From positions 1 through 64,000 of the forward strand of contig NZ_JACDXT010000049.1 in assembly GCF_016464015.1 (NCBI RefSeq): a stretch of 64,000 nucleotides of DNA, in the 5' to 3' direction. The position numbers and the translations under genes are program-made. Below are positions 1 to 64,000 of the stretch, piece by piece. Source of the stretch: Psychrobacter sp. bablab_jr014 (GTDB lineage Bacteria > Pseudomonadota > Gammaproteobacteria > Pseudomonadales > Moraxellaceae). Every line of letters begins with the position of its first letter. Position 1 is the first letter of the stretch. Below the pieces are notes generated by a model. It did no database searches. It was not told the origin of the DNA and saw nothing but the letters and a program-made list of their open reading frames with translations.

Positions 1-136
1 AACCAATTGCCGAACCAATTGCCGAACCAATTGCCGAACCAATTGCCGAACCAATTGCCGAACCAATTGCCGAACCAATTGCCGAACCAATTGCCGAACC
101 AATTGCCGAACCAATTGCCGAACCAATTGCCGAACC
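1..136 (+). repeat. 12-bp tandem repeat, 11 perfect copies, coding for Pro-Ile-Ala-Glu
   Basis: The unit AACCAATTGCCG is repeated without error 11 times from base 1 to 132, and 4 more bases of a twelfth copy follow. The unit is 12 bp, so it stays in frame and adds the tetrapeptide PIAE each time in the reading frame of the gene that ends at 629. The tract starts at the window edge, so the true copy number is unknown. Perfect identity suggests recent slippage. Confidence 0.97.
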
Positions 137-629
137 CAGCGAAAATGATTCTCAGTTACCCCTTGCGTCAGTAGAGAGTGAAGACCCGCGCCAATTGCTG
201 CGCTGCCCGCCGCAAGAGCTAACAGGACAGTGGACCCCTGAAAAGTGGGATTATTGGCTACAAACTGCACGAGAGCAGAATTTATTGGCAGAAGATGAGC
301 GTGCCCTTGCGAGGCAAGGCGTCATGACAGGGGAGTGTAATGGCGAAGCCGTTTTTGTGACGACGGTTGATACTCAGCACATGCAATCTATCTTTGAGCA
401 GCTGATCGAGAAGGTTACTGTGCAATTTCCTGATGCTAACATCCGTATGCAAATTGATAGCAGTGTGGCCGATAGCGATGATATTCTGCCCCATTTACGT
501 CAATCAAAGCGTAACAAACAAGCAGTCGTTGTGGCAGAAGAACAACTGCAACAATCCCCTGTCATGCAATATTTACAGCAGCGCGGAGAAGGGCGTTTGG
601 GAAAGGCAAAATTGATTGATATACTTTAA
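3..629 (+). CDS. dnaX: C-terminal part of probable DNA polymerase III subunit tau/gamma (partial)
   Basis: The frame is open from the window edge and ends at TAA 627-629, so only the C-terminal ~208 codons are seen. It begins with a (PIAE)n linker, then an acidic Ser-rich stretch, then a ~130-residue folded domain. That domain starts near the WTPEKWDYWL segment and ends with AEEQLQQSPVMQYLQQRGEG. The layout of a low-complexity linker followed by a small Trp/Leu-rich domain and a helix near the C-terminus fits domain V of DnaX tau, which binds the polymerase alpha subunit. The catalytic AAA+ part lies outside the window. Identification rests on this layout and weak similarity to the E. coli DnaX tail, so another protein with a repetitive linker is possible. 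Confidence 0.55.
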   Translation, partial: PIAEPIAEPIAEPIAEPIAEPIAEPIAEPIAEPIAEPIAEPIAEPSENDSQLPLASVESEDPRQLLRCPPQELTGQWTPEKWDYWLQTAREQNLLAEDERALARQGVMTGECNGEAVFVTTVDTQHMQSIFEQLIEKVTVQFPDANIRMQIDSSVADSDDILPHLRQSKRNKQAVVVAEEQLQQSPVMQYLQQRGEGRLGKAKLIDIL

Positions 630-706
630 TGGTCTTTTTGTTAATATTGGCATAAATATTGCTTAATAATAACTGGATAATGTTATTAAAAGCACTGTGA
701 TTGGTT

Positions 707-712
707 TATAAT
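707..712 (+). promoter_or_regulatory. Candidate -10 element of the LysR gene
   Basis: A perfect TATAAT lies 51 bases before the chosen ATG at 764. No good -35 hexamer sits 16-18 bp upstream, so if real it is probably activator-dependent or weak. Confidence 0.35.
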
Positions 713-763
713 CGGTATTTAAGCAATACTAAAAAAAAATTGTGCAAAGGCTGGGGTGAGAGT

Positions 764-1663
764 ATGTTAGATAATTTACGCGGTATGGCAGTATTTGCTA
801 GTGTGGTTGGACACGGCTCCTTCAGCGGCTCTGCACGAGAACTCGGTATTACCACCAGTGCCGTCAGTCAGCAAATTCGTTCGTTAGAAAATGAATTGGG
901 TGTGGTCTTATTGCACCGTTCTACTCGTAAGCTGAGCTTAACAGAGGCGGGCGAAAGCTTTTATGAGGCGGCAAAGGACGTGGTCAGTGCTGCTGAGCAA
1001 GGCCGTATTCGCGTGAACCAGCTGCGTGATGAGCTGGCGGGCAGTTTGCGCATTGCAACCACGCCTGAGTTGGGTGTTCATCATATTTTGCCCGCGCTAT
1101 CGACGTGGATGGCAGCGCATGATGATTTGAGCATCAATTATTTGGCGGACAATCACTATGTGGATATGATTGATGAGCGCATTGATATCGCGATTCGTAT
1201 GAGTCCAAGTATTGATGACAATACATTAAGCAGCTATGCACTGACCGATGTGCGTCAACTGCTTGTCGCCTCGCCACAATATTTACGCCAAAATCCCAAA
1301 ATTGAATCGCCTAAAGATTTGTCTGAGCATCAGCTGATTAGTATTGATCTGATGAAAGAACCCAATACATTAGAGCTGACACAAACCGAAACGGGTAAAA
1401 AAACGCGCATTAAAATGCATGCACGTATGCATACCAATAATGTGTTTATGGCAACCACCCTAGCCAAAGAGGGACACGGCCTTATTCGTGTGATGGAAAT
1501 GGATGTCCGTAAAGAGCTGGAAAGCGGCGCTTTGGTTGAAGTGTTGACAGGTTATAAATTGCCAAGTTTTGTGCTGTATGCGGTTACCTTAACACGCGAA
1601 CAACAGCCTGCTAAGATTGTCCGCTGCTTAGAAGTGCTTAAAAAGTATTTTCATGCCAACTAA
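764..1663 (+). CDS. LysR-family transcriptional regulator
   Basis: A 299-residue protein of typical LysR length. Residues 1-60 form the winged helix-turn-helix, including the AVSQQIRSLENELG recognition segment followed by LLHRSTRKLSLTEAG. The rest is the two-lobed periplasmic-binding-protein-like effector domain. The ATG at 764 is preferred over an upstream TTG at 701 because the LysR fold begins at MLDNLRGM and a purine-rich GGGTGAG lies just before it. It belongs to the group of LysR proteins with a short DNA-binding N-terminus that often control oxidoreductase or transport genes. No divergent target gene is adjacent, so the regulon cannot be inferred. Confidence 0.9.
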   Translation: MLDNLRGMAVFASVVGHGSFSGSARELGITTSAVSQQIRSLENELGVVLLHRSTRKLSLTEAGESFYEAAKDVVSAAEQGRIRVNQLRDELAGSLRIATTPELGVHHILPALSTWMAAHDDLSINYLADNHYVDMIDERIDIAIRMSPSIDDNTLSSYALTDVRQLLVASPQYLRQNPKIESPKDLSEHQLISIDLMKEPNTLELTQTETGKKTRIKMHARMHTNNVFMATTLAKEGHGLIRVMEMDVRKELESGALVEVLTGYKLPSFVLYAVTLTREQQPAKIVRCLEVLKKYFHAN

Positions 1664-1681
1664 ATAAGTTTGTTAGAACAA

Positions 1682-1737
1682 AACAGCCGAGATGGTTTAT
1701 TGGCAATAAGCAATAAATGGCCTCGGCTGTTTTTTTG
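1682..1737 (+). terminator. Rho-independent terminator of the LysR gene
   Basis: The outer stem ACAGCCGAG (1683-1691) pairs with CTCGGCTGT (1722-1730), with an inner stem TTTATTG/CAATAAA, and is followed by a run of seven T. Confidence 0.9.
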
Positions 1738-2007
1738 TGGATAATAGAACTCTTGCAAAAGTACCAGTTTACTGACTTTCACTGACGGAGATGCAAGAGC
1801 TAGCGATGACTTATGCAAGAAGTCTAATAATGTTAGATATAGCGCCTATAGCGTGAGATAAAAACGTCTGTTTTATACTGATTGCTATCTTACCCTAAGG
1901 CGCTGCTACTCTTTATAAAGTTAACATGCCCCTCTATATCTGCATTTATTGTGACAGATCAATGCCTTGCGGGTCTTTTTTAATGGTATAAAGGGTAATT
2001 AATGAAA
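1738..2007. other. Non-coding gap between the LysR gene and argD
   Basis: I see no gene here. The only structure is an inverted pair CTCTTGCA (about 1750-1757) and TGCAAGAG (about 1792-1799), with a second TGCAAGA copy about 23 bp further on. It resembles the end of a decayed mobile element, but I cannot name one. Confidence 0.4.
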
Positions 2008-2047
2008 GGGGCTGTCCTAAATAATTTTGCTTATCTAGGACAGCCCC
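2008..2047 (-). terminator. Terminator hairpin downstream of argD
   Basis: A perfect 12-bp stem, GGGGCTGTCCTA (2008-2019) with TAGGACAGCCCC (2036-2047), lies 16 bp beyond the argD stop codon. The minus-strand tail after it is only moderately T-rich. Confidence 0.75.
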
Positions 2048-2063
2048 AATGAAATTAAAAGGC

Positions 2064-3245
2064 TTATAGTGATGATTTTAATAAAGCGGTCAGGCGCTCA
2101 ACGACTTGCGTGCTTTCATCACGTGTCATGTTGAGTGGCGGCAATAGACGTACTACGTGACCACCTGTGACGTTGATAATCAGTTTTTGCTCGTCACGCG
2201 CACGGTTAACGAGCTGGCTACAGTCGGTCTGTTCTGGCAAGATCACACCAATCATCATACCTGCACCACGGCAGCTGACGCCATGCGCCTTTAGCGCTTC
2301 TGTCAGCTCACTACGGATAAAGTCGCCCTCAGTCACGGCATTTGCCATCACATCGGTATTGCTCAGCTCTTCATACACGCTGTGTACCACACGGCTGGCA
2401 AGTGGCGTGCCGCCGTAGGTCGAGCCATGACTGCCCGCACCGAACAGCGTGCGCGCACGGCCACGTACCATACACGCGCCGACAGGGAAGCCATTGCCCA
2501 AGCCTTTTGCGGTGGTCAACACATCAGGGCGCGCATTACTGTACTGATAGGCAAAGTATCTGCCCGTACGTCCGTTGCCTGTTTGTACTTCATCGAGCAT
2601 AAACAGCCAGTCATTCGCATCACAAACCGCTTCTAATTCTTCAAGATAGCTAAAGCCATTTTTCGGTGTATTCAGACCGCCTTCGCCTTGAATCGGCTCC
2701 ACCAAAATCGCGCAGATGTCTTGATGTTGCTCAGCGGCTTGTTTGACCGCTTCCACATCGCCAAAAGGCACACGGATAAAGTCGTCATCTAAGGTAAAAA
2801 AGCCTTCACGCGCTTTTGGATTGGCAGTCGCAGATACGGATAAGAGGGTACGTCCGTGAAACGAATTTTCCATCACAATAACTTTTGGACGCGCAAAACC
2901 CTTATTATGCGCGTGTAAGCGAGCCAGTTTTAGCGCTGCTTCGTTAGCCTCTGCGCCACTGTTGGCAAAAAACACGCTGTCCATACCCGCAGCCGTACAT
3001 AAAGATTCGCCCGCACGCTCTTGCCAGTCGATACCAAACAGATTGCTGGTATGTACCAAAGTGGCTGCTTGTTCCTGAATAGCCTTAGTGATGGCTGGAT
3101 GGCAGTGACCTAAGCCGCACACCGCAATACCTGTCAATGCGTCAAGGTACGGCGTGTCATCTTCGGTATATAGCCAGCTGCCAGCACCGCGAGTGAAGCT
3201 GATCGGTTGACGAGCATAAGTGGGCATCAAATAACTGGCTGACAT
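2064..3245 (-). CDS. argD: Acetylornithine aminotransferase
   Basis: A PLP-dependent class III aminotransferase of 393 residues, the usual ArgD length. It converts N-acetylglutamate 5-semialdehyde to N-acetylornithine in arginine synthesis, and family members may also act on succinyl-diaminopimelate semialdehyde. Visible signatures are the NSGAEANEAALKLAR helix, FHGRTLLSVSATA, VEPIQGEGG, the LDEVQTGNGRTG cofactor-binding Asp segment and the Schiff-base lysine in TTAKGLGNG near residue 246. The ATG at 3245 has AAGGA about 9 bases upstream. An upstream start at 3302 would add 19 hydrophobic residues that are not typical of the family. It stands alone, followed by a strong hairpin. Confidence 0.92.
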   Translation of the reverse strand: MSASYLMPTYARQPISFTRGAGSWLYTEDDTPYLDALTGIAVCGLGHCHPAITKAIQEQAATLVHTSNLFGIDWQERAGESLCTAAGMDSVFFANSGAEANEAALKLARLHAHNKGFARPKVIVMENSFHGRTLLSVSATANPKAREGFFTLDDDFIRVPFGDVEAVKQAAEQHQDICAILVEPIQGEGGLNTPKNGFSYLEELEAVCDANDWLFMLDEVQTGNGRTGRYFAYQYSNARPDVLTTAKGLGNGFPVGACMVRGRARTLFGAGSHGSTYGGTPLASRVVHSVYEELSNTDVMANAVTEGDFIRSELTEALKAHGVSCRGAGMMIGVILPEQTDCSQLVNRARDEQKLIINVTGGHVVRLLPPLNMTRDESTQVVERLTALLKSSL

Positions 3246-3343
3246 AAGCGTATCCTTATAAAACAATATAAAAATAAAGTTAAAAAAATAATGAACGATC
3301 AAATGCCGTTCATCTATGAGGGGTGACGTACGTATTATTAAAA

Positions 3344-3532
3344 TTATAACTCATCAGAAAAGGGGTCTGACTCCGCTGGCATACTGTATTGCTCATCCGC
3401 CCATGCCCCCAAATCCAGGAGCTTACAGCGCTTGCTACAAAAGGGTTTATACGGATTGTCTTGCCAAACGGTCGGCGTACCGCATTGCGGGCAGGGATAG
3501 GTCTTTGGCGTCGTATCAGGCGTAGAAGTCAT
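3344..3532 (-). CDS. yacG: DNA gyrase inhibitor YacG (zinc-binding)
   Basis: A 62-residue protein with four zinc-ligand cysteines, CPQC at 14-17 and CSKRC at 32-36, followed by DLGAWADEQYSMP. This is the conserved core of YacG, a small protein known in E. coli to bind GyrB and block DNA binding. The acidic C-terminal tail (ESDPFSDEL) is also typical. The start at 3532 gives the family length; a longer reading to 3730 runs into the divergent methyltransferase gene and is not credible. It lies between argD and a divergent methyltransferase gene. Confidence 0.9.
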   Translation of the reverse strand: MTSTPDTTPKTYPCPQCGTPTVWQDNPYKPFCSKRCKLLDLGAWADEQYSMPAESDPFSDEL

Positions 3533-3621
3533 GGTAGAAATGCGCGCATCCTCAGTGGATTCATAAATCAGAATCGTTATAATAGCACGCGACCTATAAA
3601 AGACAAATAAGGAATCCTGTG

Positions 3622-4278
3622 ATGCCATCGCCCATACTGTCCCATCGAAACGCCCGTGCCTTTCGCCCTGAAAAGCTCTCAGCGCCGCGTGACTTTTGTG
3701 TGCCTGAGGTAGTGCATCAAACCGACACACCGATTGTCCTTGAGATTGGGGCGGGGAAGGGCAAGCATGCTTTAGGATTTGCTATCGCGAACCCAAATAG
3801 TCATATCATCGCCATTGAGCGCACACGCACCAAGTTTGAAGCGTTTGACAAGTTGGCAAAGGCGCAAGCGTTGCCGAACTTAACCCCCATTCATGCCGAT
3901 GCCATCGCGTGGACAGTCCACGCCGTACCACCTGCCAGTTTACAACAGATTTATCTGCTGTATCCCAATCCTGAAGCGCACAATCCCAATCAGCAATGGT
4001 TAAACATGCCATTCTTCGAGTTTTTATTGTCGCGCTTACAAGCAGGGGGCAAGATTACCCTCGTGACCAATATCGAGAGTTATATGGACAATGCTGAACA
4101 GCAAGCGACCATCCTTTGGCAATTGCCTTCTATGCGTTATCGCGTACATTCAGACAGTCAGCGCACTCATTTTGAAATCAAGTACCTAGCGCGTGGCGAA
4201 ACCTGCTGGGAACTGGTCATGCAAAAACCTGAGGGCTATCAAACCCGCTTTGATGACTGGAAAAGCAGCAATAAATAG
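3622..4278 (+). CDS. TrmB-like SAM-dependent methyltransferase
   Basis: A 218-residue Rossmann methyltransferase. The SAM-binding motif I is VLEIGAGKGKHALGFA, followed by HIIAIERTRTKFEAFDK, where the acidic residue would bind the SAM ribose. The segment QIYLLYPNPEAHNPNQQW corresponds to the F-P-D-P-W region of tRNA (guanine-N7)-methyltransferases, but with substitutions, so this may be a TrmB paralogue with another substrate. The start at ATG 3622, rather than GTG 3619, has AAGGA 8 bases upstream. It is divergent from yacG. I am confident of the fold and less so of tRNA m7G activity. Confidence 0.75.
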   Translation: MPSPILSHRNARAFRPEKLSAPRDFCVPEVVHQTDTPIVLEIGAGKGKHALGFAIANPNSHIIAIERTRTKFEAFDKLAKAQALPNLTPIHADAIAWTVHAVPPASLQQIYLLYPNPEAHNPNQQWLNMPFFEFLLSRLQAGGKITLVTNIESYMDNAEQQATILWQLPSMRYRVHSDSQRTHFEIKYLARGETCWELVMQKPEGYQTRFDDWKSSNK

Positions 4279-4356
4279 CCTAAGCAAAAATAAAACCAAT
4301 GTAAAATAGCTAATTATTTACTTAATAAAATAGCCTAAGCAAATAAAATTAAAATC

Positions 4357-4381
4357 TAAAAAACCGCTCCTAAAGAGCGGT
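4357..4381 (-). terminator. Terminator of the ABC1-type kinase gene
   Basis: On the minus strand ACCGCTC pairs with GAGCGGT around a 5-base loop and is followed by six T. A 15-bp direct repeat, AATAGCCTAAGCAAA, occurs at about 4273 and 4329 in the same short gap. Confidence 0.85.
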
Positions 4382-4415
4382 CAAAAATTGCGAGTCAAAA
4401 CAATGCTAAAAGAAG

Positions 4416-5831
4416 TTAGAGGACAGGCAAGAAGGGTTTTACTAAGCGTTTAGAATCTGTATGTGCATCAATAACTGTCAAAAAAGTATAAGCACCGATA
4501 AACTTACGGCTAATGAACATAAATTCTTTAGGGGGTAAATTAAACTCAAAAGACTGCATGGCATGTCTTGCTGTCTCAGCGAGACGAGAGTGCAGCACAC
4601 TGTTTGCCCAAATATAACGCTGCTCATCGTCTAAGCAATCTGCTGGAATATCAGGATTAAGCTCAGGCGCACTAAAAGGTTCGGTTGCAAGTAAGAATAG
4701 ATTAGCAACGTCGTTTTTGACTTTCGGACTCATCGTATCAAAGAAGTCATAGCCCGTCATGGCTTTGGCCATTGCCTCATGATCATGAATATATCCTGCC
4801 AGTAATAGATTACGAGCAATGGTGAGTAGATGGTCATCGAACTGGCGAATCGCGCCAAAATCGAGCAGTACTAGCTTGTCTGTATCTTCTTCATTATCAG
4901 TAATACGCACCAAATAATTACCAAAATTTGGATCGGTCTGCATCTCACCCCATACAAAAATTTCTTGCATGATGATTTCAATCGCTGCTTGACCAATACG
5001 ATTAAGGCGCTCGTCAGACAGTTGTTGTAGGGCAGGGTTGGTCACACTCACACCCACCTCGAAACTCATACACAATAAGCGGCTGCTAGAATAATCGGTA
5101 TTGATTTTGGGAACGACATAGCGCGTATCATCTTTAAGACGCTCATAAAAGCGCATGGTGGTTGCCGCTTCGGCATCATAGTCTACTTCGTGGTGTAATA
5201 GGTCGCGAATCTCTTCAAACCAAGCTTCAAGCGCACGCGTTTGCGGAACGATATTACTGACCCGTAGCATTTGCTTAAATAAGGCCAAATCAGAATCAAT
5301 CGCTTCAGCGACACCAGGGTATTGAATCTTTAAGACCACTTCTTCGCCCGTAGCCTTTACTGTCGCGCGATGCACCTGCGCCAAAGATGCGGTACCAATC
5401 GGTTCTGGATTGATATCCAGCTCATTTAACTTATCGCCTAAAGTATTAGCAAGTGTTGCTTCAATTTTTGGCCAGCTGAGCGTAGCGGTATCGTCATTTA
5501 GCGTATGTAGGGCACGGGTAATCTCTGGTGGCAAAATGTGCTCACCATACATTGCGAGCATCTGTCCGATTTTGACGACCGAGCCTTTGAGCTTGCCCAG
5601 CTCTTCTGCCATGTAATTGGCTTGCGCTTCCATAAACGCCTGATTGCGCTCGGCACGGGCTTGCTTATCCATAAACATCCCAGAAACGCTATTACCCGCC
5701 CAACGACGACCAATATTTAACGAGGTCTTGGCAATCGAGAGACGACGCTCAAAGCCTGAAGTCTTTAAATTATCGATTGATTTTTTCTTGTTCAGGGATT
5801 TAGACGTATCGTATGTCATAGAGATAATCAT
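4416..5831 (-). CDS. ABC1/UbiB (AarF)-family atypical protein kinase
   Basis: A 471-residue member of the ABC1 atypical kinase family. The family hallmark KxGQ appears as GSVVKIGQMLAMYGEHILPPE. A nucleotide-binding Ala-rich loop follows (EPIGTASLAQVHRA), then the lysine in VVLKIQYPG and the metal-binding LDFGAIRQF. UbiB members support ubiquinone synthesis, but this protein lacks the C-terminal membrane helices of UbiB and is more like the soluble AarF/ADCK-type branch. Its substrate is unknown. Two in-frame ATGs, 5831 and 5819, are possible and neither has a clear ribosome-binding site. It is a single gene with its own terminator. Confidence 0.8.
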   Translation of the reverse strand: MIISMTYDTSKSLNKKKSIDNLKTSGFERRLSIAKTSLNIGRRWAGNSVSGMFMDKQARAERNQAFMEAQANYMAEELGKLKGSVVKIGQMLAMYGEHILPPEITRALHTLNDDTATLSWPKIEATLANTLGDKLNELDINPEPIGTASLAQVHRATVKATGEEVVLKIQYPGVAEAIDSDLALFKQMLRVSNIVPQTRALEAWFEEIRDLLHHEVDYDAEAATTMRFYERLKDDTRYVVPKINTDYSSSRLLCMSFEVGVSVTNPALQQLSDERLNRIGQAAIEIIMQEIFVWGEMQTDPNFGNYLVRITDNEEDTDKLVLLDFGAIRQFDDHLLTIARNLLLAGYIHDHEAMAKAMTGYDFFDTMSPKVKNDVANLFLLATEPFSAPELNPDIPADCLDDEQRYIWANSVLHSRLAETARHAMQSFEFNLPPKEFMFISRKFIGAYTFLTVIDAHTDSKRLVKPFLPVL

Positions 5832-5989
5832 TTATTAAGTGAGTAATGACTTGCAGGTCTAAGACCGACAGTACCAAACAATCAGCGTATTGAATGTAAA
5901 ATTGTACCATATAAAGCGTAACTGTCTTAGCAGACATAGTAACGGTTTGATATAAGGTAGATTTTGGGTTATTAAACGGTAGACAATAA

Positions 5990-6025
5990 AAGAGCCTAGT
6001 ACGGTGTGTACTAGACCTTTTATTT
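5990..6025 (-). terminator. Terminator downstream of purD
   Basis: The inverted repeat CTAGTAC/GTACTAG is flanked by A/T runs that pair outward (AAAAG with CTTTT on the minus strand). It lies 66 bp beyond the purD stop. The rest of the gap 5832-6090 shows nothing further. Confidence 0.6.
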
Positions 6026-6090
6026 ATTCTTAGATAACGTGCCAGCCAAGCGCGCTATATCATACAAATAGCTGCTTGGCCGAATACGTC

Positions 6091-7395
6091 TTATTTTGCG
6101 TTGTTTTCACGAGCAATAGCATGGTGACCGATATCGCGACGATATTGTGCGCCATCAAACGAGATAGCACCAGTGGTGACCAAGGCTGCTTGCTGTGCGC
6201 CTGATATGGTATCGGCTAGGGCAGTGACACATAAGACGCGCCCGCCGCTGGTTACGATAGCGTCATCTTCGTTGCGTGCTGTACCTGCGTGAAATACTTT
6301 TACATCATTGTCTGCATTTAATTCAGGCAGACCTGTAATGACATCGCCTTTTGATGAGGTCTCAGGATAGCCTTTTGATGCCATAACGATACCGAGTGCG
6401 GTACGGCTGTCCCATTCTGCTTGGCTTGGCAAGTTGCCATCTACGCCTTGCGCGACCAGTTTTGCCATTGAGGATTGCAAGCGCATCAGGACAGGCTGAG
6501 TCTCTGGGTCACCAAAGCGGCAGTTAAACTCAATCACAAATGGATTGCCATTATCATCAATCATCAAGCCTGCGTATAAAAAGCCTGTATACGGATGACC
6601 TTCGGCTTTCATAGCGTCAACGACTGGATTGATGACTTGGCTCATGACTTTGTCATACACGTCTTGGGTAACGACTGGCGCAGGTGAGTACGCGCCCATG
6701 CCGCCTGTGTTTGGCCCAGTATCACCTTCATAAGCGCGTTTGTGATCTTGGCTGGTTGCCATTGGTAAGACATTATCACCATCAATCATGCAAATAAAGC
6801 TGGCTTCTTCACCCGTTAAGAATTGCTCGACCACCACGCGGCTGCCCGCATCGCCAAACTTATTGCCTGCCAGCATGTCATCAATCGCAGCGTGCGCATC
6901 TTCAATGGTCTCTGCGACAATCACGCCTTTACCCGCTGCAAGGCCATCCGCCTTAATGACGATAGGCGCGCCTTGCTCGCTTACATAGTCTTTTGCTGCC
7001 GCTGCGTCAGTAAAACCTTGATAAGCGGCCGTTGGGATATGGTATTTTTCCATAAACTCTTTAGCAAAGGTCTTTGAGCCTTCTAGCTGCGCGCAGTAAG
7101 CGGTCGGCCCCCAAGCTTTAATACCTGCGTCACGGCAGGCATCGACAATACCTGCGACCAATGGCGCTTCTGGGCCAACGATGACAAGGTCAATGGCATT
7201 GTTTTGGCAAAACTCGATGACCGCGGCGTGCTCATCGCTGCTGCTTGACGTTAACGTGACATTTTGGCACTTGGCTTCCAGCGCTGTACCTGCGTTGCCT
7301 GGTGCGACGTAAACTTGTTGCACGTCTGCATCTTTTGCACATTGCCAAGCCAAAGCGTGCTCACGACCACCTGAACCAATTACCAAAATATTCAT
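6091..7395 (-). CDS. purD: Phosphoribosylamine-glycine ligase (GAR synthetase)
   Basis: A 434-residue ATP-grasp enzyme of standard length. It joins glycine to 5-phosphoribosylamine in purine synthesis. The N-terminus MNILVIGSGGREHALAW is diagnostic, as are the ATP-grasp segments IVIKADGLAAGKGVIVA, EEASFICMIDG, GGMGAYSPAPVV and FIEFNCRFGDPETQ-like FVIEFNCRFGDPE. The ATG at 7395 has AAGGGA about 10 bases upstream. purH is not adjacent in this window. Confidence 0.96.
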   Translation of the reverse strand: MNILVIGSGGREHALAWQCAKDADVQQVYVAPGNAGTALEAKCQNVTLTSSSSDEHAAVIEFCQNNAIDLVIVGPEAPLVAGIVDACRDAGIKAWGPTAYCAQLEGSKTFAKEFMEKYHIPTAAYQGFTDAAAAKDYVSEQGAPIVIKADGLAAGKGVIVAETIEDAHAAIDDMLAGNKFGDAGSRVVVEQFLTGEEASFICMIDGDNVLPMATSQDHKRAYEGDTGPNTGGMGAYSPAPVVTQDVYDKVMSQVINPVVDAMKAEGHPYTGFLYAGLMIDDNGNPFVIEFNCRFGDPETQPVLMRLQSSMAKLVAQGVDGNLPSQAEWDSRTALGIVMASKGYPETSSKGDVITGLPELNADNDVKVFHAGTARNEDDAIVTSGGRVLCVTALADTISGAQQAALVTTGAISFDGAQYRRDIGHHAIARENNAK

Positions 7396-8032
7396 GTTGA
7401 TGTTATCCCTTAATAGTAAATCTCTCGCGGTTGCGAGCCTGACGCATTCATAATGAATAATAAAATAAAGCGCTATTTATCGCGCTGTACATGTGCGCGC
7501 CTATTCTAACAAGAAATGGGCAACAATTACCATGTGTATCATGCGGTGATAATAGCTGCGCTGCGCGATGATGCTTTTTTAGCGATACTCGCCAGCAAAA
7601 ATAGGCATAACAAAGCAAATTTTCGCTGTCAATCGACAAAGCTTGAACAAATCTTATGTTTTTGTGACTTGTTTTGCGAATGGTCATAAAAATATGCCAA
7701 TCTAGAGGTGAAAACCAGGCTGGGGTAGGCGTATAATGGGTGTCATCTGGTGAATGATGATGCTATGTATATACATATATATCAATATTATTGGCCGATT
7801 TGCCGTTGATAATGACATTTTTATGGGGTTATTCATTGGCTGCGTGATTGGTGATGGAATTAATAGACAATGAATTAATAACGTCGCTGGCGATGTGATT
7901 CATGGTAGTGATTAAGGTGACGTTTTAGGACACGTCATCTTGATGGCTATTTAATAATATTCATAATAACTTTATTAATTTTTATTTGCGACACGCGCAC
8001 ATTCAAAAAACACACTTATAAGGGACAAACCT
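7396..8032. other. Long gap before the glutamate dehydrogenase gene
   Basis: No convincing gene. A perfect TATAAT lies at 7732-7737 without a good -35 box. The 3' 300 bases are A/T-rich, and the gap ends in the ribosome-binding site AAGGGA before the ATG at 8033. A long leader for the dehydrogenase is possible. The 79-codon minus-strand frame at 7448-7687 looks like noise. Confidence 0.5.
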
Positions 8033-11000
8033 ATGCCCAATTCTCTTAGTATTTCAAAAGAGCGTATTGGTCAGATTAGCGATATTGCCACAAGCTACGT
8101 ACAAGAAGACAAGTCGCTGCTCGACCATTTTATTCATAATTACTATCGTCCATTGCATCAAGAAATCGCTGAAAAAATCGATGATGCTGACCTTGCAGGC
8201 CGTGCGCTACACCATTTTACGATGTTAAAAGCGTATGATGGCAGTGCCCCACAATTAAAAATTATTAATCCGATTCCTGAAGAGCAGCACTTTCACAGCT
8301 CACATACTGTCATTCAAATGGTGGCTTATGACCGTCCGTTCTTGGTCGACACCTTATTGATGAGCCTTGAAGCTCAGGGCATCGATGTCCATCGTACCTA
8401 TAACACCATCATCAATGTACAGCGTGATGATGCGGGTAATATTGCTAAAGTCAGCTCTGTTGAAGAGAGTAACACCAGTCATTTTTCATTGATTCATTGC
8501 GAAATCGCTTATCAAGACAATGCAGACCTGCCAGCGTTACGCCAAATCCTGCTCGACAAAATCGAGACCCTAGACACGGTGGTGGGCGACTGGAAACAGA
8601 TGCGCAATCGCCTAATCGATCTAAAGGATGAGCTTGCCGATAAGCCACTGCCTGAAGTATTTTATTCAAAAGAAGAAGTCCAAGCGTTCTTGGATTGGAT
8701 TTTGGACGATCACTTTATCTTCTTGGGTTATCGTGAATACCGCTTAGAAGGCGGCGAGCGTATTGAAGTCAATAGCAACGTAGATGCCAGCACCGACCTA
8801 AACCTATACGCTATCGGTGATAGTGGCCTTGGTCTACTGCGCGGTTCACAAGAGGACGTACTGTCTGAGAGCTTTAGCAAACTGCCAAACGTATTAAAGC
8901 GTCTATTGACTGAGCCTCGTGTATTGATGCTGTCAAAATCAAGCCGTGTATCGCCTGTACATCGTCCTGTATATATGGACTTTTTGGGTATTCATAAATT
9001 TGATGACAATGGCAAGCTGGTTGGCGAATATCGCTTTATCGGTCTGTTCACCTCACAAGCGTATCAGCTAAGTGTCCAGCAAATTCCACTACTGCGCGAA
9101 AAAGCCAATAAAATCATGGCAATGGCAGAGCTACCACGCGACGGACACGCGTATCACAAAATGATGCATGTCATCAATACGCTACCACGTGATGACTTAT
9201 TTCAAGCAAGCATCGAAGAGCTGTATCCTGTGGTGTCAGGCATCACACAGCTACAAGATAAGAAGAGCCTGCGTCTGTTCAGCCGTGTTGACCACTACCA
9301 GCGCTTTGTGTCGTGCCTTGTGTACATCCCACGCGATAAATTCAACACCGAGCTGCGCATTAAAGTACAAAACGTATTAAAAGACGCGTATAACGGTTTG
9401 TCTTCAGGCTTTACGACTGAATTTAACGAATCGGATCATGCCCGCGTCCACGTCCACGTGCGCACCGTTCCAGGTCAAGTCAAAGAAGTAGACACCGCGG
9501 CGCTTGAGCAAAAATTGACCGCACTGATGCAGTCATGGAGCGATCATTATCAAAAAATGCTGCTTGATAATGTGGGCGAGCAACAAGCGAATATCTTAAA
9601 ACGTCGCTTCTTAAATTACATTCCTGCCGCGTATCAAGAAAACTTCGATACCCGCACTGCTATTGAAGATACCAAGCGTCTTGATAGCTTAAGCGAAAGC
9701 AATGGCCTTATCTGGCACCTGTATCAATCAACAGGTGACGCCAGCAACCAGCTACATCTTAAGCTGTACGGTCACAACCAGCCCGTCATCTTATCTAAAG
9801 TATTGCCAATCCTAGAAAACTTTGGTGTGTCTGTCATCTCAGCACAGACGTATGAGTTTGATTTGCCAGAGCAGCCTGTTTGGATGCAAGAGTATGAGCT
9901 GACCTTGCAGCACGTTGATGCGGTTGATATCCGTGTGGTGCGCAATCAGTTTGAAGAAAGTCTGCGCCATATTTGGACAGGATTGGTTGAGAGCGATACC
10001 TTTAACGAATTGGTATTGACCACCAAGCTTGATACCTATGATGTTGTGGTTCTACGTGCCTTGTCTCGTTATATGCTACAAGCACGAGCGCCATTTTCAA
10101 GCGCCTACATTCAACAAACCGTCGTACGAAACAGCAACATCAGTGTGGCACTGTGCGATTTGTTTGATGCGCGTATGAATCCTGCGCATGGCGATGATGA
10201 GCGTAAAGAAAAAACCAAGGCGATTGAGGCCAATATCACAGCGGCACTTGCCAAAGTAGACAGCTTGGATGAAGATCGTATCTTGCGTTGGTACTTAGAC
10301 CTCATTAACGCGATGGTCCGTACCAACTTCTACCAGCGTGATGAACATGGTGCGCGTAAAGACCGCCTATCGTTTAAATTCTGCGCGGCGGACATTCCAA
10401 ACTTGCCAAAACCAAAGCCCATGTTTGAAATCTTTGTGTACTCGCCACGTGTTGAGGCAGTTCACTTACGCGGTGGTAAGGTTGCGCGTGGTGGTTTGCG
10501 CTGGTCGGATCGTATGGAAGACTTCCGTACCGAAGTGCTTGGTCTGGTTAAAGCACAGATGGTTAAAAACGCGGTTATCGTGCCTGTGGGTTCAAAAGGC
10601 GGTTTTATTGTTAAAAACAAAACCATGGCTGATGGGCGCGAAGCGTTCCAAGCCGAAGGCATTGCCTGCTATCAGACATTCTTACGCGGTATGCTCGATG
10701 TGACAGACAACATCGTTGATGGCACCATTGTCCCGCCAGCCAACACGGTGCGTCATGACGCAGATGACCCGTACTTGGTTGTTGCTGCCGACAAAGGCAC
10801 CGCAACTTTCTCAGACATCGCTAACGCGTTAGCAGCAGAATACAACTTCTGGCTCGATGATGCGTTTGCCTCTGGTGGCTCGGTCGGCTATGACCATAAA
10901 GCCATGGGTATCACGGCTCGCGGTGCATGGGAATCCGTCAAGCGTCATTTCCGTATGCGCGGTATGGACATCCAAACCCGTGATAACTTTACCGTTGTGG

Positions 11001-12874
11001 GTATCGGTGACATGAGCGGCGATGTGTTCGGTAATGGTATGCTGTTATCAAAGCACATTAAACTGGTTGCTGCATTTAACCACATGCATATCTTTATCGA
11101 CCCAAATCCAGATACTCAAAGCTCATATGATGAGCGTGAGCGTCTGTTTGCGTTGCCACGTTCGACTTGGGAAGATTACGACAGCTCGCTCATCAGTGCA
11201 GGCGGCGGTATTTTCTCACGTAAAGACAAGAGCATTGCCATCACTGATGAGATGAAAGCCGCGTTTGACATCACGGCGGACAGCCTAACGCCAAACGAGC
11301 TGATCAGTGCCTTGCTAAAATCGCCTGTAGACTTGATTTGGAATGGCGGCATCGGCACGTATGTTAAGAGCGTTAATGAGACGCATGCAGACGTTGGCGA
11401 TCGTGCTAACGATGCGGTACGTGTCAACGGTAATGAGCTGCGTGCAGCGGTTGTTGGTGAAGGTGGTAACCTTGGTCTTACCCAGCAAGGCCGTATTGAG
11501 TACGCTCAGCAGGGTGGCCGCGTCTACACCGATGCGATTGACAACTCAGGCGGTGTGAACTGCTCTGACCATGAAGTCAATATCAAAATCTTACTCGGTA
11601 AAGTGGTTGAGCAGGGCGATATGACTCTCAAACAACGTAACGAGCTGCTTGAGAGCATGACCGATACGGTGGCAGATTTGGTACTGCGCCAAAACTACCT
11701 ACAGCCACAAGCCATTGAGCTAAGCCGTATCCGTGCCTCAGCGAACCTAAGCGATCATCAGCGTTTTATTCAGATGTTAGAGTCTGAGCAGCGTCTTGAT
11801 CGTGCGATTGAGTACTTGCCCTCAGATGATGAAATTACCAAACGCCAAAAAGTGGGCACTGGCCTGACCAATCCCGAGCTGTCGGTCATGCTGGCTTACG
11901 GTAAAATGTGGGTGTATGACAATCTATTGGCATCTGATTTGCCAGACGATCCGTACTTCATTAATGAGCTGCGTAAATACTTCCCAGATGAGCTGGTTGG
12001 TCGTTTCTTTGATGAGATGACTGAGCACCGCTTGCATCGTGAGATTATCAGCACCTACTTGACCAACAGTGTGGTCAACCGCTTGGGTATCGAAGCGCTG
12101 TTCCGTCTGTATGAAGAAACGGATCAATCACTTGCAACCATCATCCGTGCGTATGCCATTACGCGTGATGTGTTCAACGTGACAGAAGCTTGGGTACAGC
12201 TAGAAGCCCTTGATAATCAAGTAGATGCGACATTGCTATTAGAGCTTGAGCTGCGTCTGCGTGACGTTTTAGAGCGCGGGGTGGTGTGGTTTATCAATAG
12301 CTTTGGTCAAAATCTGCAAGTGGCTGATATGATTGAGCGATTCGGCGCAAGCGTCAGCAACTTAACGCAAGCAGGCGGCTTTATCGAGCAGCAATTTGCC
12401 GAGTACTTGCAAGAAGATACCAATTCGTTACGTGCAGACGGCTTGTCTGATAACGATGCGGCGCTGTTTGCTATGTTGCCCTATCGTGTTGATGCCCTAG
12501 ATGCAGCGATGCTTGCTGAGCAGTATGAGCGTCCAGTTAATGAGATTGCTGCCCTGTACTTTAAAGCATATCAAGCGCTGCAACTCGATTGGATGATTGA
12601 TCATATCGCTGAGCTGCCACAGAATGACTATTGGGATCGCCGTGCACGTCATGCGCTCGTCAATGAGCTGTCACGCAGCTTGCGCTTGCTCATGGATTCG
12701 CTATTGTCAAAACCTGATGCGAAAGTTGCCTTTACAGAATGGGAAGAGCAGCACGCTGAGCACCTAAACGAAGTCGTATCTGATATGGCTAAGCTTGATA
12801 ACAATGAAGACGGCGTCAGTCTGTCTACTTTGTCCGTACTGATGAGTGAAATCAGCAACTTGGCAACCAAATAA
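8033..12874 (+). CDS. gdhB: NAD-specific glutamate dehydrogenase, large (~180 kDa) type
   Basis: A 1613-residue protein matching the large bacterial NAD-dependent glutamate dehydrogenases, which oxidise glutamate to 2-oxoglutarate and ammonia and serve mainly in catabolism. The N-terminal ~700 residues hold ACT-like and helical regulatory segments. The catalytic core runs from about residue 770 to 1200. It includes VHLRGGKVARGGLRWSDR, the VPVGSKGGFIVK lysine segment near residue 850, the SGGSVGYDHKAMGITARGAW region and the NAD-binding VVGIGDMSGDVFGNGML loop. An all-helical C-terminal region follows. AAGGGACAAACCT precedes the ATG. It is a single gene with its own terminator. Confidence 0.95.
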   Translation: MPNSLSISKERIGQISDIATSYVQEDKSLLDHFIHNYYRPLHQEIAEKIDDADLAGRALHHFTMLKAYDGSAPQLKIINPIPEEQHFHSSHTVIQMVAYDRPFLVDTLLMSLEAQGIDVHRTYNTIINVQRDDAGNIAKVSSVEESNTSHFSLIHCEIAYQDNADLPALRQILLDKIETLDTVVGDWKQMRNRLIDLKDELADKPLPEVFYSKEEVQAFLDWILDDHFIFLGYREYRLEGGERIEVNSNVDASTDLNLYAIGDSGLGLLRGSQEDVLSESFSKLPNVLKRLLTEPRVLMLSKSSRVSPVHRPVYMDFLGIHKFDDNGKLVGEYRFIGLFTSQAYQLSVQQIPLLREKANKIMAMAELPRDGHAYHKMMHVINTLPRDDLFQASIEELYPVVSGITQLQDKKSLRLFSRVDHYQRFVSCLVYIPRDKFNTELRIKVQNVLKDAYNGLSSGFTTEFNESDHARVHVHVRTVPGQVKEVDTAALEQKLTALMQSWSDHYQKMLLDNVGEQQANILKRRFLNYIPAAYQENFDTRTAIEDTKRLDSLSESNGLIWHLYQSTGDASNQLHLKLYGHNQPVILSKVLPILENFGVSVISAQTYEFDLPEQPVWMQEYELTLQHVDAVDIRVVRNQFEESLRHIWTGLVESDTFNELVLTTKLDTYDVVVLRALSRYMLQARAPFSSAYIQQTVVRNSNISVALCDLFDARMNPAHGDDERKEKTKAIEANITAALAKVDSLDEDRILRWYLDLINAMVRTNFYQRDEHGARKDRLSFKFCAADIPNLPKPKPMFEIFVYSPRVEAVHLRGGKVARGGLRWSDRMEDFRTEVLGLVKAQMVKNAVIVPVGSKGGFIVKNKTMADGREAFQAEGIACYQTFLRGMLDVTDNIVDGTIVPPANTVRHDADDPYLVVAADKGTATFSDIANALAAEYNFWLDDAFASGGSVGYDHKAMGITARGAWESVKRHFRMRGMDIQTRDNFTVVGIGDMSGDVFGNGMLLSKHIKLVAAFNHMHIFIDPNPDTQSSYDERERLFALPRSTWEDYDSSLISAGGGIFSRKDKSIAITDEMKAAFDITADSLTPNELISALLKSPVDLIWNGGIGTYVKSVNETHADVGDRANDAVRVNGNELRAAVVGEGGNLGLTQQGRIEYAQQGGRVYTDAIDNSGGVNCSDHEVNIKILLGKVVEQGDMTLKQRNELLESMTDTVADLVLRQNYLQPQAIELSRIRASANLSDHQRFIQMLESEQRLDRAIEYLPSDDEITKRQKVGTGLTNPELSVMLAYGKMWVYDNLLASDLPDDPYFINELRKYFPDELVGRFFDEMTEHRLHREIISTYLTNSVVNRLGIEALFRLYEETDQSLATIIRAYAITRDVFNVTEAWVQLEALDNQVDATLLLELELRLRDVLERGVVWFINSFGQNLQVADMIERFGASVSNLTQAGGFIEQQFAEYLQEDTNSLRADGLSDNDAALFAMLPYRVDALDAAMLAEQYERPVNEIAALYFKAYQALQLDWMIDHIAELPQNDYWDRRARHALVNELSRSLRLLMDSLLSKPDAKVAFTEWEEQHAEHLNEVVSDMAKLDNNEDGVSLSTLSVLMSEISNLATK

Positions 12875-12899
12875 GCCAATAAATTCGTCTATATAAAGA

Positions 12900-12931
12900 A
12901 AAAAGCCCGTGTCTAGCATGGGCTTTTTTTG
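12900..12931 (+). terminator. Terminator of the glutamate dehydrogenase gene
   Basis: AAAAGCCC (12901-12908) pairs with GGGCTTTT (12920-12927), and the T run continues past the stem. Confidence 0.9.
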
Positions 12932-12980
12932 GTTATCAATTAAAAAAAATGACAGCCTATTTTTAGACAAAGACAATCAA

Positions 12981-15900
12981 TTACTTGCCAGCCACCTGCG
13001 CACAGCCTGCGCCATGAAGATGACTAAACCCACCTGAGCGCTTTTCTACTTTAATTTGCGTCAAAATGCGGTCTTTGAGTGCTTGGATATGTGAAATCAC
13101 GCCAATAAGCTTGCCTTCTTGTTGCAGATTGGTCAGAGTGTCTAAGGCAATATCTAATGATTCTTCATCGAGTGTACCAAAGCCTTCATCCAAAAATAGC
13201 GAATCGACGCGGATGTTTTGGCTCGCCATCTGTGATAATCCCAGTGCTAAGGCCAAACTGATGATAAAGCCTTCACCGCCCGATAAGTTTTTGGTACTGC
13301 GAATCTCACCGCCTTGATGGTTGTCAATCACGTTCAGCTCAAGCGGTTTGTCGTCATCACGGGTCAGCAAATAGCGGCTACTCATTTTATGCAGCTGCTT
13401 ATTGGCGTGACCAATCATAATGTCAAAGGTTAAACCTTGAGCAAAGGTGCGATACTTTTTACCATCGGCTGAGCCAATCAATTTATACAGCTGCTCCCAT
13501 ATCGCCAAAGCTGCTTTTTGCTTCGCGATTTCTGCCAGCTGGGTTTGCTGACTTTCTTTCTTGCTATCATTGTCATGAAGCTGCTGCTTAATCGCACCAA
13601 TCTGCGCCATACACTGATTAAAGTCTGTTTCTGTTTGCGTCTGTCGGCGGGTGAGCGTTTCGCGGTCATCGTCGGTGAGTGGCTGCGCTCGTTGCTGCGC
13701 GAGCGTGCGCGTTAGGTCATCAAAGAGCCTTTGCGCTTGCTTGAGTGTGTAGTCAATGTGCGTTTGTTCTGATTTAAGCTGGTTACGCTCATCCATTGGC
13801 AAACGTGCCGTCATAAAGGCAGCTTCGTCAGAAAAATCAGAACGCGCCAGCGCCTCATTAAACGTATGATACGCCGCTTCTTTTGTCTGTGTGGCGTCTT
13901 CGATACGCTGCTTTAAGGTATGCGCCTGTGCTGTCAGCTGCTGCAAATTATAACGCTCACTATCCAGCCGTCGTTGCGCAGCGTTGCTGCTATCCTGCAC
14001 ACATGCCACGGCGTCTCTCATCTGCCGCTCAGCGGTGTCAATATCGGTAGCGGCAAACGCTTGGGTACGTTGTTTTTCTAGAGCTGACAGCGATTCGGTA
14101 CTGTCTGTGATGCTGTGTTTAAGCGCCGCTAATGCTGCTGCATCTTTTGTAAGCTGGGCATCTTTATTCTCAATATGGGTATGCAAACGCTCAATCTCAG
14201 ACTGCAAGCTTTGCTGCGCCTTTTGCTCCTTGTTAAAGGTGTCTTTTAATTGCACTAAGGCGCGGCGCTGCTGGCGTAAGTGATCAAGCTGGCTATCACA
14301 CTCGGCATCGTCCAATACCGTCTGCTGCTCAATATGCTCAGCCAAAGACTGCAAGTCATGAGGCGCACGTTGCAGTATCTCTAGCGCGGGTGGGTGATAG
14401 TTATTGGTCGCATACATGGCCAAGCGCTGCAAAACAGCAGTGATCAGCGCCTCAAGTTCATTAAAATTCGTCGCCAGCTGGTTATCTAGCGTGGTTATTG
14501 CGGTATCTATGATGGCGATTTGCGTCTGATGCGCTGTAATCGCACTGGCCAGCGCAAATTGTGAGTGTTGGGCAGCCTCGCTGTCTTGACGTGCCTCAAT
14601 AATACGCGCGCTCAAGTCATCATAGCGCGCTAAGGTGTCTTTAATATGTGCCTTATGCTGCGTCAGTTTGTCCTTGCAGTCCGTTAATTTTTTGGCAAAT
14701 GCTACTGCACGATCGTCATTATCATTTAAAGTCACCAGCGGTTTTAGCAGCCTCATCATGGCGCTATCGCCTGAGATGTCTTCTTTAATGTACTGGCTTA
14801 TGGCGCGCATGGTCTCTGTTATCGCCCTGTCGTGCGTTTGGCTGTGCGTCGTCAGTTCGGCTTGCTGATGCTGTTTACTCTCAAGCGTCGTTTTTTTACT
14901 GGCCTGCTCGATATGCTGAGCCGTGATATGTTGATTGAGTGTGGCAATCTCTTTATCCAACGCAAGAATATACTGTGCCAATTCGCTGCTGTCGCCGTCT
15001 GAAACAAGGTGTGGATGGCTCTTGCTATACGGATGCTCAAGGGCGCCGCACAGTGGGCAGGGGTGACCGTCTTGCAAATCGGCGATGTAGTGCTCAAGCG
15101 CGGCGACCTTTTGTTGCAGCTGTAGCTGGTTATGCTTATCCTCACGTTTTTCTTGAGTGGCTTCGAGTATTTTTTCGTCTTGATTAAGACGTTCTTGAGT
15201 GGTGCAAAGCGCTTTATGAATATGCTCAATATCGTCTTTGACCTGCTTTATTTGCGTATCAAGGTCTTGACGCTGCTGATTATGAAAGCGCAGCTGTTCT
15301 ATTTGCTGACTAAGATGATCAATCTGCTCTTGGGTCTCACGCATTTGTGAGATCGATTGTGCCTTGATGAGCGCGTTTTGCGCTTGCTGTAGTTTGGCCA
15401 GTTGCGCTTGGGCTTGCTCGGTTTTGGTACTTTCGGTTTGCTGGCGCTGCTGCTGTGTTTCCAGCGCCGTTTGTTGTTCTTGTCTTTTTTGCACCTGCTG
15501 CGCTTTGTCTGCACTTAGCGTTATATTGTGCTGTAGCACTGCTTTTAAACGGCTACATTCACTATCAAACTTGGCAATATCACCATCTAAATGCGTTAAC
15601 GCTTCGGTATTGGTAAGCTTTTCGGTCAGCTGTGTGAGCTGCTGTTGTTTTTCTGCTGCGGTATGCTGCTGCGCGCTTAAGTCTTGACGCAGCGATGCGA
15701 TATCGGTGTTAAGCGCATCAAGCCGACCATTGATTTCTTGTGCCGTGCGCCGCTGCTGAGCAATGTCGTTATCTAGCTTGCGGGCTGTAGCGATTTTGGG
15801 TAGTGCGTCTTTTAGCGCGGCGTCTGCTGCTTGCTGTTTGTCTTGCTCGGTTTTTAACGTTTCGCTCGCCGCCTGTACCCGTATTTCTTGGGCAGGCAAG

Positions 15901-16874
15901 TCCTGCTCAAGCTGATTTTTTTCTGTGGTAAGCTGCTCAAGTTGCTCGCGTATATGTGTCAGCTGGCTAAATTGGCTCTCGATTTCTAGGGCTTTGGTCG
16001 CCGCATTTAGGCGTTTGGCTTGCGGGATAAAATCGATATCGGCTTGCTTGGCTTGCTGCAAGTCCTGTTGCGCGCTCTGTAATTTGTCTTCTAAACCGCT
16101 CACGGCATCCAGCCACGCCAGCTGTTCGCTGAACGTCTTTAATGTCTGCTGCATGTCTTGTTGGCGGTGTTGATAGTCTTGTAAATCAGTGCTTAACTGG
16201 CGCTCTTTATCGGCATCGAGCAGTTGCAATCCGTCTATCTTGTATTGCAAGGCGTTAAGCTTTTCTTCTTCAAGACGTTTTTTGCCATGCACTTGTTTGG
16301 AGATGGTCGCGTAAATGTCCGTGCCCGTGATTTTTTCTAAGATATCAGCGCGCTCATCGGCCTTTGCCTTTAAAAAAGCAGAAAAACTGCCTTGCGCGAG
16401 CAATATCGAGCGGGTAAATTGCTGAAAATCCATACCCGTCAATTCGATGATTTTATTTTTGGTGTGTTTTAAGCTGCTTTCTAACAGTACCCCTTCTGCG
16501 CTGCTGTCGTCATGCTTGAGCTTGGCAATCTCGTGTGTGGCGTCCTGTAGATTGCCGTCCACTTTGTTATACGCGCGGCGTTGCCCCCAACGACAGCGAT
16601 AAAACGTGCCATTTAAATCAATGACCACCTCAGCAAAGCATTCTGCCGTCTGCCGTGTCATCACTTCATTGCTGCTTTTACTGATGCTGTTGATACGCGG
16701 CGTTTCGCCATACAATGCCAAGCAAATGGCGTCCAAAATCGTGGTCTTGCCAGCGCCTGTCTGCCCTGTGATGGCAAAAATGCCTTCATCAACAAAGGCG
16801 CGATCGGCGAAGTTGATGTGCCATTCGCCTTTTAAGGAGTTGAGGTTTTTGAGTCGAAGTTCGATAAGGCGCAT
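12981..16874 (-). CDS. sbcC: Exonuclease SbcCD subunit C (Rad50-like ATPase)
   Basis: A 1297-residue SMC/Rad50-type ATPase, partner of SbcD. The complex cleaves DNA hairpins and processes double-strand ends. The N-terminal Walker A is ITGQTGAGKTTILDAICLAL. Long Gln-rich coiled coils flank a zinc hook CPLCGALEHPY near residue 605. The C-terminus carries the ABC signature NLSGGEGFIISLALALG and Walker B LFLDEGFGTLDEESLD. Length is slightly above the E. coli protein (1048 aa), mostly in the coiled coil. It is transcribed after sbcD with a 59-bp gap. Because the SbcCD nuclease attacks DNA hairpins, it is of interest that this genome also encodes a retron with a long hairpin msd. Confidence 0.95.
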   Translation of the reverse strand: MRLIELRLKNLNSLKGEWHINFADRAFVDEGIFAITGQTGAGKTTILDAICLALYGETPRINSISKSSNEVMTRQTAECFAEVVIDLNGTFYRCRWGQRRAYNKVDGNLQDATHEIAKLKHDDSSAEGVLLESSLKHTKNKIIELTGMDFQQFTRSILLAQGSFSAFLKAKADERADILEKITGTDIYATISKQVHGKKRLEEEKLNALQYKIDGLQLLDADKERQLSTDLQDYQHRQQDMQQTLKTFSEQLAWLDAVSGLEDKLQSAQQDLQQAKQADIDFIPQAKRLNAATKALEIESQFSQLTHIREQLEQLTTEKNQLEQDLPAQEIRVQAASETLKTEQDKQQAADAALKDALPKIATARKLDNDIAQQRRTAQEINGRLDALNTDIASLRQDLSAQQHTAAEKQQQLTQLTEKLTNTEALTHLDGDIAKFDSECSRLKAVLQHNITLSADKAQQVQKRQEQQTALETQQQRQQTESTKTEQAQAQLAKLQQAQNALIKAQSISQMRETQEQIDHLSQQIEQLRFHNQQRQDLDTQIKQVKDDIEHIHKALCTTQERLNQDEKILEATQEKREDKHNQLQLQQKVAALEHYIADLQDGHPCPLCGALEHPYSKSHPHLVSDGDSSELAQYILALDKEIATLNQHITAQHIEQASKKTTLESKQHQQAELTTHSQTHDRAITETMRAISQYIKEDISGDSAMMRLLKPLVTLNDNDDRAVAFAKKLTDCKDKLTQHKAHIKDTLARYDDLSARIIEARQDSEAAQHSQFALASAITAHQTQIAIIDTAITTLDNQLATNFNELEALITAVLQRLAMYATNNYHPPALEILQRAPHDLQSLAEHIEQQTVLDDAECDSQLDHLRQQRRALVQLKDTFNKEQKAQQSLQSEIERLHTHIENKDAQLTKDAAALAALKHSITDSTESLSALEKQRTQAFAATDIDTAERQMRDAVACVQDSSNAAQRRLDSERYNLQQLTAQAHTLKQRIEDATQTKEAAYHTFNEALARSDFSDEAAFMTARLPMDERNQLKSEQTHIDYTLKQAQRLFDDLTRTLAQQRAQPLTDDDRETLTRRQTQTETDFNQCMAQIGAIKQQLHDNDSKKESQQTQLAEIAKQKAALAIWEQLYKLIGSADGKKYRTFAQGLTFDIMIGHANKQLHKMSSRYLLTRDDDKPLELNVIDNHQGGEIRSTKNLSGGEGFIISLALALGLSQMASQNIRVDSLFLDEGFGTLDEESLDIALDTLTNLQQEGKLIGVISHIQALKDRILTQIKVEKRSGGFSHLHGAGCAQVAGK

Positions 16875-16933
16875 GTGTTGGTCTTATAATTGGTCAGTGG
16901 TGAATAAAAATAAGTGCTGAATAAATATTTTAA

Positions 16934-18451
16934 TTATTCGGCATATTTGTCGTCATGATGCAGGTGATGCACTATCTCAGCGTACGCATCGCGCAGTGTG
17001 GGTCTTTGGCTGTCAGCAACGTCATGAACTATCAGACAGCGCTCAAACACCTCCATTTCATTGAGATCTTGCAAAGTCTCGTTGCCTTGCTGCTGATTGA
17101 GCACTTTTTCATAGCGCTGGTTGTTTTTGATTTTTAGCACCTCATGCGGCAGCTTAGCAACCAATGCCTGTATCTGCTCGCGCAGGTCCGTCACGACTTC
17201 GTCGCCATCATAGATGACCTCTAACCAATACACTTGCTGGGCTGGCAGCGCTTGAATGGTGCGTGTGATGTGGTCAATATCGCCCGTAATCTGGGCTAAA
17301 GGTTGAAAAGTCGGTACGGCTAATGGCGTAATAAGCATTTGCGTGCCGTTTTTGCGCGTTGTCTGCGGCTCGGTTGCCACAGCTTCAGCGATAGGTTTGG
17401 TCTGTTCTACGATGGTTTCTTCTTCGTCATCATCGAACATATCAAAGCCAAACAAATCATCTGTAAAGCTTGCTTGCGTATTTTGCGGCGTGGACGTGGG
17501 TGTTTGTGCTTCGGGTGCTGGTTCAGTTGGTGCGGTGCTGGCGGGTGCGCTTTGTGCTGACTGTATGTTCATGTCAATCGGCGGGATATCATCGCCAAAC
17601 TGCACCAGCAGAACTTGTTTCTGTTGTCGCGCTTCACCGAAGCCCATAGCAATCGGCGAGCCTGAATAGCGAATATGCTCACAGCCCCCAACGCGCTGCG
17701 GCACGTGCAAATGCCCAAGCGCAACATAATCAAAGCTGTCATCAAAGGTGTCGGCAGTGACTTTGCCAAGATTACCCACGTACAGTTCGCGCACGCCATC
17801 ATCTTCGGTGGTCTTGCCGCCTGCCGCAAACAGATGCCCTGTAGCAATGATAGGAACATAGTTCAGATTACTCGCCAGCAAAGCGGCTTGTTTGTCTTTA
17901 GCAATAGCAGCAACGCGGTCGTAATGCGTCTGAATGCCTTTGACGACATTGGCATCCTTGGTGTCCATCGACTCGCCAGCGCTTGAGCCGCGTACGTCAC
18001 GGTCACGCAAATACGGCACTGCCGCGACAATCGCTGTCGGTTGCCCATTGGCATTATCCAAAACCAAAACCTCATCGCTAGCATCATCGCACGCCGTGCC
18101 AATAACATGCACGTTTAGCGCCCGCAAAAACTGACTGGGCGCATCCAAAAAGCTCGGCGAATCATGATTGCCCGCGACAATCACAATATGCTGGCAAGTG
18201 GACTTGGCAACCGCCGCCAAAAACTCGTAATACAACGCCTGTGCGCGATTGCTCGGCGTCATGGTGTCAAAGACATCGCCCGCCACGATTAAAATATCCA
18301 CCTGCTGCGCGTGCATGGTGTCCTGTAGCCACGCCAAAAACGCGGCAAACTCCTCATAGCGCATTTGCCCATACAGCCTGCGCCCCAAATGCCAATCGGA
18401 GGTGTGTAATACGGTCAAGGGCTTGTTAAGCGTTGGGGCAGCAGTCGACAT
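16934..18451 (-). CDS. sbcD: Exonuclease SbcCD subunit D (Mre11-like nuclease)
   Basis: A calcineurin-like metallophosphoesterase of 505 residues, longer than E. coli SbcD (400 aa). Metal-binding motifs are HTSDWHLGRRLYG, VAGDVFDT, GNHDS, TGHLFAAGG and ALGHLHVPQ. The extra length is a Pro/Thr/Ala-rich insert followed by the acidic segment DDLFGFDMFDDDEEE, about residues 292-370, between the nuclease domain and the SbcC-contacting C-terminal part. This looks disordered. It is the first gene of the sbcD-sbcC operon on the minus strand. Confidence 0.94.
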   Translation of the reverse strand: MSTAAPTLNKPLTVLHTSDWHLGRRLYGQMRYEEFAAFLAWLQDTMHAQQVDILIVAGDVFDTMTPSNRAQALYYEFLAAVAKSTCQHIVIVAGNHDSPSFLDAPSQFLRALNVHVIGTACDDASDEVLVLDNANGQPTAIVAAVPYLRDRDVRGSSAGESMDTKDANVVKGIQTHYDRVAAIAKDKQAALLASNLNYVPIIATGHLFAAGGKTTEDDGVRELYVGNLGKVTADTFDDSFDYVALGHLHVPQRVGGCEHIRYSGSPIAMGFGEARQQKQVLLVQFGDDIPPIDMNIQSAQSAPASTAPTEPAPEAQTPTSTPQNTQASFTDDLFGFDMFDDDEEETIVEQTKPIAEAVATEPQTTRKNGTQMLITPLAVPTFQPLAQITGDIDHITRTIQALPAQQVYWLEVIYDGDEVVTDLREQIQALVAKLPHEVLKIKNNQRYEKVLNQQQGNETLQDLNEMEVFERCLIVHDVADSQRPTLRDAYAEIVHHLHHDDKYAE

Positions 18452-18564
18452 AGGTCACAATATCATCAGGAAACAAAAGCCTATTGTAACAAGAATTTAG
18501 ACAGCTGACGTCTGATTTGGCAAGCTTGTGTGATGCGTTTTGTATTATGCAAAGCGTAAGACAA

Positions 18565-18599
18565 TAAAAAAACCCCATGTGCGCATAAAGACATGGGGT
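18565..18599 (-). terminator. Terminator of cysG
   Basis: On the minus strand ACCCCATGT pairs with ACATGGGGT and is followed by seven T, 51 bp past the cysG stop. Confidence 0.9.
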
Positions 18600-18649
18600 G
18601 ATTCAAGATAACGAGATATCGATAAAATGATGAGTGGTAAAATAAATGC

Positions 18650-20161
18650 TTAGTCTTTATTAATCATCGATAGCGCATGGGCAATGTGCGCATCTGACAA
18701 TACCGCGTTGCCTGCCTGACCGCCGCGTAGCCAATTGCTGCTGGCGTCGTGGTCATCATGCGCCTCATACCAAGACAATGTATCATGCAGTGCCACCACA
18801 TCGCCCATAATCAATAGGGCAGGTGTGGGTAGCTGCGCCTCGGCTTGCTGCTCGACGATGGTCGCGAGCGTCCCTGTTAGCACTTGTTGGTTTGGCATAC
18901 TGGCATTGGAGACAATGGCAATCGGCGTATCGGCATCGCGTCCCGCCTCGATTAAGCCTGCGGTAAGGCGAGGTAAGGCATGTAGCCCCATATAGAACAC
19001 CACGGTCTCATTGGGATTCAACAGCGATTCAAACTGCTGGTTTGGCTCGCCCGCCTTTAAAAATCCTGTGACATAGCGCACCGATTGCGCATGGTCGCGG
19101 TGCGTCAGTGGAATGCCCGCGTAACTGGCTGCCGCGTTCGCTGCGGTGATACCAGGTACGACCTCATAGCGCACGCCTTCAGCGCGCAGCTGCTCAATCT
19201 CTTCACCGCCGCGCCCAAAGACAAAAGGGTCACCGCCTTTGAGACGTACCACGCGCTGTCCTTTTTTAGCATGGCTGACGAGCAGGGCATTAATGTCTTG
19301 CTGTGCGACCGCATGGTTGCTGCGTTTTTTGCCGACGTAGATTTTGTCCGCATCACGGCGACACAAGTCGAGCACTTGTGGCGACACCAGCGCATCATAA
19401 AACACCACGTCCGCTTGTTGCATCAGACGCAGCGCCTTGAAGGTGAGTAGCTCAGGGTCACCAGGACCTGCGCCCACAATATACACCTCGCCTTGATGGG
19501 TACTGACAGCGTGCTCGTCTTTAGGCTGGGCGGCGGCATGCAAATCGGCGCGCAGTTGCGCTTCGGCGTCGCGCTCTTTACCTGCAAAGACCAGCTGACT
19601 GACGCGTCCTTCAAATGCCTGTTCCCAAAACTGGCGGCGGCGCGTCAAGGTCGGCAAGTTTGCCTTGACCTCATCACGAAAGCGACCCGCCAAGCCCGCC
19701 AGCTTGCCATAGCCTTGCGGAATCAACGTCTCAAGGCGCGCTCGCAATAGGCGGGCAAGTACAGGCGCTTGTCCATTCGATGAAATACCGACCACAATCG
19801 GACTGCGGTCAATGATGGCAGGAAAAATAAAATCACACAGCGGCGGGGTATCGACCACATTGACAGGGATGCCAAGCGCGTGCGCATCATGATACACCTG
19901 CTGATTGAGCGGCATATCATCGGTCGCAGCGATGACGAGGCGTGAGCCTGCCAGCAAGTCGGCGCTATAGTCTTGGGTCAAGCGCGTGTGCTCAGGCGCA
20001 CTTAGTAGCGCATGTAATGGCTCGCTGATGTTCTGAGAAACGACCGTAATATGCGCGCCTGCCCGCTGCAAAAGATCCGCTTTACGCAGTGCAACCTCTC
20101 CGCCGCCCACAATCAGTACCTTTTGTGCGGTTAATTTAAAAAATAGCGGAAAAGTATTCAT
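18650..20161 (-). CDS. cysG: Siroheme synthase (trifunctional)
   Basis: A 503-residue fusion enzyme making siroheme, the cofactor of the sulfite reductase encoded nearby. The N-terminal half is the precorrin-2 dehydrogenase/ferrochelatase module, with the NAD-binding VLIVGGGEVALRKADLL. From about residue 227 the uroporphyrinogen-III methyltransferase module follows, with VYIVGAGPGDPELLTFKALR and VRLKGGDPFVFGRGGEE. Length is a little above E. coli CysG (457 aa) because of a linker and a C-terminal tail. It is a single transcription unit, separated from cysH by an unrelated membrane protein gene. Confidence 0.95.
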   Translation of the reverse strand: MNTFPLFFKLTAQKVLIVGGGEVALRKADLLQRAGAHITVVSQNISEPLHALLSAPEHTRLTQDYSADLLAGSRLVIAATDDMPLNQQVYHDAHALGIPVNVVDTPPLCDFIFPAIIDRSPIVVGISSNGQAPVLARLLRARLETLIPQGYGKLAGLAGRFRDEVKANLPTLTRRRQFWEQAFEGRVSQLVFAGKERDAEAQLRADLHAAAQPKDEHAVSTHQGEVYIVGAGPGDPELLTFKALRLMQQADVVFYDALVSPQVLDLCRRDADKIYVGKKRSNHAVAQQDINALLVSHAKKGQRVVRLKGGDPFVFGRGGEEIEQLRAEGVRYEVVPGITAANAAASYAGIPLTHRDHAQSVRYVTGFLKAGEPNQQFESLLNPNETVVFYMGLHALPRLTAGLIEAGRDADTPIAIVSNASMPNQQVLTGTLATIVEQQAEAQLPTPALLIMGDVVALHDTLSWYEAHDDHDASSNWLRGGQAGNAVLSDAHIAHALSMINKD

Positions 20162-20435
20162 AACAGCCTCGTATTTCTATTTTTAGTCAAGACACATGCC
20201 TTAATCTGCCGTCATTATGGCGGATAGCCTGTGCAGACTCACCTAATGAATTGGCATTAGTATATTCATTTTATTCATTATTAACATGTATTTTTATAGA
20301 AAAAGGAATAGGCGTAAAACCTTATACGGAAAAACCATGTAAAAATAATGGAAAATTGTTTATCAGTATATGGCTTTGCTATAGTTCAGCACTTATTAAT
20401 GTTTTAAATAGAAAGTTACTAGAAGGTAGGGTCAA

Positions 20436-21251
20436 GTGTTGATAGTTATTTTACGTGGCGTGATGCTGAGTTTAGCGTCTGCTCTATTTGGAATTCTACT
20501 GTTATTGGCGTTTGTACTGACGTATCAAATAAATTGGCCTGTCGCTGGTATATATCGCTACGATTTGTTATTGGCTTATACCTTAATTATTCAGATTTTT
20601 TTGGTTTATTTTAAGTTAGAAACGCCACGCGAAGTATCGGTCATTGCCATCTTTCATATCATGGCTATGGTGATGGAGTTGTTTTTAACACATCCAAAAA
20701 TTGGTTCTTGGCATTATCCTGAACAGGCTGTTTTTAGGATTGAAAATGTACCGCTTTTTTCAGGGTTTATGTATTCAGCAGTGGGCAGTTTTATAGCGCG
20801 TGGCCTAAGATTGTTCGATATTTCTTTTACTCATTTTCCAAATTTGATATGGGTAGGTCTGTTGGCGTTTTCTTCTTATGCCAACTTCTTTACTAAGTTC
20901 TTTGTTCCTGATATTCGAAATATACTATTCATGATGTCAATTATTTTGTTTTGGCAAACGAAGATATCTATTCAAATTCATAACAAAAATAATGTGCGCT
21001 TAGGTAGTACCAAAGAATATCAATTACCATTTCTACCCTTGCTGCTGTTTTTAGCTTTTTTGGTATGGCTGGCAGAAAATATCGCTACTTTTACGAATAT
21101 TTGGCATTATCCTTCCCAAGAAGGTTTATGGCATATTATCGGTTGGGGCAAACTTGGTTCTTGGTATTTATTACTAACGTTGAGTCTATATTTGGTTTTG
21201 ATAGTATCAGGAAGAACAACAACCAATAGGAGTAACGGCTTCTTTAAATAG
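20436..21251 (+). CDS. DUF817 integral membrane protein
   Basis: About 271 residues with seven or eight hydrophobic segments. The sequence carries the family's conserved pieces GSWHYPE, PLFSGFMYSAVGSFIARGLR, YANFFTKFFVPDIR and a second NIWHYPSQEGLWHIIGWGKLGSWYLL. I recognise this as DUF817, a bacterial membrane family of unknown function. The start is a GTG with AGGTAGGG upstream. The gene is visibly more A/T-rich than the cys genes on either side and is on the opposite strand, so it is probably a later arrival. No function is proposed. Confidence 0.75.
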   Translation: MLIVILRGVMLSLASALFGILLLLAFVLTYQINWPVAGIYRYDLLLAYTLIIQIFLVYFKLETPREVSVIAIFHIMAMVMELFLTHPKIGSWHYPEQAVFRIENVPLFSGFMYSAVGSFIARGLRLFDISFTHFPNLIWVGLLAFSSYANFFTKFFVPDIRNILFMMSIILFWQTKISIQIHNKNNVRLGSTKEYQLPFLPLLLFLAFLVWLAENIATFTNIWHYPSQEGLWHIIGWGKLGSWYLLLTLSLYLVLIVSGRTTTNRSNGFFK

Positions 21252-21256
21252 GGTCA

Positions 21257-21298
21257 ACAAAAAAAGCCCTCGCTTAAAATTAAGCAAGGGCTTTCAAA
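21257..21298 (-). terminator. Terminator of cysH, possibly shared by the convergent DUF817 gene
   Basis: AAGCCCTcGCTTAA pairs with TTAAGCaAGGGCTT. The minus strand continues with seven T, and the plus side only with TTTC, so it is best for cysH. Confidence 0.88.
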
Positions 21299-21315
21299 TC
21301 AAGAAAAAGTAACAA

Positions 21316-21954
21316 TTACAGCTGCGTGTGCAAACCACATTCGCGGTTTTCTTCAACCTTGGTTGGGTCAAAGTAATCAAACTCGTTTGGCAAGTTGTTT
21401 TCTTCTAGATACACGTCTAGATCGGCATCTGTCTTTTCAAACAATGGTGCAACTTTTAGCACGCCGTCTTTTGATAGGCTAAGTACGTCAAGGTTTTGAC
21501 GGAACTCAGTCTGATCTTTACGAATCGCGTTGAACCAGACATCAGGTTTTAGCTCAGCCAAAGCGCGGCGGAATGGCTCAAGTTTGACCTGCTCAGTAAA
21601 CTCGTCATGTAGCGGGTTATGAATGCTTGGAATGCCATTCATGGTCGCGTCGCGGTGAGCAGCGGTTTGTTTTGGAATGTAGGTCACCACGTTTAGGTTA
21701 AGGTCACGAATCACTTTGTTCGCAAACTGGTAAGTGGCGTCAGTATTGTAGCCAGAATCTACCCAAAGTACGGTAATATCAGGACGCTGCTTGGCGACCA
21801 AGTGTAGAATCGCTGCCTCATAAGGGCGGAAGTTGGTGGTGATGATTGGGTTTTTCGCTTGAGTCAGTGCCCATGCGACGATTTCTTCTGGTGACTTGCC
21901 TTTTAGTTCTGCGTTGGCTTGGTCGATGTTCAGTTCTGGATGTAACTGGCTCAT
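21316..21954 (-). CDS. cysH: Phosphoadenylylsulfate (PAPS) reductase
   Basis: A 212-residue PAPS/APS reductase. It reduces activated sulfate to sulfite using thioredoxin. The PP-loop-like nucleotide-binding region includes NPIITTNFRPYEAAILHL, and the substrate-binding IRKDQTEFR is present. The catalytic ECGLHTQL ends the protein. No CC...CxxC iron-sulfur ligands are present, which points to the PAPS-specific class. It is the last gene of the cysI-DUF934-cysH operon. Confidence 0.9.
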   Translation of the reverse strand: MSQLHPELNIDQANAELKGKSPEEIVAWALTQAKNPIITTNFRPYEAAILHLVAKQRPDITVLWVDSGYNTDATYQFANKVIRDLNLNVVTYIPKQTAAHRDATMNGIPSIHNPLHDEFTEQVKLEPFRRALAELKPDVWFNAIRKDQTEFRQNLDVLSLSKDGVLKVAPLFEKTDADLDVYLEENNLPNEFDYFDPTKVEENRECGLHTQL

Positions 21955-22013
21955 GGGTTTTCCTTATGTTGGTCAGTATATAAAAAATAAAAAGTCAAAA
22001 AATGGTTTAAATA

Positions 22014-22601
22014 TTAACGGCTAAAGAGTGGCAATGCCTGCGCGTTGCGTCCGTCATAAGCGCTCTTTAGCGCGGTAAAGGCCTGTTCAATATCGCCTTT
22101 CATGTCATGCTCGCGCAGCACAAAGGTGTCTACACCGCAGCGCAATAGGTAAGGAATTTGGTCGCGACCAAACGCGCCAGCAGCACGAATTTCGCCGGTA
22201 TACCCAAGCTGGCGCAGTGTCTCAGCGAAGCTAAAACCACGACCGTCAACAAAGCTTGCGAAATGAATAACAATCAGGTCTTGCTGCAATAAAAATTCAG
22301 TAATCTGTGGTAAGGCATCCGTGTCGGTATTGGCCGTAATCCATACCCCAAGACGGCTGGTGTGCTCTTTTAATAGGGCATACAGCTGCTCAAGCAAACC
22401 ATTACCCAGTTGACCGCTGGCGTTTAACATATCGGCAAGTGGCACCAGTACGCTTTGTTTTTCTTGACGGTTTAACAGCTCAATCAAGGAGACGTTTGAT
22501 AGAGCAATACCGTCAGGCAGGTTGGGCGTTTCAAGCGCCAGCCACGTGTCTTCATGGCTAATGTCACAACCTTTCGCATTTAATACGTGATGATTAGCCA
22601 T
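22014..22601 (-). CDS. DUF934 protein, sulfite-reductase companion
   Basis: A 195-residue member of DUF934, a family found beside cysI in many proteobacteria that lack a cysJ flavoprotein. The conserved region GVWITANTDTDALPQITEFLLQQDLIVIHFASFVDGRGFSFAETLRQLGYTGEIRA-like C-terminal half is visible (about residues 85-150). Its start codon overlaps the end of cysI by 8 bases, implying translational coupling. A role in assembling or feeding electrons to CysI is suggested by context only. Confidence 0.85.
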   Translation of the reverse strand: MANHHVLNAKGCDISHEDTWLALETPNLPDGIALSNVSLIELLNRQEKQSVLVPLADMLNASGQLGNGLLEQLYALLKEHTSRLGVWITANTDTDALPQITEFLLQQDLIVIHFASFVDGRGFSFAETLRQLGYTGEIRAAGAFGRDQIPYLLRCGVDTFVLREHDMKGDIEQAFTALKSAYDGRNAQALPLFSR

Positions 22602-24279
22602 ACACTTTCTCCTTAAATGGGGCGATGCCGACGCGCTCTACCACCGCGCCAAAGTCTTCAACGTCTTGCTCACTCGTTTCGCGCAGCTCTAAATATACAT
22701 CAAGGATGGTTTGTAGCGTGCTGGCAACGTCCGTGGCAGGTACGGCTTTACCTAAGATTTTACCGAGGCGGGCATCATTGCTGGCATTGCCGCCAAGGCT
22801 GATTTGATACCAGTGCTCACCTTTTTTATCCACACCAAGAATACCGATGTCACCTGTATGGTGATGCGCGCAGGCATTCATGCAGCCTGACATATTTAGG
22901 CGGATATTGCCCAAGTCATAGAGGTAATCAAGATCATCGAATTGCTTTTCGATTTGCTCAGCGATGTTGTGTGTGGTGGCGTTCGCCAGTGAGCAATAGT
23001 CCCAACCTGGGCAGACAATCATGTCGGTTAGGGTATTGATGTTAGCGCGGGCAAGGTTGAGTTCACTCAGCGCTTGCCACAAGGTGTATAAGTCATTGAC
23101 TTCTACATCAGTAAAGACCAGATTTTGCTGATAAGTGCTGCGAATCTCACCAAAGCTGTAACGATCGGCAAGATCGGCGAGGGCGTCAAGCTGTACTTCG
23201 TTCACATCGCCTGCAGGCACGTAACGGCCATCGACCAGACCTGCTTTTAGTGATATCACTGCCGCACGGTAGCCGTCAACTTTGTGCGCTACGGTGTTGT
23301 GCTGATACCAATCGGCAAACGCTTTGTCCGCATCAAGCTGTTTTTGTAAGTCTGATTGCACTTGTAGCGCGTCAAAATTTTGATACTCAGGTGCACTAAA
23401 GTAGCTGATCGCGGTGTCAAAGTTGTCATCGGTCAGCGTTAATGCGCCGTCTTTAGTGTTCGCTTCCCATTCAGCGTCGACGAGTTTGGCAAATTCGCGC
23501 GCGCCTAAACTTTCGACCAAAATCTTGATACGGGCTTTGTACTTATTATCACGGCGACCGTGCAAGTTATACACGCGCAAAATGGCGTCTAGGTAGCTAA
23601 GCAAATGCTCACGCGGCAAGAATTCACGGATGGTCTTACCAATAATCGGTGTACGACCCAAACCGCCACCGACCAAGACTTCGAAACCAATCTCGCCTGC
23701 GTCATTTTTGACGATATGTAAGCCCACATCGTGTACTTGCGTTGAGGCGCGGTCGGTCTCGGTACCGATAACGGCAATCTTAAACTTACGCGGCAAAAAG
23801 GCAAATTCAGGATGAAAGGTTGACCACTGACGGATAATCTCGCAGTACGGGCGCGGATCGGCAATCTCTTCTTTATGAATACCCGCATACGGGTCGGTTG
23901 TGGTATTACGGATACAGTTGCCTGAGGTTTGGATGGCATGCATCTGTACCGAGGCCAGCTTTTCTAAAATATCAGGTACATCTTCAAGCTTTGGCCAGTT
24001 CAGCTGGATATTGGTACGGGTGGTAAAGTGCCCATAGCCTTTATCATAGGTGCGAGTAATGTCTGCCAACGCGCGTAGCTGACGACTTGCCAGCAAACCA
24101 TAAGGAATTGCGATACGCAGCATCGGCGCATAACGCTGGATATACAGTCCGTTTTGGAGGCGTAATGGCAAAAACTGCTCTTCTGGCAGCTCACCTGCTA
24201 AAAAGCGCCGTGTTTGGTCGCGAAATTGCGCAACCCGTTCGTCCACCAAAGCTTGGTCAGCGTAGCTGTATTGATACAT
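22594..24279 (-). CDS. cysI: Sulfite reductase hemoprotein (nitrite/sulfite reductase family)
   Basis: A 561-residue siroheme/4Fe-4S reductase that converts sulfite to sulfide. Two ferredoxin-like half-domains precede each siroheme domain. The FTTRTNIQLNWPKLEDVP and SGNCIRNTTTDPYAGI segments are typical. The Fe-S cysteines are CPGWDYC and SGCMNACAHHH. No cysJ is present here, so electrons probably come from ferredoxin or another reductase. It is first of three genes in the operon and divergent from sat. Confidence 0.93.
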   Translation of the reverse strand: MYQYSYADQALVDERVAQFRDQTRRFLAGELPEEQFLPLRLQNGLYIQRYAPMLRIAIPYGLLASRQLRALADITRTYDKGYGHFTTRTNIQLNWPKLEDVPDILEKLASVQMHAIQTSGNCIRNTTTDPYAGIHKEEIADPRPYCEIIRQWSTFHPEFAFLPRKFKIAVIGTETDRASTQVHDVGLHIVKNDAGEIGFEVLVGGGLGRTPIIGKTIREFLPREHLLSYLDAILRVYNLHGRRDNKYKARIKILVESLGAREFAKLVDAEWEANTKDGALTLTDDNFDTAISYFSAPEYQNFDALQVQSDLQKQLDADKAFADWYQHNTVAHKVDGYRAAVISLKAGLVDGRYVPAGDVNEVQLDALADLADRYSFGEIRSTYQQNLVFTDVEVNDLYTLWQALSELNLARANINTLTDMIVCPGWDYCSLANATTHNIAEQIEKQFDDLDYLYDLGNIRLNMSGCMNACAHHHTGDIGILGVDKKGEHWYQISLGGNASNDARLGKILGKAVPATDVASTLQTILDVYLELRETSEQDVEDFGAVVERVGIAPFKEKVYG

Positions 24280-24663
24280 GACGTAATCTCAATTTCAAAT
24301 GGCAAAAATGCGCTAAAGACAATCGACTATCGTTAGCGGTGAAAGTGATTTGCGTGTGTTGTTATAGATGCCGCGTCTGTAAATGTATTATCGACTGCGG
24401 CTTACTGATATAAAAGTACATTAACGTACTATGGCTTCACATCATATAAGCTCGCCCCTAGAAACATAAATTCATTTAAGTCATATCCATATACAAAGAC
24501 AGCATAAATTTTCATAAAGAAAGTTAGGTAGCCTATGGCATAGACAAAATATAGAGGCGTTTGCATATTTATATAGATGTGGGCGTCTCGATATAGCGAT
24601 TGCGATTATAAGCGGTATGCGCCACACGCTTTGCTATCTTAACATCAAACACTTGAGGTTTTT
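24280..24663. promoter_or_regulatory. Divergent cysI / sat control region
   Basis: 384 bp without a gene between two divergent sulfur operons, so it should hold both promoters and probably CysB sites. I can see a near-palindrome GTACATTAACGTAC around 24417-24430 and A/T-rich stretches, but no site I would name with confidence. Confidence 0.5.
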
Positions 24664-25902
24664 ATGACATCATCAGTAGACCAATTGGTACCACCCCATG
24701 GCAGCGACACGCTAAAGCCACTATTGCTGACAGGCGCTGAGCGCGACGAGGCATTAGCAGCTGCGAAAAACTTGCCACAGATCACTCTAAGCTCACGCGA
24801 GCGCGGCGATTTGATTATGCTGGGTATCGGTGGTTTTACCCCGCTTGATGGCTTTATGAATAAAGCTGATTGGCAAGGGGTCGTTGATGAGATGCGCCTA
24901 AAAACAGGCGACAATGCAGGCTTGTTTTGGCCGATTCCGATTACCTTATCTGCACCAAAAGACATTGCCGATACGCTAAACGCCAATGACAAAGTGGCGC
25001 TCGTTGCCCAAGACGGCGAAATCATGGGCGTCTTGACGGTCGAAGAAACCTACACTATCGACAAAGAACACGAGTGCCAGCAAGTCTTTACCACCACCGA
25101 CCCTGAGCACCCAGGCGTTCAGCAAGTCTTAAACCAAGACGATGTGAACGTTGCAGGTAGCGTCCAAGTCCTAAGCGAAGGCGAGTTCCCAACACTGTAT
25201 CCTGAGATTTATAAAACGCCTGCGCAAACGCGTGAAATTTTTGCCGATAAAAACTGGAAAACCGTTGCTGCATTCCAAACACGTAACCCGATGCACCGCT
25301 CACACGAGTACCTTGCTAAAATCGCCATCGAAATCTGTGACGGCGTCTTGGTACACTCGCTGCTTGGCGCATTAAAACCTGGTGATATTCCTGCCGAAGT
25401 CCGTCAAGACGCGATTAAAACCTTGATTGATAACTATTTTAAGAAGGACACTGTTATTCAGGCAGGCTATCCGCTCGATATGCGTTATGCAGGTCCTCGC
25501 GAAGCCTTATTACACGCGCTGTTCCGTCAAAACTACGGCTGTAGCCACCTTATCGTAGGTCGTGACCACGCAGGTGTGGGCGATTACTACGGCGCGTTTG
25601 ACGCCCAGACCATCTTTGATGAGATTGACAAAGACGCTCTGATTACCCAGCCCCTAAAAATCGACTGGACGTTCTGGTGTAATGCCTGTGGCGCGATGGC
25701 ATCGAGCAAAACTTGCCCGCACGACGCCGAGCATCACGTTAAGGTATCGGGCACCAAGCTGCGTAAAGCGCTATCAGAAGACCTTGACGTGCCTGACAAC
25801 TTCAGCCGTCCTGAAGTACTAGAGATTTTACGTGCTTATTACGGCAGCATCGCTCGTGAAGAGCGCGCTGAGGTCAAGCTAACGGGCGCCTCTGCGGTGT
25901 AG
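24664..25902 (+). CDS. sat: Sulfate adenylyltransferase (ATP sulfurylase), single-subunit type
   Basis: A 412-residue ATP sulfurylase that makes adenylylsulfate from sulfate and ATP. The catalytic [16 protein letters not shown] and [16 protein letters not shown] motifs are intact. A Cys cluster, [17 protein letters not shown], matches the small metal-binding loop of this Sat class. There is no C-terminal APS kinase domain and no cysC nearby. The ATG has GAGG upstream. It replaces the CysD/CysN type of E. coli. Confidence 0.95.
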
Positions 25903-25944
25903 ATCCAGCGCGTCAGCATAAAACATCAACGCGATATCAAAACT

Positions 25945-25980
25945 AAAAAGGTGCCATACAATGAGTCTGGCACCTTTTTT
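25945..25980 (+). terminator. Terminator of sat
   Basis: AAAAAGGTGCCA pairs with TGGCACCTTTTTT around an 11-base loop. It is nearly symmetric, so it may also serve the convergent lipoprotein gene. Confidence 0.9.
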
Positions 25981-26028
25981 ATTGCTAGTATCCTTTCTAG
26001 TATCTCTCACCGCAGTTAGCGTGATCTA

Positions 26029-26571
26029 TCAAAACTCTAAATCTTCTACCAGCTTTTGATACTCTCCCGCAAGTGAGCCACCGCCTGAGCAAAAATAATT
26101 CAGCGCATATTTATCTGGGCTATCAATCGTCAGCATATTGTCTTTAAATTGAAAAAAGACGGTGCTGTCATTTGCTTGCGCCTCAAAAATCGTACCGTGT
26201 GCCGCGTCTTGTCCCCTTAATGTCGCCTTACCATCAAACTGACAAGTCTGTTTTTTGATATCGCTACGTGAGCGAACTTTTATATCGATTTGTCGATCAC
26301 TCTCTGCACGTACCATCACGCCAACCCAGTCATATCCTTGTGCACGTTTGTCATAATCTGTAGAAGCATAATCGCCAGAAATATCGTCTTTTATAACATC
26401 ACTGATAACGTCCACTGGAGTTGGGTGAACCGCTACCGCACGGTGCGTAGAATCTTTCACTGTGGGTATCACGCTATGACAACCCGTTAAAACAGCTAGG
26501 CTAGTGACCATCGTAGTGGCCATCAATGTTAGTGCTGCAGCAGAGTGAAAGCGATGGGACAAAAGAATCAT
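26029..26571 (-). CDS. Putative lipoprotein of unknown function
   Basis: A 180-residue protein with a signal sequence ending in a lipobox, LAVLTGC, with the acylated cysteine near residue 31. The ATG at 26571 has GAAGG at a good distance; the TTG at 26589 does not. The mature part is small and polar (SGDYASTDYDKRAQGYDWVG; RSDIKKQTCQFDGKATLRG) and ends with a second Cys in NYFCSGGGSLAGEY. This pattern resembles small secreted beta-rich lipoproteins, but I recognise no named family. It stands alone between sat and the sulfate transporter genes. Confidence 0.75.
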   Translation of the reverse strand: MILLSHRFHSAAALTLMATTMVTSLAVLTGCHSVIPTVKDSTHRAVAVHPTPVDVISDVIKDDISGDYASTDYDKRAQGYDWVGVMVRAESDRQIDIKVRSRSDIKKQTCQFDGKATLRGQDAAHGTIFEAQANDSTVFFQFKDNMLTIDSPDKYALNYFCSGGGSLAGEYQKLVEDLEF

Positions 26572-26874
26572 AAAAAGGCCTTCGGTCAAATAAAACAGTC
26601 AAATAAATACAGCATTAGTGCTGAGAGTATCCTATAAAAGGATGGTACAGCCTAGATAAATGATAGTCTACTTAATAAATCTGCCTGTACTGATTTACCT
26701 CTCGTTTCTCATAATTTCCTAAGAGCATATGCTAAGTGCTTATGCCAACATCAAGACTTGATAAGCGGATTCGTCACTAAGCATCATCAATAGCAGCTGT
26801 TAGTATGACGATATTGACGGATACGCAAGTTTTGTTTGCTCGTCTTATTCATAGCCCAATTATTGAGATAGCCC

Positions 26875-27981
26875 ATGACACAGCCAACAATAACAACAAA
26901 ATCATGCACCCTAAAGCCAAACGCATGGCATATCAAACTGGCAACTGCCGTGGCAAGCACATTGGTATTAAGCGCCTGTAACCAAGCGACTTCTAACCAG
27001 TCACCCACCGAAATCGGTGACGACGTGCGTCTATTAAATGTCTCCTATGATGTGTCGCGTGACTTTTATAAAGACTACAACACGTTATTTGCCAAAGACT
27101 ACAAAGCGGCGCACCCTGACAGTAAGGTGCATATCAACCAGTCGCACGGTGGCTCTAGTAAACAGGCCTTGTCCGTAGCCAACGGCTTGCAAGCAGACGT
27201 GGTCACCTTAAACCAAAACACCGATATTAATCTGTTGGTGAAAAAAGGCTTGGTTGACGCCGACTGGCAACAAGCTTTTCCGAACAATGCCGTGCCGTAT
27301 ACCAGCACTATGGTTTTACTGGTGCGTAAGGACAATCCCAAGCAAATCAAAGACTGGCAAGACTTGGCACGTACCGATGTAAAAGTGGTCATGCCGAACC
27401 CAAAAACCAGTGGCACCGCGCGTTATGCGTTCTTAGGGGCTTATGGCTACGGTCTGCATACGTTTAATGAGGACGCACACAGCGAACACGCCAAGACCGA
27501 CAGCTACATGCAAAAGCTGCTTGGCAATGTCGTGACCTATGACAATGGCTCACGCGCGGCGACCACCAGCTTTTTGCAACGTGACTTGGGCGATGTACTC
27601 ATCACCACTGAAAACGAAGCGCATTTGGTCGCAAGTCAGTATGGCAAAGGGCAGGTTGAGCTGATTTATCCAAGCTACTCGATTTTGATTAGTAATCCCG
27701 TCGCCATTGTCACAGGCGTGACACAAAAAAATGGCAACACCAAAGCGGCGAAAGCGTATTTGGACGCCTTATGGCAAGATGATGCGCAGGTGCTGATGGC
27801 AGAAATGTATCTGCGCCCAAGCAATGCGCAAATTTTAGCTAAGCATAAAGATACCTTGCCAGCCATCACTACCTTTATGCCAACGGAAGTGTTTGGCTCT
27901 TGGGAAACCATTATGGATACGTTCTTTGTTGACGGTGGTCGCTTTGATAGCTTAGCGCAAAGTAAAGCACCGCAGTCTTAA
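26875..27981 (+). CDS. Sulfate-binding protein of the sulfate ABC transporter, first copy (lipoprotein)
   Basis: A 368-residue solute-binding protein of the Sbp/CysP family, which captures sulfate (or thiosulfate) for CysTWA. Recognisable parts are LLNVSYDVSRDFYKDYN, INQSHGGSSKQALSVANGL, NPKTSGTARYAFLGAYGYG and EVFGSWETIMDTFF. The N-terminus has an unusually long polar head, then a hydrophobic core ending in LSAC, a lipobox with Cys at about residue 35. That suggests membrane anchoring rather than a free periplasmic protein. It is about 60-65% identical by eye to the next gene and was probably made by tandem duplication. Confidence 0.9.
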   Translation: MTQPTITTKSCTLKPNAWHIKLATAVASTLVLSACNQATSNQSPTEIGDDVRLLNVSYDVSRDFYKDYNTLFAKDYKAAHPDSKVHINQSHGGSSKQALSVANGLQADVVTLNQNTDINLLVKKGLVDADWQQAFPNNAVPYTSTMVLLVRKDNPKQIKDWQDLARTDVKVVMPNPKTSGTARYAFLGAYGYGLHTFNEDAHSEHAKTDSYMQKLLGNVVTYDNGSRAATTSFLQRDLGDVLITTENEAHLVASQYGKGQVELIYPSYSILISNPVAIVTGVTQKNGNTKAAKAYLDALWQDDAQVLMAEMYLRPSNAQILAKHKDTLPAITTFMPTEVFGSWETIMDTFFVDGGRFDSLAQSKAPQS

Positions 27982-27986
27982 AGTAA

Positions 27987-28023
27987 CTCTAAAGCGTCTT
28001 AATAAAATTATGACGCTTTAGAG
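27987..28023 (+). terminator. 12-bp hairpin between the two sulfate-binding protein genes
   Basis: CTCTAAAGCGTC (27987-27998) pairs perfectly with GACGCTTTAGAG (28012-28023), 6 bases past the first stop. No T run follows. It may be a weak terminator or an RNA-stabilising structure that separates the expression of the two copies. Confidence 0.5.
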
Positions 28024-28211
28024 AAAACAGTGATAAACCGTAAATACAAGTGCTTTTTGAATAACGGGCTATGGCATATCGAAATGGCCTTATTATTCCT
28101 TTTTGGCAGTAACATACGCATATTCGTCATTAAACATAATAAGCCAGCGCTGTTAGCATACTGGCATAACTCGATTTTCCTAAACCACTTTTATTATTCT
28201 CTGAGGTCTTT

Positions 28212-29306
28212 ATGCCATCATTTGCATCTTCTGCGTCTTATACCATCAAAGCTCGGCACATTTTGGGTGTGGCAGGTATTGCCATGACTGTGGGTTTGGT
28301 AGGGTGCAGCAATAATGAGCAGGCAGGTGGGGCAGAGGGCGACGCTGCCTCAGGTGATGCGCAAAACATCGAGCTACTAAACGTCTCGTATGACGTGGCG
28401 CGTGACTTTTATAAAGATTACAACCCCATGTTCGTTGAGCATTACAAAGCCGAGCACCCTGATGCCAATGTCAACATCAAGCAGTCGCATGGCGGCTCAA
28501 GTAAACAAGCGCTATCGGTAGCGAACGGTTTACAAGCGGACGTGGCGACCATGAACCAAGGCTCAGACATTGAGCTTTTAGAGAAAAAAGGCTTGGTTGC
28601 TAGCGACTGGGAGTCAAAATTCCCTGATAACGCCGTACCTTTTACCAGTACCATCGTCTTTTTGGTGCGTAAAGACAACCCCAAACAAATCAACGATTGG
28701 CAGGACTTGACCAAGGCAGGTACAGAAATCGTCATGGCCAACCCAAAGGTGACGGGTAACGGTCGCTATGCCTTCTTAGGCGCGTATGGCTACGGTCTAC
28801 ATGCGTTTAATAACGAAGAAGCGCCCGCTAAAGACTACGTCAAATCGCTGCTTAAAAACGTTAAAGTGTATGAAAACGGCGGACGTGCAGCGACCACGAC
28901 CTTTGTCCAGCGCGGTATTGGTGATGTGCTGATTACCTTTGAAAACGAAGCCAATCTAGCGGCCAATCAGTTTGGCGCAGGTCAAGTAGACATCGTGTAT
29001 CCAAAATACTCGATTAAGTCAGAAAGCCCAGTAGCGGTGGTCAATACCGTGACTGATAAAAAAGGTACCACTGAAGCGGCGACTGAGTATCTGAACTATT
29101 TATGGAGCGAGCCTGCCCAGCAGTTGGCCGCAGACTTGTACTTACGCCCAAGCGTGGCAAGCGTGCTTGAGAAAAACAGCGACAAACTGCCACCTGTTGA
29201 GACGTTCCGCCCGAACGATACCTTTGGGTCGTGGGATGAGATCATGAGCACCTACTTTAGCGATGGCGGTGTCTTTGATCAATTGGCGGTCAACGCGCCA
29301 CAATAA
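28212..29306 (+). CDS. Sulfate-binding protein of the sulfate ABC transporter, second copy (lipoprotein)
   Basis: A 364-residue paralogue of the preceding gene with the same Sbp-family landmarks: LLNVSYDVARDFYKDYN, KQSHGGSSKQALSVANGL, NPKVTGNGRYAFLGAYGYG and DTFGSWDEIMSTYF. The signal sequence ends in LVGC, a lipobox with Cys near residue 32, followed by a Gly/Ala/Asp-rich tether. GAGG precedes the ATG. It lies 123 bp before cysT, so it is the more likely dedicated subunit of the CysTWA permease. Confidence 0.9.
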   Translation: MPSFASSASYTIKARHILGVAGIAMTVGLVGCSNNEQAGGAEGDAASGDAQNIELLNVSYDVARDFYKDYNPMFVEHYKAEHPDANVNIKQSHGGSSKQALSVANGLQADVATMNQGSDIELLEKKGLVASDWESKFPDNAVPFTSTIVFLVRKDNPKQINDWQDLTKAGTEIVMANPKVTGNGRYAFLGAYGYGLHAFNNEEAPAKDYVKSLLKNVKVYENGGRAATTTFVQRGIGDVLITFENEANLAANQFGAGQVDIVYPKYSIKSESPVAVVNTVTDKKGTTEAATEYLNYLWSEPAQQLAADLYLRPSVASVLEKNSDKLPPVETFRPNDTFGSWDEIMSTYFSDGGVFDQLAVNAPQ

Positions 29307-29429
29307 GTCAGACCCACGCGGTCAACTGCGAAATAAGGACATGGTGATACTGTGTCCTTATCTGTTTTCATCCTTAACTTAACGACAATAATAAAAGTAG
29401 TGCCAACCCATCGGTAACAGGACATCACT

Positions 29430-30302
29430 ATGCGTGCAACCACTTCTACTGCCAACAAACGCTCTTGGCTCACACGTTTGCGACAGCGCAACGTACTGCC
29501 AGGCTTTGGGCTGAGCATGGGTATTACCGTGTTTAGCTTGTCTTTATTGGTGGTGCTGCCCTTTGCCATGATGGCGTATACCACGACGCAAATGGGCTGG
29601 ACAGGGTTTTGGGAGACCATCACCCAGCCGCAAGTCACCGCCGCGATTAAGCTTAGCCTATGGATGTCATTTTTGGCGATGCTGACCAATATGGTGTTCG
29701 GTACGCTCGTGGCGTGGGTGCTGGTGCGTTATGAGTTTTGGGGCAAGTCCATTATCAATGCCTTAGTCGATTTACCTTTTGCCTTGCCAACGGCGGTAAC
29801 GGGCATTTCACTCGCCACACTGTATGCGCCTAATGGCCTGATTGGTCAATGGTTTGAGCAGTTTGGCATCAAGGTTGCCTTTACGCCATTAGGCATTTGG
29901 CTTGCGCTGGTGGTGGTCAGCTTTCCCTTTATCGTGCGTGCAGTGCAGCCCGTCCTTGCTGAGCTGTCGGTGGAGTTTGAAGAGGCAGCAGCGGTACTGG
30001 GCGCAAATCGCTTAACCACGTTTAATAAAGTCATTTTGCCTGAGTTGTTCCCCGCGCTCTTGATGGGCGCGGGCATGATGTTTGCGCGCGCGACAGGTGA
30101 GTACGGTTCGGTTATTTTCATCGCAGGTAACATTCCGATGCAGTCGGAGATTTTACCGCTGATTATTATCAGTAAGCTTGAGCAGTTTGATATTCAGGGC
30201 GCGTCTGCGGTGGCGCTGTTTATGTTGATGATCTCCTTTGTAATTTTGCTCAGCATCAATATTATGCAGTGGCGATTGTCACGCCGCGTAGGAGCACGCT
30301 AA
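29430..30302 (+). CDS. cysT: Sulfate ABC transporter permease CysT
   Basis: A 290-residue inner-membrane permease with about six transmembrane helices, MetI-like fold. The cytoplasmic EAA loop is FEEAAAVLGANRLTTFNKVILPELFPALLMG. It forms the channel together with CysW, the next gene one base away. AGGA lies upstream of the ATG. Confidence 0.94.
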   Translation: MRATTSTANKRSWLTRLRQRNVLPGFGLSMGITVFSLSLLVVLPFAMMAYTTTQMGWTGFWETITQPQVTAAIKLSLWMSFLAMLTNMVFGTLVAWVLVRYEFWGKSIINALVDLPFALPTAVTGISLATLYAPNGLIGQWFEQFGIKVAFTPLGIWLALVVVSFPFIVRAVQPVLAELSVEFEEAAAVLGANRLTTFNKVILPELFPALLMGAGMMFARATGEYGSVIFIAGNIPMQSEILPLIIISKLEQFDIQGASAVALFMLMISFVILLSINIMQWRLSRRVGAR

Positions 30303-30303
30303 G

Positions 30304-31287
30304 ATGCAAGTATCTAATAGCTATAACTATCAAAACAACGCCGCGACCAAAGATCCCTCATGGGTGCGCGGGCTGTTTATTGGCATTGCCGTACTGTTCA
30401 TGGTGGTCATGCTGGTCGTTCCGCTACTGGCGGTGTTTTATGAAGCCTTTAAAAGCGGTTGGGAGCTGTATATTGCCTCGCTCGTCGAGCCTGAAGCGCT
30501 GCAAGCCATTAAATTAACTTTGCTGACCGCTGCGATTGTGTTACCGATTAATATGATTATTGGTATTGCCATTGCGTGGCTGGTGACACGCTACAACTTT
30601 AAAGGCAAGCAGCTGGTCACGACCTTGCTGGATTTGCCATTTTCAGTGTCGCCTGTGGTGGCAGGTCTGATGTTTGTGCTGCTCTTTGGTCTCAATTCCG
30701 CCGTCGGTGGTCTTTTGGAAAACATGGGCATTCAGATTATCTTTGCCGTGCCAGGGATTGTGCTGGCCACCTTGTTTGTGACGTTCCCTTTTGTGGCGCG
30801 TGAGCTGATTCCGCTGATGCAAACCCAAGGCGACTCTGAGGAGCAAGCAGCATTGACCCTAGGCGCAAATGGTTGGCAGACCTTTTGGCATGTGACCTTG
30901 CCCAATATCAAATGGGCGCTCTTGTACGGTTTGATTTTGACCAATGCGCGCGCGATGGGCGAGTTCGGGGCAGTCAGTGTGGTGTCAGGGCACATCCGCG
31001 GTGAGACCAATACCATGCCGCTACTGGTCGAGATTGCCTATAACGAATACAACTTTACCGCCGCATTTGCGCTCTCGAGTATTTTGGCGGCGCTTGCTTT
31101 GGTGACGCTACTGGTGCAGCAAATCATGACCAAATTACAGTCGCGCAAATTTGCAAAATCTGAGCGCTTGGCAGCCGCGCCACTGCGCCTTGCCAGCAAA
31201 GACACCGCTGCAGAAGCAGGGGCAGTAGAGGCAGCAGAAAACACGGATACGGCAAAAACGACAAAAAACGCCCGTTCACCGTCTTAA
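30304..31287 (+). CDS. cysW: Sulfate ABC transporter permease CysW
   Basis: A 327-residue MetI-like permease with six hydrophobic segments and the EAA-type loop EEQAALTLGANGWQTFWHVTLPNIKWALLYG (residues about 180-210). It begins one base after the cysT stop, so the two are translationally linked. It has about 35 extra C-terminal residues rich in Ala, Glu and Thr (AAPLRLASKDTAAEAGAVEA) compared with typical CysW, probably a disordered tail. Confidence 0.94.
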   Translation: MQVSNSYNYQNNAATKDPSWVRGLFIGIAVLFMVVMLVVPLLAVFYEAFKSGWELYIASLVEPEALQAIKLTLLTAAIVLPINMIIGIAIAWLVTRYNFKGKQLVTTLLDLPFSVSPVVAGLMFVLLFGLNSAVGGLLENMGIQIIFAVPGIVLATLFVTFPFVARELIPLMQTQGDSEEQAALTLGANGWQTFWHVTLPNIKWALLYGLILTNARAMGEFGAVSVVSGHIRGETNTMPLLVEIAYNEYNFTAAFALSSILAALALVTLLVQQIMTKLQSRKFAKSERLAAAPLRLASKDTAAEAGAVEAAENTDTAKTTKNARSPS

Positions 31288-31315
31288 CGAGTTACCTATT
31301 TAAAGAGCCATTTTT

Positions 31316-32038
31316 ATGAGTATTGAGATTCGTAATGTAAATAAGCAGTTCGGTGACTTTACAGCGCTTGATGATATCAGCATCAGTGTCCCGACAGGCA
31401 AGCTGACCACGCTTTTGGGCCCCTCGGGCTGTGGTAAAACCACCTTGCTGCGTATCATCGCAGGGCTTGAGTACGCTGACTCAGGGCACATCTTATTCGA
31501 TGACATTGATGTCACGCATGTGCCTGTACAAAAACGCCATATCGGTTTTATGTTTCAGCACTATGCCTTATTCCGTCATAAAAATATCGCCGATAACGTC
31601 GCCTTTGGCTTAAACTTATTGCCCAAAGACAAGCGCCCAAGCAAGGCCGATATTCAAAAGCGCGTCAACGAATTGCTAGAGCTGGTACAGCTGCCACACG
31701 TCGCCAATGCTTATCCGCATCAGCTTTCAGGCGGTCAGCGTCAGCGCATTGCGCTGGCACGTGCGCTCGCGGTCAAACCCAAGCTGTTGCTACTTGATGA
31801 ACCGTTTGGCGCGCTCGATGCCAAAGTGCGTAAAGAGCTGCGTACGTGGCTTAAAAACATTCACCACGAGCTGGGCATCACCAGTATTATGGTGACGCAT
31901 GACCAAGAAGAGGCGCACGCGGTGTCTGATGAGATTGTGATTATGAATCATGGTATCGTCGAGCAAGTGGGTACGTCAAAGGAGCTAATGACCAATCCTG
32001 CCAGCCCGTTTGTTAGTGAGTTTTTGGACTTAGCGTAA
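31316..32038 (+). CDS. cysA: Sulfate ABC transporter ATP-binding protein CysA, short form
   Basis: A 240-residue ABC ATPase. Walker A is [14 protein letters not shown], the Q-loop is [11 protein letters not shown], the signature is [16 protein letters not shown], Walker B is [16 protein letters not shown], and the switch His lies in [14 protein letters not shown]. All ATPase motifs are present. CysA is usually about 350 residues; here the stop comes directly after the nucleotide-binding domain (FVSEFLDLA), so the C-terminal regulatory domain is absent. It is last in the sbp-cysTWA operon. Confidence 0.93.
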
Positions 32039-32060
32039 GTGTATCACTCTAAGACACAAT

Positions 32061-32089
32061 AAGACCTGCCATCTGGCGGGTCTTTTTTT
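32061..32089 (+). terminator. Terminator of the cysTWA operon
   Basis: AAGACCtGCCA pairs with TGGCgGGTCTT and is followed by a seven-T run. Confidence 0.92.
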
Positions 32090-32205
32090 ATGCCTTTTTT
32101 TTAAAAAAATAACAAGAACAGTGCTCATAAATCAACGTCTAGCGACCTTGAAAAATTGCAGTACAAGCGATAAGTCACGGATAATTATGTAAAAGTTATT
32201 GTAAA

Positions 32206-32220
32206 TAGTAATAATTATCG
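32206..32220 (+). promoter_or_regulatory. Candidate Fur box upstream of bfd
   Basis: TAGTAATAATTATCG matches 11 of the 14 fixed positions of the 15-bp Fur core TGATAATnATTATCA. It lies 52 bases before the bfd ATG, a normal place for iron repression of bfd. Confidence 0.6.
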
Positions 32221-32271
32221 TTATTATATCTGGCATTGACGTAATCGTTAGCCAAACAGCAGGAGCCATCC

Positions 32272-32463
32272 ATGTACGTATGTATCTGCAACAGCGTGAA
32301 AGAAAAGCAAATCCAAGCCGCCATCGCTTCAGGAGTCGATACTCTGGACGGGCTCAAGGACACTTTGGATGTGGCAACATGCTGTGGCTGCTGCGAACCG
32401 ATGGTCAATGACTACCTTGATGAGCACCATGCCAAGCTGGATGAGCTGGCCTACGCTGTATAA
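32272..32463 (+). CDS. bfd: Bacterioferritin-associated ferredoxin
   Basis: A 63-residue [2Fe-2S] protein. The cluster cysteines are C4 and C6 at the N-terminus (MYVCICNSV) and C38 and C41 in the CCGCC segment, matching Bfd. Bfd donates electrons to bacterioferritin haem so that stored iron is released. It sits ~450 bp upstream of two bacterioferritin genes on the same strand, with a Fur-like site upstream. Confidence 0.93.
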   Translation: MYVCICNSVKEKQIQAAIASGVDTLDGLKDTLDVATCCGCCEPMVNDYLDEHHAKLDELAYAV

Positions 32464-32917
32464 TATGCAGCAATGCGGTATCAATCGGCCTACCGCAAAG
32501 ACCAACTTCCATAAATCAACTCTCGCGCCATATCGGTATTGTAAATATCGTTATCCAGCATTCAGATACAATCCTTAACTTGTTATGGCGCGTGGCATGT
32601 TATATAACTGTTTTCTACTGCCCTGACTTGCTCTGTAAATGACTCTGTCAGTTACGCTTTGCTAAAAGACCCTCGTCTTTTTGGCATCTCCCTTCTTTTG
32701 CTTCTTTTAAAATACTCATTACATTAGACGCATTATCATGCCGAGCTAATTATAGTTCTCAACTTGCATTTCATTCTTAGTTCATAATATTACATGACCT
32801 ATCTGAGTCGTGTGCTATCCTATGCGATATATCTTATTGTTATAGATAAGTGCGCACATGCTGCAAGGTGGCATCGCACTTGTTTGAGTGATTTTGCATA
32901 ATGAAGGAGCACCCGCG
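32464..32917. other. Gap between bfd and the first bacterioferritin gene
   Basis: No gene seen. A short terminator-like hairpin, AAAAGAC-CCTC-GTCTTTTT, lies at 32664-32682. A leader hairpin lies at 32848-32881: AAGTGCG pairs with CGCACTT and inner ATGC with GCAT. It ends 25 bases before the GAAGGAG ribosome-binding site of the bacterioferritin gene and could modulate its translation. Confidence 0.45.
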
Positions 32918-33406
32918 ATGAAAGGCAATCAAAAAGTTATAGAGTATTTAAACTTCTTACTCGGTGGTGAACTGGCAGCCCGTGACCAGTATTTTATCCA
33001 CTCTGAAATGTATGCTGAATGGCACTATGGCAAGCTCTACGACCGCATCCATCACGAGATGAATGATGAAACCTTGCACGCCCAAGCCATCATCCGCCGT
33101 ATCTTGATGCTTGGCGGCACACCGAAAATGACGGTGGATGACATTCACGTAGGCAGCACCGTACCTGAAATGCTCCAATTGGATTTAGATTTAGAATACG
33201 CGGTGCAAACGCATCTAAAAGAAGGCATCGCCATCTGCGAAGACGTGCGCGACTATGTGACCCGTGACATGTTGGTTGAGCAGCTTAAAGACACCGAAGA
33301 AGACCACGCGCATTGGCTTGAGCAGCAACTGCGTCTGATTGATATGGTCGGTCTGCCCAATTATCTACAAAGCCAAATGGCGGAAGTGTCGCCTGATTTG
33401 GTTTAA
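32918..33406 (+). CDS. bfr: Bacterioferritin, ferroxidase-competent subunit without haem Met
   Basis: A 162-residue ferritin-like four-helix protein. All di-iron ferroxidase ligands known from E. coli Bfr are present: E18, E51, H54, E93 (aligned with E94), E127 and H130, plus Y25. The haem-ligating Met52 is replaced by Thr52. The ATG at 32918 follows GAAGGAG, and the protein starts MKGNQKVI as Bfr does. It is probably a partner of the next gene in a mixed 24-mer that oxidises and stores iron. Confidence 0.93.
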
Positions 33407-33496
33407 TAGCAAACGCTGTTGCTCATCACTCATATTGCGTGCCACTGACGATATGTTTACAGGCACGCACCCATTATAAAAACAAGGAAACCGACT

Positions 33497-33973
33497 ATGA
33501 AAGGGGATAAAGAAGTCATCCGCGCCTTAAATAAGGTTTTGGGTCAGTCATTGATTGCCATTAACCAGTATTTTTTGCACGCACGTGTCGCCCGTCACTG
33601 GGGTCTAGAGGCTTTGAACGATGGTTTTTATAAGCAGTCTATCTATGAGATGAAATGGTCTGATGACCTGATTGCACGTATTTTATTGCTTGGTGGTCTG
33701 CCCAATTTGCAAGAGCTGGGTAAGCTGTATATCGGTGAAGATGTACCTGAAATCATTGACTGTAACTTGCGCTTAGAGCAGCAAAAATTTGATATCATTG
33801 CCGATGCCATCGCTTTATGTGAAGAAAAGCGCGACTATGTATCACGCGAGCTATTGAACAAGCTCAAAGACGGTAATGAAGAGTACGATGACTGGTTAGA
33901 AACGCAGCAAGACCTCATCCGTGACGTTGGTGTGCAAAACTACATCCAATCGCAAATGGATGACCACGAATAA
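33497..33973 (+). CDS. bfr: Bacterioferritin, haem-binding subunit with degenerate ferroxidase site
   Basis: A 158-residue Bfr paralogue. It keeps Met52, the axial haem ligand at the dimer interface, but ferroxidase ligands are lost: residue 18 is Ser, residue 54 is Trp, and the C-terminal pair reads GNEEYDDW in place of DEEGHIDW. It therefore complements the preceding gene, as in the two-subunit bacterioferritins described in Neisseria and others. A good ribosome-binding site, AAGGAAA, precedes the ATG. The pair is probably one transcript, ending at the terminator at 34011. Confidence 0.92.
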   Translation: MKGDKEVIRALNKVLGQSLIAINQYFLHARVARHWGLEALNDGFYKQSIYEMKWSDDLIARILLLGGLPNLQELGKLYIGEDVPEIIDCNLRLEQQKFDIIADAIALCEEKRDYVSRELLNKLKDGNEEYDDWLETQQDLIRDVGVQNYIQSQMDDHE

Positions 33974-34010
33974 GCATCATTAGTGCTGTGGTAAAAACAG
34001 TCTAAAACAT

Positions 34011-34047
34011 AAAAAGCCCAGTGTGATGATATACGCTGGGCTTTTTT
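34011..34047 (+). terminator. Terminator of the bacterioferritin pair
   Basis: AAAAAGCCCAG pairs with CTGGGCTTTTTT. Confidence 0.9.
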
Positions 34048-34054
34048 ATGGCTC

Positions 34055-34105
34055 TAGGGCGTGTGCCCATTTAGTCATAAACGCTTGAATTAGGGACACG
34101 CCCTA
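34055..34105. mobile_element. Miniature inverted-repeat element (51 bp)
   Basis: The left end TAGGGCGTGTGCCC and the reverse complement of the right end, TAGGGCGTGTCCCT, form a terminal inverted repeat. The same TTAGGGCGTGTC end is found at 40304-40479, so both belong to one family. The right end of this copy supplies the stop codon of the MFS gene. Confidence 0.6.
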
Positions 34106-35479
34106 ATATAAGCCCTCACCATCATTGGGCTTTAGACGCAAAAAGCCCAACCCTGCGACAATCGTCCATGCGCCGAGCAGCCAATAGGTCATCTGAAAAG
34201 CCTGCTGCGTGTCTACACCAAAGCGCTCACGTAGGACATTCAGCACCGCCGCACCGAACGCAATGCCAAGACCAATCGCCATCTGCTGATTGACGGCCAT
34301 TAAACTGTTGCCACTGCTGGTTTGCGCACCTTCTAAATCGCCAATGGTCAACGTGTTCATCGCGCTAAACTGAATGGAGTTACACAGACCAATCACAATA
34401 AGTAGCGGAATCATCGCCCAAATATACATATTGGCAGCGAATTGTCCCAGACAAATAATACAGATACCGAGTAGGGAGGTGTTCCAAACCAGCACTTTAC
34501 GATAGCTAAAGTACTGGATAATGCGGCTGACAAAGGGTTTGACACCAAACGCGCCCGCCGCAATCGGCACCAGCAGCCAACCTGCCTGTGAGGGCGAGTA
34601 GCCAAACACCACCTGCAACAATAAAGGCAGTAAAAAGGGCACAGCACTGATGCCGATACGCGTTGATAAATTGCCCACGATGCCGATACGAAAGGTCGGG
34701 ACGTTAAACAGCTGTAACGGGAATAAAGGCGCATCGCGGCGTTTGGCATGCCAGACATAACCCCCAAGCGACACCGCAGCGAGCAGCGCTAAAACGACAG
34801 CGCTTGAGCCGTGCCCTGATTTGGAGGCAAATTCTACCGCTAAGGTAAGTACGCTTGCCCCTGCGGCAAACAAGAAAAATCCAGACCAATCAAAGCGCTG
34901 TCCTGCTTCGAACAAATCAGGAATCAAGGTTTTACCAATCCAAAAGCCCAAAATCCCCATCGGAATGTTAATCAAAAATATCCAGTGCCAGCTGGCATAC
35001 TCGACCAAATAGCCCCCGAGTAGTGGGCCAATGAGTGGCGCAACCAAGGCAGGCACGACCGCAAAGTTCATGACGGTCAGCAGTTGATTGCGTGGATAGG
35101 ATTTAACTAGGATTAAACGGCCAACAGGCGTGAGCATCGCCCCACCAATCCCCTGTATGACGCGCGAACCGACCAAAAAAGACAAACTGCTGGCTATCGC
35201 ACACAGTAAAGAGCCAATACAAAAGATGACAATCGCGGTCAAAAACACCCGCCGCGTACCGTATTTGTCTGCCAAAAAGCCGCTAATCGGAATAAAAATC
35301 GCCAGCGTCAGCGCGTAGCTGATAACCGTCCATTGCATTTTTAGTGGCGATTCATCCAGTGCCACTGCCATTTGTGGTAATGCGGTATTTAAAATAGTGG
35401 CATCTAAAATCTGCATAAACAGCGCCACTGCCAGTACATAAGGGAGGTATTTTTGTTGCGCTGGACTCAAAGTGACCAT
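34103..35479 (-). CDS. DHA2-family multidrug MFS transporter
   Basis: A 458-residue drug:proton antiporter-type membrane protein with about 13-14 hydrophobic segments. Motif D1-like ILDATILNTALPQMA opens helix 1, and motif A GFLADKYGTRRVF and motif C PLIGPLLGGYLVEYASWHWIFLIN follow. It is most like the MdtD/EmrB/QacA group of exporters. The substrate is unknown. The last codons lie against a miniature repeat element (34055-34105), so the C-terminus may have been altered by its insertion. Confidence 0.88.
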   Translation of the reverse strand: MVTLSPAQQKYLPYVLAVALFMQILDATILNTALPQMAVALDESPLKMQWTVISYALTLAIFIPISGFLADKYGTRRVFLTAIVIFCIGSLLCAIASSLSFLVGSRVIQGIGGAMLTPVGRLILVKSYPRNQLLTVMNFAVVPALVAPLIGPLLGGYLVEYASWHWIFLINIPMGILGFWIGKTLIPDLFEAGQRFDWSGFFLFAAGASVLTLAVEFASKSGHGSSAVVLALLAAVSLGGYVWHAKRRDAPLFPLQLFNVPTFRIGIVGNLSTRIGISAVPFLLPLLLQVVFGYSPSQAGWLLVPIAAGAFGVKPFVSRIIQYFSYRKVLVWNTSLLGICIICLGQFAANMYIWAMIPLLIVIGLCNSIQFSAMNTLTIGDLEGAQTSSGNSLMAVNQQMAIGLGIAFGAAVLNVLRERFGVDTQQAFQMTYWLLGAWTIVAGLGFLRLKPNDGEGLY

Positions 35480-35672
35480 GAATTACGTCCATATCAAATT
35501 TACATCGCTCATGATAGGCGGTTATTACATAAAAGAACAACCAATGACACGATAACGCTGTACTTTCTATACGCGCCGATATAGTAATGTGGCAAATATT
35601 AGCCTCTAATAACGGTACAACGCAGTCTTTACTTAGCATACGTACAAATACAATAAACCATAAGGAACACTC

Positions 35673-36485
35673 ATGTCCCAAGAAAACACCTACACACCAC
35701 CAAAAGTATGGACAGCCGACAAAGAAAACGGCGGAAAATTTGCCAAAACCAATGCGCCGACCGCTGGCGCACGTCATGAACAAAAGCTGCCCAAAGGCGA
35801 TGCCCCCTTACAACTGTATTCGCTAAACACCCCAAATGGCGTTAAAGTCAATATCTTGCTCGAAGAGCTGGCTGATTGCGGGGTAACGGGCGCTGATTAT
35901 GACGCCTACAAGATTGATATTGGTGAGGGCGACCAGTTTGGCTCAGGCTTTGTTGAGATTAATCCGAACTCAAAAATCCCTGCTTTGGTTGATTACTCAG
36001 CAGAAGAACCCGTAACTCTGTTTGAATCGGGTGCTATCTTGCTGTATTTGGCAGAAAAGTACGGCAAGTTTGTCCCCACAGGGCTTGGGCAGGCGCGTGC
36101 CGACTGTCTGTCTTGGGTAATGTGGCAAATGGGCGCTGCGCCTTATTTGGGCGGCGGTTTTGGGCATTTTTATGCCTATGCACCAGAACCGATGGAGTAT
36201 CCTATCAATCGCTTTGCGATGGAAACCAAACGCCAGTTGGACGTCTTGGATAAGCATTTAGCAAACAGTGAGTATATGTGCGGCGATGGCGCAGACAACT
36301 ATACCATCGCAGATATTATCATTTGGGCATGGTATGGACAGCTGGCACTGGGCAAACTGTATGACGATGCGGCAACCTTCTTACAGGTAGAGAGCTATAC
36401 CCATGTTCAGCGCTGGGCGACAATGATTGCTGAGCGTCCTGCGGTCAAGCGAGCGGTTGATTTAGCGTTACAGCCGATTAAATAG
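35673..36485 (+). CDS. yghU: YghU-like glutathione S-transferase
   Basis: A 270-residue Nu-class glutathione transferase closely resembling E. coli YghU, a disulfide-bond reductase that binds two glutathiones. Matching segments include the N-terminal TYTPPKVWTADKENGG, QLYSLNTPNGVKVNILLEEL, GDQFGSGFVEINPNSKIPAL, FESGAILLYLAEKYG, GAAPYLGGGFGHFYAYAP and HVQRWATMIAERPAVKR. It is cytosolic and likely involved in thiol redox defence. Single gene with AAGGAA upstream. Confidence 0.92.
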   Translation: MSQENTYTPPKVWTADKENGGKFAKTNAPTAGARHEQKLPKGDAPLQLYSLNTPNGVKVNILLEELADCGVTGADYDAYKIDIGEGDQFGSGFVEINPNSKIPALVDYSAEEPVTLFESGAILLYLAEKYGKFVPTGLGQARADCLSWVMWQMGAAPYLGGGFGHFYAYAPEPMEYPINRFAMETKRQLDVLDKHLANSEYMCGDGADNYTIADIIIWAWYGQLALGKLYDDAATFLQVESYTHVQRWATMIAERPAVKRAVDLALQPIK

Positions 36486-36540
36486 CGATAATAGTGATAA
36501 AAAACCCATCTGTTAAAACGTATTTTCTAGCGTTTCAAAC

Positions 36541-36614
36541 GTAGCCAAAAAAATAGGCTACAAAACAACGATGAAGGGCGACTCACGACCGTGAGATCGC
36601 CATTCATCGTTTTT
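36541..36614 (+). terminator. Terminator downstream of yghU
   Basis: A long stem, AACGATGAA with TTCATCGTT and inner GGCGA-CTCAC / GTGAG-TCGCC, is followed by TTTT (36567-36614). A smaller hairpin, GTAGCC/GGCTAC, precedes it at 36541-36561. Confidence 0.8.
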
Positions 36615-36626
36615 ATTTTGTGCTTT

Positions 36627-36771
36627 ATAGTTAACTCTAAATAAAAACGATACAGGACAATAAATTCATTTGATTAAACGCTATTTTCCTTGCTGGCTGT
36701 GACTACGTCTCCAGAGGCTGCGAAAAATAGCGTTTAATCTCATCGTATCGATTTTATAGTGAACTGACTAT
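36627..36771. mobile_element. MITE-like palindromic element (145 bp)
   Basis: The outer ends read ATAGTTAACT and, reversed, ATAGTCAGTTC. Inside, AAAACGATAC and a GATTAAACGCTATTTT arm (36672-36689) recur inverted at 36720-36739 with one mismatch. No coding capacity. The structure fits a non-autonomous element of an insertion sequence that I cannot name. Confidence 0.6.
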
Positions 36772-36942
36772 ACTTCTAATAAATATTTAATAAGCATTAA
36801 GGGAAAATAAATAATAACCAAAGGTATATAAGCTGATAAAAGTCTGCTTTTATGTTATTGTAGTTAACATAAATACTGAATGTAATTATTTTGATATATG
36901 TACAAAAATAATTTATCAAGGTATAGTTACATAATGACACGC
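36772..36942. other. A/T-rich gap upstream of the DUF1176 gene
   Basis: No gene and no named motif beyond high A/T content. It leads into the extended -10 promoter at 36943. Confidence 0.4.
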
Positions 36943-36951
36943 TGATATAAT
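36943..36951 (+). promoter_or_regulatory. Extended -10 promoter of the DUF1176 gene
   Basis: TGaTATAAT is a perfect extended -10 element, 72 bases before the ATG at 37024. Transcription would start near 36958, upstream of the Fur site. Confidence 0.5.
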
Positions 36952-36996
36952 AAAATGAAACATCAATGAGCTATTCTCTTGTGAACCAGTTTTTAG

Positions 36997-37011
36997 TGTT
37001 AATCATTATCA
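36997..37011 (+). promoter_or_regulatory. Near-perfect Fur box just before the DUF1176 gene
   Basis: TGTTAATCATTATCA matches 13 of the 14 fixed positions of the Fur core TGATAATnATTATCA. It ends 3 bases before the AAGGA ribosome-binding site at 37014, so binding would block transcription and possibly translation start. This implies iron repression. Confidence 0.75.
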
Positions 37012-37023
37012 TTAAGGATGACC

Positions 37024-38136
37024 ATGTCACTACGCCGTTTATTTATCAAGCTATCAACCAGTTTGCAAGATAAGCTGAGAACGCATACACATCTGTTCGT
37101 ATCTCTTGGATTACTAAGTGTACTTCCAGTACCAATGGGCGCGCATGCAGAGGTGGCATTTTCTTACAATGACTGGCAAGTGGCGTGTGACAATACATTG
37201 ACCTGTCGTCTGGCGGGCTACCAATCAGAGAACAATGGCGGAATGCCTGTCTCAGTACTGCTAACCCGTAAAGCGGGCAAAAATGCAGTTACAACAGGTC
37301 AGGTAAAATTAGGCGGTACCAAAGACAGCTCGGCAAAAGCTTTGATGCAGTTGGGCAATCGCCACCGTATTACCATGCGTTTAAATGGTAAAGATATGGG
37401 CGAGCTGCGCCCCACTGATGAATCTGGGGCATCTGAGCTAACCCGCACGCAAGTCGATGCCCTAGTCAAAGCGCTACGCGGCTCAAGCACCATTGAGTTT
37501 GTGTTTCGCAACTCTCGCTGGCAGCTGTCAGACAAAGGCGCGAATGCCGTTATGCTAAAGGCCGACGATGCGCAAGGGCGGGTGGGCACCAACAGCGCTT
37601 TTATTAACCCCAATGCCAATACCAGTAGCAATAATGTATTGTCACCACGCGCCACACCTGTATTGCATCAAGTCAAACCGAGTGGTAAAGACAATACCCG
37701 CAAATTTAGTATCAAAACCGCAGAGCTTGCGCGTATTATCAAAAATGGGACAAAAAACGCCGATGACACCTGTCCCAACCTTATGGACGACAGTGCTTGG
37801 CGCATCAATCGTCTGAACAGTCAGCAGCTTTTGGTACAGCACAGCTGCTGGTTGGGCGCGTACAACGCAGGTACGGGCATGTGGGTGATTAATGACAGCA
37901 AGCCCTATCAGCCTGTGATGGTGACAGACGCTGCTACCAGCTACGATGCAGGCGTCATCAGCGCTGACCAAAAAGGGCGCGGTATTGGTGATTGCTACTC
38001 AAGCACTCAGTGGGTTTGGACAGGCCAGCGCTTTGAAAAAAGCTATGAGTCCAGTACAGGAATGTGCCGATTGGTTGAGGCGGGCGGGGCATGGGATTTA
38101 CCAACCTTTGTGACGCAAGTAAACAGCATGCCGTAA
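37024..38136 (+). CDS. DUF1176 secreted protein, probably iron-regulated
   Basis: A 370-residue exported protein. A signal peptide ends in MGAHA (cleavage about residue 42), followed by the typical DUF1176 opening FSYNDWQVACDNTLTCRLAGY. Paired cysteines (C in CDNTLTC, DTCPN, HSCW, GDCYS, TGMCR) suggest periplasmic disulfides. The family has no established function. The ATG at 37024 is chosen because AAGGA at 37014-37018 is well spaced for it, whereas the ATG at 37018 lies inside that site. A Fur box precedes it. Single gene. Confidence 0.85.
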   Translation: MSLRRLFIKLSTSLQDKLRTHTHLFVSLGLLSVLPVPMGAHAEVAFSYNDWQVACDNTLTCRLAGYQSENNGGMPVSVLLTRKAGKNAVTTGQVKLGGTKDSSAKALMQLGNRHRITMRLNGKDMGELRPTDESGASELTRTQVDALVKALRGSSTIEFVFRNSRWQLSDKGANAVMLKADDAQGRVGTNSAFINPNANTSSNNVLSPRATPVLHQVKPSGKDNTRKFSIKTAELARIIKNGTKNADDTCPNLMDDSAWRINRLNSQQLLVQHSCWLGAYNAGTGMWVINDSKPYQPVMVTDAATSYDAGVISADQKGRGIGDCYSSTQWVWTGQRFEKSYESSTGMCRLVEAGGAWDLPTFVTQVNSMP

Positions 38137-38650
38137 GTCATTGCTTTATTAAAGTTTATTTTTATTATTATCACAGCCACTGGTTTTTTAGTACGCAATT
38201 GTTTAATTCATCTTACGCTTTATACGCTGATTTAAAAAAATTAAATAAATACATGCCCATCTTAATTCTGCTGTGATATACTCCCTCGCCATGTTCAAGG
38301 GCATGCCCAATTTGGCTGCTTTGAACAGGAATTATGAGATTGATAACATCGCCTGCGATTTTGGGTCTAGGATGACCGTGAGTAATTGTTGCCGATGATT
38401 TTGTGTTCTTAAATAGTTCTATTATTTTTGACTCATATCTTATCTAGCCTGCTATACATTTATAGCTTTGAGACTGCGCACAGCGCACCATTACAGATAA
38501 GACACTCGGCACTACCACCAAAATACGTGATGATACACCAACTCTAGGCGCAAGCATGATGCAGATGGCCTAGCGTTGTTGCCATGCGGTTATCAGTGGT
38601 AGGCATTCGGCTATTGAATGTACAGTAGCCTATACTACCCAAGGATACTC
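38137..38650. other. Long leader region before the RhlE-type helicase gene
   Basis: No gene seen over 514 bp. It holds the hairpin TGTTCAA (38292-38298) with TTGAACA (38321-38327), next to the palindrome GGGCATGCCC (38299-38308). DEAD-box helicase genes often have long structured cold-responsive leaders, which this could be. Confidence 0.4.
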
Positions 38651-40288
38651 ATGACTGATATTTTATCGACCATCGCAGCACAAAACGGCATTCACATTGA
38701 CGCCGACACTTCTACTGAAAATAACGCCCCTACGCAACACCAAGACACCCAATCTGACGAAAACGGCATCACCTTTACCGACCTAAACCTTGCCAAGCCA
38801 ATTCTTGCCGCGCTAGCACGCAGTGGCTACGAGCGCCCAACGCCTATCCAAGCCCAAGCGATTCCATTTGCGCTAGCAGGTCGCGACCTATTGCTATCGG
38901 CACAGACAGGTAGTGGTAAAACAGCGTCTTTCGTATTGCCTTTGCTTGATAAGCTTAGCCGCTCAACCACGTTTGATAAAAACATTAAAGCATTGATTCT
39001 AGCGCCGACGCGTGAACTTGCTCAGCAGGTACATGACAACGTACGCAACTACTCAAAAGAGATGCGTGGCTTGTTCGCGGTGCCTTTGGTTGGTGGCGCG
39101 CCGTACAACGGTCAGATTAATGCCCTACGTAAAGGCGTACAGGTCGTGGTTGCGACCCCAGGCCGTTTGCTTGACCACATCAATGCAGGCCGCGTGGATT
39201 TGTCTCACCTTGAAGTCTTGGTCTTAGACGAAGCGGATCGTATGCTGGATATGGGCTTTGCCGATGACATCAACGACATCCTAAAAGCCGCGCCTGCAGA
39301 CCGTCAAACCATCATGTGTTCAGCGACTTGGGATGGCCCTGTCGGTAACATCGCAGCAAGCTTTACCAAAAATCCTGAGCGCGTGTCTATCAAGGTAGAA
39401 TCAGCGCATATCGATGAAACCGCGTACTACTGTGACGACTTTGACCACAAAAACAAAATCTTGGACAAAGTGATTTGCCAGCAAGACGTGGATCAAATCA
39501 TTATCTTTGCCGCGACCAAGCGCAGCACAGAAAAATTGGCACAATCATTGATTGACGATGGTCACAAAGCAAACTTCTTACACGGTGATTTGCCACAAGG
39601 CAAGCGCAACCGCATCTTGCAAGACGTGCGTAAAGGTAAATGCAAAATCCTAGTCGCAACCGACGTTGCTGCGCGTGGTCTGGACGTGCCAGCCTTGTCA
39701 CACGTGATTAACTATGACTTGCCACGTCAAACCGAAGACTACGTACACCGTATCGGTCGCTGTGGTCGCGCAGGTCGTAGCGGCGTTGCTGTCAACCTAT
39801 GCAGCATGGATGACCGTCCACAATTGGCAGCCATCAACCGCTACCTAAAACGCCACATGCCTATCGCTGAAATCGAAGGCCTGGAGCCAACCAAAACCTA
39901 CACGCCAAAAGAAAACAAAGGCCGTGGTCGCGGTCGTGGCCGTGGTCGCTCAAACGCAAGCGGCGCGGGTCGTGGTCGTAGCGCAGGCGGCTACCGCGGC
40001 GAAGGTCGTGGTGAGGGCGAATACCAAGGTGGCAACCGTCGTAGCGAAAACAAATCTCATGACGGCAAGCCTTTTGAAAACAAGCGTTCGGGCAAGCGTT
40101 TTGGTGAAGACAAGCCACGTACTGGTAAGCCAGCAGGCAAGCCCTACAAAGGCAAATCAAGCCGTCCAAGCCGTGATGACGCGCGTCCATCGTCTTCGCG
40201 TCCAAACAATCGCTTTGGCGGTAACAAGTCAGGCGCAGGTCGTGGTCGCGGCGGTAACGCTGGCGGTCGTGGCAAAAACGGCGCATAA
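38651..40288 (+). CDS. rhlE: DEAD-box RNA helicase, RhlE-like
   Basis: A 545-residue ATP-dependent RNA helicase. All motifs are visible: Q-motif region RPTPIQAQAIP, motif I AQTGSGKT, Ia PTRELAQQ, II DEADRMLDMGF, III SAT, V ATDVAARGLDVP and VI HRIGRCGRAGRSG. The C-terminal ~110 residues are a low-complexity RG-rich basic tail (NKGRGRGRGRGRSN and later repeats), typical of RNA-binding tails in cold-adapted bacteria. The ATG at 38651 has AAGGA upstream; an upstream in-frame start at 38618 has none. Likely roles are ribosome assembly or RNA turnover. Confidence 0.92.
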   Translation: MTDILSTIAAQNGIHIDADTSTENNAPTQHQDTQSDENGITFTDLNLAKPILAALARSGYERPTPIQAQAIPFALAGRDLLLSAQTGSGKTASFVLPLLDKLSRSTTFDKNIKALILAPTRELAQQVHDNVRNYSKEMRGLFAVPLVGGAPYNGQINALRKGVQVVVATPGRLLDHINAGRVDLSHLEVLVLDEADRMLDMGFADDINDILKAAPADRQTIMCSATWDGPVGNIAASFTKNPERVSIKVESAHIDETAYYCDDFDHKNKILDKVICQQDVDQIIIFAATKRSTEKLAQSLIDDGHKANFLHGDLPQGKRNRILQDVRKGKCKILVATDVAARGLDVPALSHVINYDLPRQTEDYVHRIGRCGRAGRSGVAVNLCSMDDRPQLAAINRYLKRHMPIAEIEGLEPTKTYTPKENKGRGRGRGRGRSNASGAGRGRSAGGYRGEGRGEGEYQGGNRRSENKSHDGKPFENKRSGKRFGEDKPRTGKPAGKPYKGKSSRPSRDDARPSSSRPNNRFGGNKSGAGRGRGGNAGGRGKNGA

Positions 40289-40303
40289 TATGCCAAGTAC
40301 ATA

Positions 40304-40479
40304 TTAGGGCGTAGCATCATTTAGACAGCGAGGCTTAAAGTGAGATAAATCGTAGTCAAACAAGGAAAAAATCACAGAGAATATGGGTATATTCACAAGG
40401 TTTTTGACGCTGTTTGGCAAGATTTCGCCAGTTTAAGACCGCTAAATTCTTGAATGGGCTAATTGATGACACGCCCTAA
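40304..40479. mobile_element. MITE-like element with TTAGGGCGT ends (176 bp)
   Basis: The left end begins TTAGGGCGTAGCATCATTTA, and the reverse complement of the right end begins TTAGGGCGTGTCATCAATTA, an imperfect 24-bp terminal inverted repeat. The interior has no open frame. It is related to the shorter element at 34055-34105. Both are probably non-autonomous relics of one transposon family. Confidence 0.7.
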
Positions 40480-40491
40480 AATAAGCAGTTT

Positions 40492-40527
40492 AAAAAAGCC
40501 AAACGCAATGCGGTTTGGCTTTTTTTA
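40492..40527 (+). terminator. Terminator downstream of rhlE
   Basis: AAAAAAGCCAAAC pairs with GTTTGGCTTTTTTT, strong and bidirectional in form. Confidence 0.9.
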
Positions 40528-40632
40528 TGAGCCTATTTTTTATCGTAACGGTTTCATTAACAATGGTTCATCGTAAACACTGATAGTAAAAACAGAACGT
40601 CTATGACAAGACGACAGTAACAAGGAGCGTGT

Positions 40633-41865
40633 ATGAGCGTGAGCATCGACAGCGTGCCATTGGCTTTTGGCATTATTATGGGCATTATTGGCTTGGTGTT
40701 TTATACCCAAAGTTTGCCGCACCGATTTTGGCGGCGTTTTTATGCGCTGTTGCCTGGTATCGTGCTGTGCTGCTTTATCCCTGCGTTTTTAAACAGTATG
40801 GGGCTGTTCGCGGACGGTATTGGGTCGCAGATTTATGCCTTTAGTGCAGGGTATTTGCTGCCAGCCAGTTTGCTGCTGATGACTTTGTCGATGGATGTGC
40901 CCAAGCTCTTGGGGCTTGGTTGGCGAGCGCTGGCGATGTTCTTTGCAGCGAGTCTTGCCATTATTGTCAGTGGCCCAATCAGTTTGTATTTGTCCAAACA
41001 AGTTGCGCCTGAGATGTTCGCTGATGACACGCTGTGGCGCGGGTTTTCTGCGGTGGCAGGCAGCTGGATTGGTGGAGCGGCGAACCAAGCGGCGATGAAA
41101 GAGCTGTTCGGCGTCAGTGATGACTTGTTTGGGGTGATGATTTTGGTAGATGCCACCAATGCGTCGTTATGGCTGTTTGTGATTTTGCTGCTTGCCAAGC
41201 ACGCCCGCAAAATTGATAAGTGGCTTAAAGCCGATACCAGTAGTATTGATAAGCTGATTGTGACCGCACAAAACTATGAGCAGGCGCACGAGCGACCCGC
41301 CAAGCTAAACGACTTGATGGTGATGTTTGGACTGTGCTTTTTTGTGGTGGGGGTCGCGCATTGGCTTGGTGATGTGATTGCTGCGCAGTTTGCGCCTTAT
41401 GCGTGGGCAGTGCAATACAGTCTTGCCAGCGCGTTTTTTTGGATGGTGGTGATTATTACGTTGATAGGCGTGCTGTTTTCATTCACACGCGTGCGCCGCC
41501 TTGACCATGTGGGCGCATCGAAAATGGGTACGGTGTTTATCTTTGTCTTGATTGCAGCGATTGGTATGCAGATTAATTTGGCAGGCGTGATGTCGCAGTG
41601 GCGCTTGCTGCTCGTGGGTTTACTTTGGATGAGTCTGCATGTGCTAATCATTTTTATCGTGGCCAAGCTGATTCGTGCGCCGTTTTTCTTTTTGTGTGTC
41701 GGTTCAAACGCCAATACGGGCGGGGCATCGTCAGCACCCATCGTTGCCACCGCCTTTCACCCTGCGCTTGCTCCTGTCGGGGTGTTTTTGGGCATTTTGG
41801 GCTATGCGGTCGGCACGATTGGCGGCTATGTCAGCACTCAGCTAATGCGCTTGGTGGTGGGGTAG
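40633..41865 (+). CDS. DUF819 membrane protein (putative transporter)
   Basis: A 410-residue integral membrane protein with about ten hydrophobic segments. Landmarks of DUF819 (YjcL-like) are AGSWIGGAANQAAMKELFGVSDD, LVDATNASLWLF and VGSNANTGGASSAPIVATAFHPALAPVGVFLGILGYAVGT. Internal similarity of the two Gly-rich halves suggests an inverted-repeat transporter fold. The substrate is unknown. AAGGAGCGT precedes the ATG. Confidence 0.85.
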   Translation: MSVSIDSVPLAFGIIMGIIGLVFYTQSLPHRFWRRFYALLPGIVLCCFIPAFLNSMGLFADGIGSQIYAFSAGYLLPASLLLMTLSMDVPKLLGLGWRALAMFFAASLAIIVSGPISLYLSKQVAPEMFADDTLWRGFSAVAGSWIGGAANQAAMKELFGVSDDLFGVMILVDATNASLWLFVILLLAKHARKIDKWLKADTSSIDKLIVTAQNYEQAHERPAKLNDLMVMFGLCFFVVGVAHWLGDVIAAQFAPYAWAVQYSLASAFFWMVVIITLIGVLFSFTRVRRLDHVGASKMGTVFIFVLIAAIGMQINLAGVMSQWRLLLVGLLWMSLHVLIIFIVAKLIRAPFFFLCVGSNANTGGASSAPIVATAFHPALAPVGVFLGILGYAVGTIGGYVSTQLMRLVVG

Positions 41866-41883
41866 CGTCTCCCTTAAGTAATG

Positions 41884-41918
41884 AAAAAAAGCGGTCATCG
41901 ATAGTAACCGCTTTTTTA
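41884..41918 (+). terminator. Terminator of the DUF819 gene
   Basis: AAAAGCGGT pairs with AACCGCTTTTTT. Confidence 0.88.
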
Positions 41919-41925
41919 TTGGTTC

Positions 41926-42062
41926 TATATGAGCGCGGCTGGTCAGAGATACTCTCTGATGACAGTTTAAAATCCGATAAAGTCCATACCAACGGCGCAG
42001 GCTACCGCCAGTTTGCTGAAGGGCTGTATGACTATTTAAAAGACAAGCACATCGCGCGCTGA
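41926..42062 (+). pseudogene. C-terminal fragment of an SGNH/GDSL hydrolase
   Basis: The frame ending at 42062 encodes YERGWSEILSDDSLKSDK then VHTNGAGYRQFAEGLYDYLK. The H-T-N-xx-GY-R segment is the block V end (catalytic Asp/His region) of SGNH arylesterases of the TesA type. Nothing of the N-terminal two thirds is present; the upstream codons belong to another frame of the DUF819 gene. It is a decayed remnant at the border of the retron island. Confidence 0.7.
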
Positions 42063-42080
42063 CGGGCGATGTGCTTGTCT
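42041..42080 (-). terminator. Terminator of the retron operon
   Basis: A perfect 15-bp stem (42041-42055 with 42066-42080) lies 39 bp past the reverse transcriptase stop. On the minus strand it ends in TCTTTT. It overlaps the end of the hydrolase remnant. Confidence 0.8.
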
Positions 42081-42118
42081 TAGCATCAGACTTTTAACCA
42101 CTAATGTTTAATCAACCA

Positions 42119-43456
42119 TTAAGCAGGCGTCGCCTTTGCTAGCGCCTCAAGCTGCTCAAGATAGCGCCGTCCCAGCTCGGGCTCTGCCGAGGCAATCCAC
42201 GCGGCGTACCCTGATAAGGTAGCCAGACTTTCGCCGTCATGTAGCGGCTTTCCTGCTTGTAGATTATGAATGGCGGCGCGCAGCATACGTTTGATACGCC
42301 GAGGTACACGCGGTGCGCCCTCGCCATTGACCACCATTCCTGTGACGTTTTGCTGCTGTCCTGTGCATACGATGCTGGTCTTGTCGGTATTTAATACAAA
42401 CCCTTCTTCTTTAACAATTTTATAGACCGAACCGAGCAACAGCCCAATCATGGCATTTTGCGCATCGCTGTCGGCAGCACTGCTACTTGGGAGGCTAAAG
42501 GTCAAGTCATCGGCATAGCGGCTGTAACGCAGACCATGCTTATCCGCAAGTCCCGTCAAGCGTCTGTCCATATTGACGCAGACGATGTTTGACAGCGCAG
42601 GGCTGGTCGGCGCGCCTTGCGGCAAGGCTCTGTCAGCCAGTGCCACATAATAAGTGACGCCGTTTTGTTGCACCATCTGCCGTGGCGATTCGCTGCATAA
42701 TAACGCAAGCAACGTGGCGATAGATTCAGGGTAGCCCGCCTGCCGAAACACGCCTTTGGCACGTCGCCAATGAATGGTGGGGAAGAAGTCTTTTAAATCA
42801 AGCTTAATCAATACCGCGCTGTCACTGTGCACCTCAGCATTGGTAACGATAGAGCGCCCACTGACAAAGCCATGCGCCGCGCCGTGTGTTGGCAGCTGCT
42901 CTAAGATATGGTGCAGTATCCAGCGCTGCGCGGTCTTAAGCGTTGGGATAGGCGACCAAATCTCACGCGTTCCGCCACGGCGTTTTTGAATACTAAAATG
43001 GGTGTAGGGCACATGGGTCGCCACTTCGCGCTGATAGCACAAGCCTTTAAGCTGCGCAATGCTTAGATTTAGTGCTGCTGCCAGCTCTTTTGGTTGGGTC
43101 AAGACGGGCAGCTGATTACTGACGCGGCGGCGCTCGCCATCGGTCACGTCCCATTTGTCCGCGCTGTGGTCATCCGACCAGTAGATATGGCGACCCAGAT
43201 AGACGATATGCTGTGACTTATACGCTTGCCATGCGTCTTTTTTGAGCTTTTTTTCTTCAGCGGCTTCTTTTTTGAGCATCGCTTTGTAGCGCTGGCGCTC
43301 CGCCTTACTCATGTCATCAATCGGGCGACGTTCAACCAAAAAGCCCTGTGTCACTAATTGCTGCTGTACGTACTGATAGCGCCCGCCTGCCTGCTCGATG
43401 TCTTGCCAAAGGGTTTGCCAATGTTCTCTTAAATTTTGTGTGCTGGTGCTGCTCAT
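42119..43456 (-). CDS. Retron-type reverse transcriptase
   Basis: A 445-residue reverse transcriptase. Retron hallmarks are NAEVH at 206-210 (the NAxxH motif), the catalytic LDLKDFF at 219-225, LPQGAPTSPALSN at 278-290, YADD at 314-317, GFVLNTDKT at 352-360 and VTG at 371-373. Together NAxxH and VTG separate retron RTs from group II intron RTs. The N-terminal ~115 residues are an extra charged region with a Lys/Glu-rich helix (about 50-78). It is last of four genes, 3 bp after the SWIM gene, so there is no room for an RNA directly upstream. The likely msr-msd lies upstream of the whole operon, at 56502-56748 on the other strand. Confidence 0.93.
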   Translation of the reverse strand: MSSTSTQNLREHWQTLWQDIEQAGGRYQYVQQQLVTQGFLVERRPIDDMSKAERQRYKAMLKKEAAEEKKLKKDAWQAYKSQHIVYLGRHIYWSDDHSADKWDVTDGERRRVSNQLPVLTQPKELAAALNLSIAQLKGLCYQREVATHVPYTHFSIQKRRGGTREIWSPIPTLKTAQRWILHHILEQLPTHGAAHGFVSGRSIVTNAEVHSDSAVLIKLDLKDFFPTIHWRRAKGVFRQAGYPESIATLLALLCSESPRQMVQQNGVTYYVALADRALPQGAPTSPALSNIVCVNMDRRLTGLADKHGLRYSRYADDLTFSLPSSSAADSDAQNAMIGLLLGSVYKIVKEEGFVLNTDKTSIVCTGQQQNVTGMVVNGEGAPRVPRRIKRMLRAAIHNLQAGKPLHDGESLATLSGYAAWIASAEPELGRRYLEQLEALAKATPA

Positions 43457-43459
43457 CGG

Positions 43460-45523
43460 TTAGATTCCTTTGTCTTCAATATAGCCTTTGGCTTGTAAAC
43501 GCTGGGCGTGCTGCATCATGGCATCCATCGCTTGCTGCGCGGTGTTAAAGCAGATTTTTTGGCGGCGGGTATTGCCGTTTTGCTCGCGCTCAATGAGTAA
43601 GGTGCGCTCATGTACCGACAGTTGGGTGCTGTGGGTTTGCATATGGTTATTTGCGTTAATCGGCATGCTGGGCGCGGTCAAATCCCAAATGTTGGCGCTG
43701 GTTGTGTTTGGTGTATTTTTTCTTAGCGCGTTGTTTTGTGGGGTTTGCGCTTGTTCATTATTCGGCACAGCCAAGCGCTTGTTAAAAATACGCGTGCGCG
43801 GGGCGTTGACTGCGCGTGCGGTATGCTGATACAGGCGCAGGGCAATCAGGTGCGCGCACGGTCCGTGGCTCAGGCGATGTTGTAAATACTGCGGGCAGCT
43901 GCATTCGGCTTTTTTGACCAAGCCATCGTGCCCAAGCGTCAGCTGGCTGTGGTAGCTGCGTCTGTCAGCGGCGACCTCGATATCCGCGCTGATCATGACA
44001 TCGTCAGGCAGGACGCTTTTGACACTGACATGATGAAACGATTTGGGCTGGGCTAAAATGGCAAACGCCTGCTTTTCGGCATCGTTGTGATACGCGAACT
44101 GCGCCATGTCCAGTGGTGTCTGCGTCAATGGACGATAGTGGTAACGCTGGCTGGGCATATCATAGCGCACCAGTCCTTGCTGGGCGGCGCTGATGAGTGC
44201 GGCGTGGCATTCGCTGGCACTGAGTGCGTTATCTTTGGCGGCGCATAAGTCCTCTAACGTCTTTGGTGCGTCTTGTAGTGTTTGAACAATATGGGCAATC
44301 GTCTCTTGCTGGCTGCTCGTTTGCGTGCCGAGTGGTCGCTTGGGCAACAGCAAATCAAAATTCAGCGCCTGCGACCAGTTGTCTTTATTAAAGCCTGTCA
44401 TGGCAAAGGTAAAGCTAAACCCATCACCAGCAATCACCCAATAGCTGGGCATCCCTTGCCCCAAGATATGTACGGTCACGTCCTTAGCATACGGCAATAG
44501 ACGCTTTAATAAGCTCAAACGGCGACGACCCCACAGACGTATCATTTTTGCTTCGCTGCCGCCATAGGGTTTCGCCTGTCCGAGCTGGCAATTTACACTG
44601 ATATTAAACGGCTCAAGCAGCATTACTGGCGGCTGGTTGGGGGTTAATTCAATGATTAGTCCGCGCCGCTTGCCTTTGATGTCCGCGTGCATCCGCAATT
44701 CAAACAGCACGTTATATAAGGCGATGGGGTCAAGGGCGATGCTGTCCATCGGCAGTTGGGCGGCGGCTTGGATTTGCAGCAGTCCGCGTATCCAGCGGCT
44801 TGGCACATGGATGCGCTTTTCAATGACGGTATCATCAGACGAGTCTGCGCTTTGAGCTACTGCTTCGGTATTGTCTGTTTCACTGGCTGGCGCGCTTGAA
44901 TGGCGGCTAAATTGTAGTGCGTCTTGTCCAATGCTCAGCTTGGGCGCTTGGCTGTCGTCAATACGGGCAAGGGTAAGGGCTAAGGCGTCGCTATAGTCAA
45001 TGCTGGTTGTGCCGTAAGTGCTGGCGCTGTCGGTTGCAAACAGACTGTGCGCTAGGGTGAGCTGTGCGTAGCAGCCTTCATCGCGCCCAAACACCTCAAA
45101 GCTGACACCATCAGGATTTACCTCGATAATGGGATCTAGGATGCAGTACGCCAGCGGGTCATTGTGCAGCAGCCAATTAAAATAATCGCGCTGGGCGGTA
45201 AATAGGTTTTTGTTGCGGTTTTGCCGCCGCATTTGGCTAAAGACAGCGTAAGCAGCGCGGTCTTTGGGTACATAGCGATAGTCACTCTTAACCACATCAA
45301 ACAGCGCAAGTAAGCTGTCACGAAACAGTAGCGGCTGGGTGACCACGCCGTCAAAACTTACCGCATCGCGGCGCAGGTCGGTAAACAGCGCTACGTGCTG
45401 CTGATGCGCCTCAGTTGGTGTGACGTGGCTGACATTGGCATAGTCCAGCGACATTGGTGTGCCGCGCTCGTTTTCTTGAGTGCTGTCGGTGCGCTCTGTG
45501 GGTAGGGGATGATTGGTGCTCAT
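43460..45523 (-). CDS. SWIM zinc-finger protein with WGR-like C-terminus, retron accessory
   Basis: A 687-residue protein. The SWIM finger, C-x-C-xn-C-x-H, is C541-S-C543 with C556-A-H558 (AECSCPQYLQHRLSHGPCAH). SWIM fingers bind DNA or proteins. The last ~55 residues, from VHERTLLIEREQNGNTRRQ to KGYIED, resemble the WGR domain known from PARPs, but the Trp-Gly-Arg itself is not intact. The N-terminal 500 residues match no family I can name. Its start lies 2 bp after the stop of the giant HEAT gene, with AGGAGA upstream, so the two are coupled. Confidence 0.85.
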   Translation of the reverse strand: MSTNHPLPTERTDSTQENERGTPMSLDYANVSHVTPTEAHQQHVALFTDLRRDAVSFDGVVTQPLLFRDSLLALFDVVKSDYRYVPKDRAAYAVFSQMRRQNRNKNLFTAQRDYFNWLLHNDPLAYCILDPIIEVNPDGVSFEVFGRDEGCYAQLTLAHSLFATDSASTYGTTSIDYSDALALTLARIDDSQAPKLSIGQDALQFSRHSSAPASETDNTEAVAQSADSSDDTVIEKRIHVPSRWIRGLLQIQAAAQLPMDSIALDPIALYNVLFELRMHADIKGKRRGLIIELTPNQPPVMLLEPFNISVNCQLGQAKPYGGSEAKMIRLWGRRRLSLLKRLLPYAKDVTVHILGQGMPSYWVIAGDGFSFTFAMTGFNKDNWSQALNFDLLLPKRPLGTQTSSQQETIAHIVQTLQDAPKTLEDLCAAKDNALSASECHAALISAAQQGLVRYDMPSQRYHYRPLTQTPLDMAQFAYHNDAEKQAFAILAQPKSFHHVSVKSVLPDDVMISADIEVAADRRSYHSQLTLGHDGLVKKAECSCPQYLQHRLSHGPCAHLIALRLYQHTARAVNAPRTRIFNKRLAVPNNEQAQTPQNNALRKNTPNTTSANIWDLTAPSMPINANNHMQTHSTQLSVHERTLLIEREQNGNTRRQKICFNTAQQAMDAMMQHAQRLQAKGYIEDKGI

Positions 45524-45525
45524 GA

Positions 45526-48500
45526 TTACTTATCTCCTAGGCTCAGATGCTGCGGATTGTGGATGGTCTGCCATGCGTTACTGCCAGCAGGTGGCGTATC
45601 AAAATAGGGCATGGGGCGCTTGTTTTGTGCTTTATTTTGCCCACGCTGCCAGCGGCGTTTGACGTTATAGGCGGTTTTTTGAATATCAGGCTGCGTGTGC
45701 TGCATCAGGCTATCCAGCCATGCACTGACCCGTGTATCAAACATTTGCCCCAGCGCTTCTATGGCTTGCAGGCGGGTGCTGATGGTTTGCGTCTCGTCGC
45801 TTGCGCAGTGATACAGCGCCTCGGTATTTTGCGTTTGTATCCAGCTGAGCAGGGCAGGGCTGGTACTTGTCGTGTTGATATCTGTCTTGACAACGGGGGT
45901 CGGCGTTAAGCGTTCTATCACTTGTATGCGTAAGGCATTGGTTTTGGCAGTGAGCAGACGCAACGGCGGCAAGGCTTGCAAGGTGGGTAACAGCTCGGAT
46001 AACTCTGTCATCTCAGATTCAGGACGTGCCAGCAGCGCGAGCCACACTTGCTGCCACCACGCCTCTACGTGCTCGCTCAGTGCGGGCAGGCTGGCAATGA
46101 TGGGCAGCTGGCTGATGCGTGTGAGCCACGTTAATGACGTGATAAGACTGCTGTCGCTTGCGTTTGTCGCCGCGCTATAGCGGTACAATAGCCACAGCGC
46201 GAGGGCGATTTTTTTTGCCAAAGCATGAATGCGCATCTCGTAGCGCGAATAATCATTGACCGCGCTACCGATACGCTGCATCAGCGCTTGCCATGCTCGC
46301 TGCGCCTCAGCGAGACGTTCAGCCGCCATACTCAGGGTTTGGCTGGTAATGGCGCTTTGATGTTGACCTAGATAAGCAAGCGCAATAGACAACATACTGT
46401 CGTCAGGGTACGTCAGTAGCTGCATTAAGGTTTCAGGCGCTATAGCGTCATCTTGTAAGATACGCTGCGCAAGCGTGTGGCGTATATGTTCTGATAAGGC
46501 TTCGCCATGGGTCAGCATAAAGTCAATAATAGCGTCTACACTGCTGTATTCGGTAATGCGCTGGAGACTCAGCGCCATATCCTCATTATCCAGCGTTTGC
46601 TGGCGGCTTTGTATTGCTGCCCAATCATAAGGCTGGCAGGTCTTGTCCGTACCCCACAACTTTTGTGCTGCTTGGTAGGTCGAGGCAAAGACATACGGCT
46701 GTTCAGTACTGGTTAACAGATTGAGCAGCAAGGCTTTGTTGCCCTCATTGTCTGAAAAGGATAATAAATATAAAGCGTCCCGTAAGACGGTGCTGTAGGT
46801 CGCTGCCGTGACCAGCCCGCTGATATATTGGCGAATCTCTGCCCAAGCTGCAGGCGTACCCAAGCGGCGCAGACCGTGCAACCAATGCATAATGGCTGGG
46901 TTGTACGGCGACAGATTGGGCTGATGCAGCTGCGCTTTTAACAACTCAAAAACCTGGGTGCTGTATTCAAAGCGTCCGCCATCAGCGAGCATTCCGAGCG
47001 CCTCGCACGCCACATCTTGTAAGTAATGCATCTCATCTTCGGCATATTGTACTAAGCGCTCGTACGCTTGATACAAAATATCGGTCGAGACAGGGGCCGC
47101 GTCTGGATGCTCAGGCGTGTCAAATAATGCGCCAATGGCCAGCACGCTACGGCGACGCACATCGCCATCGGTATGGTGCACCATCGTCGCCATCAACAAG
47201 CTCGCGCCATCAGCAATACCGACTTTCGCTAGCGCTTCTGCAGCGATAAAGGACACCATCTCTTGACGGCTGGACAAGGCTTGTTTTAATACCGCCGTAT
47301 CACCGTGTCGATATTGGGCGCGGTACGCGATTGCCTTGACCACAGCGAGCCTGCGTTTTTCAGGCAGCTGAGCGTAAGCTTGTGCCAGTAGTGCATCAAT
47401 ACGCTCGGCCATGTGCGTATCCGCAGGCGTTGCGGTTTTATCATCCTTATCATCACTTTCACGCCCAATCCATGCCAGCGGTGAGACCAGCTCAAGCACG
47501 TAGTCACTGTCTTGAACACGCAGTAGCAGGCTAAAGACATCCATTAGGATGACAGGATGGCGTGGATACTGCGTGGTGAGCCAGCGCGTGTCTTCATACT
47601 CATCAAAATAATCGTGTATCGGCTGATCAAAACCGCTCACTTTTATCAACGCCTGCATGATATTAGCGCGCTCTGGGCGGTGATTGTGGTCTTGATAAGA
47701 CAAGGTTAAACGCGCTTGTAAGCCTGTTACCACTGAGAGTGCGCGTGTACTGGCAAGAGCGCGATAAATAAGAGAGCGGCTGATGCGGCGGCGTGGGTCA
47801 TCGAGCAGTGCAAACAGCCACTCATTGAGGCGCGCTTGCTGTGCGTTGGTCACGATTGAGTGCTGCTCGGCATAATACTGACTAACCTTGTTAATCAGCT
47901 GTAAGACTTGCTCTTGGGCGTACTCGGTATGACTGAGCATAAAGTAGGTGAGTAACGCCTCTAATAGCTGAGGATCAGCGTTTAACAGCGTAGGCTGTGC
48001 CAATAATTGTTGCCATGCGTGATAACGTGCCTGCCAGTCATACACATAAATAGCATGCTGTAAAAACTGCTGGTGCGCGTCTTTATCTTGCAATCCTGTC
48101 TGCTGCCATGTATTGATAACTTGACGTACCAGCGGCGTATCGGCGTACTCCAGTACCGCCAAGCTGGCAGGGAGCTGCCCAATAGCAGCAACCAGATATT
48201 GATAAATCTCTTCTGCCAGTAAAGGATGTGCGTCGCGTAACCGCTGGCTAAACGTCGTCGTCAACGTGCTGTCTGTACGATGCTCAGCCACCCACAGCTT
48301 GACGCCCGCCGCCACCATATCTCGATGCTCGGTCGCCATTGCCTCTTGTGCCAATGCGGTCAGGGTAATAGGCAGCTCGTGTAGCGCTTCCCACACCAGT
48401 GCGCGCGTCTCGGCACGACTGTGATTCAGCAGCGGCAATAGGGCTTGAGTGATGCTCGCTGACCATGTGCCTGAGGGCATTGTCTCAGGCCTTTTCGCCA

Positions 48501-51500
48501 GCCACAGCAGTCCACGAATGGCTTGGTTAATGACACTGTTCGCATTAGCATTACGAATCACGCCCAGCCACGTGCCAAAGGCAAGGCTCTGATAGTGATT
48601 ACTATCCGTAGCCTCTGCTGTATCATTGCTTGTTGTCTTATCACTTGCCAATACTGGCAAGTGATGGTTTAGGGTTGCCATCGTGCCAAGCCACGCTTGA
48701 ATATGCGTCATCTTGGGTTCAGTAAGCAATAACGACAGTTGTCCAAGCGCTTGTACAGCGGTTGCCTTGAGTAACGGTGATAGGCTACTGCGCGGCGCGT
48801 GCAGTAAGGCGGCGAGCGATTGTAGTGATTTGCTATTTATCGCAGCTAAGGCGGTTTGGCGTAGGGCTGCCGTTTGCGGGTCATTTACTTGCGGCAATAA
48901 CTCAGTAAGCGCCTCTTGCAATGCCTTGTTAATCGCATTATGGATATGTTCCCATACGGCTTGTTTATCGTCTGTCAAGCGCGCCAAGCAGTGCGCGTAT
49001 AAAATGGCACTTTGTGCATCAACGAAGCTTAACGCATTGACCAACAGCGCTGCGCCCTTGTTTGCGTCTTCTTCAGACAAGGCGGTAAAGAGCAGCGTCC
49101 AGCGGGCGGCGGGCACGTACGCAGAGATGTTAAATAATGGCGCGAGTGTCCATGCGGTATCAATGCCTAAACCCATACGCCCTTGCAGCCATGTCATGGG
49201 TGATACGTCCTTATGCAGGGCAGATAAGTTCTGGTCGGTCTGCTGATACAATGCCGCGCCTGATACCTCGCCCGCTGTACTCCCCAAAACACCAAGGGCA
49301 ATACTCGCCGACTGCTGCACAAGCGTACGCTCATCGCGCTGCCAGTGCTGTAATGCTTCGATATGATGAGTGCGATTCGCATCCGTCACCCACATCAGAT
49401 AAGGGGCAACGGCACTAAAATCCGCATCAGAATGATTAAGATAGCGCTGATACCAGCCAAAGGCATCGCCCGTCTGCGGCTCTGCTAAAGCGGCAAGTCC
49501 TATTAGCGCCTGTGTTACCTGCTGATGCCAAAGAGTATACGCCGCTTTGTCTTGTTTTTTATCAGGCATCACCTGTTGTAAATAGCGCTCAAACACATCA
49601 TACGCTTGTTGGCTGTATATCGCTGCCAATTCAGAGGTTTTATGACTAGCAGTGTTGTTCATATTATGAGCACTGACACGCTGTGAATGACGTGCCAGGA
49701 AAGTGGCCGTTTTTAGCTGAATGTCGGTGTAGGGGCTTTGGATACCTGCATTCAGCAAAGCTAAGTAGTCGTCATTGGCATCTTCACTACTGATTTGCCC
49801 GCCATGTGTCACCAGCTGTAGCGCCACATCTAGGGCGGTTTTGCGCACTTCTAAACCTTCAGCGGCAAGTAATGGCAGCAACAGTGGCATAATAGCTGAA
49901 GTCGTATTCGGCTCGGTTAATGTCCCACAGCGCTGTAGCCCTGCAGTAACGATGTCCTCAAAAGGGCTGGCAAGCGCGGCAGTTATCACCTGCTCAATGT
50001 TGAATCGCTGCGGATAGTCGCCTGCCGTCTCCAGCGCTTCATGACGAATCGTGCGAAATGGGTCACACAGTAACAGTGCCAATAATGCGCCATCATTGGC
50101 ATTATCCTCATGGACATTTACTTTTCGTGTGTTTTTGAATAAAAAGCGCTGCCATTCTTCTAACCCTGCGCGGTGTACGTCCTCAAATTGACTTGTGGCG
50201 ATCAGCTGTAAGTATTGATATAGCGAGGCGCTGTCATGGAGCAGTACGCGCGCAGTCAATACTTTTAAAACCTCTAAGCGTACGCTGGGAAAGCGGTTGT
50301 CCAGTAGGGGTTTAAACTGAGTAATGAGTGCTTCATCGCTAATTTTGGCAAGGTTTTGTTGTAGCAATAACGCCAAAGCGTCCTCGTGAATGTGGGCGTG
50401 TGCCGAGGCAAAACCAAACGCTGCCCATGTCTGCGTGTCGCTACAGACTTTGCCTAATGCCTGCATGGCGACCTTGCGTACTTGGGTATTGCTGTCGTTT
50501 AGCATCGCGCCAAGGAGGGTTTGCGCATCAGCCAGCCGCTGATTGCCGAGCGCGCGTGCCACGCCTGCGCGGACAATGGCATCATCGCTATGAATAAAGC
50601 CAATCAATACACCAAAAGCGCGGGCGTCTTTTAAACAGGCAAGGGCATAAGCCGCACGAAAGCTGATGTCTTGATAATGGTTGCTAAGCGCTTGTAATAA
50701 TGGCGCAAGGGTCGCTTCATCTAATGCGAGTGTGTCTTTACTAACGGATTCCTTTTTCTTGCCTTGGCCTGTCTTTTTATCATCAGCGCTTTGAAAATCT
50801 TCAACTTGTAAGGCCAGACGCACATCATGAGTGATATTGCCAGCATTCTTAGCATCAGTATGCGTCAGCGTGCCCTCTGTCAAACTAAACGCATCAAAAT
50901 CTGCCAGTGTGCGCAGTAGGTAGCTGTCCTCTTGCTGCTGCGCCGCACGCTGCAAGGCATCTGCCAGCTCAGGCTTAGCAAGTAGCGCGATAAAAAAGGC
51001 GGTCTGGCGCACCTCACTGTCACTACTTTGCTGTAATAGCATCAGCTGGCGCGTCACTTTAGGCGTGGATAACAAGCCGCGCTGATACAGACGAATCAAA
51101 CCTGCCTGCACGGTATCGGTATAGCGACTGCTCAAGGCCAGCATGTCCGCTTGTATGCTATCAACAGGGAAGATGGCTTCAAGGGCGATGAGTGCCGCAC
51201 GGCGAATGCTCAGGCTGTTGTGAGACAACAGCGCAGGCAACACCATTTGACTGTACTGACGGTCACCGTGTTGCTGATCAGGGCTGGTATTATTTAAGTG
51301 CTCGTTGCTTGCGCGCATTTGATGTTGCTGTATGGCAGCATTGACCACCTCGTCATGACGGCTGGCAAGCGCTTGGGTCAGATACTCTTGCACCGATAAT
51401 GGCGCAGCGGCATAGTGCTGCTCTAGTGCCTCAAAAGCCGCGAGGCGGACTTGAGGGCTGATGGTGCTGTTTAATAACTGCTCTAATAGTCCAATACGTG

Positions 51501-52869
51501 CGCTGAGTGATAACTGGGAAAGTACGTTAACCAGTGCCTGTGCATGGGCGCTGCTCGTACGGGTATCGCTTAAAACCTTTTTGATGATGGCTAAGGCGCG
51601 GCTGTCGTCTTGTGCCAATAGCAATGTTAAAGCCTGATTAAATAAGGTCTCATGCTCGTTACTGCTGTCTGCCAAATAGTGCTCAATACGTGCGTAGCCG
51701 TCCTGCATACTGTGAATGATAGGCTGTAGACTGTGATTGCTATCGGTATTTACGGGTAAAAAATGTAGGCTGTTGTCTTTGGTAATGGCTAAGAGCGCAG
51801 GTGCTTCGGCATAATGCGTCCATGCTAAATAGCGCGGATTGGTAAGGTTGTCTTTACTGCTGCTCGGCTGCCCCTTATCCAGCGCCCAAGACTTGATACT
51901 GCCGTCATTGCCTGCGGTAAACAGACGCGCGCTTGAGACGCACAGCGCCTTGATATGGCTGGCATGCCCGCTAGATTTTGCGCGGTCGGTCGGCTGCAAG
52001 TCGCCTTGTATGTGGGTGCGATACAAGGTGTTGTCAGCGCCAGCGGAGTAAAAGTAAGGCGAATGCGGCACAAAAGCGAGCGCCGTAATGCGCCCTTGAT
52101 GCATGGGCTGGGTGCTGCTTGGCTGAATATGACTGTTCTGTATCTCACTGCCATCATAGCGCCACTGACAGCTGACGATAGTGCCTTTGTCATCACCAAT
52201 AATGAGCCATTGTCCATCGCTGCTGCTGGCGAGCATGGTCGCCTTGGTACTATTGTCACCATTGTCAGACGGCGTGATATCCGCAGCATCATGATGTTGC
52301 GCAAATAACGGCGCAAGCGGCTGCACAATGGGGCTGGTGGACAGACGCTTTGCGGTGTCGGCATAAGGGCACACTACCAATGTATGCGCATACAAAACCG
52401 CGACAGCGTGGGTCAAAGGGACGATATCTAGCGCGCTTGGTTGGACGTTATTAGAAGATGCTGATGTATGCTGATAAATAGGCAGCGTACTGATTTTTTG
52501 AATGGTTTTGGCGTGCCAGTCGGTTTGGTACAAGTGATTGTCAACGCCCAATAAAAATACCGCCTCGCTGTTTGCGGTGATGCACTGCATGGCAACAGGC
52601 AGCGCAAGTGTATTTAATTCGGGGCGAGCGCCTAATGTATCTAAAACGTATAAGTCATTTTTGGGCGTAGCGGCGTCACGGCTGCCCTTATCCTGAGGGT
52701 CACGCTCAGGCAAGCGGGTGATAAACAGACTGCGTCCAGTCGGCGCTGTCTTATTTTTTGTATTGTTGCTTTTATCATTGTGGGTACTGCTGCCGTACTG
52801 GTTTAGGCAAGCATCTTGGCTGATAATGCCGATAATCTCGCCCCAGTAAGCTAAGGTGCTGGTTTTCAT
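45526..52869 (-). CDS. Giant WD40 + HEAT-repeat protein, retron accessory
   Basis: A 2447-residue protein, probably cytosolic, with no signal peptide or membrane segment. The N-terminal ~400 residues hold beta-propeller blades: ASSSDGQWLIIGDDKGTIVS, ITALAFVPHSPYFYSAGADN, IKALCVSSARLFTAGNDGS-IKSW. The remainder is alpha-solenoid, with many HEAT-type helices such as YALACLKDARAFGVLIGFIH, VRAGVARALGNQRLADAQTL and VRKVAMQALGKVCSD, and runs of the same pattern to near the C-terminus. No enzymatic motif was recognised. Such proteins act as scaffolds or sensors. It is second in the operon, 74 bp after the BRCT gene. MolR-like HEAT proteins occur with SWIM proteins elsewhere, but I cannot test homology here. 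Confidence 0.85.
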   Translation of the reverse strand: MKTSTLAYWGEIIGIISQDACLNQYGSSTHNDKSNNTKNKTAPTGRSLFITRLPERDPQDKGSRDAATPKNDLYVLDTLGARPELNTLALPVAMQCITANSEAVFLLGVDNHLYQTDWHAKTIQKISTLPIYQHTSASSNNVQPSALDIVPLTHAVAVLYAHTLVVCPYADTAKRLSTSPIVQPLAPLFAQHHDAADITPSDNGDNSTKATMLASSSDGQWLIIGDDKGTIVSCQWRYDGSEIQNSHIQPSSTQPMHQGRITALAFVPHSPYFYSAGADNTLYRTHIQGDLQPTDRAKSSGHASHIKALCVSSARLFTAGNDGSIKSWALDKGQPSSSKDNLTNPRYLAWTHYAEAPALLAITKDNSLHFLPVNTDSNHSLQPIIHSMQDGYARIEHYLADSSNEHETLFNQALTLLLAQDDSRALAIIKKVLSDTRTSSAHAQALVNVLSQLSLSARIGLLEQLLNSTISPQVRLAAFEALEQHYAAAPLSVQEYLTQALASRHDEVVNAAIQQHQMRASNEHLNNTSPDQQHGDRQYSQMVLPALLSHNSLSIRRAALIALEAIFPVDSIQADMLALSSRYTDTVQAGLIRLYQRGLLSTPKVTRQLMLLQQSSDSEVRQTAFFIALLAKPELADALQRAAQQQEDSYLLRTLADFDAFSLTEGTLTHTDAKNAGNITHDVRLALQVEDFQSADDKKTGQGKKKESVSKDTLALDEATLAPLLQALSNHYQDISFRAAYALACLKDARAFGVLIGFIHSDDAIVRAGVARALGNQRLADAQTLLGAMLNDSNTQVRKVAMQALGKVCSDTQTWAAFGFASAHAHIHEDALALLLQQNLAKISDEALITQFKPLLDNRFPSVRLEVLKVLTARVLLHDSASLYQYLQLIATSQFEDVHRAGLEEWQRFLFKNTRKVNVHEDNANDGALLALLLCDPFRTIRHEALETAGDYPQRFNIEQVITAALASPFEDIVTAGLQRCGTLTEPNTTSAIMPLLLPLLAAEGLEVRKTALDVALQLVTHGGQISSEDANDDYLALLNAGIQSPYTDIQLKTATFLARHSQRVSAHNMNNTASHKTSELAAIYSQQAYDVFERYLQQVMPDKKQDKAAYTLWHQQVTQALIGLAALAEPQTGDAFGWYQRYLNHSDADFSAVAPYLMWVTDANRTHHIEALQHWQRDERTLVQQSASIALGVLGSTAGEVSGAALYQQTDQNLSALHKDVSPMTWLQGRMGLGIDTAWTLAPLFNISAYVPAARWTLLFTALSEEDANKGAALLVNALSFVDAQSAILYAHCLARLTDDKQAVWEHIHNAINKALQEALTELLPQVNDPQTAALRQTALAAINSKSLQSLAALLHAPRSSLSPLLKATAVQALGQLSLLLTEPKMTHIQAWLGTMATLNHHLPVLASDKTTSNDTAEATDSNHYQSLAFGTWLGVIRNANANSVINQAIRGLLWLAKRPETMPSGTWSASITQALLPLLNHSRAETRALVWEALHELPITLTALAQEAMATEHRDMVAAGVKLWVAEHRTDSTLTTTFSQRLRDAHPLLAEEIYQYLVAAIGQLPASLAVLEYADTPLVRQVINTWQQTGLQDKDAHQQFLQHAIYVYDWQARYHAWQQLLAQPTLLNADPQLLEALLTYFMLSHTEYAQEQVLQLINKVSQYYAEQHSIVTNAQQARLNEWLFALLDDPRRRISRSLIYRALASTRALSVVTGLQARLTLSYQDHNHRPERANIMQALIKVSGFDQPIHDYFDEYEDTRWLTTQYPRHPVILMDVFSLLLRVQDSDYVLELVSPLAWIGRESDDKDDKTATPADTHMAERIDALLAQAYAQLPEKRRLAVVKAIAYRAQYRHGDTAVLKQALSSRQEMVSFIAAEALAKVGIADGASLLMATMVHHTDGDVRRRSVLAIGALFDTPEHPDAAPVSTDILYQAYERLVQYAEDEMHYLQDVACEALGMLADGGRFEYSTQVFELLKAQLHQPNLSPYNPAIMHWLHGLRRLGTPAAWAEIRQYISGLVTAATYSTVLRDALYLLSFSDNEGNKALLLNLLTSTEQPYVFASTYQAAQKLWGTDKTCQPYDWAAIQSRQQTLDNEDMALSLQRITEYSSVDAIIDFMLTHGEALSEHIRHTLAQRILQDDAIAPETLMQLLTYPDDSMLSIALAYLGQHQSAITSQTLSMAAERLAEAQRAWQALMQRIGSAVNDYSRYEMRIHALAKKIALALWLLYRYSAATNASDSSLITSLTWLTRISQLPIIASLPALSEHVEAWWQQVWLALLARPESEMTELSELLPTLQALPPLRLLTAKTNALRIQVIERLTPTPVVKTDINTTSTSPALLSWIQTQNTEALYHCASDETQTISTRLQAIEALGQMFDTRVSAWLDSLMQHTQPDIQKTAYNVKRRWQRGQNKAQNKRPMPYFDTPPAGSNAWQTIHNPQHLSLGDK

Positions 52870-52943
52870 AAGGCTGTCTCAATCGATAAATAAAGAGTTA
52901 TATGTTTTATTAACAATAATGTTTTTCTACGTCTTGGCTGACT

Positions 52944-55900
52944 TTATGCAGGCGTTACCAATAAATGCTCACGCAGCGTCGGATAGCGATGCAGCAGCCT
53001 TGTAACTGCCGTTAGGCTGGCGTGGCGCTCCATCTTGCCTGCCGAATGCGTAAAGGTATATAAGTCAGCGATAATCAGCGCGGCAAAAGACATATCCGTT
53101 AAAGCAATATCCCGAAACGTCTCAATCAGCGCCAGCTTGGCTTGGCTGGCAGACAGTAGCGACTGGCTCAGCGTTTGCGGCGTGTCAGGCTCGCTAGTGC
53201 GCTGCTTGTTGTATTTATAGTTATGGCTTTGCTTTTTTGCAGTAGGTTTTTGCTCGGGATTGCTCAAGCGCCCTGGTGGCAGCTCAAACAAGCCGCGACG
53301 CAATAACAGACGTAGCTGATCGACTTCAGCAGGCAAGGTTTCTGGCGGGTTTTTAACAGCGCTTGTGGCTGTTTCGGTGTCTTCGATGGATAGCAGCTGG
53401 CGCTTGGTAACAGGGCGTTTTTGCTTGTATTGTTGCCATAGCATACATACAGCGGCGTAGCGGATGTCGCGGTGACTGCTTTGGGTCAATAAATAGAGTA
53501 AATGCACGTCCTGAAACTGCGGGTTTTGTTTTAATAAAGTGATACCAATGCGTCTTGCTTGCGCCTGTTTGCTACCGACCAAGGCGTTTATCGCCGCTGT
53601 ACTGTATTGGCTACTGTCGATATGATAGAGACGGTTGCTCACACTGGGTTTAGCAAACAAGGCTTGCTGTAATAAGGTCTGTACCTCAAGATACTTGGAC
53701 TCTGCCAAAGACAGCCACAATTCAGGGGTTAATTGCCAGCGTGCCAGCTCATGGCGGGCGAGTAGTAAGCCAAACTCACGTAGGTTGCTATGACCGCTGG
53801 ATAATAACGGCACAACGCGCTCGGCGCTAAAAAAGGCGTTTGGAATGGCTGCATTACTGTCGACAGGACGGTCGGTCAAGCTCATGTGGATGCTATCGTG
53901 GTGATGACTCATATAGTAGATGGCAAGCTCACTGATGGCGGCGGTCGGGTCATCGGTTGCCATTGACCACAGACGCTCTGTCCCTGCCAAGGTAGCATCT
54001 GCTGATACCTCTCGCGTCGTCCCTGCCAGCATCTGCAAAAACGCTGTCTCTGAAATAATACGCATGCTCGCGCCAGCCTCAATCAGCTTTTCTGCCTTTA
54101 GCTGCTTGCTGCCTTTACGCCCATGACCGTAAAATGGCGACCCTTCATCGCCAATAACCAAGTAGTCCAAGCTGTTATTCACACCGCTACTGATGAGACC
54201 GTTATGCGCCTTGACCTCGGCTTCGGCAGCACTGCGGCTCATGCTTTGCATTTTTCCTGTAAATAAAAAGCGCTGCTGCTCAAAATCGATGCTGCTTTTC
54301 TTATCCTCACTTTGGTTGCTATTGATATTTGTAGCAGGGTTGGTCTCTGGTTCAGCAAAGTCAGCGGGCAAAAAGCCTTTATTCATACAATCAATCGCAA
54401 ACTTACGGTACATCGCCGTATCGCTATGGGCGAGCATTAACAGCCAATTAAAGCCAAGTGCAGTAGGGACAAAGCGGCGCACATCCGACAGCCAATGATG
54501 TACCCATTCTGTAGCGAAATACACGTCAAAACTTAAATCGCTAAACCAGTCTTGATAGACAGTTGCTTTAATTGCACTATCCACTTGGTCAAATACCGCG
54601 TTATAAATCACGCCATTCGGCTGTACGCCCATCTGCCAATCAGGTTCATAAGCGAGTGCGTGCCAGTAGTTTATAGGCAGGCGGGTAGCATCAATGACCT
54701 CGATATCTATCCAGTCACTGAGTGTCTCTTGGGCGAGTGGGTGCAATAACAGATATTGCCATATCGCAGGGTCAATGGTGCTAAGGTCTGTTTTACGCAA
54801 TTCTTCGAGCACAAAATCCATGCACGCTGCTTGATGCTGACTGTAGCTAGGCAATAGCGTGCGGGCGATATCAACAAAAAAATCAGCACCCAAAGTCTTG
54901 GCGCTATAGAGCTTCGGCAGTTGCTGTATAGCAAAACTAACGGCTTCAGGGCTATTGCCCAACAGACGCGCGCGGAACCAATCAGGCGTCAGCTCTTTAC
55001 GGGTAAAATGCGCGGTTAGCTGGTTGCTTGCGGTCTTAAAATGATAGGACGTTTCTAATAGCTGACCCCAACCTTGTACGCCGATGTCTTTGACGGGATG
55101 ACGACTGAGTATGAGCTGCATAGCAAACTCGCGTACAGGCGCATGGGCGGATACCGCGAGTAACAGCAGGGTGTCTAAACTCAAATCTTTGGCATAGCTT
55201 GATGCATAACTGATGGCGTATTGATACGCTTTGCTATAGTCAGAATGCAAAAGATGCAGCACCACATCATGCAGCCCCAATCCCACAAACTGCGATTTTT
55301 CTAATGATGATGAGCGCTCTAGCAGCCATGTCACCAGCTCGTCACGAGCGCGGCTGCGCGTACCTGCCGACACATATTGAATGGTCGCCGCATCAACGTC
55401 TTTGAGTTTGATTTTAAAATCGTGCTTGAGGCTGTCGGTCGCGAACTGACGTACCGCTTCGTTTTTGGCGCTGGCAAGTAAGGTAAATAACGGCGTTTCA
55501 TCACGTTGCCAAGCGCTGGCAAAAGCACGACCGTCAGCAGAAAACAGCTTGCGCGGGGTATTATGGACAAAGCGATTGACGCCGTAATGTACTTCATTAT
55601 GAAAGCAAATGTGGTTGAGTACCCAGCTATTGACCTGCGCGCTACTGCCGAGCGTCATGTCTGCATCAATGCTGGCAAGTACACGCACCGCCGCGTCGGT
55701 ATAACATATCGGCAGATGCGTACCCAAATGGCGCAAATAACGCCATGCCCGCAAACTGATATAGGTCTTGGTACGCAGGCTGACCGCATCCTTTAACTGC
55801 TGGTCAAAACGGTATGAATCCACCTTGGCAGCAATATGCGCAAAAATCTCATAGTCTTGGCGGTATTCCGCTTGCTTATAAATATATTTTAGACCGCGCC

Positions 55901-56270
55901 ATACGCCGTAGGTTAAGGGTAGAGTATCAATCGCTTGTATCAGCATCGCTCTGGCATAGGCGCGAGTATCCTCCCATAATGCCAATAAAATCACATACGT
56001 CTGATAGCGTGGTGGTAGAGTATATACGCTGTCAGCAGACTCTAGCTGCGCCATCAATGCCACGCGCTTGGCAAACTGCACCTCAGGCGGCAAAGCGCGA
56101 AACTCAGGTGCAAAAATCGTCGCCAAAAACGTCTCAAAGGTCAGCACATCATCAGGTAGCGGTGTATCACGCGGCGCGTCCGGCTGGCGTGCAAGTTGGT
56201 CAAGTTTCTCAATGAGGTTGGGGTCTTCAGCTTGCCACGCCTGATAGATATAAGAAAATGATAAATACAT
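52944..56270 (-). CDS. HEAT-like helical protein with an internal BRCT domain, retron accessory
   Basis: An 1108-residue mostly helical protein, the first gene of the operon. Residues about 662-750 form a BRCT domain of the DNA-ligase/RFC1 type: QQRFLFTGKMQSMSRSAAEAEVKAHNG, SLDYLVIGDEG, KGSKQLKAEKLIEAGASMRIISE. BRCT domains of this class bind DNA ends or phosphorylated partners. The flanking regions look like alpha-solenoid repeats (HAPVREFAMQLILSRH; HRDIRYAAVCMLWQQYK). A Lys/Ser-rich linker lies near residue 1000. No nuclease or ATPase motif was seen. The ATG at 56270 faces the divergent retron RNA region. Confidence 0.85.
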   Translation of the reverse strand: MYLSFSYIYQAWQAEDPNLIEKLDQLARQPDAPRDTPLPDDVLTFETFLATIFAPEFRALPPEVQFAKRVALMAQLESADSVYTLPPRYQTYVILLALWEDTRAYARAMLIQAIDTLPLTYGVWRGLKYIYKQAEYRQDYEIFAHIAAKVDSYRFDQQLKDAVSLRTKTYISLRAWRYLRHLGTHLPICYTDAAVRVLASIDADMTLGSSAQVNSWVLNHICFHNEVHYGVNRFVHNTPRKLFSADGRAFASAWQRDETPLFTLLASAKNEAVRQFATDSLKHDFKIKLKDVDAATIQYVSAGTRSRARDELVTWLLERSSSLEKSQFVGLGLHDVVLHLLHSDYSKAYQYAISYASSYAKDLSLDTLLLLAVSAHAPVREFAMQLILSRHPVKDIGVQGWGQLLETSYHFKTASNQLTAHFTRKELTPDWFRARLLGNSPEAVSFAIQQLPKLYSAKTLGADFFVDIARTLLPSYSQHQAACMDFVLEELRKTDLSTIDPAIWQYLLLHPLAQETLSDWIDIEVIDATRLPINYWHALAYEPDWQMGVQPNGVIYNAVFDQVDSAIKATVYQDWFSDLSFDVYFATEWVHHWLSDVRRFVPTALGFNWLLMLAHSDTAMYRKFAIDCMNKGFLPADFAEPETNPATNINSNQSEDKKSSIDFEQQRFLFTGKMQSMSRSAAEAEVKAHNGLISSGVNNSLDYLVIGDEGSPFYGHGRKGSKQLKAEKLIEAGASMRIISETAFLQMLAGTTREVSADATLAGTERLWSMATDDPTAAISELAIYYMSHHHDSIHMSLTDRPVDSNAAIPNAFFSAERVVPLLSSGHSNLREFGLLLARHELARWQLTPELWLSLAESKYLEVQTLLQQALFAKPSVSNRLYHIDSSQYSTAAINALVGSKQAQARRIGITLLKQNPQFQDVHLLYLLTQSSHRDIRYAAVCMLWQQYKQKRPVTKRQLLSIEDTETATSAVKNPPETLPAEVDQLRLLLRRGLFELPPGRLSNPEQKPTAKKQSHNYKYNKQRTSEPDTPQTLSQSLLSASQAKLALIETFRDIALTDMSFAALIIADLYTFTHSAGKMERHASLTAVTRLLHRYPTLREHLLVTPA

Positions 56271-56373
56271 ACGCTACGCCTTTGCTATCACGGTATCTGC
56301 CAATAAAAGAAGTCCTTATAAAAGCGCATTTTTGCGCGCGTATCAAGAACTTTTGTCAATTTAAATCAAGAAA

Positions 56374-56390
56374 GCGACATATATTGTCGC
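56374..56390. repeat. 17-bp inverted repeat GCGAC-N7-GTCGC, copy 1
   Basis: GCGACATATATTGTCGC is a perfect 6-5-6 palindrome. A second site with the same 5-7-5 half-sites lies at 56413. This spacing and symmetry suit a dimeric repressor site. Confidence 0.7.
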
Positions 56391-56412
56391 GCAATTTATG
56401 TATAAAAAGAGC

Positions 56413-56429
56413 GCGACGCCAGTTGTCGC
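56413..56429. repeat. 17-bp inverted repeat GCGAC-N7-GTCGC, copy 2
   Basis: GCGACGCCAGTTGTCGC shares half-sites and spacing with copy 1, with a different spacer. Centres are 39 bp apart, close to four helical turns. Confidence 0.65.
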
Positions 56430-56472
56430 TTATACTAATAAAATCGACTAAATTTTATGGATAAGTATTGCC

Positions 56473-56503
56473 AAAAAAACAAGGCTAGGGCACAATAGCC
56501 TTG
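56473..56503 (-). terminator. Minus-strand terminator between retron RNA and operon
   Basis: On the minus strand CAAGGCTA pairs with TAGCCTTG and is followed by seven T. It would stop transcripts entering from the RNA side before they reach the operon. Confidence 0.75.
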
Positions 56504-56748
56504 TTGTGAGATTTAGCGTTTCACCGAGTTTCGGTGAGGGATGATGTTGCGTCATCCACGAGACAAGCCATTACACGTAACACAAGGAAGACTGTTTCAG
56601 TCCTGCTAATACCTAGATAGTGCCCCTAGTGTCATTAGCTCGCTGGCGCAATCACGCAATCGTGATTGAGCTAATGCACTAGGGGCACTATCTAGGTGCA
56701 GTCCAGTGAGTCTTCCATGTACCAAGTTATGAGGTAGATTGAACAACA
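56502..56748 (+). ncRNA. Predicted retron msr-msd RNA
   Basis: About 247 nt in the order a1, msr, msd, a2. The a1 segment 56502-56515 pairs with a2 at 56735-56748: 12 of 14 positions pair, two by G-U, around one tandem G-A mismatch. AGC follows a1 at once (candidate branching G at 56516). Two msr hairpins follow: TCACCGA/TCGGTGA (56521-56537) and GGATGA/TCATCC (56539-56557), the latter very like the Ec86 msr hairpin. The msd has a base stem GGAAGACT/AGTCTTCC (56586-56593, 56709-56716), a perfect 21-bp arm (56611-56631 with 56677-56697), then CATTAGCTC/GAGCTAATG and a terminal AATCACG/CGTGATT hairpin. G-U pairs and motif order fit the plus strand only. Confidence 0.85.
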
Positions 56749-56813
56749 CCATGCTCGATGTTTATAGAGGCGTTTTTATATTAATATCAAGCATATAGGC
56801 ACAAGAAAAATCA

Positions 56814-56858
56814 AATCGGAGTTGACCTGTTTATGTAGGTTAGCTCCGATTTTTTTTG
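56814..56858 (+). terminator. Terminator of the retron RNA transcript
   Basis: A 15-bp stem (56814-56828 with 56837-56851) contains two G-U pairs on the plus strand and is followed by about seven T. On the minus strand those pairs become A-C mismatches, so it is a plus-strand terminator. Confidence 0.85.
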
Positions 56859-57063
56859 GGCTATTGTTTTTAAAAGCATCGTAATTTGTTGATTAGTAGT
56901 ATTTTTATTCTAATAACATGGCAGGTCGTGTGTCAGCTAAGTAGGTAAAAATTAAGTAAGTACAAATCGAGTAGGGCGGACGTGTACACGATACGATTAT
57001 CCAGCAGAGCCCAGCGCAAATTGTGCTGTAATGGGTCAAATAATCATAAAATAAGGAAAACGT
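56859..57063. other. Gap between the retron RNA terminator and mtfA
   Basis: No gene. It ends in the ribosome-binding site AAGGAAAA before ATG 57064. Confidence 0.5.
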
Positions 57064-57810
57064 ATGGTGTTTGATTTTTTTAAGGAATGGCGTGAACAGC
57101 GTATATTGGACAATAGCGACTATACGCCTGAGGACTGGCAGCAGGCGGCGGCGCGTATCGCCATTCTCGATAGGCTGAATGATGACGAGTTAAGCCATTT
57201 ATTTGACTTAGCGACGCTATTTTTGGCAGAAAAATCCATCACAGGGGCGCAAGGCTTTGAGATTACAGATGCGGTCAAGCAGTCCATTGCCTTACAAGCG
57301 TGTCTGCCTATCTTAAATCTAAGCCTTGAATGGTATGAGGGCTGGTCGTCCATCATCATCTATCGCGGGTCATATAAAAGCCAGCAAACCAGCATGGACG
57401 AATATGGCATCGTACACGAAGGCAGCCAGCACCGCAGCGGCGAGGCGTGGCTACGCGGGCCTGTGATACTGTCATGGCAAGATGCGCAGCACTCAGGTGA
57501 GCGCGACGGTCACAATGTGGTGATACATGAGTTTGTGCATAAGCTCGACATGATGAACGGTCGGGCAAATGGCTTTCCGCCCATGCATCCTGATATGGAC
57601 GCGGCGCGCTGGACAGAAATTATGACCCGCGATTTTGAGGATTTTCAAACGCACCGAAAATCAGGGCTAGATCGATATGGCGCGACCAATCCAGCGGAGT
57701 TTTTTGCGGTGCTGAGCGAGGTGTTTTTTGAAACCCCGCACAAGCTTATTGATGCGTATCCTGATATTTATGACATTATGGTTAAGTTTTTTCGCCAGAC
57801 GCCGCTATAG
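57064..57810 (+). CDS. mtfA: MtfA-like zinc-dependent peptidase
   Basis: A 248-residue gluzincin-type protein. The zinc motif HEFVH lies near residues 155-159 (VVIHEFVHKLDMMNG), with a downstream Glu in LSEVFFETPH. The segments EWYEGWSSIIIYRGSY and GPVILSWQDAQHSGERDGHNV are characteristic of MtfA, which in E. coli binds the regulator Mlc and has aminopeptidase activity. E. coli MtfA is 265 residues. It is a single gene next to the retron island and probably not part of it. Confidence 0.9.
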   Translation: MVFDFFKEWREQRILDNSDYTPEDWQQAAARIAILDRLNDDELSHLFDLATLFLAEKSITGAQGFEITDAVKQSIALQACLPILNLSLEWYEGWSSIIIYRGSYKSQQTSMDEYGIVHEGSQHRSGEAWLRGPVILSWQDAQHSGERDGHNVVIHEFVHKLDMMNGRANGFPPMHPDMDAARWTEIMTRDFEDFQTHRKSGLDRYGATNPAEFFAVLSEVFFETPHKLIDAYPDIYDIMVKFFRQTPL

Positions 57811-57821
57811 ATTAGGCAAGG

Positions 57822-58421
57822 TTAGGTCGTCCAGCGGTCGTTAACGATAGCGACCAGATAGCGCTGTCCTTGATAGGTCTTAAATACCAAAAACACATCA
57901 TACCAGTCGAGTCCGCCATATTTTTCGCTGCCAGCGGTGTAAAACTGCACGATATCCGCATCAGGATAGGTGTCTTTAATATTAATCAGCGTATTGCCAT
58001 GCGAGGTAATGGTGTTGATGCTTGGCGTTGCTTTAGAAAAATTACCAGCCGCCACCCAATTTTGTAAATAATTCGGTAACGAGACGACATACGGATTGCC
58101 CGAACCATCAAGCGCACCCCAAGCAAAGCGAATGTTCGGCTCATCGCGGACATACTGTACAAACTGCGCGCGTGAAAAGATTTTGTCGGTTGGCTGCACA
58201 TGCGCGTACATCGAAAAGCGCAATCCCAACACTGGATGAATGTCATCAGCGATGGCTAAAAAGTCTGAGCGCTCAAGTGCAGTCATAATCTGTGTGGCTT
58301 GTTGATTGATATTTTGTGGGGCTGGCGTCTCGGTTGTCGGCTTGTTATTCAAAGGTGCAGCTTGGCAACCCGTCAGCGCGGCGCTCATTGCGAGCATTAT
58401 GCCGTAGAGATATGTTTTCAT
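57822..58421 (-). CDS. Putative lipoprotein of unknown function
   Basis: 199 residues with a lipoprotein signal, MKTYLYGIMLAMSAALTGC (Cys 19), then a Pro/Thr-rich tether. The folded part starts near DFLAIADDIHPVLGLRFSMYAHV and contains FSRAQFVQYVRDEPNIRFAWG and a C-terminal GLDWYDVFLVFKTYQGQRYLVAIVNDRWT. The pattern is like SnoaL/NTF2-type secreted folds, but this is a guess. The ATG at 58421 is chosen because AAGGA is well spaced for it; the ATG at 58430 overlaps that site. Convergent with mtfA, 11 bp apart. Confidence 0.75.
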   Translation of the reverse strand: MKTYLYGIMLAMSAALTGCQAAPLNNKPTTETPAPQNINQQATQIMTALERSDFLAIADDIHPVLGLRFSMYAHVQPTDKIFSRAQFVQYVRDEPNIRFAWGALDGSGNPYVVSLPNYLQNWVAAGNFSKATPSINTITSHGNTLINIKDTYPDADIVQFYTAGSEKYGGLDWYDVFLVFKTYQGQRYLVAIVNDRWTT

Positions 58422-58780
58422 GGTTATCATCCTTATTTGAGCATGGCTTTAGCATAGCAAGATTGGTGCGCGCTGCGAATGATTTTATGATTGGGTTTTT
58501 GAATAAGTTGCAGTGAGATTTTTTGTGCCAAGTTAATTAATTGGCAGCATAAATCTGTTAATAATAAGCGCTATAAACGATGGCATGCTTCCCTTTAAAG
58601 CCATTGGTATGTTTTCGCATAATGTATATTATGTTAAATAAGGTCTGTTTAAGGGTAACGTTTATAGCATCAGATATTCTTCTGCGCATCCACGTCATAT
58701 CTCATGGATGCGCAGAAACTTTTATACGCTTACGCTAAGTTGAGCTGCTCTATGTTTTCTACTCTAGCGTTACGTATCTA
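58422..58780. other. Gap between a lipoprotein gene and the NADAR-like gene
   Basis: No gene. It contains a perfect 13-bp hairpin, TTCTGCGCATCCA (58680-58692) with TGGATGCGCAGAA (58705-58717). No T run adjoins the stem; a weak CTTTT lies two bases beyond it on the plus side. It lies beyond the stop of the 58781 gene. Confidence 0.45.
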
Positions 58781-59515
58781 TTAGACCCAGCCATCTTCCA
58801 AAAGATGCGCTGTATTACTGATTTTGAAATCATAATAGAGATCATAAAATTCACCGGGATCTTCTACGGTATCAAGCAACTCTCGTTTGCTAGGCGCCAC
58901 AAACATAGCGAGCGCATACGCAGCACTATGAATCGATTTTTTGGGATTGAACGTAAGATCCGTAAAGGCTTGGTATTGCATCACCTGTTCGTGCAGCGCT
59001 TCATTTTGTTTGAGCGCAGTGATATATAGCCAGTCATAAAACGCGGTCAGTGGCTCTACGCTCCACTCCATACCAAAATAATCATAACCAAACAGCGCGC
59101 CAGACTGGCTGAGTCGCTCATCTTTCTTCGCCTGTCGTGGTGCTGAGGTCAGCAAATCTGTATAAGGGCCGCCGTGCTTAAACACTTTACTGGCATAAAA
59201 GGCATTTTCGACGCTGTATGTCTGGTTGCCATCATCACTAGCCAGCTGTAAGCTCGATGGATTCAGCAAAAAGCTCAACTTCTCGCCCGATTTACTAGAC
59301 AGTTCCAACACATGCTTAAAGCCGTACTTTTTACGAATGACCTGATGCATATCGTTGATGGATTTTTTCTTTTGTCTGGTTGCAAAGCCCACATGACGCT
59401 CGAATCGAACCATGTCTGTTTTTACCAGATTGTCGCTGTTGACTCTAGGCATAAAAACAGGCTTATGCTCTACCCCATTTTGTCTGTGCGCCATAGGGTG
59501 CTTTTTTTGTTCCAT
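58781..59515 (-). CDS. Possible NADAR-type (DarT1-antitoxin-like) protein, orphan
   Basis: A 244-residue soluble protein. The segment SVENAFYASKVFKHGGPYTDLL, then KKDERLSQSGALFGYDYFGMEW, AFYDWLYITALKQN and FTDLTFNPKKSIHSAAYALAMF, resembles the NADAR fold (S/T-V-E-xxF-xxxK). It is closest in memory to the NADAR proteins that act as de-ADP-ribosylating antitoxins beside DarT1 toxins. No DarT gene is adjacent, so it would be an orphan. Basic N-terminus (QKKKSINDMHQVIRKKYG). Family assignment is from recall of a motif and is not certain; otherwise it is an unknown. Confidence 0.5.
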   Translation of the reverse strand: MEQKKHPMAHRQNGVEHKPVFMPRVNSDNLVKTDMVRFERHVGFATRQKKKSINDMHQVIRKKYGFKHVLELSSKSGEKLSFLLNPSSLQLASDDGNQTYSVENAFYASKVFKHGGPYTDLLTSAPRQAKKDERLSQSGALFGYDYFGMEWSVEPLTAFYDWLYITALKQNEALHEQVMQYQAFTDLTFNPKKSIHSAAYALAMFVAPSKRELLDTVEDPGEFYDLYYDFKISNTAHLLEDGWV

Positions 59516-59875
59516 GATAGGATGCCTTATATCAATCGTCTTTTATAAATTTCGGTTGTCGCTACTTGGTCGATAGACGCTCCGAGCAGCGCCCGCGAGG
59601 CAGTGTATCTTATTATTTATGATTTATTTGCCTTATTTTCTGTTGCTACCTATGTCATAAGTAGATTCTACTCTATAGCCATACTTGCCAGCCCATTTTC
59701 GGGACAATGACATTCAATCCATCTTCTTAAAAATATGATTTTATCTATTTAATAATGACCGCTTAACATCAGTGTTGCCTTTTTTAGAACATAAAAGGTG
59801 GTTTGTTGTCATTCTTCTTCATGGTTTATTGGTCATAATAAAACGGACTGACAATACAAGACTAATGGAATAGTT
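59516..59875. other. Gap before the beta-hydroxyacid dehydrogenase operon
   Basis: 360 bp, A/T-rich, with no gene or strong motif seen. It probably holds the divergent promoters of the NADAR-like gene and the catabolic operon. Confidence 0.5.
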
Positions 59876-60754
59876 ATGACTCAAAAAACCGTAGGTATCG
59901 TCGGATTGGGCCGTATGGGTAATGGCATGGCGCAGTCTTTGCTTCGTGAAGGTTTTAAGGTGTTTGGCACGGACGTCGGCGTTACCCAGTGCCAAGCCGC
60001 TACAGAAATCGGCGTCCATGTAGTCCCTGACATCAAAACGCTGTGTGCTGAATCTGGCGTCATCCTCCTATCCCTGCCCATGGCAAAACACGTGCAAGCC
60101 GTCATCGAAGGCAAAGATGGTCTTATCGACCATGCACAGCCGAACACCCTCATCATTGACACCTCTACCTCAGAACCTGACGTCACGCGTGCGCTGTCTG
60201 CAGCACTAACCCCACTCGGTCATGGGCTGCTCGACTGCCCTGTCAGCGGCGGCCCAGCGGGCGCTAAGGCGGGTACGATGGTCATGCTCGTAGGCGGTGA
60301 ACCCAATGCTTTAGAGCGCGCTCAGGTGTATCTAGACGCTTTAAGCGCGAAAGTGGTCTATATGGGCGCGTCTGGCAATGGTCATGCTGCCAAGCTGATT
60401 AACAATCTACTGTGCGCCGCGCATCTAGTCACCACTGCCGAAGCCATCGCACTGGGCACCAAGGCAGGACTGAATCCTGAAAGCCTGATTGCCGGTTTGA
60501 ATGCAGGCTCAGGTCGTAGCGCTGTCAGCGAAGTCAATTTTCCGCGCTGGATTTTAAGCGATAGCTTTGATTCAGGATTTACCATGGGGCTGATGCGTAA
60601 AGACGTGTGTTTGGCTAAGGATATGATACGTGATATGGGATTGGCGCTGCCTATAGCTGAGAAAATTGCTGATATTTGGGCGCAAAGTGCGACCACTATC
60701 GCTGATGACAAGGACTTTAACTGCATGGTTAAAAATGCAGGCTTGGGAGAGTAA
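59876..60754 (+). CDS. Beta-hydroxyacid dehydrogenase (3-hydroxyisobutyrate dehydrogenase family)
   Basis: 292 residues, NAD(P)-dependent. The Rossmann motif is VGIVGLGRMGNGMAQ, the substrate-binding loop DCPVSGGPAGAKAGTMVMLVGG, and the catalytic lysine lies in NGHAAKLINNLL near residue 172. These fix the family but not the substrate, which may be 3-hydroxyisobutyrate, a tartronate-type acid or another small 2- or 3-hydroxyacid. It starts an operon; the next gene begins 3 bases after its stop. Confidence 0.9.
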   Translation: MTQKTVGIVGLGRMGNGMAQSLLREGFKVFGTDVGVTQCQAATEIGVHVVPDIKTLCAESGVILLSLPMAKHVQAVIEGKDGLIDHAQPNTLIIDTSTSEPDVTRALSAALTPLGHGLLDCPVSGGPAGAKAGTMVMLVGGEPNALERAQVYLDALSAKVVYMGASGNGHAAKLINNLLCAAHLVTTAEAIALGTKAGLNPESLIAGLNAGSGRSAVSEVNFPRWILSDSFDSGFTMGLMRKDVCLAKDMIRDMGLALPIAEKIADIWAQSATTIADDKDFNCMVKNAGLGE

Positions 60755-60757
60755 ATC

Positions 60758-62296
60758 ATGAGTTTTATCGTAGAAAACGATGGGGAACAGCAAGTTGCCG
60801 CCTTATTGCAGGAGCTGTTGGGTACTGCTGACTTTGGCAGCTTTGTGAATGGCGAGGTAGTAACAGGTCAAGGCGACGAGATTAATCTGATTAACCCAGC
60901 AACGGGGCAAGCCTTTCTCACCTATCGCGATGCGGGTAAAGCTATTGTGGCAGATGCTGCTGATGCCGCCATAAGTGCGCAAAAAGTATGGTGGGCAATG
61001 ACGACCAGCGCACGCGGTCAGCTCATGTGGCAGTGCGGCGTAAACATACGTGCGGCGGCAGAGTCTTTGGCGCGCCTAGAATGTATCTCTGCGGGCAAGC
61101 CGATTCGTGATTGCCGCGTTGAGGTCGCAAAAGTCGCCGATATGTTTGATTACTATGCGGGCTGGTGTGACAAGATTATGGGGCAAGTGATTCCCGTGCC
61201 GACCAGCCATTTAAACTACACGCGCCATGAGCCTTATGGCGTCGTTACGCAAATCACCCCTTGGAACGCGCCGATATTCACGGGTGGCTGGCAAATCGCG
61301 CCAGCCATCTGCGCGGGCAATGCCGTGCTGCTCAAGCCATCGGAACTCACACCACTCAGCACAACCGTACTCGCGAAAATCCTTGAGCAAGCAGGTATTC
61401 CGCGTGGCTTAGTTAATGTCATCAATGGTTTGGGACAAACAACAGGTTCTGCAGCGATTAATAGTCCCGCCACCAAAAAAGTCGTCTTTGTCGGCTCGCC
61501 CAAAACAGGCGCACAGATTGCCTCAGCGGCGGCGGCGCGCGTCATTCCTTGCGTATTGGAGCTGGGCGGCAAATCGGCCAATATCGTCTTTCCAGATGCC
61601 GATTTAGATCGTGCCGTTGTGGGCGCACAAGCCGCCGTATTCTCCGCCGCTGGACAAAGCTGCGTATCGGGGTCGCGATTATTGGTGCACCAAAGCGTTT
61701 ATGACGAAGTTGTTGAGCGCGTGGCCTCAGCCACCCGCAAATTGGCAGTCGGCTTGCCATGGCATGAGGATACGATGGTCGGGCCCATCAACAATCATAA
61801 GCAGTTCAACCACATCCACTCATTAGTATCGGACGGTGTCGCTGACGGCGCAACCGTTGCCGCAGGTGGCAAGGCAGGCGCTATTACTGGCGGTGAAAAC
61901 GGTTATTTTTATCAGCCAACCGTACTCGCGAATGTGAAGAACGACATGCGTGTTGCGCAAGAAGAAATCTTTGGGCCTGTGGTATCGGTCATTTCATTTA
62001 ATGACGAAGAAGAAGCCATCGCCTTAGCAAACGACAGTCGTTTTGGTTTGGCGGGTGCGGTATGGACGGCCGATATCGGTCGCGGACATCGTATGGCGGC
62101 TGAGGTCAATGCAGGCACGTTCTGGGTCAATGGCTACAAGTCGATTAACGTCATGTCGCCGTTTGGCGGCTTTGGTGAAAGCGGCTATGGTCGCTCAAGC
62201 GGCTATGAAGGCTTGCTTGAATACACACAAACCAAAAGCGTTTGGGTCGAGACCGCAAAAGATGCCGCCATCCAATTTGGTTATTCTATTCAATAA
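60758..62296 (+). CDS. NAD(P)-dependent aldehyde dehydrogenase
   Basis: A 512-residue aldehyde dehydrogenase. The catalytic Cys lies near residue 301 (AAGQSCVSGSRLLV), the general-base Glu near 267 (LELGGKSANIVF), and the cofactor-binding TPWNAPIFTGGWQIAPAICAGN and FVGSPKTGAQIA are intact. It probably oxidises the aldehyde formed by the preceding dehydrogenase. Confidence 0.93.
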   Translation: MSFIVENDGEQQVAALLQELLGTADFGSFVNGEVVTGQGDEINLINPATGQAFLTYRDAGKAIVADAADAAISAQKVWWAMTTSARGQLMWQCGVNIRAAAESLARLECISAGKPIRDCRVEVAKVADMFDYYAGWCDKIMGQVIPVPTSHLNYTRHEPYGVVTQITPWNAPIFTGGWQIAPAICAGNAVLLKPSELTPLSTTVLAKILEQAGIPRGLVNVINGLGQTTGSAAINSPATKKVVFVGSPKTGAQIASAAAARVIPCVLELGGKSANIVFPDADLDRAVVGAQAAVFSAAGQSCVSGSRLLVHQSVYDEVVERVASATRKLAVGLPWHEDTMVGPINNHKQFNHIHSLVSDGVADGATVAAGGKAGAITGGENGYFYQPTVLANVKNDMRVAQEEIFGPVVSVISFNDEEEAIALANDSRFGLAGAVWTADIGRGHRMAAEVNAGTFWVNGYKSINVMSPFGGFGESGYGRSSGYEGLLEYTQTKSVWVETAKDAAIQFGYSIQ

Positions 62297-62314
62297 GCGA
62301 TAAGGAAAAATAAA

Positions 62315-63487
62315 ATGCAAATCAACGACACCTTACTCGATGACGTCAAACAATGGCGCCAGCACATACACAGCCAGCCTGAACTTGGCTTTAAAGAGTT
62401 TAAAACGGCGGCATTTATTGTCGATAAACTACAGTCGTTTGGCATTGACGTGCATCAAGGATTGGGCGGCACTGGCATTGTCGGTACGCTCAAAAATGGC
62501 GAAGGCCCGACCATCGGGATACGCGCAGATATTGATGCGCTGCCCATCAAAGAACAAAACGACATTGCGCACAAATCAACGCATGACAACTGTATGCACG
62601 CCTGCGGTCATGACGGTCACACCTCTGTACTGCTGGGGGCGGCAAAATATTTAAGCGCGCATAAAAACTTTAACGGCACCATTCATTTTATCTTTCAGCC
62701 TGCCGAAGAGGTTTTGGGCGGCGCAAAAGCCATGATTGACGATGGCTTGTTTGATATTTTTCCTATGGACGCCGTCTACGGTCTGCATAATTGGCCAGGT
62801 TTGCCTGTGGGTGAGATTGCGGTCAATGATGGGCCGATGATGGCTTCTTTTGATACTTTTGAGATTACCTTAACGGGTAAAGGTACGCATGCTGCCATGC
62901 CACATTTGGGCGCTGACCCCATAGCAGCGGGCGCGGCATTGATTACCAATATTCAATCTATTGTCTCTCGGCGCATATCGCCATTGCAGTCAGGCGTCAT
63001 CAGCGTCACGCAAATGAACAGTGGCGATACGACCAATGTCATCCCCGACTGTGCCATTTTAAAAGGTACAGTACGCAGTTTTAATATGGACGTGCGTCAG
63101 TCTATGCAGGATATGCTCACAGACATGGTTAAGACCTTGCCGCCTTTATATGGCGTTACTGGCGAGATGGATTATCACATTCGCTATCCTGTCACCACCA
63201 ACGACAGCGCTGCTTATTTTAATATCAAAACAGCGGCGACTGACGCGCTGGGTGCGGATAAGGTGAATACCGACGTTGAGCCGTCTATGGCGTCCGAGGA
63301 TTTTTCGTTTATGAGTCAAGTTGTCAAAGGTGCTTATTTTTGGTTGGGCGTTGATGGCAGCAGCCCTTCTAAACCGCTGCACAATGCGGCTTACGACTTT
63401 AATGACGATGCCATCGAGACAGGGATTAAGGTGTGGGTGTCGTTGGTGGAATCACAACTGCCCGTAAAGGAGGAAGCGGCCTCATAA
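62315..63487 (+). CDS. M20 family amidohydrolase
   Basis: A 390-residue metallo-aminoacylase type hydrolase. Metal ligands lie in HACGHDGHTSVLLGAAKYL (about 94-112) and FQPAEE (127-132), with the dimer-domain His in GKGTHAAMPHLGADPI and a C-terminal LHNAAYDFNDD. It is typical of amidohydrolases that cleave N-acyl amino acids or related amides. It begins 18 bp after the aldehyde dehydrogenase. Confidence 0.93.
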   Translation: MQINDTLLDDVKQWRQHIHSQPELGFKEFKTAAFIVDKLQSFGIDVHQGLGGTGIVGTLKNGEGPTIGIRADIDALPIKEQNDIAHKSTHDNCMHACGHDGHTSVLLGAAKYLSAHKNFNGTIHFIFQPAEEVLGGAKAMIDDGLFDIFPMDAVYGLHNWPGLPVGEIAVNDGPMMASFDTFEITLTGKGTHAAMPHLGADPIAAGAALITNIQSIVSRRISPLQSGVISVTQMNSGDTTNVIPDCAILKGTVRSFNMDVRQSMQDMLTDMVKTLPPLYGVTGEMDYHIRYPVTTNDSAAYFNIKTAATDALGADKVNTDVEPSMASEDFSFMSQVVKGAYFWLGVDGSSPSKPLHNAAYDFNDDAIETGIKVWVSLVESQLPVKEEAAS

Positions 63488-63572
63488 CAACCCATAAAAA
63501 GCGAAAAACAAGCGATCGTCATGACATCAAACCCTAACCATACATAATAGGCAATAGGCAAAAGGAGTTGCT

Positions 63573-64000
63573 ATGAACCCTACCAACGTCAACGTACTGC
63601 CCAGTACCATGACAAAGCACTTGTTTGATTGGAAGCTGCACTTACTGGTGATTTTGGCCTCACTGCTGGCAGAGTGGATAGGCATTATCAAGATACCTAT
63701 CGGTATTGGCACATTGGTGTTATTGCCGTTACTCTACGCGTTTATCTTTACCATACTGCTTAACCCCAACGTCATTCCTTCGATGGCAGCGGTCATTTCT
63801 AAGGATAAGACAAAATTTGCCAGCTACGCAGTACTGCTGAGCATCATGCCGTTTATTGCCAAGTTTGGTGTGGGTGTTGGACCAAAAGTCGAAGAAATCA
63901 TCGCCGCAGGCCCCGCCCTGTTGCTACAAGAGTTGGGCAACATCACCACAGCGTTGATTGCTTTGCCTGTGGCGGTGTTGGTCTTTGGTATGGGCAGAGA
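63573..64000 (+). CDS. DUF3100 membrane protein, N-terminal part (cut by window end)
   Basis: About 142 codons are seen from ATG 63573 (AAGGAG upstream). Hydrophobic segments start at LHLLVILASLLAEWIGIIKI and continue through LLPLLYAFIFTILL, YAVLLSIMPFIAKFGVGVGP and a LLLQELGNITTALIALPVAV stretch. This matches DUF3100, a membrane family often beside M20 amidohydrolases, so it is likely the importer of the amide substrate. Confidence 0.85.
   Translation, partial: MNPTNVNVLPSTMTKHLFDWKLHLLVILASLLAEWIGIIKIPIGIGTLVLLPLLYAFIFTILLNPNVIPSMAAVISKDKTKFASYAVLLSIMPFIAKFGVGVGPKVEEIIAAGPALLLQELGNITTALIALPVAVLVFGMGR

Follow-up and report, generated by a model that had tools for sequence, protein, structure and literature searches.

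The 64,000-nucleotide stretch of the Psychrobacter sp. bablab_jr014 genome analysed here (the window) encodes an RNA that is very probably the msr-msd of a four-gene type XIII retron, forming a transcription unit of its own that diverges from the HEAT1-HEAT2-SWIM-RT operon and serves the reverse transcriptase (RT) in trans. More broadly, and with somewhat less confidence, we think it likely that the msr-msd of four-gene type XIII retrons is an autonomous, trans-acting RNA gene, which lies codirectionally upstream in several phyla, was flipped once in Psychrobacter, and in Myxococcota and others has come to lie behind the RT or megabases off, in multiple copies. The features of the locus, in window coordinates, are as follows.

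42119-43456, minus strand: RT_XIII retron reverse transcriptase, 445 aa (PADLOC model, 519.7 bits; next best 301.9)
43460-45523, minus strand: SWIM_XIII protein, 687 aa (PADLOC model, 506.8 bits)
45526-52869, minus strand: HEAT2, 2447 aa, HEAT-ARM_XIII with a WD40-like N-terminal part (PADLOC model, 1161.2 bits)
52944-56270, minus strand: HEAT1, 1108 aa, HEAT-ARM_XIII (PADLOC model, 935.1 bits)
56318-56346, minus strand: promoter-like site of the operon, TTGATA-N17-TTTTAT (pattern in relatives)
56374-56390, no strand assigned: dyad GCGACA-N5-TGTCGC between the two promoter-like sites (conserved in relatives)
56413-56429, no strand assigned: second, imperfect dyad (the nearest relative, L038, has a full dyad there)
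56468-56496, plus strand: promoter-like site of the RNA, TTGCCA-N17-CACAAT (scanner; hexamer conserved in relatives)
56503-56748, plus strand: putative msr-msd RNA, type XIII retron ncRNA (fold, BLASTN homologues, alignment, covariance model R2)
56502-56514, plus strand: a1 arm (pairing with a2)
56515-56517, plus strand: AGC of the TAGC motif, directly 3' of a1, with G56516 as candidate priming G
56520-56538, plus strand: msr hairpin 1 (fold and homologue alignment)
56539-56557, plus strand: msr hairpin 2, loop UUG (fold and homologue alignment)
56583-56719, plus strand: msd, base stem and long hairpin (perfect 21-bp arms 56611-56631 / 56677-56697)
56734-56748, plus strand: a2 arm (pairing with a1)
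56813-56858, plus strand: predicted intrinsic terminator of the RNA, hairpin 56813-56852 plus T run (scanner)

All four genes lie on the minus strand, as an earlier note on this DNA had said, and run in the order HEAT1-HEAT2-SWIM-RT. Judged from its protein matches, the operon is the four-gene form of a type XIII retron, a type that the retron classification of Mestre et al. 2020 reportedly contains: the RT scores as a member of the type XIII clade, and its SWIM and HEAT-ARM partners score with the models of the same type. The RT carries the motifs NAEVH at 206, YADD at 314 and VTG at 371. NAxxH, YADD and VTG make up the retron RT motif set, and YADD is also given in PMC6868368. A second reverse transcriptase is present elsewhere in the window's own genome (L002, G000:C31:139170-139784). 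HEAT1 also resembles, at scores under the cut-off, the C-terminal portions of LigA and of a PolIII epsilon model, in a stretch that we take to be BRCT-like.

The earlier note had placed a retron msr-msd RNA at 56502-56748 on the plus strand, and all the elements that it listed were found there, with homologue matches centred on 56503-56748 and an R2 match that covers the whole model (56503-56750, 189 bits). The AGC following a1 is present as TAGC, the msr hairpin as GGATGATG-UUG-CGTCATCC, and the 21-bp msd arm is perfect as described. The pairing of a1 with a2 also stands, whereas the tandem G-A mismatch proposed within it gives way to a single mismatched pair, which is seen by eye in 16 of 21 aligned RNAs. 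From anatomy alone, then, the RNA has paired a1 and a2 arms, a priming G and an msr 5' of the msd, and TAGC is the commonest priming motif of retrons according to PMC6868368. An Rfam scan of the window found no family at gathering score; the 14 matches obtained at E values up to 10, all under that score and led by microRNA families that fit the msd hairpin, were set aside. The retron identity of the RNA is supported by its type XIII RT, SWIM and HEAT-ARM neighbours, by the RT motifs, and by a covariation-supported msr-msd that is conserved across phyla.

Like Retron-Eco1 (Ec86), the window has a1 and a2 arms, a priming G motif and msr hairpins followed by the msd, a likeness based on what we take to be the Ec86 sequence. 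Retron-Eco1, however, is one msr-msd-RT cassette, whereas the window holds two opposed units and four proteins. The general anatomy follows that given in PMC6868368, where retrons are described as one polycistronic cassette. An msr-msd codirectional and cotranscribed with the RT is not what we found, the two being on opposite strands in the window and in 23 other Psychrobacter loci; the single-transcript msr-msd-RT layout is a description of how retrons are organised and not the definition of a retron. Within the abstract listings and the sections of PMC6868368, PMC9252829 and PMC12548924 that formed our literature search, with Mestre et al. 2020 and the 2024 retron census, which may treat type XIII RNAs or unusual orientations, outside its scope, no divergent retron RNA is reported.

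To judge how general the arrangement is, the genus itself is informative. SWIM_XIII is present in 25 of 105 genus genomes, the window counted. The region was taken from the 24 others, and in each of the 23 stretches that extend beyond HEAT1 the RNA is on the far side of that gene and points away from it (21 complete, one cut by a contig end and one with Ns). With the window, the arrangement is divergent in 24 of 24 testable loci, a count that excludes L033, whose contig is too short. The stretch L093 begins within HEAT1 and gives no orientation. The boundaries are well kept, the BLASTN match being exactly query 24-269, or 56503-56748, in 12 of 23 related loci, while seven further matches start 13-21 nt earlier and end at most 4 nt from 56748. 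At the DNA level the RNAs are 82-92% identical to that of the window, and 97% in the nearest species; the HEAT2 proteins of the same loci are 32-41% identical, and 75% in the nearest. HEAT1 of the window is 90% identical to that of Psychrobacter aestuarii. The earlier note had proposed a look for compensatory changes in homologous loci, and these are there: in a genus alignment of 21 RNAs, which leaves out L042 (contig end), L049 (Ns in the msd) and L045 (inverted msd tip), 17 of 85 pairs show double-sided changes, multi-base swaps in the msd stem included. Because long perfect msd arms can covary by DNA-level quasi-palindrome correction, it is the msr and a1/a2 pairs that carry weight here.

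Three RNAs of the genus show irregularities in the msd. In L045 (15460-15704) the distal msd palindrome runs the opposite way from that of close relatives, either as a real flip or as an assembly artefact at the palindrome, and the Ns of L049 sit at the same spot. The msd stem at L046:15653-15897 has the GTGCCCC / GGGGCAC of the window while the rest of the RNA matches another group, and it looks, from the sequence, as if it had been exchanged.

Co-occurrence of RNA and operon in the genus is close, with an R2 match in all 25 SWIM_XIII genomes (one partial). One genome, G068, has a full RNA and no SWIM match, on a contig that ends 274 nt past the RNA. Three more (L177-L179) retain the RNA and a HEAT1 remnant of its first 78 codons, and no further operon gene was found nearby; the deletion is shared, and the operon loss therefore counts as one event. 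Together with the SWIM match broken into two pieces in 2 of the 25 genomes, such remnants would fit a divergent placement that is a decayed relict of systems now inactive in Psychrobacter. We regard this as highly improbable, since SWIM is a single open match in the other 23 genomes, and since the paired changes in the RNA, together with its much stronger conservation than that of HEAT2, argue for continuing selection. The three operon-less RNAs have lost one msd arm and part of msr hairpin 2, and damage of this kind after operon loss suggests that it is the operon for which the RNA is maintained.

Outside the genus, relatives were collected with a HEAT1 query that gave 65 named loci. For a first covariance model, R1, we used nine RNAs, which came from Psychrobacter, Zooshikella and two further genera of the Pseudomonadales, and left aside 4 of the 13 trimmed RNAs that had been prepared; in a search over 41 chosen loci, it matched unseen RNAs from Thiothrix, Thiolinea, Thiofilum, Singulisphaera, Zavarzinella and others (E 1e-13 to 1e-25). 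A second model, R2, was made from 30 matches and searched in 61 of the 65 named loci, many of its source loci among them, with stricter filters in the genus-genome and order-sample searches. In Psychrobacter, all 20 R2 matches in named loci are on the minus strand relative to HEAT1. In 18 loci of other genera (one truncated), three of which have tandem copies, and in three further loci of the order sample, the RNA precedes HEAT1 and reads in the same direction; in Uabimicrobium it lies 115 nt after the RT. No R2 match was found in 22 of the 61 loci. Within the order sample, the eight R2-positive genomes are the eight with a full-length four-gene SWIM, and three genomes with a weak or broken SWIM gave no match. 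Tandem RNA copies were seen in L101, L104, L113 and L212, the last with three.

Across the 30 RNAs, which come from several phyla, 97.6% of cells are paired and double-sided changes occur in 16 of 28 pairs (5 of 8 in msr hairpin 2), counts that lean towards the model since these RNAs, like the displaced ones described below, were aligned by fitting to the model structure; none of 500 shuffles was as high. The window resembles type XIII retrons in that its four proteins match the models of that type and its msr-msd stands beside the operon, and differs in that its RNA is divergent upstream of HEAT1, whereas in other four-gene loci it is codirectional. Three-gene type XIII loci give weak R2 matches (11-23 bits, E 3e-5 to 0.06), which in 14 of 15 lie directly after SWIM and codirectional with it, the position of the RT beyond them having been checked in part of the loci. 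In one locus, L119, three long perfect inverted repeats sit in or near operon gaps (3321-3423, 9736-9805 and 11676-11792) and have no R2 match.

A HEAT1 tree places the change of orientation. In this tree, rooted at the midpoint and made of 42 rows (41 of the 61 loci plus the window, with 10 of 22 Psychrobacter rows, window counted), the divergent rows form one clade (100/100), so that one inversion suffices. The codirectional Thiofilum and Thiothrix rows adjoin Psychrobacter (92/93 and 92/86, below the star threshold). Of all the loci examined, only those of Psychrobacter have the divergent orientation, which looks derived. Several codirectional RNAs have, by eye, terminator-like hairpins before HEAT1, and the RNA unit may have been autonomous before the flip, in which case the flip would be harmless. 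Homology to these relatives settles, independently of transcription, which way the element points with respect to HEAT1.

The strand had been argued in the earlier note from G-U pairs that would be lost on the minus strand, an argument that turned out weaker than it had seemed. The alternative is a functional RNA on the minus strand that forms a 5' leader of HEAT1, with the canonical orientation. Its appeal lies in the fold: the minus strand folds as stably (z -11.07 against shuffles, -127.2 kcal/mol) as the plus strand (z -9.95, -124.5 kcal/mol), and since both fold far better than shuffles a single sequence does not fix the strand, for which reason folding energy was dropped as a strand test. 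Likewise, the plus structure has 56 G-U cells and one A-C cell (16 distinct rows), whereas a consensus structure predicted on the minus strand has 82 G-U cells and four A-C cells; prediction on either strand yields a structure with many G-U pairs of that strand, which biases the count, and after this control the count lost its force as decisive evidence. The consensus fold of the alignment (-112.7 on the plus strand vs -98.1 on the minus strand) and the pairs beyond the msd that have changed on both sides (5 of 37 vs 2 of 37) modestly favour the plus strand. Further points tell against the minus strand: model matches in Psychrobacter loci occur only on the strand away from HEAT1, the homologous strand of the outgroups reads msr before msd and runs with HEAT1, TAGC follows a1 on the plus strand, and the conserved promoter-like site and the terminator are on that strand too. 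We accordingly consider a minus-strand RNA very unlikely. The plus strand is supported by anatomy, homology and signals rather than by G-U pairs, and the divergence that had been proposed, with the RNA on the plus strand and four genes on the minus strand, is borne out by the homologous outgroup strand and the signals alike.

For the signals themselves, a promoter scan of the window alone gave two sites in the region against 3.0 expected, not above chance. In all 22 complete Psychrobacter loci, a hexamer stands 35-36 nt 5' of a1 (TTGACA in 20, TTGCCA in 2) and is followed by a CAnAAT- or CAnACT-like hexamer. The terminator that had been placed at 56814-56858 was recovered one nucleotide earlier, at 56813-56852 plus the T run, and a similar hairpin and T run can be seen by eye 3' of a2 in other Psychrobacter loci. 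On the operon side, the pattern TTGATR-N17-YTTTAT recurs in 17 of 24 Psychrobacter loci, window counted. At least one dyad of the form CGACA-N3-6-(TGTCG/TGACG/CGTCG) is present in 20 of 22 loci, and ten hand-picked representatives contain 11 such sites, where letter shuffling predicts 0.022; that the GCGACA dyad has a role across the genome is unsupported (3 places vs 2 for the backward control). A minus-strand hairpin and T run at 56478-56505, present in the window and its nearest relative, overlaps the -10 region of the RNA promoter and may stop readthrough into the operon. From these signals we infer that the RNA is its own transcription unit, starting around a1 and stopping at the terminator. 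The two promoter-like sites support as plausible the idea, raised in the earlier note, that separate promoters let RNA and protein doses vary; if so, the two promoters and the dyad that they share would give cells a means of adjusting the RNA relative to the effector proteins.

A terminator of its own, before the downstream gene, would also suit a regulatory RNA or attenuator that acts on the operon or on the downstream M90 peptidase gene and is no template. To this we give little credence: the RNA has retron anatomy and co-occurs with the RT operon even where the two are megabases apart, and the M90 gene, whose distance varies, turned up in only 5 of the 24 stretches fetched.

In the mechanism that we propose for the msr-msd reading, RNA polymerase would start around a1 from the sigma-70-like promoter and stop at the 56813-56858 terminator, and the RT made from the operon would find the RNA in trans, prime from the 2'-OH of G56516 and reverse-transcribe the msd into a long, branched DNA hairpin, by analogy of perhaps ~160 nt. 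The RNA-DNA-RT complex would presumably, as in other retrons, restrain the HEAT and SWIM proteins until phage infection, and by the same analogy the system of the window would serve in anti-phage defence. With signals of its own, the RNA is free to change its orientation and even to lose its link with the operon; in most relatives that keep it beside HEAT1 it is upstream and codirectional. Such an arrangement implies an RT that acts in trans in nature and would offer natural two-promoter designs for editing tools.

Loss of linkage can be followed outside Psychrobacter. In 14 tree rows, mainly Myxococcota, there is no RNA upstream of HEAT1, and the inverted repeats and short motifs near HEAT1 in Myxococcota-type loci include no msd-type RNA. 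A whole-genome R2 search of 13 genomes (ten tree rows without a locus match, Uabimicrobium, a Fimbriiglobus MAG and Singulisphaera as control) nevertheless gave strong matches in all 13 (best E 9e-24 or lower). Around the displaced RNAs, tblastn found no type XIII gene in 14 of 17 fetched stretches, the exceptions being Uabimicrobium, one MAG with the RNA ~0.9 kb after the RT, and Byssovorax with the RNA 15 kb after the RT on the same contig; several RNAs are near MAG contig ends (one 68 nt from the end), and linkage is therefore possible there. In the 20 RNAs of the displaced group, 17 of them without a type XIII gene nearby, 96.5% of cells are paired and 17 of 28 pairs have changed on both sides, again with a lean towards the model, and TAGC occurs within the first 25 nt in only 12.

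The Nannocystis order, sampled with 29 genomes, provides the clearest case. Eleven genomes have a four-gene-type SWIM, assigned by score with two checked against a named locus; the RNA is present in 10 of these and in none of 13 without such a SWIM (Fisher p 5.6e-6, kinship ignored). The remaining five have another SWIM group (four with linked RNA) and stand outside the test, and the one of the 11 with no R2 match is G873. In four genomes of the order a pair of RNAs lies 3.2-8.9 Mb from the four-gene SWIM on the same multi-megabase contig, with the nearest PF00078 match 137 kb to 1.4 Mb from the pair. Unlinking of RNA and operon is firm in this order and probable elsewhere.

These tandem pairs far from PF00078 recall Retron-Nex1 (Ne160) of Nannocystis exedens, for which PMC6868368 gives repeated msr and msd, no RT within a kilobase and perhaps a distant RT. 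From the host group, the copy arrangement and a compatible length of ~160 nt, Ne160 would belong to the displaced tandem RNA type. If this is true, Ne160 is the product of a distant type XIII RT, which would end the puzzle of the RT-less retron, and RT-less msr-msd copies now have a testable partner RT. In this family, which a covariance model holds together, the rule of a single linked cassette fails twice, through inversion in Psychrobacter and through loss of linkage in the Nannocystis order and probably in others; retron RNA searches confined to the flank and strand of the RT would miss such cases.

Ten proteins encoded beside displaced RNAs include six without a Pfam match, the others being cation-efflux, ABC-transporter, M28-peptidase and radical-SAM proteins. 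The Fimbriiglobus MAG (G846), with no type XIII gene in the five stretches L211, L213, L216, L217 and L219, of which L217 is on a contig that ends 68 nt past the RNA, carries six scattered RNA copies in one genome.
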